Shown here in pieces: positions 1 through 64,000 of a DNA stretch of 64,000 bases. This DNA is from Lunularia cruciata. Lineage: Eukaryota > Streptophyta > Marchantiopsida > Lunulariales > Lunulariaceae. A program made the position numbers and the translations under genes. Location: the NCBI GenBank assembly GCA_948567375.1, contig OX419756.1:55628333-55692332 (forward strand), written 5' to 3'. Below the pieces are notes generated by a model, which searched no databases, was not told the DNA's origin, and was given only the letters and a program-made list of their open reading frames with translations. Each line of letters starts with the position of its first letter. The first letter of the stretch is position 1.

Positions 1-450
1 TTTTTGCCAACTTATACCTCTCCTTCACCTCCAAAAATTCAACCTTCAATTTTGTGTGAATAGTATTAATCTTTTGCAAATTTTTTTATCATGAGAAAGC
101 CTTTGAATTTAGCTTACATGATTTCCTCCTCTTGCATGATGGCTCACCCTCTCCCTCACCTTCTAGATCCTCTGATTCTCCATTTTTAAACTATTTTGTG
201 CATTTCTTCTTCTCATGTTGAGGTCTCTTCTTGTACTCTTTTGTTTCTTCAAATTGGAACTTGAAAAGCCTCCTTGATAGGAAGTCCAAATGCTTCACTT
301 CTTGCAGATACCAATGACATAAATTTGAAAGGCATCTCTTCTTTTGTACTTGGCATTGACCTTTGAGTTTCTTCTCAAACTCTTCTATTCAGTTAAACAA
401 AACTTGCAAATCCTCCTTGACATGAAGTCCAAATATATTCCACTTGCATA
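1..450. other. T-rich flank, no gene recognised
   Basis: No supported gene here. The stretch lies just downstream, in minus-strand sense, of the Myb-like relic at 451-1,211 and may be its weakly conserved C-terminal coding part or 3' flank. I see no domain. Confidence 0.3.
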
Positions 451-1211
451 TTACAAAGGTATAAATTCAAAGGGCATCTCCTCTTGTATATTTGGAATCA
501 TCAGTGGAATTGATTCATGCATAGGACATGATTGTGAAAAATCTACTTGAGAATTGCTTGACAAAGGCATGTTTTCTTTGGACAATCCTTCATGCTCCTT
601 CAATGACTCTTTATCTATATCTATAAGTGTCACACTGAAAATCTTATCTTGTATGGACAATTCATTCAGGTTCAACATTGGCACGATTTTGATACTTACA
701 ATGCAAGGAGAGAGATATTTTCTCTTCCTCCAAACAAGACATCCATTTGGTGCAAATAAGGACACACATGGTTTAACTTGTCCTCAATAGTGGTCCATAC
801 ACATTTGATCTCTTATTGTGATACCTTCACCAGTGGATTTCTCTTTCCACTAGTGCGCTTCCTTGTAAGACTTCAAGAACCAAGCCCATTTCTTTTTCAA
901 TCTCTCACTATTCATGGAAGTAGGAAATCCATTGCCAAATTTCACTAAAAAAGTTGCCATGTAACTAAAGGCAATGTTTTTATGAATGGTTTTTGTACTA
1001 CTACCATCATGAATTTGTTTAAAATGCTCTGAATCCTCCAAGTAATCCAAAATTTGGCTGTAATGATGTGGAACCATTTGAATCTATCTTTGTCACAGTT
1101 CCCTATGCTACCGCTACTAATTGTGCGAATACTAGGAACATTGCATTTTGTTCTACCTTTACCAAGAGGAGTCCTAAAAGGCACAATAGGCACTAAACAT
1201 ATCATTTTCAA
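451..1211 (-). pseudogene. Myb/SANT-like protein relic of PIF/Harbinger type
   Basis: Minus-strand fragments in more than one frame resemble the Myb/SANT-like accessory protein of PIF/Harbinger DNA transposons. Visible pieces in order are RFKW, then LDYLEDSEHFKQIHDGSSTKT, then a Trp/Lys-rich helix ERLKKKWAWFLKSYKEAH, then CPYLHQMDVLFGGRENIS, which matches the usual 'CPYF.RMD.LFG.R.N' block. The frame changes at about 1,080, and stop codons interrupt the 700-850 part, so this is a decayed gene. In intact elements this protein binds the transposon ends and works with the DDE transposase. The only transposase-like relic in the window (59,890-61,170) lies 59 kb away, so the two are probably not one insertion. 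The alternative is a host trihelix/Myb-like gene relic. The family call rests on remembered motif patterns, not a search. Confidence 0.5.
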
Positions 1212-1973
1212 AAGTTCTTGAATCCTAATCTTGCTCCCAGAATAGAACTATTCACTCCAAAATTAGAATTGACACTATAGAACCCTTGATTGCTACTCAC
1301 TAAAATATCAATCCGTCTTATGTTTTTGAGTAGGAGACAAAGAAAAGAATCCACAATTGCAATTCCAATATTTTTGTGCACTCTATGATTTCTTATACCA
1401 CAATTTAGTTTCAAAGTGAGACTGAAAAAATGATGCACTATGAATTTCTCCATGGAGATGTACCATAAGATCCTTCAAGTTGCCACTCTGGACCCAGCCT
1501 TCAAACAATTACCTTGGGGGTCATAAATCAATCCCAAACTCCACAGTTTTCCTTTTGAGTGGATTTGCTCGCGCTTTGCTTCTAGTCACTAGTTATCTCT
1601 CGCGCATTCCCTCTCATGTTTAAACTTAGATGCTTAATTTCTCGTGAGTTCCTTCTTCTATTCAAACTTTCATTATGTGTGTGCAGAAGTTCAGATCTAT
1701 TGTGATTTTGTGGCACATGATACAGTGAGATTAGTTTACATTTAGGAGTTTTAATTCAATTATTCAAATTTTAACTTCCTAAACGACCCGAAAGTACCAC
1801 TTTCAACTCGGAATCCCTCTTCTAATACGGCCCTTAACAACCTGCTATAGCACGTAACTAAACTTCCAGACCGTTCAGGAATGGCCATCCATTTTTGTAC
1901 AGGTCCAGCCGAAAAGTTGACCGAACATGTCCCACAGTAGTCCCACTCCCGTGATTTGCGGAAATGAAACCCT
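1212..1973. other. No gene recognised
   Basis: The left part (1,212-1,453) stays open on the minus strand upstream of the Myb-like relic and may be its weakly conserved N-terminus. The rest shows no supported gene, RNA or repeat; its right end adjoins the SINE-like pair. Confidence 0.3.
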
Positions 1974-1989
1974 CTATAGTGAATATCAA

Positions 1990-2043
1990 TAGGGGAATAG
2001 GGGGTCTTCCCATCCTTCATATGTTCTACGTGGTCGCCTTTTA
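1990..2043 (+). repeat. SINE-like retroposon, 5'-truncated copy
   Basis: This 54-bp piece matches the 3' half of the element at 2,113-2,234 (GGGTCTTCCC, TTCTACG.GGTCGCCTTTT). It lacks the 5' hairpin GGGGCTTAGCCCC, as expected for a 5'-truncated LINE-mobilised copy. An imperfect 16-bp duplication flanks it (1,974-1,989 CTATAGTGAATATCAA; 2,044-2,059 CTATTGCGAATAGCAA; 13 of 16 match), so it is probably older than the other copies. Confidence 0.55.
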
Positions 2044-2112
2044 CTATTGCGAATAGCAAGCTGGCGTCAGTCAACCCCATGCAGATTTGAATACCTTATA
2101 GTATCTGGAAGA

Positions 2113-2234
2113 CTCTACTGGGGCTTAGCCCCATGTTACTTTTTTTTTCTTTTTTTCCTCTCTCTCCCTTGTGCACAGCTTGATGGGGTCTTCCCCTCCT
2201 TCATTTTTTCTACGCGGTCGCCTTTTCTCCTTTT
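2113..2234 (+). repeat. SINE-like short retroposon, full copy
   Basis: This 122-bp insertion is flanked by a perfect 14-bp target-site duplication TAGTATCTGGAAGA (2,099-2,112 and 2,235-2,248). It starts with a strong hairpin TGGGGCTTAGCCCCA, continues with a pyrimidine-rich tract (TTACTTTTTTTTTC and CTCTCTCCC), and ends in GCGGTCGCCTTTTCTCC plus a T-rich tail. The long duplication, T-rich 3' end and a 5'-truncated sister copy fit LINE-machinery mobilisation. No tRNA A or B box is obvious, so its RNA ancestor is unknown. Other copies lie at 1,990-2,043, 5,139-5,204 and 63,413-63,498. Confidence 0.7.
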
Positions 2235-2248
2235 TAGTATCTGGAAGA

Positions 2249-2768
2249 ACTCGGTGTAATGAGCAATGTGAACGTAAGCAACAACTGCAAGTCTGTAATC
2301 GTTGATGTCAAAAGTTGATGCACACGGAGCTGGAATCTGGAATAACAGGAATGTACGTGCTGGTGACACGTCAATCGTCTAAGACCCTAGATGGACATAA
2401 AATACTGAGGAAGTCAGAGCATAATGCAGCACAAACCACTAGCCAGCTCCAGAGTACTTAAAATCTTAATCGACTCGCAGAATTCTAGGTACCTGGTACA
2501 GCTTCTGGTCCATGGAACTCTGCTGTAGAATCCTTGTGGAGTCCAAAATATATACTGCATCTTAACTAGTTCCTCTTAACATGTGGATAATTTACAGATT
2601 TACACGCATGGCGATCCGAAGTTGTACTTCCGAGCAGCAAGATAAATCAATATGTAAGAAATTGCACAGCCCAAAATAAAAAGTGAAGACATTGCACAGT
2701 CCATGAATAAAGAGGAGGAGCAGAACATCTGCAGCTAAGGTAAGCTAATACAGTCGAATTCTTGAGAA
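2249..2768. other. No gene recognised
   Basis: Mixed-composition DNA without a supported ORF or repeat. It lies downstream, in minus-strand sense, of the open frame ending at 2,769 and could be its 3' untranslated part. Confidence 0.25.
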
Positions 2769-3222
2769 TCAAGAGCACGATCTATGATATGTGCAACTCA
2801 ATACGGAATTCCATGGAGGTGAGAATTTGTCAGCTTGTTGAGGGGCGAATGCAATAGCATATTGCAATTCATGCCGAGCAAAAATTACTAAACTGTCATA
2901 GTTCCTGGCCTTTGTAATATTCCAGTGGGCTTTCCATACCATGTAACCTACTGCTTGTTCAAGGGATATACTTTGTACCTTCTGGAGCTTTGGACTCTGG
3001 AAGTTCCCGATATTTTCACTCTCCAGATGAAGTCTGGAAACTGCACCTGTCACATGCGGAGCAATTGCCCTGGAGAAGATGAGATTGATGAGCACCTTAG
3101 GGAAAATTAATGTTCTACCACTGTAGGACGGCGTAATCTGTAGTACTGGTGTTTCTGTAGAGGTGAACCAGGGATTTAGCGAGAAAATCGTTGATGCTGT
3201 TTGAAGTTTTGAAGACTTGTCA
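2769..3222 (-). CDS. Possible host exon, unrecognised (about 150 codons)
   Basis: A minus-strand frame stays open for about 150 codons from a stop near 3,225 to the stop at 2,769, with composition less skewed than the surrounding AT-rich DNA. It includes NPWFTSTETPVLQITPSYSG and a later segment AVGYMVWKAHWNITKARNY. No convincing ATG opens it, so if real it would be an internal or terminal exon. I recognise no domain, and no paralogous copy is visible elsewhere in the window. The open frame could be chance. A transcript alignment would decide. Confidence 0.22.
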
Positions 3223-4376
3223 TCTTATTCAGCATGCCACCTCTGAATGGAAGCCCGTAAAGCATTCTCAAGAACTATATCATCATTCCCAAGAACGATA
3301 TCATCATTCTCAAGAACGATATGCAGCTCACTGAAACTAAAACCCAGAATTTATTAGGCGGCGTCTTAAACGCCTTCTCTCTTATTTTTCTTCACAAATG
3401 GAGAAATGGAATTTTTGTTCAGAAATAGAATGCAAGGTAATAAATTGCATTATAGATCTGTTTCTAGAATCATAGGCAATATTCCTACGCGGAAGATATA
3501 TGTTCCATTTTAATACCGTATTTTCAATAAAAGTTATATAGTACTATTATTGAACTAGACAGTGACAACAATTTTCTTGATTCCGGTCCTCTAAAGATTT
3601 AAAATATTCACCTCCAAGATTTGCAGAAGGGTCCAGGCCTCTTGCTATACCTTTTTCTTTCACTATTCAGGGTGAGAGAAATTATACCTAAAATCAATAC
3701 ATAGATGTGCGTAAGTTCAGTCCACTAAAACCCCCTACTCCTATTTAAAGGACCCCATCAACACTTAGTAACTTATAATTTCTCTTCTGAAAATTCACAG
3801 AGCAACCGTTTATCCAAAATGAAGATGTCAATCAAGAATGAAGCATACCATACCAAATCCAGTATTCATTAATTCTGGTAAATTTGTATCTGGTTCTCTC
3901 ATATGCTTGAACGAAAATAAAAGAACCCTACAGTTTAAAATAGTGAATTTTATTGAACAGTGAGATACGTAGAACAGTCCTTAACAGCGCCAAAAAGAGT
4001 TTGAGGCGGTCCAGTCATCCCATGGATTATTATGCAGCATTGATATTGAGGTATAATAGTGGGTTTCAGAAATAGTTTTAGGAAGCTTTGTATATTTTCA
4101 TATAGATTATTACGATGCGTTTACTAAATCGGTATGGAGTGCGGGTAAGAGGAAGAAAGAGGCTCACTACGGAGTTCCCATCAGGTTCCTTATTATTAGC
4201 AAACTCCATAAGAGGTGGTTCATAAAAATTAAGGGATATGGAATTTACCGTTGTCACACTGTAACGCATTAATTACATATTAGAGTTAATAAAGTGCTTT
4301 GTTTAGGGTGAATTTGGTTTACGTCGGTTGCCGCCCAATATAATGTGTTAATTTAGGATTAAATGGGGTTTTCTTG
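3223..4376. other. No gene recognised; short local repeat
   Basis: About 1.1 kb with no supported gene. At 3,270-3,330 the phrase CAAGAACGATATCATCATT recurs with small changes two to three times, a local tandem duplication. No RNA gene or transposon terminus seen. Confidence 0.3.
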
Positions 4377-4377
4377 T

Positions 4378-4500
4378 TGTTGCTCGTCATTGCTCGTAGC
4401 TGCCCGTAGTCGCTCAATGGCACCCATAGCCACTTGTAGTGGCTAGTTGCCGCTCATAGTCCCTGGTACCTGCTCCATAGTGCCCGTTGATTTTGCATCC
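4378..4500 (+). repeat. Degenerate minisatellite, unit about 11-13 bp
   Basis: Short variants of TGCTCGTAGTCGC (for example TTGCTCGTC, TGCTCGTAG, TGCCCGTAG, TCGCTCAATGG, TGCCGCTCATAG) follow each other over about 120 bp. Unit length drifts, so the array is old. No coding role is apparent. Confidence 0.5.
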
Positions 4501-5138
4501 AAATGTGTGCTTACATTGCAATTAGGTTCTTGATTTCCTTTTGCCAAATTATCGTTGCACTTTTGGAGTAAAATTCCTTGACCTTCAATCAATTTTTTGG
4601 TTGCCCGCAAAACGATGCAAATCATTTTCCATAACTCAAGCTATTTCTCTTGCCGCACTGATCTATAGAAATGAACCACCACACCAATGCAAAACTACAA
4701 AGCTCACTGGTTTAGGTTATTGACAGGAGCATTTGTACACAACATTCACATTTGCAAATTTGAATTCAAATAGTTGAATGCTGTATTTTGGATCCGCAAT
4801 TATCATAAATCTCACTCTAAGAATCTAAGAATTGCACACTAAAAAAACATGGCAACTCTCTCAAGAAGACACATCATCTATTTTGACAATCATTTATTTC
4901 AATACTGCTATATTAAACATCTATAATTAAATTGCCTGATTTTTATAAATGAATGTAAATTGTATATGATATACCGTAAAATAATTTACAAAACATTCAT
5001 TTATTAGCACCTCATCTCTTTACAAAGTTCACTAAAAATTATTATGAAATTTGTTATTTACATGTAGACCTCAATCAAAACTATTTCTGAAATTTATTTC
5101 TAACGAGTGAATCTAACAAGCAGTATGAACTCATCTAA
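4501..5138. other. AT-rich DNA, no gene recognised
   Basis: AT-rich sequence with no ORF that looks coding, no recognised repeat and no RNA gene. Confidence 0.3.
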
Positions 5139-5204
5139 GACGGAAAACCCATCAAGCCGTAAAAGGGAGAAAGAAAAAAGGTAACATGGGCTAAGCCCCA
5201 ATAG
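5139..5204 (-). repeat. SINE-like retroposon, third copy
   Basis: The reverse complement carries GGGGCTTAGCCC, ATGTTACC, a T/C-rich tract, and CGGCTTGATGGGT, matching the 5' two-thirds of the copy at 2,113-2,234. The 3' GGTCGCC end is not recognisable. Flanking duplications are unclear; a short GAATCTA occurs on both sides at 5,110 and 5,214. Confidence 0.5.
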
Positions 5205-5659
5205 AATCTATATGAAAAATCTGCACTACCGCACCTTAGAAGTTAATAGGACGTGTCACTAAAGAACGTCCCGGAGAAGAGTAGTTGCCCGTTACCCGTT
5301 ACAGTTCACGGGCCGGGTTACACGGGTTATGCATGGCTAGCTTTATTCAAATTGGAGAGGAGTTCCAGTTTAGCTGCGCCGTCAAATTTAGGCACGACGT
5401 ATATTAATTTGGCATTTGTTAGCCAGCATCCCAGAAGCAAGAGTATATGTTGCACAAATCATGGTGATGAACATCAGACTCGGTCAAAAGAAGGAAAAAT
5501 TGCTCTTTATAGAATATAAAATATGGGAGTTTATTGATCTCCATGAGAATCCCCTATTCATTGAATTCAGTTTCTGCGAATAGAGCGAGTCTAATGCTTG
5601 TCGTCTTGCTACTATCATAAAAAGTCCTAACACAAATGAAGAAATGAAAGTTGTACTGA

Positions 5660-5916
5660 CAGTTCCATTCACGGTCGAAATCGGTGTGTGTCGCACCATC
5701 TTAATGGCTTTGCGTCAAAAAATAAACCGGGACCGCCCAAACCTAAGGACGTCAAAGATACGCCATTTACTTCTGCATTAACTATTCAGGCCGCTACCAG
5801 TTGTGGTAATTTAATTTGATTCCGTACGTGTGTTGTCTCATACAAAAAAACAAGGTTGTTCTTTGCAGCAGCCAGGAGGTTGTTCATCATCTCGAGTAAT
5901 GCATTTTGCATATAAG
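5660..5916 (+). promoter_or_regulatory. Conserved upstream region with TATA-like site
   Basis: Upstream of the 213-codon gene, several blocks are unusually well kept in both duplicates: ACGGTCGAAATCGGTGTG followed by GTCGCACCATCTTA (5,672-5,703; 62,281-62,315), GACCGCCCAAAC, and GTCAAAGATACGCC. Then comes ATGCATTTTGCATAT (5,898-5,912; 62,528-62,542), a palindrome that runs into a TATA-like TATAAG or TATATA. The ATG lies about 180 bp downstream of the TATA-like site. I infer a promoter from position and conservation; no transcript evidence is available. Confidence 0.4.
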
Positions 5917-6091
5917 TGGATATTTGCTAAGTGTTTGGCACTTTCGGAAGACTGCGGCTGTGGCTCAACGACGATTTTACGCACAAGCGAACTACACCTT
6001 CGAGTATTTGTGGAAACCGTGCTCTTATTGTCCGTGATCATACAGCAAAATCGGCCCTGTTCAGTACTGAAAGGTCACGTAACTCACAGAA

Positions 6092-6733
6092 ATGAAAAGA
6101 GAGTGGACTAAGGATTACGACGATGGGGAAGTCTCAAGCCCACCACGATTCGAGTTGTCTGAGGATGACGAGGATGAAGACGATGTGGACGTCTCAAGCT
6201 TACCACGATTCGAGTTGTCTGAGGATGACGAGGATCATGACGAGGATGCGGACCTCTCAAGCTTACCACCATTCGAGCTTTGTAATCAGCCCCCAGCATC
6301 AGTTCTGGCGAGGGACACAGAACTTTCTCCAGGAATTCATTGGATCCCCGTCAGGAATAGGAAACGAGCACCCGCGGAGTATGACACTGTTTCTAACTTA
6401 CCTCCGAGATTGCTTAGCTGTCTTGTGAGGGATCGCAGATCACATGAATATGGTTTCAGCCTATTGAGGTGCATAATGAGGCGGAAAGTGGAACTTCAAG
6501 AGCAAAGACTCCCTGACGAAGGGATTTTTCTTAATCCACAAATCTCCTTCTACGCATTCGAGGCCCTCGCATATTTGGCGTCGCATCCACGGCAGTCCGA
6601 AATAGAATCGGATATCTTCGCAGATGCACTGCGCAGTGGACTTTTCAGTCGAAAGCAGGAGCGTCGCATCATAGACTTTCAGGTTCAGTCGTCTGCTAAG
6701 CGCCGCAAAGCAGACATCTGCAGGATCAATTAG
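6092..6733 (+). CDS. Hypothetical host protein, acidic repeats plus basic tail
   Basis: An uninterrupted 213-codon ORF. Residues about 12-67 are roughly two and a half copies of a 20-22-residue repeat, each reading SS.P.FELSEDDED followed by an acidic run. Residues about 100-200 are a globular-looking region (YGFSLLRCIMRRKVELQEQR, then FYAFEALAYLASHP, then ESDIFADALRSGLFSRKQER). The tail holds a likely nuclear signal (SSAKRRKAD). The ATG at 6,092 is chosen because conserved DNA upstream looks untranslated and the acidic repeats begin right after it. A second copy at 62,740-63,252 keeps the C-terminal half well, which argues this part was under selection, but lacks the acidic repeats. I do not recognise the family. 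Acidic stretches plus a basic tail suggest a nuclear or chromatin-associated protein (inference). Upstream introns are possible. Confidence 0.55.
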   Translation: MKREWTKDYDDGEVSSPPRFELSEDDEDEDDVDVSSLPRFELSEDDEDHDEDADLSSLPPFELCNQPPASVLARDTELSPGIHWIPVRNRKRAPAEYDTVSNLPPRLLSCLVRDRRSHEYGFSLLRCIMRRKVELQEQRLPDEGIFLNPQISFYAFEALAYLASHPRQSEIESDIFADALRSGLFSRKQERRIIDFQVQSSAKRRKADICRIN

Positions 6734-7160
6734 ATTGACACCTTCATGAGACTATGCATGCCTCCCACAAGTGAATGTGTACCTGCTGTCGGACAAATAG
6801 AAGACCGGTTTGCCATCGAAGGCAAGCGAATGTTAGTTGACTGACAAATCTTTTGAAATGAAATGCAGGAAAGCATTGCCCTGCACTAATTTTGACCGGT
6901 CTGCGAAGTATGGGAGATTAATTTTGTAATTGTTGTTCCTTTTTGATAGAGGATCATCTATAGGAATCGTCCAGTTCTGTTGATCGCAATTTTCGCTCAT
7001 ATCGCAATTTTTTGTTAGGGATACGAATATCCCAGTATGATTAGCATGACCACTAGAACAAAATCTCTTTGAAGCAATCACAGGACTTTTATGAGACTTC
7101 TGCACGCGAAGCCGCGTTTTAGTTACGTAAATTAAATATGTAGGAGAACGAGAGTTGCTT

Positions 7161-7336
7161 CAGTTGTATGCCATTATGAAATGGAACTACTTTACTATTA
7201 TAGAACCTGTAAGTCGTCAATTTCGATTGTGAACTTCTATTGATGACTCAGTTGTATACCATCATAAAATGGAGTTGCTTTACTATTATAGAACACGTCA
7301 TTCGTCAATTTCGATAGTGAACTTCTATGGTCGACG
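7161..7336 (+). repeat. Two-copy tandem repeat, 88 bp
   Basis: CAGTTGTATGCCAT begins at 7,161 and recurs at 7,249 as CAGTTGTATACCAT. The shared unit includes TTTACTATTATAGAAC and GTCAATTTCGAT.GTGAACTTCTA. D2 seems to have a single, diverged equivalent near 63,895-64,000, so the tandem copy arose after the block was duplicated. Confidence 0.65.
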
Positions 7337-7701
7337 AGATTGCAGGGGTGAAGTTCACAGCAGAGAGAAGTTTTACCTACCAAATTTTCAAGCAGAGTCA
7401 GAAAAGTTGACCACTGGCTGTTGCATGGGTTGTTTTGGTTCAGAAATTGAGTTGTGTTGATGGACAAGGGAGACTGCAAAATTTAAGGTCAGTATAACAG
7501 TAAATATTCTATTCACCAACTAAGAGCATGAGACCATGTCAGAATAATCGACATTGGCCGTTGCATCCGTTGCCTCGGTACTTTGAACCTGAAGGGAAGA
7601 ATATCCGTCTTCCGCCTTGTTCTGGTTTTTCGTAATTCATGGTTTTCGCTGCAGTTGCAGTTTAGAAAAATCTATTAGCTTTTACCAATAATGTAGCCGC
7701 C
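7337..7701. other. No gene recognised
   Basis: Unique-looking DNA just beyond the duplicated block. No ORF or repeat I can support. Confidence 0.3.
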
Positions 7702-7893
7702 TCAGAGCAAAAAGATGGTGCGACTAGAATTTTGTTTCAGGACAACCAAAGATTCAAAAGCGTTTTGATACCTGAGTAAATCAAGAAGCTCCACAAAGAG
7801 CAGAATGTAGTGATTTTGGGAATTAAGAAGTTGCGGATTACTTTCTAGTTTATTAATCTTGTCGCCTACTTGTTCTTTACTCATTAAAATTAT
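7702..7893 (-). CDS. Possible 3'-terminal host exon, unrecognised
   Basis: On the minus strand a good 3' splice site (AATTTATTTGCAG, ending at 7,894) is followed by an open frame of about 63 codons ending in TGA at 7,702-7,704. It includes MSKEQVGDKINKLESNPQLL and, further on, LLFVELLDLLRYQNAFESLV, a Leu-rich amphipathic helix. The composition looks like a real coding exon. No partner exon is identified upstream within the next kilobase, and no family is recognised. It may be a gene fragment left by rearrangement. Confidence 0.33.
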   Translation of the reverse strand: MILMSKEQVGDKINKLESNPQLLNSQNHYILLFVELLDLLRYQNAFESLVVLKQNSSRTIFLL

Positions 7894-8099
7894 CTGCAAA
7901 TAAATTGATGTAATATTCGGGAAGTTAACTCTGTATACGAATATCGCTGAAATAGCACAAAAGCAAAAAAGAGAAAGCAAAGTAACGAACTTCTACCTTT
8001 GTCTTTGTTTAAAGCATCACATTACTTGCCTCTTACCTTTGGAGGAGAAGTAAGATGGCGCTCATTTCTCGCTTGAGATTACTTCTTGTAACACTTGAC

Positions 8100-10289
8100 C
8101 AACTATCAAAACTCAGCCAAATGAGTTTGCCCCGATGTAGCACATTCGATGGCAAGCATCTGACATCAATTTGAATGCACCACCAACACATTCAATGACT
8201 ACCATTCCAAATAAAGAAGGGTGATTTGCATTGTGAGGAGGACAGTTGGCATTCGCCCTAATGCACGCATCTGAACTTGGATTGTTTGGGAGAGTGATGG
8301 TTTGTATGTGCAAGCAATACTCAATAGTGAAAGTGTGACAATGAACAAGGAGGACCCAACCACTTTCTGACCAAAGAATGACTCAAGACTTTTGCTTGTA
8401 AAACAAAGTAGTGAATGGTCATTTCCAATTCTCACATTTTAAGAGATTAATTCACCTTAATCAATTCCAAATTTGAGCACATTGTGATAGTTTTTCCTAG
8501 TCTTCAAAGCCAAACTAGCCTTTACTTCCACTCCTTAGTTCTTGAGAGATGGTGTTTTGTGTATAATCCCACAAGGAAGGCCTCGATGCCATCCTCCAAA
8601 AGCACAACATGGAATGCTTGTGCAATGTATTGTAGGAGGGAGATAATTTGGAGCAAAAATATGGGATTCTTGCTCTAGGATTGAGATGTAACCTACTTTG
8701 AAATCATTCAAGAAACCATGACTCAAAAGGTGAGTAGTGAGGAGCTAAGAGAAAATCCCATGGTTGGACAAAAGAGAATCGGAGGAATGTACTTGGCCCT
8801 AATGCTAGCTCAATAGGAGCAATGACTATTAATACCAAGTTCTACAATTGGGAGCTGACCTAGGAAATCAAAGATACTTTTGGAGAACCTTGCAACTACA
8901 ACAATGGTTGGCCAGTTCTCAATTATAAGGACCCAACTCAACTACAATCATGGAAGCACTTATGAAGTGGTTTCATCCCAAACAGACACTTAACAAATAC
9001 CCAAACCATGATTTTTTATAAGATGTACAAGCGTGAGCTTGTCAATTGGGCTTGCATGTTCTAGTTATAAGCCCAAACTCTTCACTGTGACTTTTTAGAT
9101 GAGAGAAGAGCAACTTACATAGCCTCCTTTGCAATCCATTTCTACATGGGCTTAACTTATTAAAGGAGGAAGAGCACAAGAGATTCCCAAGTCATTATCT
9201 TGCAAAAGATTACTTTGGGAGACAGGATGCAAAAAGTGACCAAATAAGCAAATTTGTGTCAATGGACAAGGAGGTGGTGAATGCCAAGCCAAAGAAAAAA
9301 TGAGCACCATTGTCCCAAGCTATTGCTCCAACCAAGAAGCAAGAAAAGAAGAACACTTGGATCATTAATGTGGCTTCCAAAACCAAGATGGAGGAAGAAG
9401 TTGGTTTGGACAAAGAAACCAAAGAAGAGGAATAAGGATCCTTCACTTTGTAGTTGGAGGAGGAGGACCAAGAAGAAGAAGACTAGTTTGCTCCCAAATT
9501 CCTAATATCCAAATATCAAGAAGAAGCACCAGACAAGGGCAAGGAAACCCAAGAGGAGGTCATAGGCCTAGAACTTGAACCTCCAAGCCCCATCTTCAAA
9601 GAAGAAGAACACACACTAGGAAGAAGGAGATGAACTTTGGCCCATAGTTCAAGTAGACATTTGGCCAACACATTAGTAAGGAGCCAAAGTAGAAGAAGAG
9701 GTAGATGTTGAAGTAGAGGGAACCCTAGTGCAGATAAGAAAAGAACAAAGAGTACATACCTCAACAAAGGAGGAAGAATCAAGCTGAACCATTACTAGCC
9801 AAGTTTTGGAGGGGGTCACCTTCATTTTTCATTTGGTGGAATCAGTTTTGTAGTTGATTGAACTCTTGCTACCCCAATACCAACACAAGTGTCCAAAGAT
9901 CATAGATTATACAACCTTGGTGCAAAGAATGCACATAGAGATTTATGCTCAAAAGTCCCAAGAGAGTAAGCTCTTGGAGGAAGTGATCCAAAGCCAAGAT
10001 TGCTTCAAGGAGGAAGCAAAGAAGGTGAATGCCTTAGTGTAGGACATATTTGAAGAGAAGAAGAAGAATGCCTCTCTTGTTTATGGGCTCCAAGGTTAGG
10101 AGAAGGAATTGTGCAAGGTCCAATTGGAGTTGGGGAAGCTTTAAATGCAGAAGAAGGAAAAGGAGCTAAGCTACAAAGATCAGCTTTGAGCTTGAGACAA
10201 GGAGGTGTAGAGTCTACAGCAAGAGCTTAATAACACCAAGGTTCAAAATGCAATCTTGGACTTGCAGATGCTTGAGTATCAGAAGGAGT
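8100..10289 (+). pseudogene. R1a: Lys/Glu-rich coiled-coil gene relic, unrecognised
   Basis: About 2.2 kb aligns colinearly with R1b (55,890-58,730): shared AAACTCAGCCAAAT, GAGGAGGACAGTTGG, GAGAGTGATGGTTTGTATGTGCA, and AATGCTTGAG at the right. Decayed reading frames give Lys/Glu-rich, coiled-coil-like stretches, for example 9,854-10,042 (VQRMHIEIYAQKSQESKLLE), and a basic segment near 9,350. Many stops make it non-functional. The right edge is cut exactly where DM-2 begins (10,290); R1b shows the sequence that would have continued. The function is unknown. It could be a host multigene relic or the ORF of an unclassified repeat. Confidence 0.5.
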
Positions 10290-10737
10290 TGTCATGACAT
10301 TTGTAGCACCAAAGCTAGTTTGCTCGGATGTTGGAGTGGTATTGTTAGTAGTCATAGTTATTTTTGTAGTTGCTCATGGACTACATGATTGCAGCCAAAT
10401 TTCATGTTAGGGATACTAATCACATGGTGGGACCCACCATCAATTGCACCATTTTTGCCATTGAATGTGCCATCAATGGCACCATTAGGGTTGGAGATCT
10501 AGGTCAAACAGAGGGGTATACTTTCAAGTGCACCTTGAGAGAGCTCACTTCTTTGATGTTGAGCCTTTGAGTTCTTGGCTATGGTGGATAGAGGCTGGTA
10601 ACTGTCACCTAGAGTCTCTTAGCTCAAGTGGGTGTGGTTTGATTGTAGTCAATGCCTAATTATTGGTAGATTTTTGAGTGAAGGATTGAGTACAGATCTG
10701 ATTTGAGTATGATTCAAGACGAAGAATAAACTGATTA
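10290..10737 (+). repeat. Terminal repeat A1 of DM-2
   Basis: This 448-bp repeat starts TGTCATGACATTTGTAG and ends CTGATTA, matching A1 and A2 of DM-1. It is followed by about 40 bp of the same leader (GTGAGGGTTAGAGGGAAATCAG) that follows A1 in DM-1. No B repeat precedes or follows it: it abuts R1a directly, at a point where R1b shows uninterrupted sequence. This supports A as the true left terminus of the family. Confidence 0.7.
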
Positions 10738-11066
10738 CATAAAAAAAGTGAGGGTTAGAGGGAAATCAGATGTAAGAATTGGAAGTGACCATGCAGTAGC
10801 TCAAAGAAGCAATGCAATTGGCCAAATGCTTTGATTCCTTGGTTGTGACAACTTAGTCCCAACCTTGATCTTCATATAACTTGCAAACACACTACACACA
10901 AGTGGAGGAGTCGGCATTGATGGAGATTGATGCCATCCAACAAGGACCACTTGGCATTGTAGATAGAGAATGACTATGAAGAAATGGTGGTTGCTTTTAT
11001 TGTCACCAAATTGGACATTGCATTGTTGAATATTCACTCAAGAATAGATGACCTTGACAAATTGCT

Positions 11067-11516
11067 TGTCACGCCATTTGTAGTTCCGCATCTAGCTGCT
11101 CGGACACTGGAGTTTCAGTGATAAGAGTTAGAGTTATTCTAGTAGTTTCTTAGGGACTACTTTCTGACAGTCTGATTTGGTGTTTGGAGTACTGACTTCA
11201 CGGTGGGGCCCATCGTCACTTTGCACCGTTTGCACCGTCGAGTGTGCCGTCAGCGGGACCGTTAGGGTTCCAGTGCTAGCTCGAGTCCAGGGGGGTATAG
11301 TTTCAAAGTGAACTCCAGAGAGCTCACTTCTCTGATGTTGAGCCTTTGAGTTCCTGGCTATGGTGGATAGAGGCCGGCGTGGGTCACCTGGATTCTCTAT
11401 GCTTGAGTGGGTGTGGCTTGACTGTAATCAGTGCCCAGTTGTTGGCAGTTTATGGAGTGATAGATCAAGTACTGATCTGAGTTGAGTTGAGTTGAAAGTG
11501 TTAAGCAATCTGATTA
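11067..11516 (+). repeat. Terminal repeat A1 of DM-1
   Basis: This 450-bp repeat begins TGTCACGCCATTTG and ends AAGCAATCTGATTA, repeated as A2 at 20,217-20,664. It sits directly against the duplicated target TGCT. Nothing like the usual initiator-Met primer site follows it; a weak TGGTATC occurs only at about 11,569. Confidence 0.85.
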
Positions 11517-11914
11517 CATCAGAGAAGTGAAGTCAGGGGGAAATCAGGTGTAGGAACGATGAGTGTTGGTGGTATCTCCAAGCTCGGTGGATCGTGGTAG
11601 CTCGATTCAAGTTCTGTGTTTCCCTAGTGTGCAGAAGCTTGTTCAAGTGATTCAGATTTGGCAGTTGGGCGGACGGTGTGCGGAAGTGCTGGCCAAATTT
11701 TGAGCAAAGAAGGAGCAATTTTTGAGCAGTGTTGTGATTTTGAGCTTAGAAGGTGAAGGCAGGACCAATTTGCTGCGAGTTGGGCTCAAAAAGTGAAATT
11801 GAAGGTGGAGTTGGGAAGCTCTTCTCATGAAATTGTGATTTGGAAAAACCCATTTTGTCAATTTGGCTTTGAGGCTTTGAGGCATAGGGCTGTGAGCTAT
11901 GAGAGGCTACAAAG

Positions 11915-11936
11915 GCCAGCAAGCCAGCTTGCTGGC
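11915..11936 (+). other. Perfect hairpin in the DM-1 leader
   Basis: GCCAGCAAGC, then CA, then GCTTGCTGGC: a perfect 10-bp inverted repeat with a 2-base loop, in the untranslated leader between A1 and gag. A role as an RNA structure is possible; nothing in the sequence proves it. Confidence 0.4.
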
Positions 11937-12001
11937 GTGAGGCTAGCTAGTTTAGAGTAGATCTTGGTCATTGGTTGGCAAAATCTGCCTTTCTTGCTAG
12001 A

Positions 12002-12071
12002 TTGTGTGCAACAGGGTTTGACCCCTAGATCTCTTGTTCCTAGACTGGTGCACTAGCCAACTGGTCCACCC
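12002..12071 (-). other. tRNA-like relic in the DM-1 leader
   Basis: The minus strand reads like a decayed tRNA or tRNA-derived SINE head: ACCAGTTGGCTAGTGC resembles a D-arm/A box, and GGGGTCAAACCCT, about 30 bases further on, resembles a B box/T-arm. No full cloverleaf is evident, so it is not called as a tRNA gene. Confidence 0.3.
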
Positions 12072-12604
12072 TCACTTGTTGTCCTAGTGACTGCACCACT
12101 GTTACCTATACACATGTAGCTTTGGCTAGGAGAGGCCGTTTGATCCCATTCTTGGTGATCCTGGTAGCTTAGGACTTAGATACGAACTGCTCTTATGTCA
12201 AATGCCAAATGGTGGCAGAGTCAATCCCGTGTTGTGTTATGAGATGGAGGGTTTTCATTTAGATTTCTTGTGATTGGATCCCCTCCATTCTCTACTTCCT
12301 GTTTGTGCGAGGTGCCCTGACTTTTGAGAGTTGGTGCTCTGGTGTGCTCTCGATGGTGAGGCTGGAGTGATGACCAGTCAGACTACCTTTGTTTCTCTCC
12401 GGTGAGGCAAGAAGTGAGAGTGCGTGTGACCGTGTGACCTGCAGACCGTGAGAGTGCGTGTTATGATGGCAGGTTACATGTTGCCTTTCCCCTAGTGTAG
12501 TTATCTCGGTTAGAGTTTCATTAGTGGGTGGTGTCTAGTTGGTATTGGCACGTGGTGGTGTTGGCACTTGGTGGGGCACTTGCGGTTGCGACTTGCAGTT
12601 GTAG

Positions 12605-14340
12605 TTGGTGGTTCGGGTTTGCTGTTGTAGTTACGTGGTCACAACGGAGTTCTTTGGAGATTCCAAAGGAGTTAGCCTTGCAGTACACAGTGGGTTTACT
12701 CGGAGTGGTGCTCGATATCAGCTTGTATCTCAGGTCCCAGTGAAAGAGGAGATTGACTCTGAGTTGGAGTTTGACACAAGAGCTAATTCAGTTGAGAGTG
12801 CACTTGGTGTGTCTGCACCGTTGTTGTGGGACATGGACGAGATTTATGGGGCCTCCAAAGGCCCTAGGCGTTACTTTGGTATAGTGTGTACCATTGAGTT
12901 GGATGACTTCATCCAGGAGTTTGATAGTTGGTGTGATTTGCAGCAGATGCGGAACCCGACTTTGTTCACACCCTTCATGGCATGGAAGGGGTTGTTCCAA
13001 CATCTAGAGGGTCCGCCGATGGATGACTACCATGAGTTCAGGAGAGCTCATTTGGAGGAGATTGAGTTATGGAGACAGTATTGGTCTCCACACTATATCT
13101 CCGTCACTTCAGGCTCGGTGGCCAGGAGTAGATCGGCTGTACCCACGAGTTCTAGCTCGAGTAGTGTTGGTGGAGCTAGTGGAGGTGCACTAGCTGGAGA
13201 TAGTGCTACTACGAGTGGAGGTACCGCTGCAGGAGGTGGTGTGGTACCGGGGTTTAACCCCATGGTGGAGTTCTTCCTATGTTTGAGGTAGAACTACCAG
13301 GGAGTGCGGACTGACAAGCTAAAGAGCTTGCAGGAGTTCCAATGGAAGGTTGGAGAGAGCCTACGCGAGGCATACACTTGCATGAGGCGGCTGATCAGTT
13401 TCACTCAGGGAGTTACTGAGGCCCAAGCAGTCTAGTTTTGGTATGGGATACTTGATAGGGAGTTGCAACATAGAGTTCGTGATGCTACGTTGTTGCAGGC
13501 TACTTTGCCCACTTTGGCAGTAGTCTTTGGTTTGGCTGAGCATATTGAGCTCAACATGGTGGAGGAGAGAGTGGTGACATCTGGATTTGGTAGGGAGGCC
13601 TCATCCACGGCTGTGACTTCTTCTAGAGTGCAGCAGAGTGCACCACGCCAAGTTGGTTTTTGAGGACAAGGTGGACAGCCCAGATCCTATGGAGCGAGTG
13701 GAGGGCCTAGTGGAGTTAGCCCCTTACCCTCATTTTTGGGTCAGCAGTAGCCAATGAGTGGTGGTGTTGCTTGTTGGACTTGTGGTGGACCTCACCATCG
13801 GAGAGAGTTTACTCAGGGTAGCGGACCTGATACCTTTGGTGCATCACAGCCATCACAGAGGCAGTGTGAGCATTGCCACAGATTTGGTCACACTAGTGAC
13901 CGGTTTTTTGACCTACATTTGGAGTTACGGAGTGGTAGGGCTGCTATGGCAGGTAGTAGAGGAGCTCCAGTTCATGGAGGACAAGGTGGTAGAGGTGGTG
14001 GTAGAGGATCTACACCTAGTAGGGGTGCAGGACCTGCCCTTACTTCTGACACAACTATGGCTACTCGGATTGAGCAGTTGGAGCAGAGATTGGCTAGTAT
14101 GGCTATTGCTCAGAGGAGATCAGATTCGGGTGCTGAGGCTTCCACCTCATATGCTGGTGATAGAGATGCTTTGGACTTCATGTGCGGAGTAGCACAGGTG
14201 GATGCATCTGCAGCAGTGACTAGGAGTGCAGTACGTGCTCCAGAGCCTAGAGGAGCATCAGTGGAGTTGGACCCACAGAGAGGAGAGGTTGGGAGACAGG
14301 TCAGACTTCCCCAGTCTTTCACGCTTTCTGAGGCATTGTA
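12605..14340 (+). pseudogene. DM-1 gag region
   Basis: Structural-protein region of DM-1. The first part is a capsid-like helical segment (DDFIQEFDSWCDLQQM, then AWKGLFQHLEGPP), followed by a Ser/Gly-rich linker. A second helical stretch (LREAYTCMRRLISFTQ) leads to two zinc-knuckle-like motifs, CWTCGGPHHRREF and CEHCHRFGHTSD, then a Gly/Arg-rich tail (HGGQGGRGGGRGS) and a short coiled coil (RIEQLEQRLASMA). The Gly/Arg tail and paired Cys/His motifs suggest RNA binding, as in nucleocapsids. Broken. Confidence 0.6.
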
Positions 14341-14699
14341 GACGACATCCATGGTTCCTAGATGTCCCAGTGCATGTGTGGTAGGTGGTGATGGAGGACA
14401 TGATGGACTACCTACTAGTCAGCCACCTGCTACTACACAGACTGAGTCTAGCATGATGTTGGGGGTGGCTCAGATGATTATGCGGCATCCTTTGTTTTCA
14501 GCTAGTGACATGTTTACATTGGGAGTTGACTCAACCCCAATATTCCGGTTGGCTGCCACGTTGTGTGAGAGTAGGGATGGTGCAGTTCCTACTACTAGAG
14601 TAGAGGTGGTTGGTAGTGGAGCTGATTTGGTTGAGGAGCATGGGATCCGTTCAGCAACCAGTGGTTTATGGCAGGCAGCAGCGGCTAGACTAGAGGAGT

Positions 14700-15130
14700 T
14701 GCCAGCTAGACCGGCCTTTGAGAGAGTGTGGTTTACACCTGGTGTTGTCCTATTGGATAACCAAATGGGGATTTTTCGTTTGGTGGGACCTTTAGGGAAG
14801 GTCTATACACCACAGAGAGTCTTGTTAGACTCTGGTGCGTAGCCCCTTACGTTGGGGAAGGCTGTAGTTGTCGGTCTGGAGTTACGGAAGACCGATGTGG
14901 AGAGGTGTCCATTTCAGATCCAGACATCTTTAGGTGGTGGTTCGACACAGTACATCACACGTGGGGAGCTTGTTGTCCAAGTTCAGCCTGGTCATCCGAC
15001 TGATCGCTCGGTGGTGAGAGCTCAGGCTATTGCGACGATAGCTGAGTCATATGATGTGCTAGTTGGGGGAGCAATGTTATACCCTATGGGTTTCAGCATT
15101 GACTATTGGGAGGAGACAACCTCTTATAGA
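14700..15130 (+). pseudogene. DM-1 aspartic protease region
   Basis: A retropepsin-like segment: the active-site block VLLDSGA is followed by a beta-rich stretch ending in SYDVLVGGAMLYPMGFSID, in the place of the family's second hydrophobic 'ILG' motif. It lies between gag and the methyltransferase, the usual place of the protease in Ty3 elements. About 130 further residues of unassigned linker precede the methyltransferase. Broken. Confidence 0.6.
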
Positions 15131-15534
15131 CCTGGTTGGCAGTCTAGTGAGGGACGGGTATGTCGCCTACCAGTACGCTTCAATAGTGGCAGTCTTGGCT
15201 CACTACAGTCCGGGACCATGGCAGCATCAGTTTTAGCTTTCAGCGGTGCAGTTACTTGGCCTGGTGACTTGTTGGATGGGAATGCCCATGCAGAAGATAC
15301 TCCAGTACCAGAGGAGATCACTCGGCTTTGGAGTACGAGTGGGATTGTTCCATCCACCTTGGATGTTCCATTGTGGAGTTCAGAGGAGGCATTGCAGCAA
15401 CATGCAGATCAGTTGGTGCAGCAGGCTTGGAGTGGAGCCTTTGTACCATCAAGGGATGAGTGTGAGGATGAGCCTCCAGAGGCGATTGCTTTGACACCTC
15501 TGGATACCACACTCATTGCTTGGCAGTATCCAGT

Positions 15535-16470
15535 AGAGGAGATATGTCTATTGGAGTTGTTTGGTGGGATCAACACCGGACTAGCTGCGGTGTTACAAGC
15601 GGGTATATGAGTACAAAGGTACTTGTATGTAGAGAGAGATGAGACTACTAGGCAAGTCTCTCTATATCATGTGGCACACTTGGCCTATCAGTATCCGGAG
15701 TTATTACCAATGTCAACAGTCAAAGGTTACCAGAAGGCCTTACCAGGAGACATTTCCTTACTGGGGGCGCATGACCTAGAGAGACATGGGCCTATTCACT
15801 TGGTGATTTTTGGATGGCCATGTCAAGGACATACACATGTGGGCCGCGGTTTGGGTCTTCAGGATCCTTGTTCTGGTGTGTTTTAGGAGATTTTACGGAT
15901 ACTACGACATCTCTAGGTTCATCAGTCTGTTTCTCCAGCTTACCTTTTGGAGAACGTTCCGTTGATGGGTGATTCTTGCACTAGAGTGGTGGCGAGTACA
16001 CATCAGGTCCATTCGTGGATGGGACCTGCTGTATTGTTAGATGCAGCCAGAGTGGGATCACGGGCTCATCGTCTTCGTCTTTGGTGGACGAACCTCTTAC
16101 CTAGAGAGGTTCTACAGAGTAGTTATGATGGGATTCAACGACTAGACCACGTTCTTGTTGATGATATCTTGGATGTTGGACGTCAGTCTCAGACAGTGGT
16201 AGTGGCTGATAGGTCACCTATGGCAGTGGTGAACCTAGTTGGACAGCCTAGAGCTGCATTTCCCACACTTATGAGTTTCCCATGCTCTCATGCTTTTTGA
16301 GAGGGAGGATCTAGACTTGTTTGGGACTCATAGTTACAGTAGTTGGTGGAGCCCAATTTTGATGAGAGAGAGCAGGCGATGGGTTTTTGCACCGGTATTA
16401 CCGCTGTTCTAGCAGTGTCAGAGGCATCCAGGCGTCAGGTGTTAGGTCAGGCTATGGACCTGAACTGTTT
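15535..16470 (+). pseudogene. DM-1 cytosine-C5 DNA methyltransferase domain
   Basis: The ordered motifs of C5-cytosine methyltransferases are readable between protease and RT. Motif I (SAM binding): LELFGGINTGLAAVLQAG, 15,549-15,606. Motif IV with the Pro-Cys catalytic pair: HLVIFGWPCQGHT, about 15,797-15,835. Motif VI: LLENVP, near 15,945. Motif VIII (QxRxR-like): SRAHRLRLWWTN, about 16,057-16,092. A motif IX/X-like block: EREQAMGF, about 16,364-16,387. Spacing (about 920 bp in all) fits a compact catalytic domain without large regulatory regions. C5 methyltransferases transfer a methyl group from S-adenosylmethionine to cytosine in DNA. The segment before motif IV (GPIHLVIFGWPCQG) recalls DNMT3/DRM-type enzymes more than MET1; that is an impression. 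The gene is interrupted in this copy. The alternative, an unrelated Rossmann fold, is unlikely given five motifs in order. Confidence 0.85.
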
Positions 16471-16919
16471 GACTTGGATTGTGAGCCTTGGCTTGGCAGA
16501 GCAGCATAGGATGCGCTTGATAGGCATCACCACTCGGACACTTGTGAGCCCTGTGCCTATCAAGACAATTCAGGCACATGCTGGGGGCGATGGACCGAGT
16601 GGACATGGTATTCTTGGGACACATCCGGTAGCTACTAGGGAGAGTGGTCTACTTGGAGTCCATCCAGGTGAGTGTGGGCTACTTGGATTACACCCTTGGT
16701 CCACATGGGATGCAGCCAGAGGACGTGTGGAGCTTGCAGCCAGTGTGGAGCTTGCAGCCAGAGTGGAGGGAGTTTTTCACACAGAGGTTGGGACCTCTAG
16801 TGGTCGAGAGCATGTCACTATTGCTCCCAAGGGCCCAATGTAGCAGCCAGTCAGTACGTCTTCTACTCCTACTATAGTTACAAAGGATACTTGGGAGCCA
16901 GATCTTAGACCCAAGCTTA

Positions 16920-17860
16920 TTGGAGAGGAAAGACGGAGGGTTTGGAGGTTCTTGAGGAGTCACACGAGTTGTTTTGCCTTGAGTATGAAGGATTTGGGTG
17001 CTCTGAAGGGACCTGGTATACGGATTAAGCTGACTAGCAACACACCAGTTTTCCGACGTCCTTATCAATATAGTGATATGGAGAGGACATTGATTCAAAG
17101 CCGGAGTAGTGACCTTTTTGAGGCTGGTTTGGTGGAGATTTCACATGGAGAGTATGCATCAGCGACAGTGATGCCAGCCAAGAAGGATATGCATGGCAAC
17201 TATACAGATAGGCAGATGTGTGGAGATTACCGTCCTATCAACCAACAGACCAAGGCTGATCGGTATGCCATACCTACATCGGAGGAGATTTTTGATGCGA
17301 TTGGGCATGCAAAGGTCTTCAGTACTTTGGATCTTTGAGCGGGATATCATCAGCTGCTGATTAGGGAGGAGGATAAGTCCAAGACATCATTTTGGGCTAT
17401 TGATCCTCACGGCAAGGATGTGTTATATCAGTGGAGGTTCTTACCATTTGGGTTGAAGAACGCTCCTACTGAGTTCCAGAGGGTCATGGATAGGATCCTA
17501 GCTGGATTGGATTTTGCTCGGTGCTATATTGATGACATTTTGGTTTATAGCACTACTATGGAGGAGCATGAGAGACAGTTGTTGGAGGTGTTTGAGAGGT
17601 TGAGATCTCATGGACTCAAATTACATCTTGGGAAGTGTAGGTTCTTCCACGAGCAGGTTGAGTATTTGGGTCACACTATCTACCCCGGAGGACTTGGTGT
17701 TCAGCAGACAAAGGTGGAGGTTATTGCACATATTCCTTGGCCTACGGATGTGAGCATAGTGCGAGCATTCCTTGGGTTGGCAAACTTCTATCGCCGCTAT
17801 GTTAGAGGATTTAGTGCCATTGCCAAAGCCTTGATGAAGTTGACCAAGCTTACATAGGAG
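16920..17860 (+). pseudogene. DM-1 reverse transcriptase
   Basis: Ty3/gypsy RT: an N-terminal block GIRIKLTSNTPVFRRPYQYS, then MCGDYRPINQQTKADRYAIP, KVFSTLDL, LPFGLKNAPTEFQRVMD and the catalytic YIDD (CYIDDILVYS, near 17,522). The thumb segment follows (YLGHTIYPGGLGV, AFLGLANFYRRYV). The polymerase copies element RNA into DNA. The first block begins about 450 bp after the methyltransferase, across a linker with short repeated phrases (GVHPGECGLLGLHP). A decayed second copy lies at 25,443 onward in DM-2. Broken. Confidence 0.85.
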
Positions 17861-17869
17861 TGGTGTTGG

Positions 17870-18340
17870 GGAGATGAGCAGGAGAGAGCTTTCGTAGAGC
17901 TCAAGGAGAGGTTGACATCTGCTCCTATTTTGAGGAGACCAATCAGGGGATGACCATTTCAGGTTCATACTGATTGGAGTATGTTGGGGCTTGGAGCGGT
18001 GCTCACCCAGCATAATGATGAGGAGAAGGAGTTTGCGGTGGCCTATGCTAGTCGCTCCAACAATTCAGCGGAGGCAAAGTATAGTTCATATGAGGGAGAG
18101 TGCTTGGCAGCAGTTTCGGCAGTAGCACATTTCCGATGTTACCTATATGGTAACCCCTTCACTCTCATCACTGATCATCAGCCGCTGAAGTGGTTGATGG
18201 AGTCCGACAAGCTTTCAAGGAAGCTTGCACGATGGGCTCTGATTTTACAAGAGTATGATTTCACGGTTGTTCATAGACCTGGAGTGGTGAACCGTGATGC
18301 AGATGGGTTGAGTAGAAACCCATGTCCCAGCCAGTAGGAT
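17870..18340 (+). pseudogene. DM-1 RNase H
   Basis: RNase H directly after RT: HTDWSMLGLGAVLTQ (first Asp block), FAVAYASRSNNSAEAKYSSYEGECLA split by the usual spacing with the catalytic Glu, and LITDHQPLKWLM with the third acidic residue, ending VVHRPGVVNRDADGLSRN. It removes the RNA strand during reverse transcription. Order and spacing are normal for Ty3 elements. Confidence 0.8.
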
Positions 18341-18689
18341 CAGATTGGAGCACGTTGGCATGGTGAGACAGATGAGGAGATGGTGCCAAGTTGGCATGCA
18401 TCTGCCTTTCTGTGTATATTTTCTGAGGCTTTGGTGGTATCTATCTCAACGCATATAGGAGGAGTTATTGAGGTCACAGATCCAAAGAGTGAAGATATTG
18501 GTACAGTTCAGCGAGACATTCATGATGATGTCTTAGTGATGGACTATCTTTGCACTGGTGTTGTGGGTGGCACAATTGGGGCCAAGGAGAGAGACCGTGT
18601 TCTTCACAAGCCAGACAATTTAGATTGGAGGGTAGACACCTTTTGCGTGTATGGGAGGATGGTAGAGTGCGAGTAGTACCACTTCCATC

Positions 18690-19640
18690 ACAGAGACCAC
18701 AGTTGGTCTGTCATGCTCATGAGGAGCTAGGACATTTTGGAGTAAAGCGTACATATAGCTTACTTCAGAGTTATTATTGGTGGCGCGGTATGCAGACTGA
18801 GGTGCAGTAGTTTGTTGCCAGATGTGTGGTTTGTGACTGAGTTAGAGCATCATTCAATGCTCCTACGCCACAGTTACACCCATTACCTATCATGGGATTG
18901 GGTTACCGTTGGAGTTTGGACTTTGCCGGACCTTTACCGCTGACTGTGAGACATCATCGGTATGTTTTGGTGATGGTGGAGCACTTCTCCAAGTGGATTG
19001 AGTTGGTGGCACTTCCTGACAAGTCTAGTGAAGGGACAGCTTACTCGTTCTTGGATCGAGTTCTTAGTCATTTTGGTGCACCAGCTGAGGTTTTGACTGA
19101 TCAGGGTACAGAGTTCTTGGGAGAGTTTCAGGTCTTGTGTGACAAGGCTTTGATTGATCATCGTACTACATCCCAAGATCACCCTGAGGTAGATGGCTTA
19201 GCAGAGAGAGTGGTTTAGATGGTGAAGAGAGGATTGCAAAAGTATGGTTTGCAGAGAGGCCACTTGGGAGATTGGGATCTCTAGTTACCTTGGTTGGCCA
19301 TGGGCTATTGGTTCATCCGGCAAGCCTCCTTAGCATCCTTCTCTCCATAATTTCTACTCTATGGACGAGATCCAGATTTACCTGCTGCCATTCGTCGAGA
19401 TGCTATTGTAGTTTTGGACTTGGATGACCTCGATGTATGGATGAGCGCATGTTCTCAGCGGGCAAAGATCTTTCGGAGAGTGATGCCGATGGCCTTTGAG
19501 AACTTGGCGATTGCTCAACATAGAGATACTTTACAATTTGCTACCATTTGAGGAGGAGGTTATAGACCCTTGATCCGTTGATTTCATCCAAGCAACTATG
19601 TATATCTACAGCAGACAGCACCGACAACACTTGATGTTTC
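18690..19640 (+). pseudogene. DM-1 integrase
   Basis: The HHCC zinc-binding head (CHAHEELGHFGVKRTYSLLQ, then the paired Cys region near 18,820) is followed by the DDE core: YRWSLDFAGPLPLTV, VLTDQGTEFLGEF, and the Glu-bearing HPEVDGLAERVV. The C-terminal segment (NYVYLQQTAPTTLDV, TILRVREVLPSGVLVLEG) is a beta-rich GPF/SH3-like tail. Presence of a DDE integrase and a 4-bp target duplication sets this element apart from tyrosine-recombinase (DIRS/Ngaro/PAT) elements, although its end repeats resemble theirs. Broken. Confidence 0.8.
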
Positions 19641-19800
19641 TACAGGCCGCACTATCTTGAGAGTGCGTGAGGTTTTGCCATCTGGAGTCCTTGTGTTAGA
19701 AGGACGTGATGGTGTTGTTTGGAAGGATCATGTGCGCAATTGTGCGCCATGCCACCTCCCAAACATTGATGGTACTATGGACCCAAGCTTGGCACTTGTA

Positions 19801-19950
19801 CGTGTAGGCTTGAGGTGTATGTTATGTGGCTCTTCTGGTGAAACTGCTACTATGTTAGTGTGTGATAGCTGTTTGAGAGGATGGCATATGGCATGTATGA
19901 CTCCTCCTCTCACGGTGGTTCCTCAGGGACAGTGGTTATGTCCTATAGCT
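19801..19950 (+). pseudogene. DM-1 PHD zinc finger after integrase
   Basis: CMLCGSSGETATMLVCDSCL, then RGWHMACMTPPLTVVPQG, then QWLCP: the spacing CxxC-x12-CxxC-x4-HxxC followed by 'PPL...P.G.W.CP' is typical of PHD fingers, which read histone H3 tails. It follows the integrase tail in the position where chromoviruses carry a chromodomain. DM-2 keeps recognisable remnants at about 38,770-38,915, so it belongs to the family and is not an accident of one copy. A role in steering integration to chromatin marks is inference. Confidence 0.75.
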
Positions 19951-20096
19951 AGTTCATTCTTTATATGGTATAGATTGCAGATAGGTAACTAACGATGGGG
20001 CTCCATAGCACCCGGCCTCCTGATCTTTGCCCATTAGAGGGTATACCATATACTTAGAGTAGATGGCTATTTGGAGTTAGAGGGACCTAACCGCCA

Positions 20097-20108
20097 GCTA
20101 GGGGGTGA
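20097..20108 (+). other. Polypurine-like tract before B1
   Basis: AGCTAGGGGGTGA lies immediately upstream of B1, the position of a polypurine tract that primes second-strand synthesis in LTR elements. In DM-2 the equivalent is CTAGAGAGGCAA (about 39,425-39,436). Confidence 0.4.
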
Positions 20109-20214
20109 TTGTGGCACTTTAGAGTCTATGTATGACTTATGTGTGAGTTGTGCTTCTATAGTGTATGATGTTGACAGCGATGTATGTTGTGTAGCGATGT
20201 ATATACGCACGACA
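20109..20214 (+). repeat. Terminal repeat B1 of DM-1
   Basis: This 106-bp repeat starts TTGTGGCACTTTAGAG and ends CGCACGACA. It is identical by eye to B2 (20,665-20,770). A 2-bp spacer (GC) separates it from A2, so that GACA-GC-TGTC joins the two element termini inside the element. Confidence 0.85.
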
Positions 20215-20216
20215 GC

Positions 20217-20664
20217 TGTCATGCTATTTGTAGTTCCGCATCTAGCTGCTCGGACACTGGAGTTCCATGATAGTAGTTAGAGTTATTCTAGTAGTTTCTC
20301 AGGGACTACTTTCTGACAGTCTAATTTGGTGTTCGGGGTACTGACTTCACGGTGGGACCCATCGTCACTTTGCACCATTTGCACCATCGAGTGTGCCATC
20401 AACATGACCGTTAGGGTTCTAGTGCTAGCTCAAGTCCAGGGGGTATAGTTTCGAAGTGAGCTCTAGAGAGCTCACTTCTCTGATGTTGAGCCTTCGAGTT
20501 CCTGGCTATGGTGGATAGAGGCCGACGAGCGTCACCTGGATTCTCTATGCTTGAGTGGGTGTGGCTTGACTGTAATCAGTGCCTAATTGTTGGCAGTTTA
20601 TAGAGTGACAGATCAAGTACTGATCTGAGTTGAGTTGAGTTGAAAGTGTTAAGCAATCTGATTA
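20217..20664 (+). repeat. Internal terminal repeat A2 of DM-1
   Basis: This 448-bp second copy of A is about 93% identical to A1, with differences mostly C/T and G/A transitions. It lies between B1 and B2. Confidence 0.85.
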
Positions 20665-20770
20665 TTGTGGCACTTTAGAGTCTATGTATGACTTATGTGT
20701 GAGTTGTGCTTCTATAGTGTATGATGTTGACAGCGATGTATGTTGTGTAGCGATGTATATACGCACGACA
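20665..20770 (+). repeat. Right terminal repeat B2 of DM-1
   Basis: 106 bp, identical to B1. Its last bases GACA abut the target duplication TGCT, after which CH-1 gag resumes. B is absent next to A1 at the left end, giving the arrangement A1...B1-A2-B2. Confidence 0.85.
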
Positions 20771-21006
20771 TGCTCAAATGGAGATTGTGGAGTGTGATGA
20801 TCAAGCAAATGAAGAATCCTTGTTGGAAAGTTCAAGCTACCAATTAGGAACTTGATTAGTTCCAATAGGATTGAAGGCTTGACCTATGCAAGTTTTCTTC
20901 ACTTGCAAGGTATGATATTTGATTGTGGTTGTAGGATTTTGGTTGATGTTGGAAGTTCAAAGAATTGCATTTCCATATAATTAACAAAGGAATTATGAAG
21001 TTTTAT

Positions 21007-21589
21007 TGTTATTTTTTGAAGACAAGAGAACTCCCAAAAAAGAAACACAAGAGAAGAAAAAAAAGGCTTTATCTCTCAATACTCTGATGCCCAAAAGGGC
21101 ACCTTATCTTTATTATAAATCAAAGAGGGCCCACTCAAAGAAAGCTCCACCATCATGGATTGGTGACTTGTCAATGAGCTCCACCTTTAGGTTAGTTGCA
21201 TGGATTGGGGATATCTCTATCCTTATCCTATTTGGTTGGTCAAAAAGTTTGACCAAAAGGAAATCTTTGGGGAATCTTTTGATAGGAAGTTTAGAATAAC
21301 ATGGGTGATATGCCATTGGAAAGCTCTCAATGAGAAAAATAGGTAGGGAAAAAGATAACACTTCTTATCTCAAAGGCTGGTCTCATTTTTTGAGGCCTAA
21401 TTCATCCATTTAGGCTTCTAAAATTGGTTTGAAGTTTTTAGGGTGTTTTTGGCCTCTACCCTATTTGTGTAAGTATTGTTTTGGTGACACTTCTATCTGA
21501 TCTACTAAGACCATCATATCTAACATCTTTCAAGATATTACCAAGCCAATTTCCACCTTTACATACTATATCTAGCTAATGACATTACA
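21007..21589 (-). repeat. Solo LTR related to MC-1, in CH-1 protease
   Basis: A 583-bp LTR (TGTTATTTTTTGAAG...GACATTACA) related to the MC-1 LTR (27,159-27,894), with shared AAGCTCCACC, TTGAGGCCTAATTCATC and TGGTGACACTTCTATCTGATC. A near-perfect 5-bp duplication TTTAT/TCTAT (21,002-21,006; 21,590-21,594) flanks it and CH-1 protease resumes after it. It is a solo LTR left by recombination between two LTRs. The strand is given by analogy with MC-1. Confidence 0.75.
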
Positions 21590-21594
21590 TCTAT

Positions 21595-24500
21595 CAAGCT
21601 AGTAATTGGAAGTAGATTGATGATGGCAGACGGTAAAAAGATTATGAGTTCCAGACCTCACAGACCTCACATCTTATTATATTCAAGACTGGGAAGGAGT
21701 ATTTGCAGTGTATGAGGTTTGTAATAACACCTCTACACCATGATATCATTCTAGGTTTGCTTTGGCTTGAACATCATAAGGTTCAATTTGATTGGACTGA
21801 TGATATATTCAAGTACAACACCATGATAAGAATTATAGATTAGGTTGTTTGGCACTTTTGAGTGAGACATCTAAGAATAGTTAGTCCCAAGATAGGAAGT
21901 TTATCAATAAAGAAACCATAGAGCAAGCTTTGGAGGAAGATACTCTTATTTTTGCAATGTGGATCAGCTGATTGTGCACGAAGAATCTGATGGGAGCCAC
22001 AAGCCTCATCAAGCAATGGTTAGTCAGATAGTTCAAGAGTTTGCAGATATGTTTCTAGATGATTTACCAAAGAGGTTACCCTCAGATCATTGTATGCATT
22101 TCAAGATTGAGTCATTGCCAAGAAGTACTCTAATGAATAGACCAATCTATTGGCTCTCACCAAAGGAGTTGGAAGAGTTTCAAATAACACTAACGAAGTT
22201 GTTGGAGAAGGATTTCATACAACATAGTACATCTTTTAGGAGAGCACTAGTACTATTTGTCCCAAAGAAGGATGGAGGACTTTGCTTCTATTATTGATTA
22301 CCACAACCTCAGTAAACAAATAGTGAAGAATGTATATCCTTTGCCTTGAATTCATGACTTGCTAGATCAATTGAGTGGAGTGCTTCTCCAAGTTGGATCT
22401 TCAAAGAAGCTATTGGCAGATTCACATTGATAGAGAGGATATAAAAAAGACTACCTTTTGCACAAGGTATAGGTATTTTGAATGGAGAGTTCTACCTTTT
22501 GGACTCACTAATACTCTGACAATCTTCATGGATCAAATGCATTGAGTGTTGGATGAGCTATTGGATTAGTACATGATGGTGTTCTTTGATGATATTTGAA
22601 TGATATAATGAAGTAAGATGGAGGTAGAACACATAAATCATGTGTTAGAAGTCCTAAGATACCTATATCAATGGAGGTTTTATTGCAAGAAGTCAAAGTG
22701 TGCCTTTTGGCAAAAGGAAGTTATATTTTTGGGTCATAAGGTCTCATCAAAGGAGATCAAATTAAAAGAGGAGAAAATCAAAGCCAATATTGATTGGCCT
22801 ACCCAAAAGGATGCCATAGAAGTGTGAGAATTTTATGGATTGACTAGTTTTTACCAATGATTCATCCACTACTATGCTCATGTAGCTACACCATTGACCA
22901 ATCTCTTAAAGAAGACCTCAAGCTTTGAGTGGACCACCAAGCATGAAGAAACATTCAAGAAGTTGAAGCATATAGTGTCTTCAAAATCCATTCTTCAACC
23001 ATATGATCCTCAACTACCTTGTGTGATTGATTTTGATGCTTCTAATTTTGCTATTGGAGTTGTGCTGCAATTGGAATTTCAAGATGGATTACATTGCATT
23101 TGTTCTCACTAACTAAACACCACAAAAAGGAATTATTTTGCTTGAGATAAAAAATAACTAGCAATGGTATATCAAACCAAGGTATGGAGGCATTATCTTT
23201 TGGGGAAACAAGCGATCATGCAAACCAATCATAAACCTTTGTTGCAAACATTACATGTGGAGCACATGAAGAGTCGACATCATCGAAGGGAGGAACAACT
23301 ACAATTTTTTGACATCAAACTTGAGTACAAACCAATAGGTTCCATGTCATCTCTAATACCTATCATGACAACCTGATTTGAAGACTCTTCCCAAACCTCT
23401 CATCATGGCGGCAATTACAATAATGTCAATTGACTCAAAAGTCCAAATCAAGTTTTAGACTGCTTTACAACAAGATCCCTTCTTTCAGATGGTATAAGGT
23501 CATTTTGCAGCACATGATAAGGAATACAACACCTCTCCTTCAAGGAAAGCCTTTTATTCTAGTAGAACCGGATCTTTGTTCTAGCCAAGGATGATCTACA
23601 ACTTGTGCGCCTTCAAGAAGCCCATAACTTACCAATCATTAATCACATAGGTGTGGACAAGACCTTAGGTACCCTACAATGCCAATGATTGTGGCTTGAC
23701 ATGCCACAAGGGGTTTGAGAGTTTGTTTGATCTTGTGAGAGTTGCCAATGCAACAAGGCCAATAACCAAAACCCGCGTGGACTATATCAACAATTTCCCA
23801 TCCCATCTGCTTGATGGGAACATGTGAGCTTAGATTTCATCAAATCCTTGCCAAAGACAATGTCATATAGTAATGTCATATAGCAATTATGATGTTTGTT
23901 GATAAGCTTAGTAAACAAATCCATTTGGCACCAACCCAAATGGATTCAATGGATCATACAATGGATACTCCAACATCAACCCAAATTTAATTCAACAATG
24001 TCTTCAAGTATTATAAGATGCCTCATGTACTCATCTTTGACCATGATCTTCAATTCATTGGTAAATTTTGGCAAGCATTCTTCTAGCTACTCAACACCAA
24101 GCTTGCTTTGTCCACATCCTATCATCCTTAAAATGATAGGCAAACCAAACATGCAAATTGCACCTTTGAGGATATGTTTTGTATCTTTGTCAAAATTCAC
24201 CATACCAATTAGGATGAATGCCTTAAACTTATTGAGTTTGCCTACAATAACTCCAAGTAGGCAAGTACCAAATTCTCTCTTTTCTTCCTTAATTTTTGCC
24301 AAGACCCACTTATTCTAGATTCCTATCTTGCTCCTCCTTCATCTCAATGTCCTCATACTTTCACCTTCTTCACCATAATATCCCACTCTCTACAACAAGC
24401 CAAAGCTCATCCTCTTGTTGCTCAAAATCATCAAAAGCAATATGTAGATCAATATCATTATGATCTCATCTATCAACTTGGTGATAACGTCATGCTTTCT

Positions 24501-24930
24501 TCTCGTAACCTACCCTTCACACTTGGTACCCAAGTTCATAAACTTGCTCCTAATTGGATAGGTCCATTTGATGTCACCCAAATCATATCACCTATTGCTT
24601 ATCGCCTTGCCTTGCCTTGCCTTGCCTTGCTATATGCAAATCCACCTTGTCTTTCAGGTTTCCAAGTTTCTAATCCATCTTCCTCTTTTACTTGTGTCCA
24701 GCTCCCTCCTCTTCCTATCTCTATCAATTATCATGAGAAGTATGAAGTTGATCATATCCCTCGATGTCGCCACATTCAACATGGCCACCAACAATATATT
24801 GAGTGCAAAATCTTTGGAAAAGGTACACTCTTCATGGAAAAGGTATCCCTTGGGAGTCTCTTTCTCATCTCTACAATGCACAAATGGCCATCCAAGAGTT
24901 TGAAGCTTCCATGGTGACAAGGACATCACC
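21595..24930 (+). pseudogene. CH-1 pol region (protease to chromodomain)
   Basis: Decayed CH pol aligned end to end with CH-2 and CH-3: protease remainder, RT ([20 protein letters not shown]), thumb ([17 protein letters not shown]), RNase H ([16 protein letters not shown]), integrase, and near 24,730-24,900 a chromodomain relic. Dozens of breaks. Nothing suggests that it is functional. Confidence 0.75.
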
Positions 24931-24949
24931 AACTAGTGGTACGAGACTA

Positions 24950-25442
24950 TATAACAACATGGAATTTATAGACAAGTTAGTTGAGACTAGCAAAATAGAA
25001 AATTAGCCAAATTAGCCACAAATTATAAGAATATTCAAAGTATCTAAGAAACTTCTTGGAGCCTTCCAAGTATTAGGTAACGTGTATGACAAGTGAGAAC
25101 TTCTAGGAGGAAGCTTTTTGGGAAGCTTCTTGGCTAGCTTAGCTTGCATGCCAAGTAGATGGCTTCTAGAAGGAAGTTCTTCAACGAGCTTAACTTGCTT
25201 GTCAAATAGACTGTTTTTAGAAAGAAGCTTCTCAAGAATCTTCTCGGTTAACTTAGCCTGCACTCTAAGAAGACAACTTTTAGCAAGCTTCTTGAGTAGC
25301 TTTTCAAGAGCCTTGTATATTCCTTATAAATACCAAAGCCCAAGCTCATGCTAGACATTTGGAGTTTCCTCCATTCAAGAGTCCAAATGAGATCTTTCAC
25401 TTTGATCTTTCATTCTCCTATTTGTCTCCTTGGTCTTTTACA
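24950..25442 (+). repeat. CH-1 right LTR
   Basis: A decayed LTR of the CH family, from TATAACAACATGGA to TTGGTCTTTTACA. It keeps AAGCTTCTTGG and GGCTTCTAGAAGGAAG clusters, TATAAATACC and AGCTCATGCTAGACATT. It is longer than the 423-bp LTRs of CH-3 because of small internal duplications. DM-2 RT sequence begins directly after it. Confidence 0.75.
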
Positions 25443-27158
25443 AAGAACATGCATGGAAACTACACAAATAAGAGGATGTGTGGAGATTACCATCATATCA
25501 ATCAATAGACTAGGGCTGATTGGTATGCCATGCTTACATTGGAGGAGATCTTTGATGCAATTGGGTATGCAAAGGTCTTCAGTACTTTGGATCTTTGAGC
25601 TTGATATCATGAATTGCCAATCAAGGAGGATAACAAGTCCAAGCAACATTTTGGGCTATTGATCCTCATGGCAAGGATGAATTACATAAGTGGAGGTTCT
25701 TACTATTTGGGTTAAAAATTTGTTCCTATTGAGTTTTAGATGGTCATGAACAAGATACTAATAGGATTGGATTTTGGTCAGAGCTATATTTGATGACATT
25801 TTGATCTATAGTACAATTGTGGAGGAGCATGCAAGACATTTGTTGGAGGTGTTTGAGAGGATGAGATCTCATGGACTCAAATTACATCTTGTGAAGTGTA
25901 GATTCTTTCATGAGTAGGTTGAGTATTTGTGTCATAATATTTACCATGGTGGACTTGGTGTTCAACAAACCAAGGTAGAGGCTATTGTACGTATTTCTCG
26001 GCCTACAAATATGAGCAGAGTGTAAGCATTCCTTGGGTTGGCAAAATTCTATCACTTATACATTAGAGGAGCTAGTGTCATTGCCTAAGGCCTTGGCAAA
26101 GCTGACCAAACTTACACAAGAGTGATGTTGGAGAGATGAGTAGGAGAGAGCTTTTATAAAGCTCAAGGAGAAGTTAACATCTTCCCCTATTCTTAAGAAA
26201 CCAATCAAAGGATGACCATCTAGGTTCATATTGATTAGAGTACATTGGAGCTTGGAGAAATGGTCACTTAACATGATGAGGGAGGGAAGGAGTTTGTGGT
26301 GGCCTATGCTAGTCGCTCCAAAAATTCAATAGAGGTGAAGTATAGTTCATATGAGGGAGAGTGGTTGGTAGTAGTATGGGCAATCACACATTTTTGATGT
26401 TTCCTATTAAGTAACTCTCACTCTCACTCTCATCATTGATCATCACCTGCTGAAGTGGTTGATGGAGTTTGACAAGCTTTCATGGTAGCTTGCAAGATGG
26501 GGCTCTAATTTTAAAAGAGTATGATTTCACAGTTATTCACAAACTTGGAGTGGTGAACCATGATGTAGATAGGTTGAGTAAAAACCCATGTCCCAACTAG
26601 TAGGATCAGATTGGAGCACATTGGCATGGTAATATAGATGAAGAGATAGTGCTTGGTTAGCATGCATCTACCTTTCTATGCATATTTTTTGAGGCTTTGG
26701 TGGTATCTCTCTCAATACATACAAGAGGATTTGTTGAGGTCATAGATCCAAATAATAAAGATATTTGGTATAAGTCAATGAGACATTCATGATCATGTCT
26801 TAGTGATAGATAATCTTTGAATTGGTGTTGTGGGTGGTCCAATTGGTGCTAAGGAGAAATAATGTGTCCTTTAATGAGCTAAGAGGTTGAGATTGGAGAG
26901 GAAACACCTTCTTCATGTATGGGAGGATAGTAGAGTGCGAGTAGTACCACTTCCATGTTAGAGACCACAATTGATACATCATGCTAATGAAGAGCTAGTA
27001 CATTTTGAAGTAAAGTATACATACAACTTACTCCAAAGTTATTGATGGTTTGGTATGCATACCAATGTATGATTGCCAAATCATACATTGTTTGTTGCCA
27101 AATGTGTGATTTGTGACCAAGTTAGAGTATCATTAATGCTATTACACCACAATTACAC
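25443..27158 (+). pseudogene. DM-2 RT, RNase H and integrase head
   Basis: Plus-strand match to 17,183-18,870 of DM-1: MCGDYRPIN-like block, RT core, RNase H, the hinge after RNase H, and the integrase HHCC head. It ends at ACAATTACAC, where MC-1 is inserted (target TACAC). Heavily decayed. Confidence 0.75.
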
Positions 27159-27894
27159 TGTAATACTCAGAGGACAAGAGAAGACAAAAAACACAGATTG
27201 CACACTCAAACATTTGATGCCCCAAGGGAGCACCTTCTCTTTATTATATAGACAAAGAGGATCTCCTCCAAGGAAGCTCCACCATAGGATTAGGGACACA
27301 GATAGGTGACATGTCAGCAAGCTCCACCCTTGGATTACTTACTTGGATGGGTGACATGTCTAGTCTAGGTCCTATCTGGTTGGTTAAACAAGCTTTGACC
27401 GGAGGGAATCTTTTAGGGAATCTTCCTGTAGGAATCTCAGAATCATGTGAGTAACCGTTGGAAAGCTCTCGACGAGACAAAGCAGGGGGGGAGGGAAGGC
27501 CAGCCTTTCCTCTATGGGGGGGGGGATCCACACATTTTTGAGGCCTAATTCATCTGTTTAGGCCTCCAAAATTGCCTTCAAAGATTTCAGGCATATTTCG
27601 GTTCCTACTTTATTAGTAGAAGTCCTCTTTTGGTGATACTTCTTTCTGATCTGTTTAGTCCATCATGTGTAACATCCTTCCAAATGTTACCAAACCAATT
27701 CTCACCTTTAAATCATATGTATAGCTATTGGTTTTGAGGTTCTCAAGTCTATTTTGGTTTTTGCCCTATTAGTAGAAGTACTCTTTTGGTGATACTTCTA
27801 TCTAATCTATTTTGACCATCATGTATAAAATCATTCGAGATGTTACCAAACCAAATTTCATATCTAGATCATATGGCTTATCCTTGGTATTACA
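27159..27894 (-). repeat. MC-1 LTR (736 bp)
   Basis: TGTAATACTCAGAGG...CTTGGTATTACA. It contains a G-run (near 27,520) and an internal duplication of about 150 bp: TATTAGTAGAAGT.CTCTTTTGGTG occurs at about 27,610 and 27,770, each followed by TTACCAAACCAA. This is the 3' LTR of the minus-strand element. Confidence 0.85.
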
Positions 27895-27904
27895 GACCTC
27901 CCTC

Positions 27905-30900
27905 CTTTTAAGATGCAACGTCCTCGTTGTGCAATTGTTGGTCAAAGGCTTGCACCAACACCGGTGCATGTGCCAAATTGGCAGTGGGTTCCCAGGTTGC
28001 TTTATAGAGGGGGTAACCTTTCCATTGTACTAGATATTCCACCTACGGATGGCGAGTACCACGCATGCGTTTTTGGAGAATCCGCTCCACTTCATATTCG
28101 TCTATGCTATCAATGACTATCGGACAAGGTCGAATGTCCTGTGTGGAAGGACCTTGGCCTGATCGGGGAGCATATCTGCGTAGTAGGGAGACATGGAACA
28201 CTAGATGGATCTTCATGTGTGGTGGTAGCTCAAGGTGATAGGCCACATCGCCGATGCGACGAAGAATCGAGAAAGGCCCAATAAAACAAGGTCTGAGCTT
28301 ACGAGATCCAACTAATGTGAGGTTGGTTGTTGATAGCCACACTTGATCCCCAACATTGAACTCCATGTGCCTATGGTGTGCATCAGCATATTGCTTTTGT
28401 CAATTTTGCGCAATCTGTAACCTGTGCTTAGCGCTCTCCACACCTTGTTGGATTCTAGAAACAAATGTGTTGACTGCATCAACCTTGGTAGTCACTGGAC
28501 GGATCTTCATCAAGCTAGAAGGTGTGAAGGGATGCTCACCATACATGAGGAAGAACGGAGTGACCTGGGTGGAGGAATTCACTGAATTGTTGTAAGTGAA
28601 TTCCACCAACGGAAGTAGGGTGTCCCACCTCTCTTGCTCTTCTAAGGTGAAGCCGCGTAACATGTCTTCAATGGTGCGATTAGCCCGCTCTGTTTGGCCA
28701 TTTGTTTGTGGGTGGTAAGCTATAGACATGGCCAACTTGGTTTTGAAGAAACCAAAGAGTGTTCACCAAAACAAACTGGTGAATTGGGTGCCTCTATCGG
28801 TGATGAGTACTCTAGACAAGCCATGGTGAGCAAAGACTGCATCTAAGTATAGTTGAGCTAGTTGTGGAGCGGTCACCTCCTTGGTGGTAGGGCGTACATG
28901 AATCATTTTGCTGAGCCGGTCCACAAAGACCACAATGGAGTCAAACCCTGAGGTGGTCTTGGGTAATTCACAGACGAGATACATACTCACTTGTTCCCAA
29001 CGTTGGGTAGGAGTGGGGAGAGGTTGAAGGAGCCCTGCAGGAGCTTGATTAGAAGCTTTGTTCTGTTGACAAAGTAGGCAGCAACGCACATAGTCCATCA
29101 CGTTGTTGCTCATTTTGGTCCAATAGTAATGGCGCTTGATTGCCTCCAAGGTCTTGTCCACTCCGACATGAGCTACAATGGCCAAATCATGACATTCCGC
29201 TAGAATGGTGGTGCGTAATTCTGGGACATTTGGGATCCACAATTGGCCCTCCCAAAAGGTGAGTCCTTGGGTGCTGGTGACACCTTTGGACGATTGCGCT
29301 TCTACAATCTGTGGATCAATTTTTGTAGCAGCTAGAATCTCTTGCTAGAATTCAGGGTTAATCTTAACCTCTGCCACCAAGTTGTTGGCCATTGGCATGC
29401 GGGTGAATGCATCTGCAAGTTGCTTCTTACCTTCCACATAGGTGATTGTCATGTTGAAGCATTGTCGCCACTCTGCCCACCAAATTTGGCGACGAGATAG
29501 ATCCTTCTGCGTCTCGAGGTAGACTAGAGGTTTGTGGTCTGTCTCTACTACAAATGCCTTCTTGCCCAAGTAGTGCTTCCAATGCTTGGTTGCTAGAACG
29601 ATGGCCAACTCTTCTCGTTCTGTGATGTGGTAGTTGTGCTCTGCCGGTAACAACTTTCAAGAGAAATATGCAATTGGATGCCATCCATCATGCCACTCTT
29701 GTTGTAGGAGTGCTCCTATTGCTACGCCTAATGCATCTGTAGCCAACTTGATTGGATGTTTTGGGTCATACCACTTCAAGATTGGTGCATGTAGCAAGGC
29801 GGCCTTCAATTCTTGAAAGGCCAACTCTTGTGTAGTTCTCCATGTCCACTTCTTCCCCTTGCCAAGTAGTGCCGTTAAAGGCTGTGCAACCTTAGAGAAG
29901 TCCTTGACAAATCTACGATAGAATCCCGTCAACCCCAAGAAGCTCTTAAGTTGAGTCTGATCTTTTGGGGCACTCCATTTTTGAATGACCTCTATTTTAT
30001 CTATCAATACTTGAATGCCCTCTGCACTTACTCCATGCCCTAAGTAGTCTACTTCAAACTTGCCAAACTCACACTTTGAGATTTTGGCGTACAACTGATT
30101 TTGTCTTAGAATCTGGAGGACCTCTCGTAGATGTTGTTTGTGTTATGTCATCGTGCTACTATATACTAAGATATCATCCAAGAAGACGATAACAGACTTA
30201 TCCAAGTATGGATGAAATATGTCATTCATTAGGCTCATGAAAGTGGCAGGCGCATTGGTGAGGCCAAAAGGCATCACAAGATACTCAAAGTGGCCATACT
30301 TGGCTCAAAAGGCTGTTTTGGACACATCCTCCTCTACAATTCGGATTTGATTGTAACCGCTCTGCAAGTCCAGTTTGGTGAAGTATCTTGCTCCATGGAG
30401 TTGATCAAATAGGTCATCCATGCAAGGTAAGGGGTATTTGTTCTTCATTGTTTGCTGATTGAGACCCCGATAGTCAATGCACATGCGCATTGTACCATCC
30501 TTCTTCTTCACAAACAAGACAGGGGCTCCATATGGTGATATGCTAGGTTGGATGAACCCTTTCTGTAGCATCTCCTCAATTTGAGTCTTACACTCCTCCA
30601 ACTCATGAGGTGATAGGCGATATGGGGCCTTACAAGGAGGTGTCTTCCCCGGGAGTGTCTCTATTTTGTGATATACTCGCCTTTTAGGTGGTAATCCTGA
30701 GGGTAGATCATCGGGAAATACATCTTGAAACTCATCCACCACATCCTTCAATTTCTCAGGAATTTGTCCAATGAGTTGTGCACTCTGGACTTCTCTTATT
30801 AGACCCATAAAACATCTATCGGTCTTACAGACCGTTGTCGTCCCTACGACATATAGAGGCAGTTTCTGCCTGTGTGATTTTTCTTTAACCCCAATAATTG

Positions 30901-31342
30901 ACCATTGGTGGGTTCTCACTACTTTCTTCCTCCAATCCACCATTGGGTTGTACTGCTCCATCCATGGCATGCCTAAAATTGCATCATAACGGGCTAACTG
31001 TATCACTCGCCACTCAATTGCTTCCTGATATTCTCCTACAGAGAGGGTTACCCGTCTAGGTAATGATTCAATCCTCTCTATTTGCCTATTTGGTAACTCT
31101 ACTTCTTCACTTCCATCTCTCTCTAGATCCATTCCCAAGCTTATTGCAACAAAGCAAGACAAGAAATTCTTTGTTGCTCCCGGATCTATTAATACTCTCA
31201 CTTGATTACCTTTTAGGATTCCATTCATGACAATCAATTGTGAGGTTGCCTTTCGGGATCCTTGCGCATTATTCTTCTTCCTTCCCTTGCTTCTCTGCTT
31301 CTTGATTGAGCTAGTAAGGCCGCAAGGTACATTTACTGACAA
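27905..31342 (-). pseudogene. MC-1 pol region with chromodomain
   Basis: Read on the minus strand. Protease: [13 protein letters not shown] with [49 protein letters not shown]. RNase [33 protein letters not shown]. Integrase: CHDLAIVAHVGVDKTLEAIK, VSMYLVCELPKTTSGFDSIV, LITDRGTQFTS and [20 protein letters not shown]. The C-terminal chromodomain has EYEVERILQKRMRG and VQWKGYPLYKATWEP (27,960-28,125). Chromodomains bind methylated histone tails and steer integration to heterochromatin. Broken by several interruptions; domain order normal. Confidence 0.85.
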
Positions 31343-32439
31343 TCTTTGTTTTCCGAAGTGGTTTCCACCTCCTCCTCTTCAATATGCCTCTCCATGTTGT
31401 TCAAAGATCGCCTGTACAAAGGCCAAGGGCCTCTAGGGAAATGAGTGTGACAATTGGTAGATATGTGCCCAATACAGCCACAATTGTAACAACAACGTTG
31501 TTCTCCTCGAGTCCCTTCTCCTTGTGGGACTCCATTTCTTCGTTCGTCTACCCGTCCCCGCTCCCCTTGAAGTGGCCGTGCTCCTCGATCTCGGAATCGA
31601 TGGTTGCCCAATTCCATCGGTACAAGTCCACCCATGTGTGGCATTTCTGCCCAATAATGTTGAGGTGGAACTACTCCTTCACCTCCACCTAATGCTCCTG
31701 CTATTCTTTGTGCACAAGCAATAGCTTCAAATACCATGCGAGGGTTTTGCACCATGACTTCTTGGCAAATCCGCTCTTTCAACCCTCATTTGAAATTGTT
31801 GAGAGCCTCTACTGGACTCATGTCGGTGATTGTGACTTGTAGATCCAGAAATGCCTCCACATACTCTTGTACGCTATTCTTCTGTCTCAATCCCCATAGT
31901 TGGGTTTGAGCCATCTGCATGGAATCCACCGATTGGAAATTCTTCAGCAATCCTTCTTGCATTGCTGTCCATGTGACCTCCCTTCTCTCTGCCAGCATGG
32001 ATCGTTCCCAAGCATCATACCATGTGAGGGCTTTATCAGTCAAGTACCCACATGCAAACACGCCTACAGCATGCTCTGTGATCTCTGTTGAGAACAATCA
32101 AAAATATTGATTCATTCTCGAGATCCAATTTTCCACTACTCCCATCGTACGCTACCCCTTGTAAGGCTCAATGTTGCAGGTTTTCTTCGTCCGGAGTGGC
32201 AATGTGGCTTCATCGTTTATAGGGTTCGTAGGCACGGGTGCCTCTCCAAGTACTTCAGTCGCAGGTACTGGATTTTGAGACGGCTCTTCTTCTTGCATGG
32301 CTTGATCGTTCCTAAGGATCTGCACTTGACTTTGTAATGTCTCCATGGTCATCTTAATCTTTCGAAATTCATTCAACATCCCTTGCATTCCTTGCACCAG
32401 CTCTTGCAACTGCGGATCCATGGTTCCTGCAACACCCAA
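31343..32439 (-). pseudogene. MC-1 gag region
   Basis: The minus-strand gag begins near 32,421 (MDPQLQELVQGMQGMLNEFR, a coiled-coil start). It continues through a capsid segment (YLTDKALTWYDAWERSM, then NFQSVDSMQMAQTQLWGLRQ) and a zinc knuckle CYNCGCIGHISTNCH, followed by an acidic tail ([13 protein letters not shown]). Broken. Confidence 0.8.
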
Positions 32440-32558
32440 TTGCTAACGTCTACTTCAATACAGAGTCAATATAATCACTCTGGAAGGCGCACAAACTATC
32501 GGAACTACCATTGGGACCTCAAAAGCTATCACTTGTTGATAATACTCCTCACCAAAAT
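32440..32558 (-). other. MC-1 leader
   Basis: Untranslated leader of MC-1 on the minus strand, between gag and the point where CH-2 is inserted. No primer site is recognised in the preserved part. Confidence 0.5.
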
Positions 32559-32981
32559 TGTAACAATATGGAGTTTAGTGACGAAGTTAGTCGGGCTTAC
32601 GAAGTAGAGAATAAGACAAAATAGCCTAGAATATTCTAGAAGCATCTAAGAAGCTTCTTAGGAAGCTTCCTAACTAGTTAACTTGCGCCCTAAGCAGGTA
32701 GCTTCTAGAAGGAAGCTTCTAGAAGCTTCTAACTAGCTTAGCTTGCACGCCAAGTAGGCGGCTTCTAGAAGGAAGCTTCTTGAGAAGCTTCCTAGTTAAC
32801 TTGGCTTGCTCTCCAAGAAAGCGGCTCAAGGAAACTTCTTGTGAAGCTTCAAGGGTCTTGTATGCTACCTATAAATACCAAGGCCGAAGCTCATGCTAGG
32901 CATTCGGAGTTTTCCCTCATTTCAAGTGTCCCAATGTGAGTTCCATTCTCCTATTTCTCTCCTCGGTTTCGATCTTTTACA
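32559..32981 (+). repeat. CH-2 left LTR (423 bp)
   Basis: TGTAACAATATGGAG...GATCTTTTACA, almost identical to the CH-3 LTRs. It contains heat-shock-element-like arrays (GAATATTCTAGAAG near 32,629; GAAGCTTCTAGAAGCTTC near 32,712) and a TATA box TATAAATA at 32,870-32,877. Confidence 0.9.
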
Positions 32982-32982
32982 T

Positions 32983-32994
32983 TGGTATCAGAGC
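32983..32994 (+). other. CH-2 primer-binding site (initiator Met tRNA)
   Basis: TGGTATCAGAGC one base after the LTR end, complementary to the 3' end of plant initiator-Met tRNA. This is the standard primer site of many plant LTR elements. Confidence 0.9.
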
Positions 32995-33252
32995 AGGAAT
33001 GGGATGGATGGAATTTATGGACCACCAAATCCACTTCCGCCAAACCATTGGGACTTTCATGTCCAGATATTACCAAAGCATCATTTCACACAATTCATCA
33101 CCTCACGCTTTAGGCAAGACTTTCTACATATGATCACCGTGTCAAAGGAACCCTTGATACTTCCAGTTGTAACTTATGGAGAACGGTGGACGTGTTGTAT
33201 CTATGTGTTAATCAACTAGATAAATTGAGAGTAGTGGAATAGAGTAGTAGCG

Positions 33253-34152
33253 ATGGCGGCAATACCGGATGTTATCCTTGCAATGCAACAACAAATCGAG
33301 CATCTTTCTCGATTGTTGGATGAACGAGACCAGCAACGACGAGAACAGATAGACAGAGCGCCAGTTCGAGATGGAGAAGATCGCATTCGATTTTCGAAAC
33401 CCAAGGTGTTTGAAGGCAAGAATCTTCCAGGCATAGTGGAGAATTTTGTGTTTGACTGTGAACGTTACTTTGAAGCCACCAATCTTCAAGACGAGCGGAA
33501 ACAAATTCTCTTGGCTTCTAGCCAGTTGGATGGCGTGGCAAAACTCTGGTGGCGATTCCGAGTAGAAAGAGCTGAACGACAAATTGTTACACCGATTTTG
33601 ACATGGGCAAAATTCAAGGATGCAATACTTGGTCAATTTCAGACTATAAATGCCACCCAAGCTGCACGAGATAAATTGGCGGAGTTGAGGCAGATTGGCT
33701 CAGTGAGAAGCTACATCACACAAGTTCAGAATATCATCATGCAAATTCCAGATATCCAAGAAGGTGAAGTTCTGGATCGATTTGTGCGAGGATTGAAGTC
33801 ACGAACCAGATTGGAAGTGACCATGCGAGAGCCACAGAACGTAGAAGAAGCCATGCAATTGGCTGAGCGTTTTGATTCCTTAGTTGCCACAACTTGGTCT
33901 CGACCTCGACCTACACAAAACTTACCCGTACCACGAGTGGAAGAACCGGTACCAATGGAGATTGATGCTATCCAACGAAGACCACTTGGCACAGTAGATA
34001 GAGAAAGATTACGACAAAATGGAGGTTGTTTTCATTGTCGCCAGTTGGGGCATCACATTGCTGAATGTCCACTCAAGAATGGACGACCTCGACAAGTTGC
34101 CCAAGTGGAGGTTGTGGAGCGGAATGATCCGGGAAACGAGGAATCCCAGTAG
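33253..34152 (+). CDS. gag: CH-2 gag polyprotein
   Basis: An open 299-codon gag. Residues about 1-40 form an N-terminal coiled coil (LAMQQQIEHLSRLLDERDQQ). The retrotransposon-gag capsid domain spans about residues 50-200 (VFEGKNLPGIVENFVFDCER, AKLWWRFRVER, FKDAILGQFQTI, DRFVRGLKSRTR). The nucleocapsid zinc knuckle CFHCRQLGHHIAECP (CxxC-x4-H-x4-C) lies near residue 265. Gag forms the cytoplasmic particle in which reverse transcription happens. Start chosen at the ATG shared with CH-3. The protease-containing frame begins shortly after its end. Confidence 0.9.
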   Translation: MAAIPDVILAMQQQIEHLSRLLDERDQQRREQIDRAPVRDGEDRIRFSKPKVFEGKNLPGIVENFVFDCERYFEATNLQDERKQILLASSQLDGVAKLWWRFRVERAERQIVTPILTWAKFKDAILGQFQTINATQAARDKLAELRQIGSVRSYITQVQNIIMQIPDIQEGEVLDRFVRGLKSRTRLEVTMREPQNVEEAMQLAERFDSLVATTWSRPRPTQNLPVPRVEEPVPMEIDAIQRRPLGTVDRERLRQNGGCFHCRQLGHHIAECPLKNGRPRQVAQVEVVERNDPGNEESQ

Positions 34153-34178
34153 GAGATTTCGAGCCACCTACTGGGAGC

Positions 34179-37150
34179 TTGATTAGTTCCAATGGGATTG
34201 AAGGCTCAACCTATGCAAGTTTGCTTCACTTGCAAGGTATGATATCTAATCGGGGTTGTAGAATTTTGGTTGATTCTGGAAGTTCAGAGAATTGCATGTC
34301 TATGCAAGTAGCAAAGGAATTGGGTATTCCTATCAAGCCAGTGATTGGAAGTAGTTTGATGATGGCGGATGGTAGAAAGGGTTCTGCATTCCGCACCTTG
34401 CATCCCGTTACCTTCAAGATTGGGAAGGAGTATTTGGAGTGTATGAGGTTTGTAGTGGCACCTCTACACTATGATATCATTCTAGGTCTACCTTGGCTTG
34501 AATGTCATAAGGTTCAATTTGATTGGACCCGACACCAAATTCAAGTACAACACCAAGGTAGGAATTTCCGATTAGGTTGTCTGGCACCTCTGAGTAAGAC
34601 ACCTAAGAATAGTCAGTCCCAAGATGGGAAGTTTGTCAAGAAGGTAGCCATAGAGCAAATCTGGAAGGGAGATGAGTCCCAAGATGGAAAGTTTGCCAGG
34701 AAGGCAACCATGGAGCAAGCTTGGAAGAGAGATGAGTCCCTAGAAGGGAAGTTTGTGAATGAAGCAGCCATAGAGCAAGCTTTGGAGGACGATAAGTCTG
34801 TATTCGCGGTGTGGATCAAGCCGATTGCACAAGAACAATCTGAGGAGGGCCAAGTGCCGCATCAAGCAATGGTTGATCGGATAGTTTAGGAGTTTGCAGA
34901 TGTGTTTCCGGATGATCTGCCAAAGGGATTACCCTCCGATCGAGGTATGCCCTTCAAGATCGAGTTATTGCCATGGAGTACTCCAGTGAGTAGACCAATC
35001 TATTGGCTCTCACCAAAGGAGTTGGAGGAGTTGCGAACAACACTTACAAAGTTGTTGGAGAAGGATTTCATACGACATAGTACCTCTCCGTGGGGAGCAC
35101 CGGTACTATTTGTTCCAAAGAAGGATGGAGGACTTTGTTTCTGTATTGATTACCGTGGGCTCAATAAGCAAACCGTGAAGAATGCATATCCCTTGCCTCG
35201 GATCGATGACATGCTTGATCAACTAAGTGGAGCACGCTACTTTTCCAAGCTGGATCTTCGTAGCGGCTATTGGCAAATTCCTATTGAAGGAGAGGACGTG
35301 CAAAAGACTGCTTTTCGCACAAGGTATGGACATTTTGAGTGGAGAGTTCTACCTTTCGGACTCACTAATGCTCCAGCAGTCTTCATGGATCAGATGCATC
35401 GAGTGTTGGAGGGACTATTGGATCGGTCCGTGGTGGTGTTCTTAGATGATATCTTAATCTATAGCAGGACAGAGGCAGAACATGTGAATCATGTGCGAGA
35501 AGTCCTAAGACGACTACGACAGTGGAAATTTTACTGCAAGAAGTCAAAGTGTGCTTTTTGGCAGAAGGAGGTTACCTTCTTGGGTCATAAGATCTCATCA
35601 GAGGGGATCAAGATGGAAGAAGAGAAGATCAAGGCCATTACTGATTGGCCTACCCCAAAGGATGCTACAGAAGTACGAGCATTCAATGGACTGGCCAGTT
35701 TTTACCGACGGTTCATCCACTATTATGCTCACGTGGCTGCACCATTGACTGATCTCTTGGGAAAGAACTTGAGCTTCCAGTGGACCACCAAGCATGAAGA
35801 AGTATTCCAGAAGTTAAAGCATATGGTGTCTTCAAGACCTATTCTTCAACCATATGATCCTCAACTACCTTGTGTGGTTGATTTTGATGCTTCTAACTTT
35901 GCAATTGGAGCTGTGTTGCAACAAGAATTTCCAGATGGACTACATCCGATTGCCTTTGTGTCTTGCCGACTAAATACAACGGAAAGAAATTACTCTGCTC
36001 GAGATTGGGAACAACTTGCAATGGTATATGCCACCAAGGTATGGAGGCATTATCTCTTGGGGAAACAAGTGATCATGCAAACTGATCACAAGCCATTGTT
36101 GCAGACCTTACACTTGGAGCACATGAAGAGCCGGCATCATCGATGGGAAGAGCAACTCCAATTGTTTGACATCAAACTTGAGTACAAACCAGGTCGGTTC
36201 CATGTCATCCCCAATGCTCTATCACGACGACCTGATTTGAAGGATCTTCCTTTCATCACGGCGGCAATTACAACGGTGTCCATTGACCCTAAGGTCCACA
36301 ATGAGTTTCAATCAGCTCTACGACAAGATCCCTTCTTCCAAATGGTACACGGTCGTCTGACAGCATGCGACAAGGAGTACAACACCTTCTCCTTCAAGGA
36401 AGGCCTTTTATTCCATCCAGACCAGATCTATGTTCCAACCAAAGGTGATTTTCGACTTGTGCGCCTTCAAGAAGCCCATGATTTACCAATAGCTGGTCAC
36501 ATGGGAGTGGACAAGACCTTGGGCACCCTCCAACGCCAATGGTGGTGGCCCAACATGACACAAGATGTTCGAGACTTTGTCCGATCATGTGAGAGTTGCC
36601 AACGGAACAAGGCCAGCAACCAGAAGCCGAGTGGACTCCTTCAACCACTTGCCATTCCATCCGCTCGTTGGGAGCATGTGAGCTTGGATCTCATCACATC
36701 CTTGCCAAAGACAAAACAAGGACACACCGCAATTGTGGTGTTTGTGGATAAGCTTAGTAAGCAAATCCACTTGGCACCAACCTGTGATACCGTGGATGCT
36801 CCAACCTTAGCACAAATCTACTTCGACAATGTCTTCAAGCATCATGGGATGCCACGTGTACTCATCTCCGACCGTGATCCTCGATTTACCGGGAAGTTTT
36901 GGCAAGCACTCTTCCAGATACTCGGCACCAAGCTTGCTTTGTCCACGGCCTATCATCCTCAAACTGATGGACAAACCGAACGCGCCAATCGTACATTGGA
37001 GGATATGTTGCGGGCCTTTGTCAATGTCCACCATACCAACTGGGATGAATGTCTTGCAGTTGCAGAATTTGCCTACAACAATTCCAAACAGGCAAGCACT
37101 TGATTTTCTCCCTTCTTTCTCAATTTTGGCCAAGATCCGCTTGTTCCAGA
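34179..37150 (+). pseudogene. pol: CH-2 pol region
   Basis: Protease ILVDSGSSENCMSMQVAKEL with IILGLPWLECH. A short repeated spacer follows (three units of D-E-S-x-x-G-K-F in 34,610-34,790, for example DESQDGKFARKATMEQAWKR). [47 protein letters not shown]. RNase [21 protein letters not shown]. Integrase: [63 protein letters not shown] and [20 protein letters not shown]. The coding sequence is broken in at most a few places and shares about 95% identity with CH-3. Confidence 0.88.
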
Positions 37151-37279
37151 TTCTCTTCTTGCTCCCCCTCCCTCTTAGGTTCCTCATACTACTACATTCT
37201 TGACCACTATATCCCAATCTCTCCAACAAGCCAAATCTCACCTCCTTGTTGCTCAAAATCGCCAAAAACAATATGCAGA

Positions 37280-37888
37280 TAGGTGACACATATAGGTGAC
37301 ATGTCGGCAAGCTCCACCCTTGGATTACTTACTTGGATGGGTGACCTGTCTGGTCTAGGTCCTATCTGGTTGGTTAAACAAGCTTTGACCGGAGTGAATC
37401 TTTAAGGGAATCTTCCTGTAGGAATCTTAGAATCACGTGAGTAAGGTACCGTTGGAAAGCTCTTGACGAGACAAAGCAGGGGGAGGGAAGGCCAGCCTTT
37501 CCTCTATTGGGGGGGGGGAATCTGCACATTTTTGAGGCCTTATTCATCCGTTTAGGCCTCCGAAATTGCCTTCAAAGATTTCAGGCATATTTCGGTTCCT
37601 ACTCTATTAGTAGAAGTCCTCTTTTGGTGATACCTCTTTCTGATCTGTTTAGTCCATCATGTGTAACATCCTTCCAGATGTTACCAAACCAATTCTCACC
37701 TTTAAATCATATGTCTAGCTATTGGTTCTGAGGTTCTCAAGTCTATTTCAATTTCTGCCCTATTAGTAGAAGTATTCTTTTGGTGATACTTCTATCTAAT
37801 CTATTTTGACCATCATGTATAAAATCATTCGAGATGTTACCAAACCAAATTTCACATCTAGATCATATGGCTAACCCTTGGTATTACA
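37280..37888 (-). repeat. MC-1 second LTR, partial
   Basis: Matches 27,300-27,894 of the first MC-1 LTR at about 96%, ending GTATTACA against the duplicated target TACAC. It carries the same internal duplication and G-run. The outer part towards CH-2 is not present. Confidence 0.85.
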
Positions 37889-38980
37889 TACACCCATTAC
37901 CTATCATGGGATTGGGTTACTATTGGAGTATAGACTTTGCTTGATCTTTACCATTGATTGTGAGACATTATCAATATGTTTTGGTTATGGTGGAAGATTT
38001 CTCCAAGTGAATTGTGTTGGTGGCACTTCCTAACAAGTCTGGTGAAGTGATAACTTACTCATTCTTGGATCAAGTTCTTAGTCATTTTGGTGCACCAATT
38101 GAAGTTTTTATTGATAAGGTTCTAGAGTTCTTTAGGGAGTTTCAAGTCTTGTTTGACAAGGTCTTTATTGATCATTGTAACTACCTCTCAAGATCACCTT
38201 AAGGCAAATGGCTTAGCAAAGAGAGTGGTTCAGATGATGAAGAGAGGATTGCATAAGTATGGTTTGTAGAGAGGCCACTTGAGATCTTGGTTGAGAGTTA
38301 CCTTGGTTGGCCATGGGAAAATGGTTCAACCAACAAGCCTCTTTAGCATTCTTCTCTCTTTACTTTCTACTCTATGGATCAGATCCAAATTTACTTAAAG
38401 CCATTTGTTGTGATGTTCTTGTAGTTTTGGATTTGGATGATCCAAACGTGTAGGTGAGTGCATGTTCCACATAAGCAGATACGCTTTGAGAACTTAGAAA
38501 TTTCTCAACATTAGGATAATATGCTATGCTACTATTTGAGGAGGAAGTTATAGATATTTGATCTCTCAAACTTATTTGGGTGATTATGTATATCTACAAT
38601 AAATTGCATCAACAACACTTGATGCTACTACAAGCCACACTATCTTGAGAGTGCATGAGGTTTTGCTTTCCAAAGTCCTCATCTTGGAACAACATGATGG
38701 TGTTGTTCCAAAGGATCATGCGTGCAATTGTACCCAAACATTGATGGTACTATGGACCCAAGCTTGGCACTTGTCTATGTATGTTTGTGGTGTTTATTAT
38801 GTGGCTCTTTTGGTAGAGCTATTAGTTTGTGATGGCTATTTGAGAGGATTGCATGTGGCATACCCCTCCTCTCATGATGGTTCCTCAAGGACTGATTATT
38901 TCCTAGATGTACTTGACCTATAGCTAGTTCACCCTTTATGTGATATAGATTGAAAACAAGTGACTAATGATGGGGTTTGA
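37889..38980 (+). pseudogene. DM-2 integrase and PHD finger remnants
   Basis: Resumes the DM-2 integrase exactly at TACACCCATTACC. The DDE core is recognisable (FLDQVLSHFGAPIEVF), then the integrase tail (TILRVHEVLLSKVLIL) and PHD-finger remnants (YVCGVYYVAL and VCDGYLRGLHVA around 38,780-38,860). This supports the PHD finger as a family feature. Heavily decayed. Confidence 0.65.
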
Positions 38981-39032
38981 TAGTACCCGACCTCCTAATC
39001 TTGACCAACCATAGAAAATAGCACACAACCAT

Positions 39033-39405
39033 TGATCTTTGTCCTATTTGGTTGGTCTAACAAGTTTGACCAAAGGGTATCTTTGGGGAAGCTTCTTGTA
39101 GGAAGCTCAAAACAACATGGGTGAGGTATTATTGCAAAGCTCTCTATAAGAAAAATAGAGGGGAGATTACGGCAAATGTTTGGTCTCAAAGGATAGGAAT
39201 TAGTCATTTTTGAGGCCTAATTCCTTTGTTTAGACCTCCAAAATTGGCTTTGAAGTTTTTGAGATGTTTTTCTACCTCTACCATATTAGTGGAAGTACTC
39301 TTTTTGGTCATATATTATCTACTTATACCATCATATATAACATTCCCCACAGTATTACCAAGCCAATTTGCACTTCAGATAATATGTCTAGCTAATGGTA
39401 TTACA
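39033..39405 (-). repeat. LTR fragment related to MC-1 family
   Basis: GATCTTTGTCCTATTTGGTTGGTC...CTAATGGTATTACA matches the inner two-thirds of the solo LTR at 21,007-21,589 and, less closely, MC-1. It interrupts the DM-2 segment between PHD and B1. No duplication can be scored. Confidence 0.65.
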
Positions 39406-39436
39406 TCAGAACCCTAACTGTCAACTAGAGAGGCAA

Positions 39437-39542
39437 TTGTGGCACTTTAGAGTTCATGTATGACTTATGTGTGAGTTTTGTTTCTATATTGTATGATGTT
39501 GAGAACAATGTATGTTGTGTAGTGATGTATATATGCACGGTA
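39437..39542 (+). repeat. Terminal repeat B1 of DM-2
   Basis: TTGTGGCACTTTAGAGTTC...ATGCACGGTA. Same length and position as B1 in DM-1, followed by a 2-bp spacer (AT) and then A2. Confidence 0.75.
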
Positions 39543-39544
39543 AT

Positions 39545-40015
39545 TATCATGACATTTGTTATGCCAAAGATAGTTTGATCAAATGTTGGAGTAGAAATGT
39601 TGGCAATCATAGTTATTTTTGGTAATTGTTCATGGATTACTTGATGGTGGTGAGATTCATGTTAGGTACATTGATCACATGGTGGGATCTACCATCACTT
39701 GCACTTTTTTCATTATCAAATAGACTATCAGCAATGTCGCTAGGGTTAGAAACCTAGGTTGAGTAGAAAGGTATACCTTCAAAGTGCAGCTAAAAGGAGT
39801 TCACTTCTCTTATGTTAAATCTTTGAGTTCTTGGCTATGGTGGACAAAGGCTTGTGAGTGTTACCTAAAGTCTCATAGCTAGAGTGGGTGTGGCTTGATA
39901 GTAATCAATTCCCAACTGTTGGGAGTTTGCTATGCGAAGGATCAAGTTCAGATCAGATTTGAGTGTGATTTAAGTGATTTAAGTGAATTGAGTAAGAAAA
40001 GAGTGAATTGAGTAA
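39545..40015 (+). repeat. Repeat A2 of DM-2
   Basis: TATCATGACATTTG... aligns over its length with A1 and A2 of DM-1 and with A1 of DM-2 (GGGATC.ACCATC, CACTTCTCTTATGTTAAATC, GAGTGGGTGTGGCTTG). Confidence 0.75.
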
Positions 40016-40119
40016 TTATGGCACTTTAGAATTCATGTATGACCTATGTGTGAGTTGTGCTTTTATAGTGTATAATTTTAACAATGATGTATGTTGTATA
40101 ACAACATATATATACAACA
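40016..40119 (+). repeat. Right terminal repeat B2 of DM-2
   Basis: TTATGGCACTTTAGAATTC...TATACAACA, about 80% identical to B1 of the same copy. The B1-A2-B2 order at the right end is therefore shared by two independently inserted family members. Confidence 0.7.
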
Positions 40120-40624
40120 AGTATCTTGAATCTCTCACTAAGAACATACTTTCTCTCTAGCCTCTCACTAATAACATGCTCCTTCTCCACACAATCTACC
40201 CCATCTCTCCTAGCTTAACAACCACTAGGTGTCTTTGGCTATGCATGCCTAAGGAAGGATGTGGTTCCTCTACCTCCATGTCCACTATCCCAACTCCAAC
40301 ATGTAAGTCATAATGCACCTCTCTCACATGTCCATTATTCCTTGGAGACTTTCTCAAGGTGCCAATTAACTCATCTCCTCCCCCCCAAAATAGCAACATG
40401 CACAACATGGGAATGATGAATTGGGTACAAAAAACATTATACATCATACATAAGAAATGAAAAAATCATTTAGATCATCATAAAAATAATACATAAGATT
40501 CATTTAAAAAAAATATAATATATTTATTAAAAAAATATGATATTAAAATAAAAAATAAATAACATGGGTATATAAAAAGTTTTCATGATTATAATATATA
40601 CTCTCACTCAACGTCATCGTGCAT
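40120..40624. other. AT-rich flank, no gene recognised
   Basis: Includes a repeated phrase CTCTCACTAA.AACAT.CT (about 40,133 and 40,165) and, at 40,500-40,560, a nearly pure A/T stretch. No gene or element seen between DM-2 and OT-1. Confidence 0.35.
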
Positions 40625-41317
40625 TGTAACACCCATGTGTGCATGTGTGTGATATTGTGATATTTAGCTTGGTATTACAAGTACTTGAGATATATTATTT
40701 ATATAGAGATAAAAGATGGTTCTACATTAGTCATAATTAGCTAAAGTTAGTCATAGCTAAGCTAAAAGAGACCTTACTTTAGAGGAAGTAGAAAAGATGA
40801 GCACCACTATTTTGGATTCTAGTGTGTTGACTTGGTATTATTCCTAGGTGTTGGCTTTGAGGAAAGAGTTGAGAACTCTTGGGCCCGCAAGTCTTTTTGT
40901 TTTGGATTCTTCTATAGTCCAAAGATAGCCCATGTGAAGGAATCCTTGACTTAGTGGTTGGGTCAAGATAAGACCACACACTTAGGGGAATATGCCCATG
41001 AGAATAGATATTCTTTTCTACTTTTTGACTTTACTTGACATTTAGTCTAGTAAACTAAGTTACAACAATAATTAGTAACTTTAGTGCGTAACTATTTCAC
41101 AAGTATACAAACAAGGGGTTAGGGGGTACTCATCATCCTTTCATTTGCAACTATCTCTCTCTCATTGAGTTCTCTAGTGAGCAATGTCTTGAGTCTTGGA
41201 GTGTTAGCCTTTGAGGAGTATGATGGAGTTTGGATTCCTTGTCTTCTTAGTCCATGGTGCGCTACCATAATATCCATCAGAAGTTCATCATGAGTGAGAG
41301 ATAGGCCGGCTTACATT
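40625..41317 (+). repeat. OT-1 left LTR (693 bp)
   Basis: TGTAACACCCATGTGTGCATG...GGCCGGCTTACA, matched by the split right LTR. Contains GTATATAAACA-like promoter sequence near 41,105 (GTATACAAACAAGG here, GTATATAAACAAGG in the right copy). Confidence 0.85.
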
Positions 41318-41321
41318 TTTG

Positions 41322-41339
41322 GTTCTGTTGCCGTGACTT
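41322..41339 (+). other. OT-1 primer-binding site (tRNA-Asp-like)
   Basis: TGGTTCTGTTGCCGTGAC, four bases after the LTR, resembles TGGCGCCGTTGCCGGGGAC, the tRNA-Asp complement used by Athila, Tat and Ogre elements. The match is decayed but well placed. Confidence 0.55.
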
Positions 41340-42195
41340 CTCTAGAAGGCAAGATAATGTTTCGCGTTCAATTCTACATTAGGCAGAAGGAGGTTATAAG
41401 AGCTCACTCGGAGAGAACATTAGGAGAGGAGATGGATGAACTTATGTTAGAGAACCAAGATTCATTTTTATACTAGGTAGTTCATTATGATGTCTTTGAG
41501 GTGATTTTGTACATCTTGTACACATGAGAGGATTTGGAGAGATTGTGTGAGGTGGATTGTAGATTTTGGAGATTAAGGTGATTTTGGGCAAAATCTCAAG
41601 TTTGAGATCTGGACTTGAAATTTCTACACATGATAGCTTGGGTTGTCTTTCAGTTATCATAGTTGAAATTATTGTGAGAGCTATTATGAATATTGGGCTA
41701 GAATTTTTGGAAGTTGATAGGGTAAACTGCTCCTGCAACTACATGCTCTTTGGAAAATTGTATAGAGTTTGCCATTTCTTCCATTTTAAGTGGATTGTTA
41801 GGAAACTTCCCAAAAAAATTTAGTATGTTGTATCCAACATAGGGAGTTATAAGTTTTTGAAGTGATGGGTGTGGTTTTCAGACCAAATCTGAAATATGTG
41901 TGCTAAATAGAAAGGTGTCTAGGCCAAATGGCTTGATTAAAAGATTTGAAATTTTGCAGAGACTGACACCCTAGAGTTGTGATGAAGTGTCTAAAATTTC
42001 AAAGGACTGTCACATACTAGTTGAGAGATTTAAGTGAAATTGTAAAGAAGGATCAATTCTGCAGAGTTGAGATCTCATGCATGAGGAGTTTGAGAGCAAC
42101 AAAAAGCATGTTTGAGTGTTTAGATTCATCTTGGGAACATGGAGTGTCATCAAGAGTAGAAATTGAGACTATGCAAGGTTCCCTAAGGGTTTGAG
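41340..42195 (+). other. OT-1 leader, no coding domain seen
   Basis: Untranslated leader between primer site and first ORF; no domain recognised. Confidence 0.4.
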
Positions 42196-42612
42196 GTGAT
42201 AGTAGTGGTAGATTTGAGGAAAAGAGAGTATAGAATAGAATTTGAAGAGAGTGTTGAGAGGATCCAAAAACCTACACCACTTGGAAGAAAGAGTGAGTCT
42301 AAGTGCTTTCTATGTGGAAAGAAGGGACATAAGACAAGTTCATATCCATTGACCTTTGAGGGCAAGAGATTGAGGGAAAGGAGAGGCTTACTTGACTTGG
42401 GTTTGCATGTTGGACCTTCTTCACCAAGATTGGGAAGGAGAAGATCTAAGACAAAGGAGTTGTATGAGGTTTGTGGAGTGGAAGGACTTCCAAAAAGACA
42501 TGAGTGTAGTGGAGTAAAAGCACTTTTGGAGACTTTGGTGAAGGATCTTGGAAAGAGTCTTAGTACAGCTACAAAAATACTACCACATTCATCAGCTAGT
42601 TCTCAAGATTAG
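42196..42612 (+). pseudogene. OT-1 accessory zinc-knuckle ORF upstream of gag
   Basis: An open stretch of about 138 codons with a CCHC-type knuckle CFLCGKKGHKTSSYP near residue 37, and a Lys/Arg-rich middle (GRRRSKTKELYEVCGVEG) with further Cys residues. It lies upstream of the gag start at 42,818, which has its own knuckle at about 43,545. It may be an extra 5' ORF of the element, or an older gag fragment. The domain is clear; its origin is not. Confidence 0.45.
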
Positions 42613-42817
42613 TGATGGAGATAATCTTTCAACTTATGGACAAACTATCCATGAGAGTTAGATTAATATGCACTTTAGGATTTGATGTTGCTATAGAAAT
42701 CTTGGAGCAACCTGAACCTTTTTTGTTCCCTAGAGTGGATTATTCTCAGATGGTGTTAGTCGTGTATATAATCTATTAGTTATAGAGTGAGAGAAAAAAA
42801 ATTGAGAGAAAAGAAAG

Positions 42818-44097
42818 ATGGGGAAACTTCCGGTTTTCTTTGGCAAGGATGGAGAAGATGTGGATGCCTTTGTGAGAGACTTCAAGAGAGCTTGCATAGG
42901 AAACAATGAGAGGAGGAAGAATGAGTAGGACTGATTATTACCAGATTTCTTTGAAGATGCAACACTTACATGGTATGAGTCAGAATACCAAAAGAGAGAG
43001 GAGAGATGGAGAAGAAGAGTCTTGGGAGAGTTTGACTTCAGCACTCATTGAGAAATATCTTCCAGATGAGGGTAATGAGAGATTGATGAGTGAGGTTACC
43101 TTTCTCAAACATGGAGATGGAGAGAAAATGAAAGTCTATGTGGAAAGAATGGAAAAGTTAGAGTCCAAATTTTGCATGGTGTTGAGGAAGGGTGGAGATG
43201 ATGTGGAGACTACTATGATTGGCATATGGGCCATTCTCACTAAGAATTTTGTGGGAGGGTTGAGACCACAAATTTAAAGCAAGGTGAAATACAAGAAACC
43301 TTCTTCCAAGGTTGAAGCTATCAAGATTGCAATTTGTATGGAGGAGAGTTTGGAAGGAGATGAGAGGGATTTGGTGGTGAAGGAGGTTGTGCATCCTCCT
43401 CAAGGCTACAAGTATGGTGGAACTTCTGATACAAGAAGAGAGAGGTGGATCAGAATGTAGGGAGAGGGCCTAGGAGTTATGGAAACTATCCATATAGAGG
43501 AGGTCAACCAGCCAACAAATTTAATGATAGAAATTGTTTTGGTTGTGGAGGAAGAGGTCATATCCAAAGGAATCGCCCAAATTCCACTTACTATGGAGGA
43601 AGGAGTTATGAGGGAGCCAATAGAGAGAAAGAGGGAGGTAGTGAAACCCAAGTGGCTCCTAATCCAAAAAAAGTTAAGGGGATAACATCCATAGATGTGG
43701 TTGAGAGCAAGAATGAGAAGGGAGAGTGCTCAAACTCCAAGGGTCTTAATTTGGAGCTTTTGGCACAAGAGAAGAAGAGAGCTCATTTTGCAAAGGATGT
43801 TCACTCTTCTCAAGGATTTACTCCAAGTAAGGATACTCCTATGTTTACCAAGAGCACTTGTACATCAACACCATCAACAACAAAGACTTCAAGGAAGAAG
43901 TTGGGGATGGAGGATTTCTTGATTTCAAAGCAAGCATGGAACTATAATGTGTTGGAAGATGTTGGTAGTCACAAGGCTAACATCACAATGGGCCAATTGA
44001 TTGCTCTGAACCCTACCTTGAGAAAGGATCTTAGAGGTGGTTTGAGTTCTACAAGGAGCAAGAGGAAGAAGAAGGCAAAAGCTCCAGTATCAATGGG
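42818..44097 (+). pseudogene. OT-1 gag region
   Basis: Starts MGKLPVFFGKDGEDVDAFVR. The capsid-like part includes WESLTSALIEKYLPDE and MKVYVERMEKLESKF. A zinc knuckle NCFGCGGRGHIQRNRP lies at about 43,535-43,585, followed by a Lys/Ser-rich tail. Broken. Confidence 0.7.
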
Positions 44098-45290
44098 GTG
44101 GTGGATGCCAAGCCAACACCATGGGAGGCTTGTGAATATACCTCCAAGATTGATGTGAAAGTGAATGGTCACAGCATCAAGGATGCACTTGTTGATGGAG
44201 GATCAACAATGAATGCCATGTCAAAAAGGTTGATGAAGAAGTTGGGTATGATACCCTCAAGACCTTCAACATTTATGGTGAGCATGGCAAACAAGCAACA
44301 AGTTCAACCAGTAGGAGTGATGGATAAGGTGGTAGTTTCAATTATGGGAGTTCAAAATCTCATGAGTTTCCAAGTCTTGAAGGATTCAAGCTATGACTTA
44401 CTTCTTGGGAGGCCATGGTTGAGAGCAACATGCAAAACGGATAGATGACACAAAAGGTACTTGGGGATTGGGTCATCAAACCATAGAGTCACAGTTCCTA
44501 TGACTAACACCACCAACACTTCACATTCAGATACACTATCTTCTGATTATTGGGAATCATATTCTGAAGAAGGAGCTTCAGGTGTGAACACAAGCATGGA
44601 GGAGGAGACTTCCACAAAGGAGGATGAATCTGATTGGATTCAGATGTGTATCCCTTGTGTGCTATGGATTTTTCACCTAAGCTAGAGGTTTTGAAGGACC
44701 TAGATAAATCACCATTGACACTTGAGGAGTTAGCTACACTCAAGTATGGCCCAAATGTTACCAAGGAGGAGAAAGTGAGATTTGAGGAGATTTTCCGCAA
44801 GTTCATCCATGTGTTTGCTTTCAATTACAAGGATTTGAAGGAAGTCACCTTGGAGGAGCACAAGATAAAGGTGGAGTCACATGCAAGACCAATCCGCCAA
44901 AAGCAACGTTGCATTAGCCCACCAATATCTTTGGTTGTGAAGGAGGAGATTGATAAGATCCAAGAAGCCAAATTTATCTTTGAGGTGGAGAATTCAAAAT
45001 GAGTGTCTCCAATTGTCATTGTGAAGAAAAAGAATGGCAAGCTTTGGGTATGTGTGGATTACAAGAAGCTCAATGCTGTTACTAAGAAGGACTACTACTC
45101 ATTGCCATTCATTGATGAGATCTTGGAGGAGGTTGCAGGTCATGAGAGGTACAATTTTGGAGATGGTTATAGTGGATATAACCAAATCAAGATTGCACTA
45201 GAGCATCAACAACTCACCACATTCACCACACCTTAGGGAACTTACACTTTCAAGGTCATGCCTTTTGAGAAGAGTTGGCAGTGATCTTTG
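44098..45290 (+). pseudogene. OT-1 protease and reverse transcriptase part
   Basis: Protease: DALVDGGSTMNAMSKRLMKK with YDLLLGRPWLR. RT N-terminal half: PIVIVKKKNGKLWVCVDYKK, LNAVTKKDYYSLPFIDEILE and GYSGYNQIKIALEHQ. The second half of RT is not recognised. Broken. Confidence 0.7.
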
Positions 45291-45299
45291 GTCTCAAGA

Positions 45300-46720
45300 A
45301 GTTTAGACACTACTGATTGGAGGGAAAGCCACCATTGTCACGGATCACAAGGCTTTGAAGTACATCTTCAACAAGCTTAATGTTGAAGGGAGACTAGCAA
45401 GGTGGATGATACTCTTGTATGAGTATGACTACACCATTGAAGAAAGAAAGAAACATGCAAATGCTTATTTGTTATTTAGAGCCTATGATCATGATGGAGA
45501 TGAGCCCGTGGATGATTCCTTCCCGGATGAGGAGCTCGTGAAATTCTCAGTCACTCAAGAGGTTCCAATGGAGTACAAGGAGATTTTGGATTTTATGACA
45601 AGAGGTAACTATCCAAAAGGGATGCATGCTAGGGAGAGGAAGGCCCTTGCAGTAAGATCTAGACCTTACACAATGGTGGAGGATATTCTTTTTCACCAAG
45701 GGGCAGATGGTCTACTTTGAAGAGCAGTGGGTAAGGAAGAGTCTATCCTACTCATAAAGGAGTTTCATGAAGGTTTAGTGTGTGGAGGACACTTTGCAAG
45801 AAAGGTGACTACTTTCAAGATTCTAGATGCAGGTTACCATTGGAGAAGGATTTTCAAGGATTGTCTTGATTATTGCAAAACTTGTCATGTTTGTCAAGCT
45901 TTTGCTAGAAAATCTACTTCCATTCCACCACTTAGATCAATTCCATTGCTAGGACCTTTTGAGAAGTGGGGAATTGATTTTGTAGGTCCTCTCAATAGAA
46001 CCCCAAGGAACAATTGGTATATTGTGGTAGTTATTGATTATCTTACCAAGTGGGTTGAAGCTAGACCATTGAGGGAGAAGAATGAAGATGAAGTTGATAG
46101 ATTTCCTTATGAACGCATTATCACTAGGTTTGGATGCCCTTTAGAGTTAGTTTTTGATAGAGGGAGTTTATAGGAAGCATCACAACAGCCATGCTACGAC
46201 ATTTCTCTATCACACATAGAGTAACTACACCCTATAAGCCAAATTCCAATGGCATGGCAGAGAGAACCAATCAGACCTTGTGCATGATGTTGGCCAAAGA
46301 TGCAGAAATGGAGGGGGCTAAACATCATTGGGACAAGAGGATTCAAGCAATTTTATGGGAGTATAGGACAACCATGAAGAATTCCACTAGACATTCTCCA
46401 TTTCAATTGGTATATGGTATTGAGTCTACCTTACCTATTCACTTTGATCTTCCTACCTTCCAAGGAATTCATAGGAGATTGAAGAAAGCACAAGGAGGTG
46501 ATGCAAAGAAGTCAAGGAAGGATCAGCTCATGGAGTTGGAAGAGGCAAGAGTAGTTGTTATGGTTCAAGTGGAGCAAGCCCAAAGGAAACAAAAGGAGAG
46601 CTATGACAAGAGGCAAGGCAAAAAGAAAGTGGAGCCTTTCAAAGAAGGTGATTGGGAAATGTTATTTGATTTTATTCAATTCAAGAGAGTGCAAAAGAAT
46701 TTTTTGCCTTAGTACTTTGG
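45300..46720 (+). pseudogene. OT-1 RNase H remnant and integrase
   Basis: RNase H end: TDHKALKYIFNK-like segment (about 45,340-45,380). Integrase: HEGLVCGGHFARKVTTFKIL with CKTCHVCQ (zinc head), WGIDFVGPLNRTPRNNWYIV, YLTKWVEARPL, then RVTTPYKPNSNGMAERTNQT and the C-terminal region to about 46,712. It lacks a chromodomain. Broken. Confidence 0.75.
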
Positions 46721-46883
46721 ACCTTTCATAGTGGAGAAGGTGTCGGGCAATTACACCTATGATCTCAAGGAGTTGGGAAGAAGACACTTTGATAGGATTA
46801 ACCATGATAAGTTAAAGATATATCATAGAAGGTAGAGAGACCTTCACTTTGAGGACAAAGTGAAAACTTAGTCCGGGGGTAAA

Positions 46884-47188
46884 TGTTACACCCATATATG
46901 CATGTGTGTGATATTATGATATTTAGCTTGGTATTACAATTAATTGAGATATATTATTTATATAGAGATAAAAGATGGTTCTACATTAGTCATAATTAGC
47001 TAAAGTTAGTCATAGCTAAGATAGAAGAGACCTTACTTTAGAGGAAGTAGAAAAGATGAGCACCACTATTTTGGATTCTAGTGTGTTGACTTGGTATTAT
47101 TTCTAGGTGTTTGGCTTTGAGGAAAGAGTTGAGAACTCTTGGGCCTGCAAGTCTTTTTGTTTTGGATTCTTCTATAGTCCAAAGATAA
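46884..47188 (+). repeat. OT-1 right LTR, left part
   Basis: TGTTACACCCATATATGCATG up to the CH-3 insertion, matching 40,625-40,926. It is preceded by the polypurine-like GTCCGGGGGTAAA. Continues at 52,830. Confidence 0.85.
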
Positions 47189-47611
47189 TGTAACAATATG
47201 GAGTTTAGTGACAAAGTTAGTCGGGCTTACAAAGTAGAGAATAAGACAAAATAGCCTAGAATATTCTAGAAGCATCTAAGAAGCTTCTTAGGAAGCTTCC
47301 TAACTAGTTAACTTGCGCCCTAAGTAGGTAGCTTCTAGAAGGAAGCTTCTAGAAGCTTCTAACTAGCTTAGCTTGCACACCAAGTAGGCGGCTTCTAGAA
47401 GGAAGCTTCTTGAGAAGCTTCCTAGTTAACTTGGCTTGCACTCCAAGAAAGCGGCTCAAGGAAACTTCTTGAGAAGCTTCAAGGGTCTTGTATGCTACCT
47501 ATAAATACCAAGGCCGAAGCTCATGCTAGGCATTCGGAGTTTTCCCTCATTCAAGTGTCCCAATGTGAGCTTCCATTCTCCTATTTCTCTCCTCGGTTTT
47601 GGTCTTTTACA
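47189..47611 (+). repeat. CH-3 left LTR (423 bp)
   Basis: TGTAACAATATGGAG...GGTCTTTTACA. U3 contains an array of heat-shock-element-like units (see separate entry), then TATAAATA at 47,500-47,507. Primer site TGGTATCAGAGC follows at 47,613-47,624. Confidence 0.92.
47258..47421 (+). promoter_or_regulatory. Heat-shock-element array in CH-3 U3
   Basis: Alternating GAA/TTC pentamers, the binding pattern of heat-shock transcription factors. 47,259-47,271 reads GAATATTCTAGAA (three perfect units). 47,342-47,359 reads GAAGCTTCTAGAAGCTTC (four perfect units), preceded by TTCTAGAA. 47,402-47,421 holds GAAGCTTC twice, four bases apart. The array ends about 80 bp before the TATA box. The same array is present in CH-2, the CH-3 right LTR and, decayed, in CH-1. 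Heat-activated transcription is inferred by analogy with Arabidopsis ONSEN. Confidence 0.65.
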
Positions 47612-47612
47612 T

Positions 47613-47624
47613 TGGTATCAGAGC
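47613..47624 (+). other. CH-3 primer-binding site (initiator Met tRNA)
   Basis: TGGTATCAGAGC one base after the LTR, complementary to initiator-Met tRNA. Confidence 0.9.
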
Positions 47625-47882
47625 AAGAATGGGATGGATGGAATTTATGGACCACCAAATCCACTTCCGCCAAACCATTGGGACTTTCATGTCCAGATAT
47701 TACCAAAGTATCGTTTCACACAATTCATCACCTCACGCTTTGGGCAGGATTTTCTACATATGATCACCGTGTCCGAGGAACCCTTGATACTTCCAGTTGT
47801 AACTTATGGAGAACGGTGGACGTGTTGTATCTACGTGTTAATCAACTAGATAAATTGCAGGTAGTGGAATAGAGTAGTAGCG

Positions 47883-48782
47883 ATGGCGGCAATACCAGAT
47901 GTTATCCTTGCAATGCAACAACAAATCGAGCATCTTACTCGATTGTTGGATGAACGAGACCAGCAACGACGAGAACAGATAGACAGAGCGCCAGTTCAAG
48001 ATGGAGAAGATTGCATTCAATTTCCGAAACCCAAGGTGTTTGAAGGCAAGAATCTTCCAAGCATAGTGGAGAATTTTGTGTTTGACTGTGAACGTTACTT
48101 TGAAGCCACCAATCTTCAAGACGAGCGGAAACAAATTCTCTTGGCTTCTAGCCAATTGGATGGAGTGGCAAAACTTTGGTGGCGATTCCGAGTAGAAAGA
48201 GCTGAACGACAAATTGTTACACCAATTTTTACATGGGCAGAATTCAAGGATGCAATACTTGGTCGATTTCAGACTATAAATGCCACCCAAGCTGCACGAG
48301 ATAAATTGGCGGAGTTGAGGCAAATTGGCTCAGTGAGAAGCTACATCACACAATTTCAAAATATCATCATGCAAATTCCAGATATCCAAGAAGGTGAAGT
48401 TCTGGATCGATTTGTGCGAGGATTGAAGTCACGAACCAGATTGGAGGTGACCATGCGAGAGCCACAGAATGTAGAACAAGCCATGCAATTGGCTGAGCGT
48501 TTTGATTCCTTAGTTGCAACAACTTGGTCTCGACCTCGACCTACACAAAACCCACCAGTACCACGAGTGGAAGAACCGGTACCACTGGAGATTGATGCTA
48601 TCCAACGAAGACCACTTGGCACAGCAGATAGAGAAAGATTACGACAAAATGGAGGTTGTTTTTATTGTCGCCAATTGGGGCATCACATTGCTGAATGTCC
48701 ACTCAAGAATGGACGACCTCGACAAGTTGCCCAAGTGGAGGTTGTGGAGCGGAATGATCAGGGAAACGAGGAATCCCAGTAG
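47883..48782 (+). CDS. gag: CH-3 gag polyprotein
   Basis: An open 299-codon gag, same length as in CH-2. N-terminal coiled coil (LAMQQQIEHLTRLLDERDQQ), capsid domain (FVFDCERYFEATNLQDERKQ, AKLWWRFRVERAERQ, DRFVRGLKSRTRLEV), and zinc knuckle CFYCRQLGHHIAECP near residue 265. It forms the particle around the element RNA. An open gag in both young copies suggests recent function. Confidence 0.9.
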   Translation: MAAIPDVILAMQQQIEHLTRLLDERDQQRREQIDRAPVQDGEDCIQFPKPKVFEGKNLPSIVENFVFDCERYFEATNLQDERKQILLASSQLDGVAKLWWRFRVERAERQIVTPIFTWAEFKDAILGRFQTINATQAARDKLAELRQIGSVRSYITQFQNIIMQIPDIQEGEVLDRFVRGLKSRTRLEVTMREPQNVEQAMQLAERFDSLVATTWSRPRPTQNPPVPRVEEPVPLEIDAIQRRPLGTADRERLRQNGGCFYCRQLGHHIAECPLKNGRPRQVAQVEVVERNDQGNEESQ

Positions 48783-48808
48783 GAGATTTTGAGCCGCCTA
48801 CTGGGAGC

Positions 48809-51806
48809 TTGATTAGTTCCAATGGGATTGAAGGCTCGACCTATGCAAGTTTGCTTCACTTGCAAGGTATGATATCTAATCGGGGTTGTAGAATTTTGGT
48901 TGATTCTGGAAGTTCAGAGAATTGCATATCTATGCAAGTAGCAAAGGAGTTGGGTATTCCTATCAAGCCAGTGATTGGAAGTAGTTTGATGATGGCGGAT
49001 GGTAGAAAGGGTTCTGCATTCCGCACCTTGCATCCTGTTACCTTCAAGATTGGGAAGGAGTATTTGGAGTGTATGAGGTTTGTAGTGGCACCTCTACACT
49101 ATGATATCATTCTGGGTCTACCTTGGCTTGAATGTCATAAGGTTCAATTTGATTGGACCCGACACCAAATTCAAGTACAACACCAAGGTAGGAATTTCCG
49201 ATTAGGTTGTCTGGCACCTCTGAGTAAGACACCTAAGATTAGTCATTCCCAAGATGGGAAGTTTGTCGAGAAGGTAGCCATAGAGCGAATCTGGAAGGGA
49301 GATGAGTCCCAAGATGGGAAGTTTGCTAGGAAGGCAACCATGGAGCAAGCTCGGAAGAGAGATGAGTCCCTAGAAGGGAAGTTTGTTAATGAAGCAGCCA
49401 TAGAGCAAGCTTTGGAGGAAGATAAGTCTGTATTCGCAGTGTGGATCAAGCCGATTGCACAAGAACAATCTGAGGAGGGCCAAGTGCCGCATCAAGGACG
49501 GTTGATCGGATAGCTCAAGAGTTTGCAGATGTGTTTCCGGATGATCTGCCAAAGGGATTACCTCTGATCGAGGTATGCCCTTCAAGATCAAGTTATTGCT
49601 AGGGAGTACTCCAGTGAGTAGACCAATCTATCGGCTCTCACCAAAGGAGTTGGAGGAGTTGCGAACAACACTTACAGAGTTGTTGGAGAAGGATTTCATA
49701 CGACATAGTACCTCTCCTTGGGGAGCACCGGTACTATTTGTTCCAAAGAAGGATGGAGGACTTCGTTTCTGTATTGATTACCGTGGGCTCAATAAGAAAA
49801 CCGTGAAGAATGCATATCCCTTGCCTCGGATCAATGACTTGCTTGATCAATTAAGTGGAGCACAATACTTTTCCAAGCTAGATCTTCGTAGCGGCTATTG
49901 GCAAATTCCTATTGAAGGAGAGGACGTGAAAAAGACTGCCTTTTGTACAAGGTATGGACATTTTGAGTGGAGAGTTCTACCTTTCGGACTCACTAATGCT
50001 CCAGCTGTCTTCATGGATCAGATGCAGCGGGTGTTGGAGGGGCTATTGGATCAGTCTGTGGTAGTGTTCTTAGATGATATCTTAATCTATAGTAGGACAG
50101 AGGCAGAACACATGAATCATGTGCGAGAAGTCCTAAGACGACTACGACAGTGGAAATTTTACTGCAAGAAGTCAAAGTGTGCTTTTTGGCAAAAGGAGGT
50201 TACCTTCTTGGGTCATAAGATCTCATCAGAGGGGATCAAGATGGAAGAAGAAAAGATCAAGGCCATTACTGATTGGCCTACCCTGAAGGATGCTACCGAA
50301 GTACGAGCGTTCAACGGATTGGCCAGTTTTTACCGATGGTTCATCCACTATTATGCTCACGTGGCTGCACCATTGACTGACCTCTTGGGAAAGAACTTGA
50401 GCTTCCAATGGACCACCAAGCATGAAGAAGCATTCCAGAAGTTAAAGCATATGGTGTCTTCAAGACCCATTCTTCAACCATATGATCCTCAACTACCTTG
50501 TGTGGTTGATTTTGATGCTTCTAACTTTGCAATTGGAGCTGTGTTGCAACAAGAATTTCCAGATGGACTACATCCTATTGCCTTTGTGTCTCGCCGACTA
50601 AATACAGCTGAAAGAAATTACTCTGCTCGAGATCGGGAACAACTTGCAATGGTATATGCCACCAAGGTATGGAGGCATTATCTCTTGGGGAAACAAGTGA
50701 TCATGCGAACTGATCACAAGCCATTGTTGCAGACCTTACACCTAGAGCACATGAAGAGTCGACATCATCGATGGGAAGAGCAACTCCAATTGTTTGACAT
50801 CAAACTTGAGTACAAACCAGGTCGGTTCCATGTCATCCCTGATGCTCTATCACGACGACTTGATTTGAAGTCTCTTCCTCTCATCGCGGCAGCAATTACG
50901 ACGGTGTCAATTGATCCCAAGATTCAAAACGAGTTTCGGTTAGCCCTACAGCAAGATCCCTTCTTCCAAATGGTACACGGTCGTCTAACAGCACGCGACA
51001 AGGAGTACAACACCTTCTCCTTCAAGGAAGGCCTTTTATTCCATGCAGACCAGATCTTTGTTCCAACCAAAGGTGATCTTCGACTTGTGCGCCTTCAAGA
51101 AGCCCATTATTTACCAATAGTTGGTCACATGGGAGTGGACAAGACCTTGGGCACCCTCCAACGCCAATGGTGGTGGCCCAACATGACACGAGATGTTCCA
51201 GACTTTGTCCGATCATGTGAGAGTTGCCAACGGAACAAGGCCAGCAACCAGAAGCCGAGTGGACTCCTTCAACCACTCGCCATTCCATCCGCTCTTTGGG
51301 AGCATGTGAGCTTGGATCTCATCACATCCTTGCCAAAGACAAAACAAGGACACACCGCAATTGTGGTGTTTGTGGATAAGCTTAGTAAGCAAATCCACTT
51401 GGCACCAACCTGTGATACCGTGGATGCTCCAACCTTAGCGCAAATCTACTTCGACAATGTCTTCAAGCATCATGGGATGCCACGTGTACTCATCTCCGAC
51501 CGTGATCCTCGATTTACTGGGAAGTTTTGGCAAGCACTCTTCCAGATACTCGGCACCAAGCTTGCTTTGTCCACGGCCTATCATCCTCAAACTGATGGAC
51601 AAACCGAACGCGCCAATCATACATTGGAGGATATGTTGCGGGCCTTTGTCAATGTCCACCATACCAACTGGGATGAATGTCTTGCAGCTGCAGAATTTGC
51701 CTACAACAATTCCAAACAGGCAAGCACTGGATTTTCTCCCTTCTTTCTCAATTTTGGCCAAGATCCGCTTGTTCCAGATTCTCTTCTTGCTCCCCCTCCC
51801 TCTTAG
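48809..51806 (+). pseudogene. pol: CH-3 pol region (protease, RT, RNase H, integrase)
   Basis: Protease ILVDSGSSENCISMQVAKEL. Repeated acidic/basic spacer with three DES..GKF-like units (about 49,240-49,420), as in CH-2. [22 protein letters not shown] and [12 protein letters not shown]. RNase [21 protein letters not shown] and [16 protein letters not shown]. Integrase: [56 protein letters not shown]. The RT to integrase stretch is open for more than 740 codons. A few interruptions elsewhere. Confidence 0.88.
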
Positions 51807-51899
51807 GTTCCTCATACTTCTACATTCTTGACCACTATATCCCAATCTCTCCAACAAGCCAAATCTCACCTCCTTGTTGCTCAGAATCGCCAAAAACAA

Positions 51900-52372
51900 T
51901 ATGCAGACCATCATCGTCGTGATCTCACCTTTGAAGTTGGTGATAAAGTCATGCTATCCTCTAGTAACCTCCCTCTCCCACTTGATACCCAAGTTTGTAA
52001 ACTTGCTCCTAATTAGATAGGACCCTTTGATATCACCCACATTATCTCTCCTGTTGCTTATCGTCTTGCCTTACCTTGTCACATGCGTATCCATCCTGTC
52101 TTTCATATTTCCAAGTTGAAACCCTTTGTTCCTAACCCTTCTTCCTTTTCCTCTCGAGTCCAACCTCCCCCTCTTCCTGTCCCTATCAATGATCATGAGG
52201 AGTACGAAGTTGATCGTATCCTTGCGCGTCGCCATATTCAACGAGGCCGTCACCAACATACGGAGTACAAGGTCCTTTGGAAAGGGTATCCCCTTCATGA
52301 TGCTACATGGGAACCTCTTTCTCACCTCCAGAATGCACAGATGGCCATCAAGGAATTTGAAGCTTCACTGGC
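51900..52372 (+). pseudogene. CH-3 integrase tail and chromodomain
   Basis: The integrase tail (LTFEVGDKVMLSSSNLPL) is followed by a classical chromodomain at 52,190-52,365: EEYEVDRILARRHIQRGRHQ, EYKVLWKGYPLHDATWEP, then a C-terminal helix (LQNAQMAIKEFEA). The aromatic positions of the fold are visible. It ends about 35 bp before the right LTR. Confidence 0.85.
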
Positions 52373-52406
52373 GACGAGGACGTCACCAACTAGCGGCGGG
52401 GGAATA

Positions 52407-52829
52407 TGTAACAATATGGAGTTTAGTGACGAAGTTAGTCGGGCTTACAAAGTAGAGAATAAGACAAAATAGCCTAGAATATTCTAGAAGCATCTAAGAA
52501 GCTTCTTAGGAAGCTTCCTAACTAGTTAACTTGCGCCCTAAGTAGGTAGCTTCTAGAAGGAAGCTTCTAGAAGCTTCTAACTAGCTTAGCTTGCACACCA
52601 AGTAGGCGGCTTCTAGAAGGAAGCTTCTTGAGAAGCTTCCTAGTTAACTTGGCTTGCACTCCAAGAAAGCGGCTCAAGGAAACTTCTTGAGAAGCTTCAA
52701 GGGTCTTGTATGCTACCTATAAATACCAAGGCCGAAGCTCATGCTAGGCATTCGGAGTTTTCCCTCATTCAAGTGTCCCAATGTGAGCTTCCATTCTCCT
52801 ATTTCTCTCCTCGGTTTTGGTCTTTTACA
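52407..52829 (+). repeat. CH-3 right LTR (423 bp)
   Basis: Essentially identical to the left LTR; directly preceded by the purine-rich GCGGCGGGGGAATA. Ends TTTTACA against the duplicated GATAG. Confidence 0.92.
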
Positions 52830-53220
52830 GATAGCCAATGTGAAGGAATCCTTGACTTAGTGGTTGGGTCAAGATAAGACCACACGCTTAGGGGAATATG
52901 CCCATGAGAATGGATATTTTTTTCTACTTTTTGACTTTACTTGACACTTAGTCTAGTAAACTAAGTTACTACAATAATTAGTAACTTTAGTGCGTAACTA
53001 TTTCACAAGTATATAAACAAGGGATGAGGGAGTACTCATCATCCTTCATTTGCAACTATCTCTCTCTCATTGAGTTCTCTAGTGAGCAATGTCTTGAGTC
53101 TTGGAGTGTTAGCCTTGGAGGAGTATAATGGAGTTTGGGTTCCTTGTCTTCTTAGTCCATGGTGCACTACCATAATAGCCATCAGAGGTTCATTGTGAGT
53201 GAGAGACAGGCCGGCTCACA
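52830..53220 (+). repeat. OT-1 right LTR, right part
   Basis: GATAGCCAATGTGAAGG...GGCCGGCTCACA matches 40,924-41,317, completing the LTR interrupted by CH-3. Confidence 0.85.
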
Positions 53221-53819
53221 ACAATTCCTCTCCTTCTTGTCTAAAGTACTCTAGGTCCCCTACAAGGCTCTCATAACTCACCTCATCCTCGTCAATAATA
53301 CACGTTCAAAGAAAAGATGGGTGAAAATCTCTCCTTCAAAAGCTGGCTTGAACCTATGGCTATCTAGGTGGTGGACTTGTCTGTGTAAAATCACCAACTT
53401 AGCCTCAATAGTGAGCATCATCTGTTATATCAAATCATAATCCTCATCAATAGTCCTAGCTATTTTAGTCTTCACATGAAGAATAGGTATTCCATGAACC
53501 ACCTTTGACCTCTAAGAAGGAATGAACAAAGAACACACCATTTGGAAGAAAAATCTCTAAGCCAAATATGCACAATGTAAGGCCAAGTATCTCCCAACAA
53601 CAAAATCTCACACAAGGAACCAATCCTAAACTAAAGGGTGTAGAATTGTCCTCTTTTTGGTTGTTGTCCCCCTTGGCAATGCAATTGCTTCCTTAATGAG
53701 GCCAATAGAAAGTGTGAAGGGTCTTCCACCAACTATTATGTTGTGAGTGTTATTGCCCCATATCCAAACAAACTCTATGAATGTAGAGAGCTAAAATAAA
53801 TCACAAAATAACAAGCAAA

Positions 53820-54060
53820 TATTGTTATAAATTTTGAGCGTACACACAAAAATTGTTGGTATATGCAAGCAAAAAATTGGTATGTGTAGGAAGTACTTTG
53901 ATGTGCACAAGCAGCAAATTGGTCTATGTAGACAAAAAATTTGGTCTACATTGATAGAAATTTTAGTATGCACAATGTGAAAAGCGTGTGTGCACAAAAG
54001 AATGGTTTTTGCATGAAAACTACAGTGGGTCTACACAAACGAATTGGTTTACATAATCAA
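53820..54060 (+). repeat. Degenerate minisatellite, unit about 30-40 bp
   Basis: Variants of TATGTGCAAGCAAAAAATTGG recur (ATATGCAAGCAAAAAATTGG, GTGCACAAGCAGCAAATTGG, TATGTAGACAAAAAATTTGG, CTACACAAACGAATTGG). On the minus strand this encodes a His/Cys/Phe-rich repeat by chance. Confidence 0.55.
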
Positions 54061-54929
54061 AAATACTTGAACTTGAATTAGATTTTGGGATTCAAACAAG
54101 AAATTTCATCAAATTTTAGTCAAACAAAAGCAATACTCACATATGTACATGGGTCCTCCATACCAATTGCCACTTTTATGCCTAAAAGATTCAAGTCCAA
54201 CTCCTAAATTTCCTCTATTGATCTTTTGATACTTGGTTTGTCTAACCAATACCACTTAATGGCAATCATGTTATCTTTCAATTGATAATTATCAACAAGC
54301 CAAGGCCCCTCCTCAATGTCATCCATGTTTTTCTCTTTGAACATGGAAAATATACTCTTCCATCTTGGTAGTTATAGAATCTAAATCAAAATTGAACTTG
54401 AAGGGAAGAAGAAGTCAAAAAGTGGTTTATAAGGCTGCATAGACTATTTTATCTACTACATACATGTTTTTGCCTACTACGCACACAATCCCTACTGCTT
54501 AAACTAAATTAATGAAACTTCTGTTTAGACCCTAAGAATGAATTTTGGTCTTGAATCTTATCTCCTACTTGCGGGCTCTTAACTTTGTCCACACAATGCA
54601 CTTTTCCTTAAGGCCCCAAGACCCTTGAACCCTCTTGTTTATGCATACACCATCATGACTCTTTGAATTCCACTTAAACCCTAAGACTTCTATTTGTCTT
54701 ATCCTCCTATTTTATATATGATGCTATGTATCATGGCCTATGTAGAATAATTATAGCAATCCTATCCTTAGACAAAACTCTCCTTAAAATAATATGTGTA
54801 AGAAAGTCCACTTTATATAGGTTCTCAGATTTCTTGATAAAAAACTTGTTTATATTGATCTTTTCTCTTCAATGTTTGTTTTCTAACTCCTAACTATATT
54901 TACACCATTTTGCAAATATTGATATAGAC

Positions 54930-55125
54930 CTCTTTGGTTTCAGATTTCTAGCCCCTAAATATCCAATATATAAGTCTCCAAATATAGCTTTTCAAGCCAA
55001 AAAAATCAATCCCTTCTTTGGTCTAATTTGAAAACTTAAAAAATATCTTATCACTCTTTGGTTTCTAATTTGTAGGCCTCTAAATATCAATAAACATTCT
55101 CCAAATATAGCTTTACCACTAAATA
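54930..55125 (+). repeat. Two-copy repeat, spacing about 126 bp
   Basis: CTCTTTGGTTTCAGATTTCTAG...CTCCAAATATAGCTTTTC is repeated as CTCTTTGGTTTCTAATTTGTAG...CTCCAAATATAGCTTTAC. Old tandem duplication. Confidence 0.55.
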
Positions 55126-55889
55126 TTAGCTTTCCATTTTCAATCTAAAAAATTAAATGGTGGCTTGGTGGTTGGGTTGAATGAAAGAAACTCTATGTGA
55201 ATATGCTTAAAAATCTCTAGACTATGCCTTTAAACTTTTCAATTCTTTAATCATTGAAAATGTGTGGGGTTATGAATGAAATGACTAAGCATGCAACTAA
55301 ATATCTCAATGAATAAGTGACAATATCAAGAACCATATATTCATTCAAGGATGACTTTACATCTTCATTGGACACCCATTGACCTGCATAGGGCCTGGTG
55401 ACTCTTGGATCTCTTTCCACTTGATGACTCTTGGATGTCTCTCCAAGAGTGGTTTTCACAACACTATCCCAAAAACTACCAATGCAAATTCAATTCAAAC
55501 CTATTCAAACTCAACATATAAATTGCAAGGTGTGAACAACCAAACCCTTGCATGTCCTAATCAACCTAAGTAGACATATCTCACATGACATCTCATTTTA
55601 CACGTGGTGCACACCCATACCATAGCACAAAAATATACAAGAATATATTAAAATATACTTGTGGTGCACACCTTTCATGTTAAATTTTTTTATTAATTTA
55701 AATATTTCTGATGAGGAAGTAATAATTTATTCTACTAATTAAATAGGAAAACTTGTAGATATTGCATTCTTTGAGTTGTGACTCTAAAGCCAACAACCCA
55801 AATGATAGAGTCTAGGTTGGAGGAACACTTGGAGGAAGAATGCAAGAAATTGATTTGAGATCAAAGGGAGCTTGAGGCAAATGGTTTAG

Positions 55890-58730
55890 AGGAGAAGGGC
55901 TTTGGCCCAAAAGTATCTGTACAAAATGTCATTTGGCCCAATAACACTTTTCCCAATAATAAAAACTCAGCCAAATCAATTTTCTTGGCTACATTTCTTT
56001 CCAGACCCAACACATGGCAAGGCAAGCACCATACACCAATTTGAATGCATTGCCAACAAATTCAAGGACAACCGTTCTAAATCAAGAAGAGTGGTTTGTA
56101 TTCTGAGGAGGACAGTTGGAATTTGGCCCAGTGCATGCAATGGAAGTCAGACCATTGGAGGAGAGTGATAGTTTGTATGTGCAACAATTCTTGGTATTAA
56201 AGGTGTGAAAGGAACAAGGATGATCCAACCACTTTTTGACCAAAGAATTACTAAAGATTTTTGCTATAAAAAAAAGTGGAGAATGACTTTTTCCACTTTT
56301 CAAATTGCAAGAGATAGATTAAGCATAGCTGATCCTAACTTTGAGCCTTTGTTGTCATAAATTTCTACACTTCAAAGCAAACCAGCTTTTGCTTCCATCA
56401 ATAATCCTCAAGAGAATGGGGTTTGTTCAAAAACCCATGAAGAATGCCTCCAAAGCCCATCAATCAATGCTTGGGTGGTGTTTTGTAGGAGAGAGAAAAT
56501 TTAGAGCAAGCATATGGGATTAGAATGTAACCAACTTCAAAATCATCCATGAGACCATGAATAGGAAGATGAGAAGTAATGAGGACCTGAAACAAAACCC
56601 CATGGGCTGGGAAAAAGAAAATTGGAGGAATGAACTTGGTCCGGATGTAAGCCCAATAGGAGAAATGACCATTGAAACTAAGTTATATGATTAGGAGCTA
56701 ACCCAAGAGATCAAGGACACCATCAAAAAATCTCACAATTGCATTAATGGTTGGGGAGTTCTTAGTTATAAGGACCCAGCTCAATGAGTAATTGTAGATG
56801 CAATTATGAAGTTGTTTCATCACAAAAGGACAACTTACTTAACCAATAACTAAGTCATCTTCTTTCATAAGATGTACAAAGATAAGCTTGTGCATTGGGC
56901 TTGCATGTCCTATTTACAAGCCCAAACTCTACATTGTGATTTCTTAGATGAGAGAGGAGCCACCTACCTAATTCCTTTGCAATCCATTTCTACATGATAT
57001 TTAACTTGTTGAATGAGGGAGCACAAGAGATTTTGAGTCATTATCCTATCAAGGATAACTTTGCTTCCTACCTCAAGGGGAAGGTGATGATCAAGAAATA
57101 TTGAGAGGCAGATCTAGAATTTGCCCAAACAGGCAAGTTTGTGCATATGGAGGAAGAAGTGGTGAACATCAAGCCAAAGAAGAAACAAGCACCACCAGCC
57201 AAAATTGCCATACCAACAAAGAAGCAAGCAAAGAAGAATTCTTTACTCATTGACATGGCTTCCAAAACCAAAGAGGAAGATGAAGTTGGTTTTGAGGAAG
57301 AAACAAAAGAAGAAGAAGGGTCCTTCACTTTGCAATTAGAGTAGGTGGATCATGAAGAAGGAGACTAGTTTTAGGATGTCCAATTTTCTCCCAAACTCCT
57401 AGTATTGAATGACCAAGAAGGAGCTTAAGAGGATGATGAGAAGGACAATGAAGCCTAGGAAGAGATGATTTCCCTAGAGCTCAAACCCCAAAGCCCCACT
57501 CCTTAATCCCCATTTTTAGAGAAGAAGGATAAGCATCCGAAAGAAAGCAATGAACTTTGACCCAAGTTCCAAATGTTATTCAGCCTAAAGCACAAGGATG
57601 AGGTTGAACTTGAAGAAGATTTTGAGGAAGAACTTTTGAGGAAGATTTTGAAGAACTTGAACATAGATTTTGAGGCAAAGGAGAATCTAATAAAAATTGC
57701 AAAAGAAGTAGAAGTCCCAGCCTGATAAGACAAGGAAGAAGGATCAAGCCAAACCACTGAATTTTGAAGGGAGTTTACTTTGTTATTCATTTGGTGTGAT
57801 CAATTCTACAGTTGATAAAACTCTTGCTATCCCAATTTTAGCAAGAGTGTCTAGAGATTGTAGATACCAGCTTGGTGCGGAGGATGCACAAGGAACTATA
57901 AACCGTGAAAGCTCAAGAAAGTAAGCTCTAGGAAGAGATGACCCGGAGTTAAGATTGCTACAAAGAGGAAGAAAAGAAGGTAAACTCCTAGATATAGGAA
58001 GTGTTTGAAGAGACAAAGCAAAATGTATGTTTGGTCTTCTTGCTCCAAGGTCAAGAGAAGAAATTGGGCTGATTACAATTAGAGTTGTGGAAGCTACAAA
58101 TGGAGAAGAAAGAGAAGGAGCTCAACTACAAAGATCAGCTCCCAGCTTAAGATGAGGAACTACAAAGCTTGCATCAAGAATTGGACGACACCAAGTTTTG
58201 AAATGCAACCTAGGACATGCTAATGCTTGAGATTGGAAGGAGGTAGCAACACAATTGAGAGCCCAAGATAAAGAATTGTCTTTGGCCATGGAGAAAGAGG
58301 CCAAATGAGAGCGCCTGCACAAGAAGTTGGAGGAAGACTTGTAGGCAAAGTGCCTACATATTGAAGAGAAGAAGGAAGAACTCCAAGAAGTGGAGGAAGT
58401 CTAGGCATAATTTATGGAGATGCTCCAAGAAGAAGTTGAAGGGAGAATGACTAATTGTCAGGTTCAAAAACTAAGGTTATAGGCTCAAAAGTTGAAGGAA
58501 AAGAAGTACAAAGAAGAATTGATGGAGCAATTCACTCTTTGACTTCAAGGACATGCAGACCAAAAGTTCAACAAAGTAAAGAACTCGTATCTGCTAAAGA
58601 TTGCTGATTACAAGGAGTGCACTGAGGAGGTTCTACATCAACTCAAGGAGAAAGGATGCGGTGGACTCAATAGAGTGCGGTGCCAAAGGAACTTGAGATA
58701 CCCAAAGGAACCACAGTGTTAGACTAGTTG
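55890..58730 (+). pseudogene. R1b: Lys/Glu-rich coiled-coil gene relic, unrecognised
   Basis: Second copy of the R1 sequence, colinear with R1a, extending about 500 bp further at the right. Recognisable protein-like stretches: an alpha-helical segment (FFHKMYKDKLVHWACMSYLQ, LHCDFLDERGATYLIPLQSI), then a basic linker (NIKPKKKQAPPAKIAIPTKK), an acidic segment (KTKEEDEVGFEEETKEEEGS), and a long coiled coil (ERLHKKLEEDL, CLHIEEKKEELQEVEEV). Many stops. The order helical head, charged linker, long coiled coil resembles cytoskeletal or scaffold proteins but also some transposon structural proteins; I recognise neither. Confidence 0.5.
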
Positions 58731-59889
58731 ACATTCTTTCATCTTTTCTAGCAATTGTACATAGGACTTAGTTGTTTCTTGCAAGAACTCCCAACCTATC
58801 CTCTTAGATGTGGATTCTTTGTACATTTGTAAAGTAGGAACTAGACAAAAGGCTTTAGCCCAATACAATTTTTGGGATGAATAGCATTCAGCTGAGTTTT
58901 GGCCAAAGAAAACCCTTTGGTGTGGTAGCTTAAGTAGGTATTCATTACTTGCAACACATACTTAGTGGAATGATTGACTACTTCCTTGTCACTTGACAAA
59001 ATCTCATTAAGCAATTAAGAGTAGGATAAGATAAAAATTAAGACTGTAATTGGTGGCAATGGAGTAGTAAGGTTTGGTAAGAAACCCACTTAGCCATCCA
59101 AGACACATTGGAGGTAGCCATAGGGAGTTGTACATAAGGCTTTGGCCTGATAATGAACAAGTCGACTTTACCATACAACTTTGTATCACACTAAAGTCTT
59201 GTATGATCAATCTATTTTCACCAAGTGTCCAACTTTGAGTGCCCTTGCTAGTGTAGAAGTATAAATGTTGCTAAAGGATTGCAATTGTTGAATCCAAGAG
59301 GAAGGGTTTGCAACTAGAGTTTGAATGTGGAGGATGGCCCAATGATGGATTTGATTGGTCCTAAGTGCCATTAGTAACATTGAATCAAAATTTGAGTACA
59401 TATGCTTGTTAATTAAGCCCCTTTGGAGGCATGCCTTCAAGGAAGGGTAGAACATGCTATCAAGGTTGGAGGCTTTGGAGTGAGTTAAACTTTGGGGAAA
59501 ATTGCACCATCACCTTCAAGGTAACTTTGGTTACATGGAGTTTTGAGAGTGATTTAGGATATTTTCAGGTTTTTGTAGAGCGCTTCAATGGGTTCCTCTA
59601 CCCTCATATTGGGAGTGGTTTTTTCCCAAGAGATTAAACAAAAACATTAAATGAACACAACTTGTAACACTTTCCCTTTGCTTCTAGCCAATTTTGACCC
59701 ATATCCTTGTAGGATCAACTTGTTCTTACTATTTTGCTATTAGCATGTCAACATTGGATTGTTACAATACTTTAGTACTTTTTATCTGGATACAAGGCAC
59801 CACTTGTCTCCTATTAGAATCCTTATATTTCTCCATAACATTTTCTCTTAAGAACTCCCTATCAACATGATAATCTAAGTTCCCATGAG
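58731..59889. other. No gene recognised; internal phrase repeats
   Basis: The phrase (A)AGGCTTT.GCC with a nearby TTGTACAT recurs at about 58,850 and 59,125, hinting at a decayed repeat. No domain, RNA gene or terminal repeat identified. Confidence 0.3.
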
Positions 59890-61170
59890 GAGTTTATTTC
59901 TCCATAAGATTTTCTCTTACAAAATCCCTATTGGCATGATAATCTAGGTTCCCATCATCTACCTCATCAACTGGTTCCACCTCCTCCTCCTTTCCAAATT
60001 GTCACTTTTTTTTATAAGGAAGTTATGTAGAATAATACAGGCAAATATCCATTTGATCAAATGTACCTTTCTACGTATGTTATTCAATTGAACCCATAAC
60101 TCTCTTAACAAATACCACCTAGCAATTCCCTTCAAAATTCCTATACAATGCTTAGTTGTTACTCATGTGCAAGATAAACATTTTTTGAAGTCTTGTTTGT
60201 CCGCCATGTAAGCTATTTTAAAGGTTGGAACTAGGTGCAACATTGGGGTGTCTACAAGCAAATAATTTATGGAGGTCAAAAGAGTTCCTTGCACCTCTTT
60301 GATTTAGATCTATAGAGAGAAGGGACTTCTTCAAACATGTCATATGGTGACATGAACCCACCATCCCTACATCCGGCACCAATGAAACCATGAAGCTCAT
60401 AAACCAGAATGAGGATCCAAGGTCACAAATTCTATTGCAAGGAAATACATCAAACACCCTATGCCTTCATGCACTTGCAAACCAACTGTTGATCTTGTGA
60501 CTCTAAATCTTTGTGAGTCTTACCTCTTGCAAAATGAACCACCCTTCTCAGGTTATCACAAAAAATTTAGCCCATTTAGTGAGTAAGGTCCCTATGTTTC
60601 ACCATCTATCTTGGGTCTTTGAGCAAGAGGGAATAAAGTCCCATCTACCAACCCAACACATCATGGAAATCATTTCAATGCAAACGTGGATGATATTCAT
60701 GATCTCCCTTCCTTCCTTGTTGTGCCATTAAACCTCTCTTGGCAAGGTGGATAATATGGTTAATATAATTTTCTTGGTAAATCCGGTGGTAGAGCGAGCA
60801 CTTACCTTGAGAGGTTCATTCCCCTTACTACTGAAGCACCATTCTCATTAGGCTTCTCTACCCATGGTGCATACAATAAAAGGTGACCAAGAGCCACTAC
60901 CACTTGAAGCCAAACTGGACTATGTTTTTCTTATATTCTTTTAAGAGAAAATAGAATGATCTTTAATGCTTTCTACTAGGGAAAAGAAAGATTCTATATC
61001 CATGTGCATTAGCCTTTCAATCATGTGAGGTTCAAGACCATGAAAATAGTTTGTAACAAAATCAAAGGAATGCAATATTTCATTTAGGGGAAGATATCTG
61101 CTACGATGTACAAAATCCCACCACTTTACCAATAAGTCAATTTTAGAGTATGTATCACCTTCCTCCTTGT
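59890..61170 (-). pseudogene. PIF/Harbinger transposase relic
   Basis: Minus-strand fragments in order resemble the DDE transposase of PIF/Harbinger DNA transposons. The N-terminal block has LMHMDIESFFSLVESIKDH (about 60,960-61,030); then GNGASVVRG-like DNA-binding region (about 60,810), the catalytic-domain segment (IEMISMMCWVGRWDF, about 60,620), FMSPYDMFEEVPSLYRSKSK (about 60,300-60,360) and the typical C-terminal VHLIKWIFACIILHNFL (about 60,015-60,065). The protein would cut and paste the element at TWA-type targets. Frameshifts and stops occur in every part, so the gene is dead. The C-terminal end is followed by a 68-bp tandem duplication (GGGAACCTAGATTATCATG at about 59,940; GGGAACTTAGATTATCATG at about 59,868). 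No terminal inverted repeats were located. Confidence 0.6.
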
Positions 61171-62164
61171 CATCAAAGCTCCCTTCGGCCGGCTGACTTA
61201 TCCATTCTAAAATTTACTAAATCCTTGTCTTCCTCCATTTCCAACTCTAGAGCGAGGCACATAGTTTTCAATTTCCCTTGAGAGATGCTTGCGATTACTA
61301 ATTTGTGGCATGATTCTCAAAGTACAAGAGAAAAGATTGAGCCATGGGGAGAGCCAAAATTTGAGTTTAGCTAAAAATGGAAACTCATTGTGGACTTTCT
61401 TGAGGGTGACGCGGAAAGAAATACTAGGTCGAGTTAAACAATGAAACTCACTGTGTAATCTAGAAAGAAAATACAAGGTCAACTAAAAGAATAAAAGTCA
61501 ATGTCAAAAGAAAACAAAACATAGGGTCTAGCTAAAAACTGAAACTCAATGTTGACTCATGGGTGTAATGGAAAGAAAATATTAGATTGAGTTAAGATTT
61601 CTTCTAATCATAGAGGGTTGATAATTTTGGGTTGAGCCGGATTTCTTGACATAAATGTTAGATTCGAGCTAAAATCTATCATGGAGGTTCTTGTGATGGG
61701 GTCGAGGGTGTTGGTCAACCTAAAATCTCTCTAAGGTTTGAGTGTGGTGCAAAGAAGAACCCGTGAACAACTTTTTTGCATCGGGGAACCCTACAAATGC
61801 ACATGTGATCAATCTAGCTCACATATTTGGCTGGCAATGTACCATGTTCCATGTGTGGTAACCCCCTCAACCCTTAGTATCCCTGCTCCTCGCTTCGGAC
61901 CTATTGTAAGTGCCAAATCCACACATTTCAAATTTTGGACTGATACTACGATTAGTATGTATAGATACCCGGGCAATCCTTTGATCAACAAGGTTTCTAC
62001 AGGCTCACAATAATCATAAGCCTTCGAACTTTTTCAGCTCCAGGCCGCAGCCCATAAACCCACAAGTTACCTTTCCCTGCACCGACCATAAAATGTATGG
62101 GGACCGCATGTAAAGTCAGTTTATTAATTCTTAACTCTTAGCGGACTCGATAAAATCGCATTTG
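61171..62164. other. No gene recognised; contains a degenerate tandem repeat
   Basis: Apart from the repeat at 61,340-61,640, no supported feature. The right part (61,850-62,150) is less AT-rich and leads into D2. Confidence 0.3.
61340..61640 (+). repeat. Degenerate tandem repeat, unit about 60-70 bp
   Basis: GGAAAGAAAATATTAGATTGAG-type phrases recur four to five times (GGAAAGAAATACTAGGTCGAG, AGAAAGAAAATACAAGGTC, ACAAAACATAGGGTCTAG, GGAAAGAAAATATTAGATTG), each followed by 'AAA(A).TGAAACTCA.TGT'. Old array. Confidence 0.5.
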
Positions 62165-62739
62165 AAGCCCTACTGAATTCAATTTCTACTAGTAGAGTAA
62201 GTCGTCTTGCTGCTGTCCATAGAAGTCTCTAAGAGAAATGAAAACATTTAAATTGAAAGTTGCAATGATGGCGGTTCCACGCACGGTCGAAATCGGTGTG
62301 GGTCGCACCATCTTACTGAGCAGCCTCCATGGATTTGCCGTCAAATAATTAAACCGTGGACCGCCCAAACTTAAGGAAGTCAAAGATACGCCCTTTACTT
62401 CTGCATTAACTTTTCAGGCCGCGAGCAGTTGTGCTAATTAAATTTGGTTCCGTACATGGTGTTGTTTCATATGAAGCACAATGTCGTACTTTGACAGATG
62501 ACAGGAGGTCGTACATTTCCTCGAGTGATGCATTTTGCATATATATGATATTTGCTGATTGAAAATCAGATTCAAGAGACTGCGGCTGTGCCTCAACGAT
62601 GATATCACTCACAAGGGGAATTGTACTGAAGGTTTTGTTCTTTGGTTACTCTGCTTTTATTCTCGGTGATCATATTGGTAGATCAGTCCCGTTCATTACT
62701 GAAGGTGGACCGAGGCTGGTGAATATGTGAGAATGCAAA

Positions 62740-63252
62740 CGAGGTTATCAAGGTTGCAAATCGTTCCCAGCATCCGTTCTGGTGCAGGACACGAAAATTT
62801 CTTTAGGAATGCATAAGGTCCCCTCAGGATGATGGAACGAGTGAAAATTGGACAAGATCATTTTCTTGAACGTCAATCGCATCGATCACCCGGGGAGTGA
62901 TACCTTGATTCTAACACTCATCCGCGATTGCTTATCCCGCTTGTGAAGGATCCTAGATCACGTGAACGTGGTTTGAGCTTTGTGAGGCGCATAATGAACC
63001 TGAAACTGGAACTCCGGGAGCAAATTTGGCTAATTTGCAGAAGAGGTTTTTCATAATCCACAAATTGCACTTCACGCATTCGAGGCCCTCGCTGATATGG
63101 GGTCGCATCCAGAGCTGTTCGGAGGAGAATCGGATATCTTCGCAGATGCATTGCGCAGTGGACTTTTCAGTCGAAAGCAGGAGAGGCGCATCATAGAATT
63201 TCAGGTTCAGTCGTCTACTAAGCGCCGCAAAGCAGACGTGCTGCAAGATTGA
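62740..63252 (+). pseudogene. Decayed copy of the 213-codon host gene
   Basis: Aligns with 6,092-6,733. The acidic repeat region is missing: the alignment jumps from the start region to the equivalent of CNQPPASVL. A middle part reads RSRERGLSFVRRIMNLKLEL in one frame. A small length change near 63,035 shifts the frame, after which HNPQIALHAFEALADMGSHP and GESDIFADALRSGLFSRKQE continue to a stop at 63,250-63,252. The last 60 residues are about 80% identical to the intact copy. Either a pseudogene, or a gene with an intron or different start that I cannot see. Confidence 0.55.
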
Positions 63253-63412
63253 ATAGGACTGGCACTTTCATGAGACTAAACATGCCGCCCACAAGTGAAT
63301 CTACTTTGCAGTTTGGATGTTTAGAAGACCGGTTTGCCATCGAAGTCAAGCTAAGATCTTCGCTTGACTTCGCTTGACCTTGTGTTGATTGACAAGTCGT
63401 TTGATGTGATAT

Positions 63413-63498
63413 AGAAAGAAGGCGACCGCGTAGAAAAAACAAAGGATGGGAAGCCGTACAAGGGAGAGAAAAAAAGGTAAAATGGGGCTAAGCCCCAA
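63413..63498 (-). repeat. SINE-like retroposon with empty site in D1
   Basis: An 86-bp insertion between perfect 14-bp duplications GTTTGATGTGATAT (63,399-63,412; 63,499-63,512). On the minus strand: TTGGGGCTTAGCCCCAT, T/C-rich tract, GTACGGCTTCCCATCC, TTCTACGCGGTCGCC, T-rich end. D1 has the uninterrupted site (CTTTTGAAATGAAATGC, about 6,850), which directly shows that this is an insertion. Confidence 0.75.
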
Positions 63499-64000
63499 GT
63501 TTGATGTGATATCTGTCTTTGTCTTTGACTTTTCAAGTGAATAGATTATCTTGAGTTTGTCTCGGACGTGTAGGAGATCGATCGCTTGGCCGTTGAATGC
63601 ACCAAAGCATTGCCCTGCACCAATCTTGACCGCTCCGCCAACTATGAAAGTTCAATTTTGTGATTGTCCTGCGTTTTTTATACCGAAGATTATACACAGG
63701 AATCGCCAAGTTCCGTTGATAAAAAGTCTGGCTGATATCGCAAATTTTCGCGAGGGATACGTAAATCCTAGCATACTCAGCATGTCCACTAGAATTAGAA
63801 CTGCTTAAATCAATCACAGGACTTTTATGAGACTTCTGTCGCCAAGACACATTTTAGTCACGTAAATTAAACTTTCAGCAGTACGAGACTTGATTCAGTT
63901 GTATGACAAGCACTAAACGAAGCTAGTGTACTTTCATTGAATCTCAAGGTCTCAATCCCAATAGTAAACGATAGTAAACTTCTAAGCACAACGGGATTGC

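What the first reader, a model, noticed from the sequence alone, without database searches (positions are those of the whole stretch)
15535..16470. A cytosine DNA methyltransferase domain inside a Ty3/gypsy element
Five ordered C5-methyltransferase motifs, including the Pro-Cys catalytic pair, lie between protease and reverse transcriptase in DM-1. A retroelement that could set its own methylation pattern reverses the usual host-silencing story. Methyltransferase capture has been reported for dinoflagellate and charophyte retrotransposons; here it sits in what looks like land-plant DNA, in the same polyprotein as a PHD finger.
Basis: partly seen in the sequence, partly recalled or inferred. 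Interest (0 to 1): 0.92.

Follow-up and report, generated by a model that had tools for sequence, protein, structure and literature searches.

The report
Plant jumping gene carrying DNA methylase
A decayed copy of a very abundant retrotransposon in a plant genome (probably a liverwort) carries a DNMT3-type DNA methyltransferase ahead of a conserved, probably leaky stop codon, which suggests that the element makes the enzyme in quantity and may methylate its own DNA copies.

Summary
Confirmed. Window 15536-16519 encodes a DNMT3-type cytosine methyltransferase between protease and reverse transcriptase of a gypsy-type element. This copy is dead (six in-frame stops in the domain). It is no one-off: 20 of 20 copies sampled by a downstream junction carry the domain, and that junction occurs about 3,100 times in the 566-Mb genome, probably a liverwort's. 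Relatives occur in Marchantia, Riccia, Calypogeia and Sphagnum. The domain was under purifying selection while copies were active (omega about 0.38; 0.96 for single-copy changes) and forms one clade outside plant host DNMT3. B1-A2-B2), with a 4-bp target duplication in 5 of 7 copies and a conserved junction palindrome, suggesting a circular intermediate; (3) decaying copies change C to T at CG and CHG. Activity was not measured. The closest known element, KnitGypsy-Dnmt3 of a charophyte, shares gypsy domains, DNMT3 and DIRS-like repeats; common descent was not tested. New variant of a known kind.

The parts
11063..11066 (.). left 4-bp target-site duplication TGCT
   Evidence: equals 20771-20774
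11067..11516 (+). terminal repeat A1 (left end, starts TGTC)
   Evidence: self-blastn; 93.5% identical to A2
12605..13291 (+). gag-like open piece
   Evidence: ORF list; resembles the N-terminus of Marchantia P0140 by eye
13751..14341 (+). zinc-knuckle piece of gag
   Evidence: resembles P0072 by eye
14684..15238 (+). aspartic protease region
   Evidence: tblastn with the L002 region, 39% identity; in L002 itself the Pfam protease match is below its cut-off
15536..16519 (+). DNMT3-type C5-cytosine methyltransferase domain, broken by six in-frame stops
15821..15823 (+). catalytic Cys codon of motif IV (WPCQ)
16841..16849 (+). junction UAG plus CAGCCA (fits UAG CARYYA), in frame with RT
16973..17842 (+). 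reverse transcriptase
17861..18262 (+). RNase H
18646..19395 (+). DDE integrase region
19816..19944 (+). PHD finger after the integrase
   Evidence: PF00628; tblastn
20100..20108 (+). polypurine-tract-like AGGGGGTGA before B1 (read by eye)
   Evidence: sequence printed; inference
20108..20214 (+). repeat B1
   Evidence: 100% identical to B2
20211..20220 (+). palindrome GACAGCTGTC at the B1-A2 junction
   Evidence: same 10-mer in L002 at 7051
20217..20664 (+). terminal repeat A2
20664..20770 (+). repeat B2 (right end, ends GACA)
20771..20774 (.). right 4-bp target-site duplication TGCT

Best explanation
This is a decayed copy of a high-copy gypsy-type retrotransposon family, found in liverworts and Sphagnum, that carries its own DNMT3-type methyltransferase. 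Shown: the domain with its catalytic motifs, its constant place, its purifying selection, the conserved in-frame UAG CARYYA after it, and the split repeats with 4-bp target duplications. Inferred: most ribosomes stop at the UAG and make Gag-protease-DNMT3, a minority read through and add RT-RNaseH-integrase-PHD, so the methylase is a Gag-level component of the particle. There it methylates the element's cDNA, which passes through a circular form joined at the repeat ends. The integrase cuts that form at the GACAGCTGTC junction and inserts it, with the PHD finger steering it to a chromatin state. New copies arrive already methylated, which would hide them from sensing of foreign DNA and keep them quiet and tolerated.
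For: Domain and fold: PF00145, DNMT3A as best PDB relative, AlphaFold model of the intact relative L002 with mean pLDDT 80, all 50 listed Foldseek hits (of 207 at E <= 0.001) DNMT3. Copies: MT-RT-RH-IN in this order in 20 of 20 longer copies, chosen by open-frame length; protease before MT in 19 of 20 (L018 starts inside MT); PHD finger complete in 18 of 20, cut by the end of the stretch in L012 and L014. MT upstream in 20 of 20 junction-sampled copies. About 3,102 junctions, control 2. Selection: MT changes shared by 3 or more of 41 rows have omega about 0.38, single-copy changes 0.96, Fisher p 6e-4. Readthrough: TAG in 40 of 40 copies read, 38 of 40 fit CARYYA; in phase with both MT and RT in 17 of 20 longer copies, the other three having a frame break; 96 of the first 100 exact-flank places, all on contig C1; TAG CAATCA in L002 at the same place in the same frame; ORF1 proteins of several subclades end before RT. 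Ends: 4-bp duplication in 5 of 7 copies testable; junction palindrome in L002 too; extra bases at A2-B2 in 5 of 100 listed places match what lies beyond the repeat ends.
Against: No methylation, readthrough or packaging was measured. L016 and L023 do not show the 4-bp duplication. Conserved UAG inside the genome reflects common descent; the independent support is L002 and the protein C-termini, whose DNA I could not see. RNA structure after the stop is strong only in L002 (z -3.96) and absent in the three sequences of this genome that were folded. At least eight relatives, among them the P0150 subclade, have no stop between MT and RT, so the stop is not essential to the kind, though some of these are gene models. 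Copies are themselves CG/CHG mutated, so the enzyme does not protect old copies from methylation. The A2-B2 and B1-A2 junction counts differ (3,471 and 2,561), which the model does not explain; the CG-rich second pattern may simply decay faster.
Confidence: 0.55

Rival explanations
1. The methylase acts on the host genome or on integrated copies in trans, not on cDNA in the particle.
For: De novo CG activity was shown for some retrotransposon DNMTs in yeast (PMC5890265, abstract and discussion); copies decay by C-to-T at CG and CHG.
Against: The host has its own DNMT3, DRM and CMT-like genes (L004-L007, classed by eye; L004 also by search) that can account for methylated copies; CHG is not the context shown for the retro enzymes in that paper; the constant place next to Gag and protease suggests a particle role (inference).
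Confidence: 0.2
2. The domain is kept for a non-catalytic role such as nucleic-acid binding or particle assembly.
For: Some relatives vary at catalytic sites, e.g. P0012 has WPYQ; purifying selection alone does not show catalysis. In the 20 junction-sampled copies, many of them decayed, motif IV reads WPCQ in 12 and the motif VIII stretch HRLRL in 11.
Against: The motif IV Cys and Gln, the ENV Asn and a motif VIII Arg are invariant or nearly so in 20 aligned sequences. Of 41 rows picked by Pfam score, 41 keep WPC, 40 keep ENV and 34 keep HRLRL.
Confidence: 0.15
3. The junction UAG is not a readthrough site; RT-IN-PHD is made by reinitiation, splicing or from rare stop-less copies.
For: Marchantia gene model P0143 joins MT to RT, possibly by a predicted intron; 2 of 100 listed places have a sense codon.
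Against: UAG plus CARYYA in the same frame in two lineages about 47% identical in the domain; 904 places carry TAG with the exact flank.
Confidence: 0.15
4. A chance or artefactual motif match in decayed sequence.
For: Separate pieces score below Pfam threshold.
Confidence: 0.01

Closest known systems
KnitGypsy-Dnmt3 of Klebsormidium nitens (PMC5890265; abstract, section on charophytes, discussion and passages seen)
   Same: Gypsy-type domains with a Dnmt3-type, unrearranged methyltransferase; repeats described as having DIRS structure; purifying selection on the domain.
   Different: There the DNMT is described as in the Pol ORF, with fewer copies than in Symbiodinium; here it ends a Gag-PR-DNMT frame before a conserved UAG, with a PHD finger, about 3,100 junctions, and relatives in liverworts and Sphagnum.
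SymbioDIRS-Dnmt3 and SymbioLINE-Dnmt of Symbiodinium (same paper, same parts seen)
   Same: Retroelements carrying DNMTs.
   Different: Tyrosine recombinase or LINE machinery, not DDE integrase.
Plant and animal DNMT3
   Same: Motif order, sequence and fold.
   Different: Retro domains are a separate 100/100 clade, not inside the 15 plant DNMT3 sequences.
Type I stop readthrough of tobamoviruses (UAG CARYYA; PMC5382211, passages)
   Same: Stop codon and hexamer.
   Different: In a retrotransposon between Gag-PR-DNMT3 and RT; not measured here.

Membership tests
DNMT3-type C5 methyltransferases | motifs I, IV (PC), VI (EN), VIII and X in unrearranged order | tested here: met
   motif numbers recalled
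DNMT3-type C5 methyltransferases | closest by sequence and fold to DNMT3 among solved structures | tested here: met
DNMT3-type C5 methyltransferases | groups with eukaryotic DNMT3 in a tree | tested here: inconclusive
   one side with plant DNMT3 and DNMT3A at 79/94, long branches
DNMT3-type C5 methyltransferases | DNA methylation activity | not testable with these tools
   needs an assay
Ty3/gypsy LTR retrotransposons | protease, RT, RNase H, integrase in this order with gypsy-type Pfam domains | tested here: met
   protease below Pfam cut-off in L002
Ty3/gypsy LTR retrotransposons | two equal long terminal repeats at the element ends | tested here: not met
   A1 on the left, B1-A2-B2 on the right
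DIRS elements | split direct repeats | tested here: met
DIRS elements | tyrosine recombinase instead of DDE integrase, no target duplication | tested here: not met
   DDE integrase and no recombinase hit in the two L002 ORFs or the ten window pieces scanned; 4-bp duplication in 5 of 7 copies
KnitGypsy-Dnmt3 | gypsy domains plus Dnmt3 plus DIRS-like repeats | tested here: met
   features compared with the paper's text only
KnitGypsy-Dnmt3 | common descent of domain and pol | not tested
   K. nitens sequences not retrieved
Type I readthrough signal | UAG followed by CARYYA, downstream frame in phase | tested here: met
Type I readthrough signal | measurable readthrough | not testable with these tools
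   needs an assay

The most novel reading that the evidence does not exclude
A plant retroelement makes a DNA methyltransferase as a stoichiometric Gag-linked particle component, with polymerase added by tobamovirus-type readthrough. It methylates its cDNA de novo, replicates through a circle with split repeats, and uses a DDE integrase that cuts a palindromic end-to-end junction, so new copies enter the genome already marked. This would be a life cycle between those of LTR and DIRS elements, and old in land plants.
Probability: 0.4. Interest if true: 0.88.

Novelty: new variant of a known kind. Interest (0 to 1): 0.72.

Why it matters
It extends methyltransferase-bearing retroelements from a charophyte and dinoflagellates to liverworts and Sphagnum, here at about 3,100 junctions in one genome. 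The place of the enzyme before a probably leaky stop gives a concrete, testable reason why an element would keep it: as a particle component acting on cDNA. The split repeats with a conserved junction palindrome and a 4-bp duplication offer a testable route by which a DDE integrase could use a circular intermediate. Of seven copies dated, five have A1-A2 identity of 97.6% or more (six of the seven were picked for long open frames, which favours young copies), so the question can probably be studied in a living plant.

Tried and rejected
Rejected: chance motif match; a one-off insertion; capture from the extant plant DNMT3 genes sampled, since the retro clade is not nested in them; an RNA structure as a general readthrough aid. 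Led nowhere: Pfam on separate pieces for the domain; plasmid collection; viral contigs, one weak hit L001 of 32% identity; a weak Streptomyces hit L003. Paper searches for the same thing in bryophytes turned up PMC5890265; the other titles were seen as listings, except passages in PMC12344493 and PMC8616336. [quoted passage not shown] its supplement was not seen and may hold bryophyte cases. Searches on readthrough, on PHD with gypsy and on split repeats with gypsy were seen as listings, with passages of PMC10085805 and PMC5382211. A count of the A1-internal junction did not complete. The first tree lost 12 of 14 plant DNMT3 rows to my own pattern and was rebuilt with them and without DRM, CMT and five retro rows. 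Host identity is inferred: own DNMT3 is 65% identical to Marchantia DNMT3b and eight contigs of 60-85 Mb hold about 558 of 566 Mb; no name was given.

Full report
WHAT IS THERE. Window pieces from gag through protease, methyltransferase and RT lie in one frame, broken by stops; the integrase piece is in another frame (frames worked out from the coordinates). Window 15536-16519 matches PF00145 at E 4.5e-5 when read with X at its six stops, while the separate pieces give no hit at E up to 1. Its best solved relatives are DNMT3A chains (E 2.9e-10). A protein search found 134 relatives, 120 listed, among them proteins of Sphagnum, Calypogeia fissa, Riccia sorocarpa and two Marchantia species; some carry protease or zinc knuckles beside the domain (P0060, P0072, by eye). 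Named hits are gene models and may be joined wrongly; most hits come from public contigs without a name.

AN INTACT RELATIVE. Contig L002, filed under a cyanobacterial bin and most likely a contaminant (inference), encodes the architecture with open frames: ORF1 ends with the methyltransferase, ORF2 holds RT, RNase H, integrase and a PHD finger. Its protease match is below the Pfam cut-off (20.5 against 24.3 bits). Its ends overlap by 127 identical bases, as an assembler makes from a repeat-flanked or circular sequence (inference). An AlphaFold model of its domain (mean pLDDT 80; residues 224-258 below 50) gave 50 of 50 listed Foldseek hits to DNMT3, of 207 at E <= 0.001.

THE FAMILY IN THIS GENOME. 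The window lies in a 566-Mb assembly of 74 contigs. PF00145 gave 2161 first-look candidates of which 123 were scored; not all are elements, e.g. L004 to L007 look like host genes. A 20-base junction pattern with up to 2 mismatches occurs 3,102 times against 2 for its control. At roughly 9.7 kb each that could be up to about 5% of the genome if all were whole, which they are not (inference). I read 20 copies of 9-10 kb (L012-L031) picked for the longest open frames. All 20 have methyltransferase, RT, RNase H and integrase in that order; 19 show the protease region before it (L018 starts inside the domain); the PHD finger is whole in 18, cut in L012, and beyond the stretch fetched in L014. A further 20 short stretches (L032-L051) followed the Pfam ranking, leaving out L004-L008 and four other places of that part of the list. 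As a sample not picked by the domain I took the first 20 junction places in list order, two of them copies already read: 20 of 20 have the domain upstream, 19 with at least 358 of 368 query residues and one with 279. Nearly all are decayed: one of the 20 has no in-frame stop in the 1.4 kb read, and five look frameshifted.

SELECTION AND DECAY. In 41 rows for the domain, changes shared by three or more copies gave N 45, S 44 (omega about 0.38), changes in two copies 0.53, and single-copy changes N 128, S 49 (omega about 0.96); Fisher p 6e-4 for the first against the last. RT gave 0.41 shared against 0.53 single, integrase 0.38 against 0.94, with small numbers. So the domain was kept by selection while copies were active and drifts after insertion. 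The copies were chosen by Pfam score, which may favour intact motif IV. In 21 rows there were 115 single-copy C-to-T changes over 362 CG sites, 200 over 666 CHG sites and 126 over 2041 CHH sites, the pattern expected of CG- and CHG-methylated copies. Identity of A1 to A2 is 93.5% in the window copy and 94.9 to 100% in six others, three of these from partial repeats.

THE STOP. At 16841 a TAG followed by CAGCCA stands 132 bases before the RT query start and in its frame. In the 20 longer copies it is in phase with both MT and RT in 17; L013, L024 and L029 have a frame break. TAG is there in 40 of 40 copies read; the next six bases fit CARYYA in 38 of 40. TAG with the exact flank occurs 904 times, control 0. 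Of the first 100 exact-flank places, all on contig C1, 96 have TAG and the others AAG, TAA, TAA and TTG (lists compared by eye). L002, whose domain is about 47% identical, has TAG CAATCA at the same place in the same frame. UAG CARYYA is the type I signal of tobamoviruses (PMC5382211, passages). Open frames of several subclades end at matching places before RT, with C-termini such as SPKVFA, PPSPGIQ, LSATK and GASSSN, while P0143, P0144, P0148, P0150, P0153, P0154, P0155 and P0156 run on. No general RNA structure follows the stop: of four sequences folded only L002 was better than its shuffles (the L016 stretch began upstream of the stop).

THE ENDS. The window element is flanked by TGCT and consists of A1, the internal part, B1, GC, A2, B2. 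Of nine other copies whose right side was read (L016-L019, L021, L023, L028, L030, L031), eight show B1-A2-B2, some across two overlapping stretches, and L028 shows B1 without A2. On the left, A1 runs into the same internal sequence in seven of them; it was not found for L018 and L019. Of seven copies with both flanks read, five show the 4-bp duplication (window, L017, L021, L030, L031); L016 and L023 do not. The B1-A2 junction holds GACAGCTGTC, exactly the right end GACA and the left end TGTC joined through GC, and the same 10-mer stands in L002 at 7051 in otherwise different sequence (differences judged by eye). The A2-B2 junction occurs 3,471 times and the B1-A2 junction 2,561 times with up to 3 mismatches, controls 0. 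Of 100 A2-B2 places listed out of 1,535, 95 are plain, 2 carry CATCA, which is what follows A1, and 3 carry an added A, which is what precedes B1; the pattern could not show losses. I infer that cDNA ends are joined before integration. De Mendoza and colleagues state that KnitGypsy-Dnmt3 has repeats of DIRS structure with gypsy domains (figure legend).

ORIGIN. In a tree of 50 rows the 25 retro domains are one clade (100/100) and 15 plant DNMT3 sequences another (100/100); retro, plant DNMT3 and DNMT3A together stand against nine metagenome or prokaryote sequences with 79/94 only. A clade of retro plus plant DNMT3 alone is neither favoured nor rejected (p-AU 0.435). One old capture is the simplest reading. 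A weak hit in Closterium (P0157, E 5e-13) suggests streptophyte algae too.

HOW IT WORKS. The model in the best explanation is inference from anatomy: Gag-level methylase, cDNA methylation, circle, DDE insertion, PHD targeting. The PHD region of L002 resembles canonical PHD fingers such as those of CHD4, PHF12, UHRF1 and KDM5; its ligand is unknown.

PRINT. Open-access searches showed no report of this bryophyte family in what I saw; PMC12344493, a wide DNMT survey, was seen in passages only, and subscription papers were not searched.

Noticed in passing
window 10287-10778: An older repeat related to A (about 74-77% identity) lies just upstream of A1, probably the rest of an earlier insertion.
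   Followed up: no
window 33235-37103 and 47865-51806: Two copies of another gypsy-type element with long open pol frames of 737 and 753 aa; family name not tested.
   Followed up: no
window 28400-31785 (minus strand) and 42187-46712: Further retroelement-like open frames of other families, judged by eye.
   Followed up: no
window 6083-6733: An open frame of 216 aa with acidic repeats that does not look like a transposon; unidentified.
   Followed up: no
L002: A retroelement contig, probably of a plant or alga, is filed in a cyanobacterial genome bin (CADCWO010000201.1) and is probably contamination.
   Followed up: partly
P0150, P0153, P0154, P0155, P0156: A distant subclade (35-39% identity) of unnamed origin has the methylase-like domain, integrase and PHD in one open frame without the stop.
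   Followed up: partly
L004, L007: The host genome holds at least two DNMT3-like gene pieces of its own, besides a DRM-like (L005) and a CMT-like piece (L006); classed by eye, L004 also by search.
   Followed up: partly
L002 3489-3608: A very stable RNA fold (z -3.96) follows the UAG in L002 but not in the copies of this genome that were folded.
   Followed up: no
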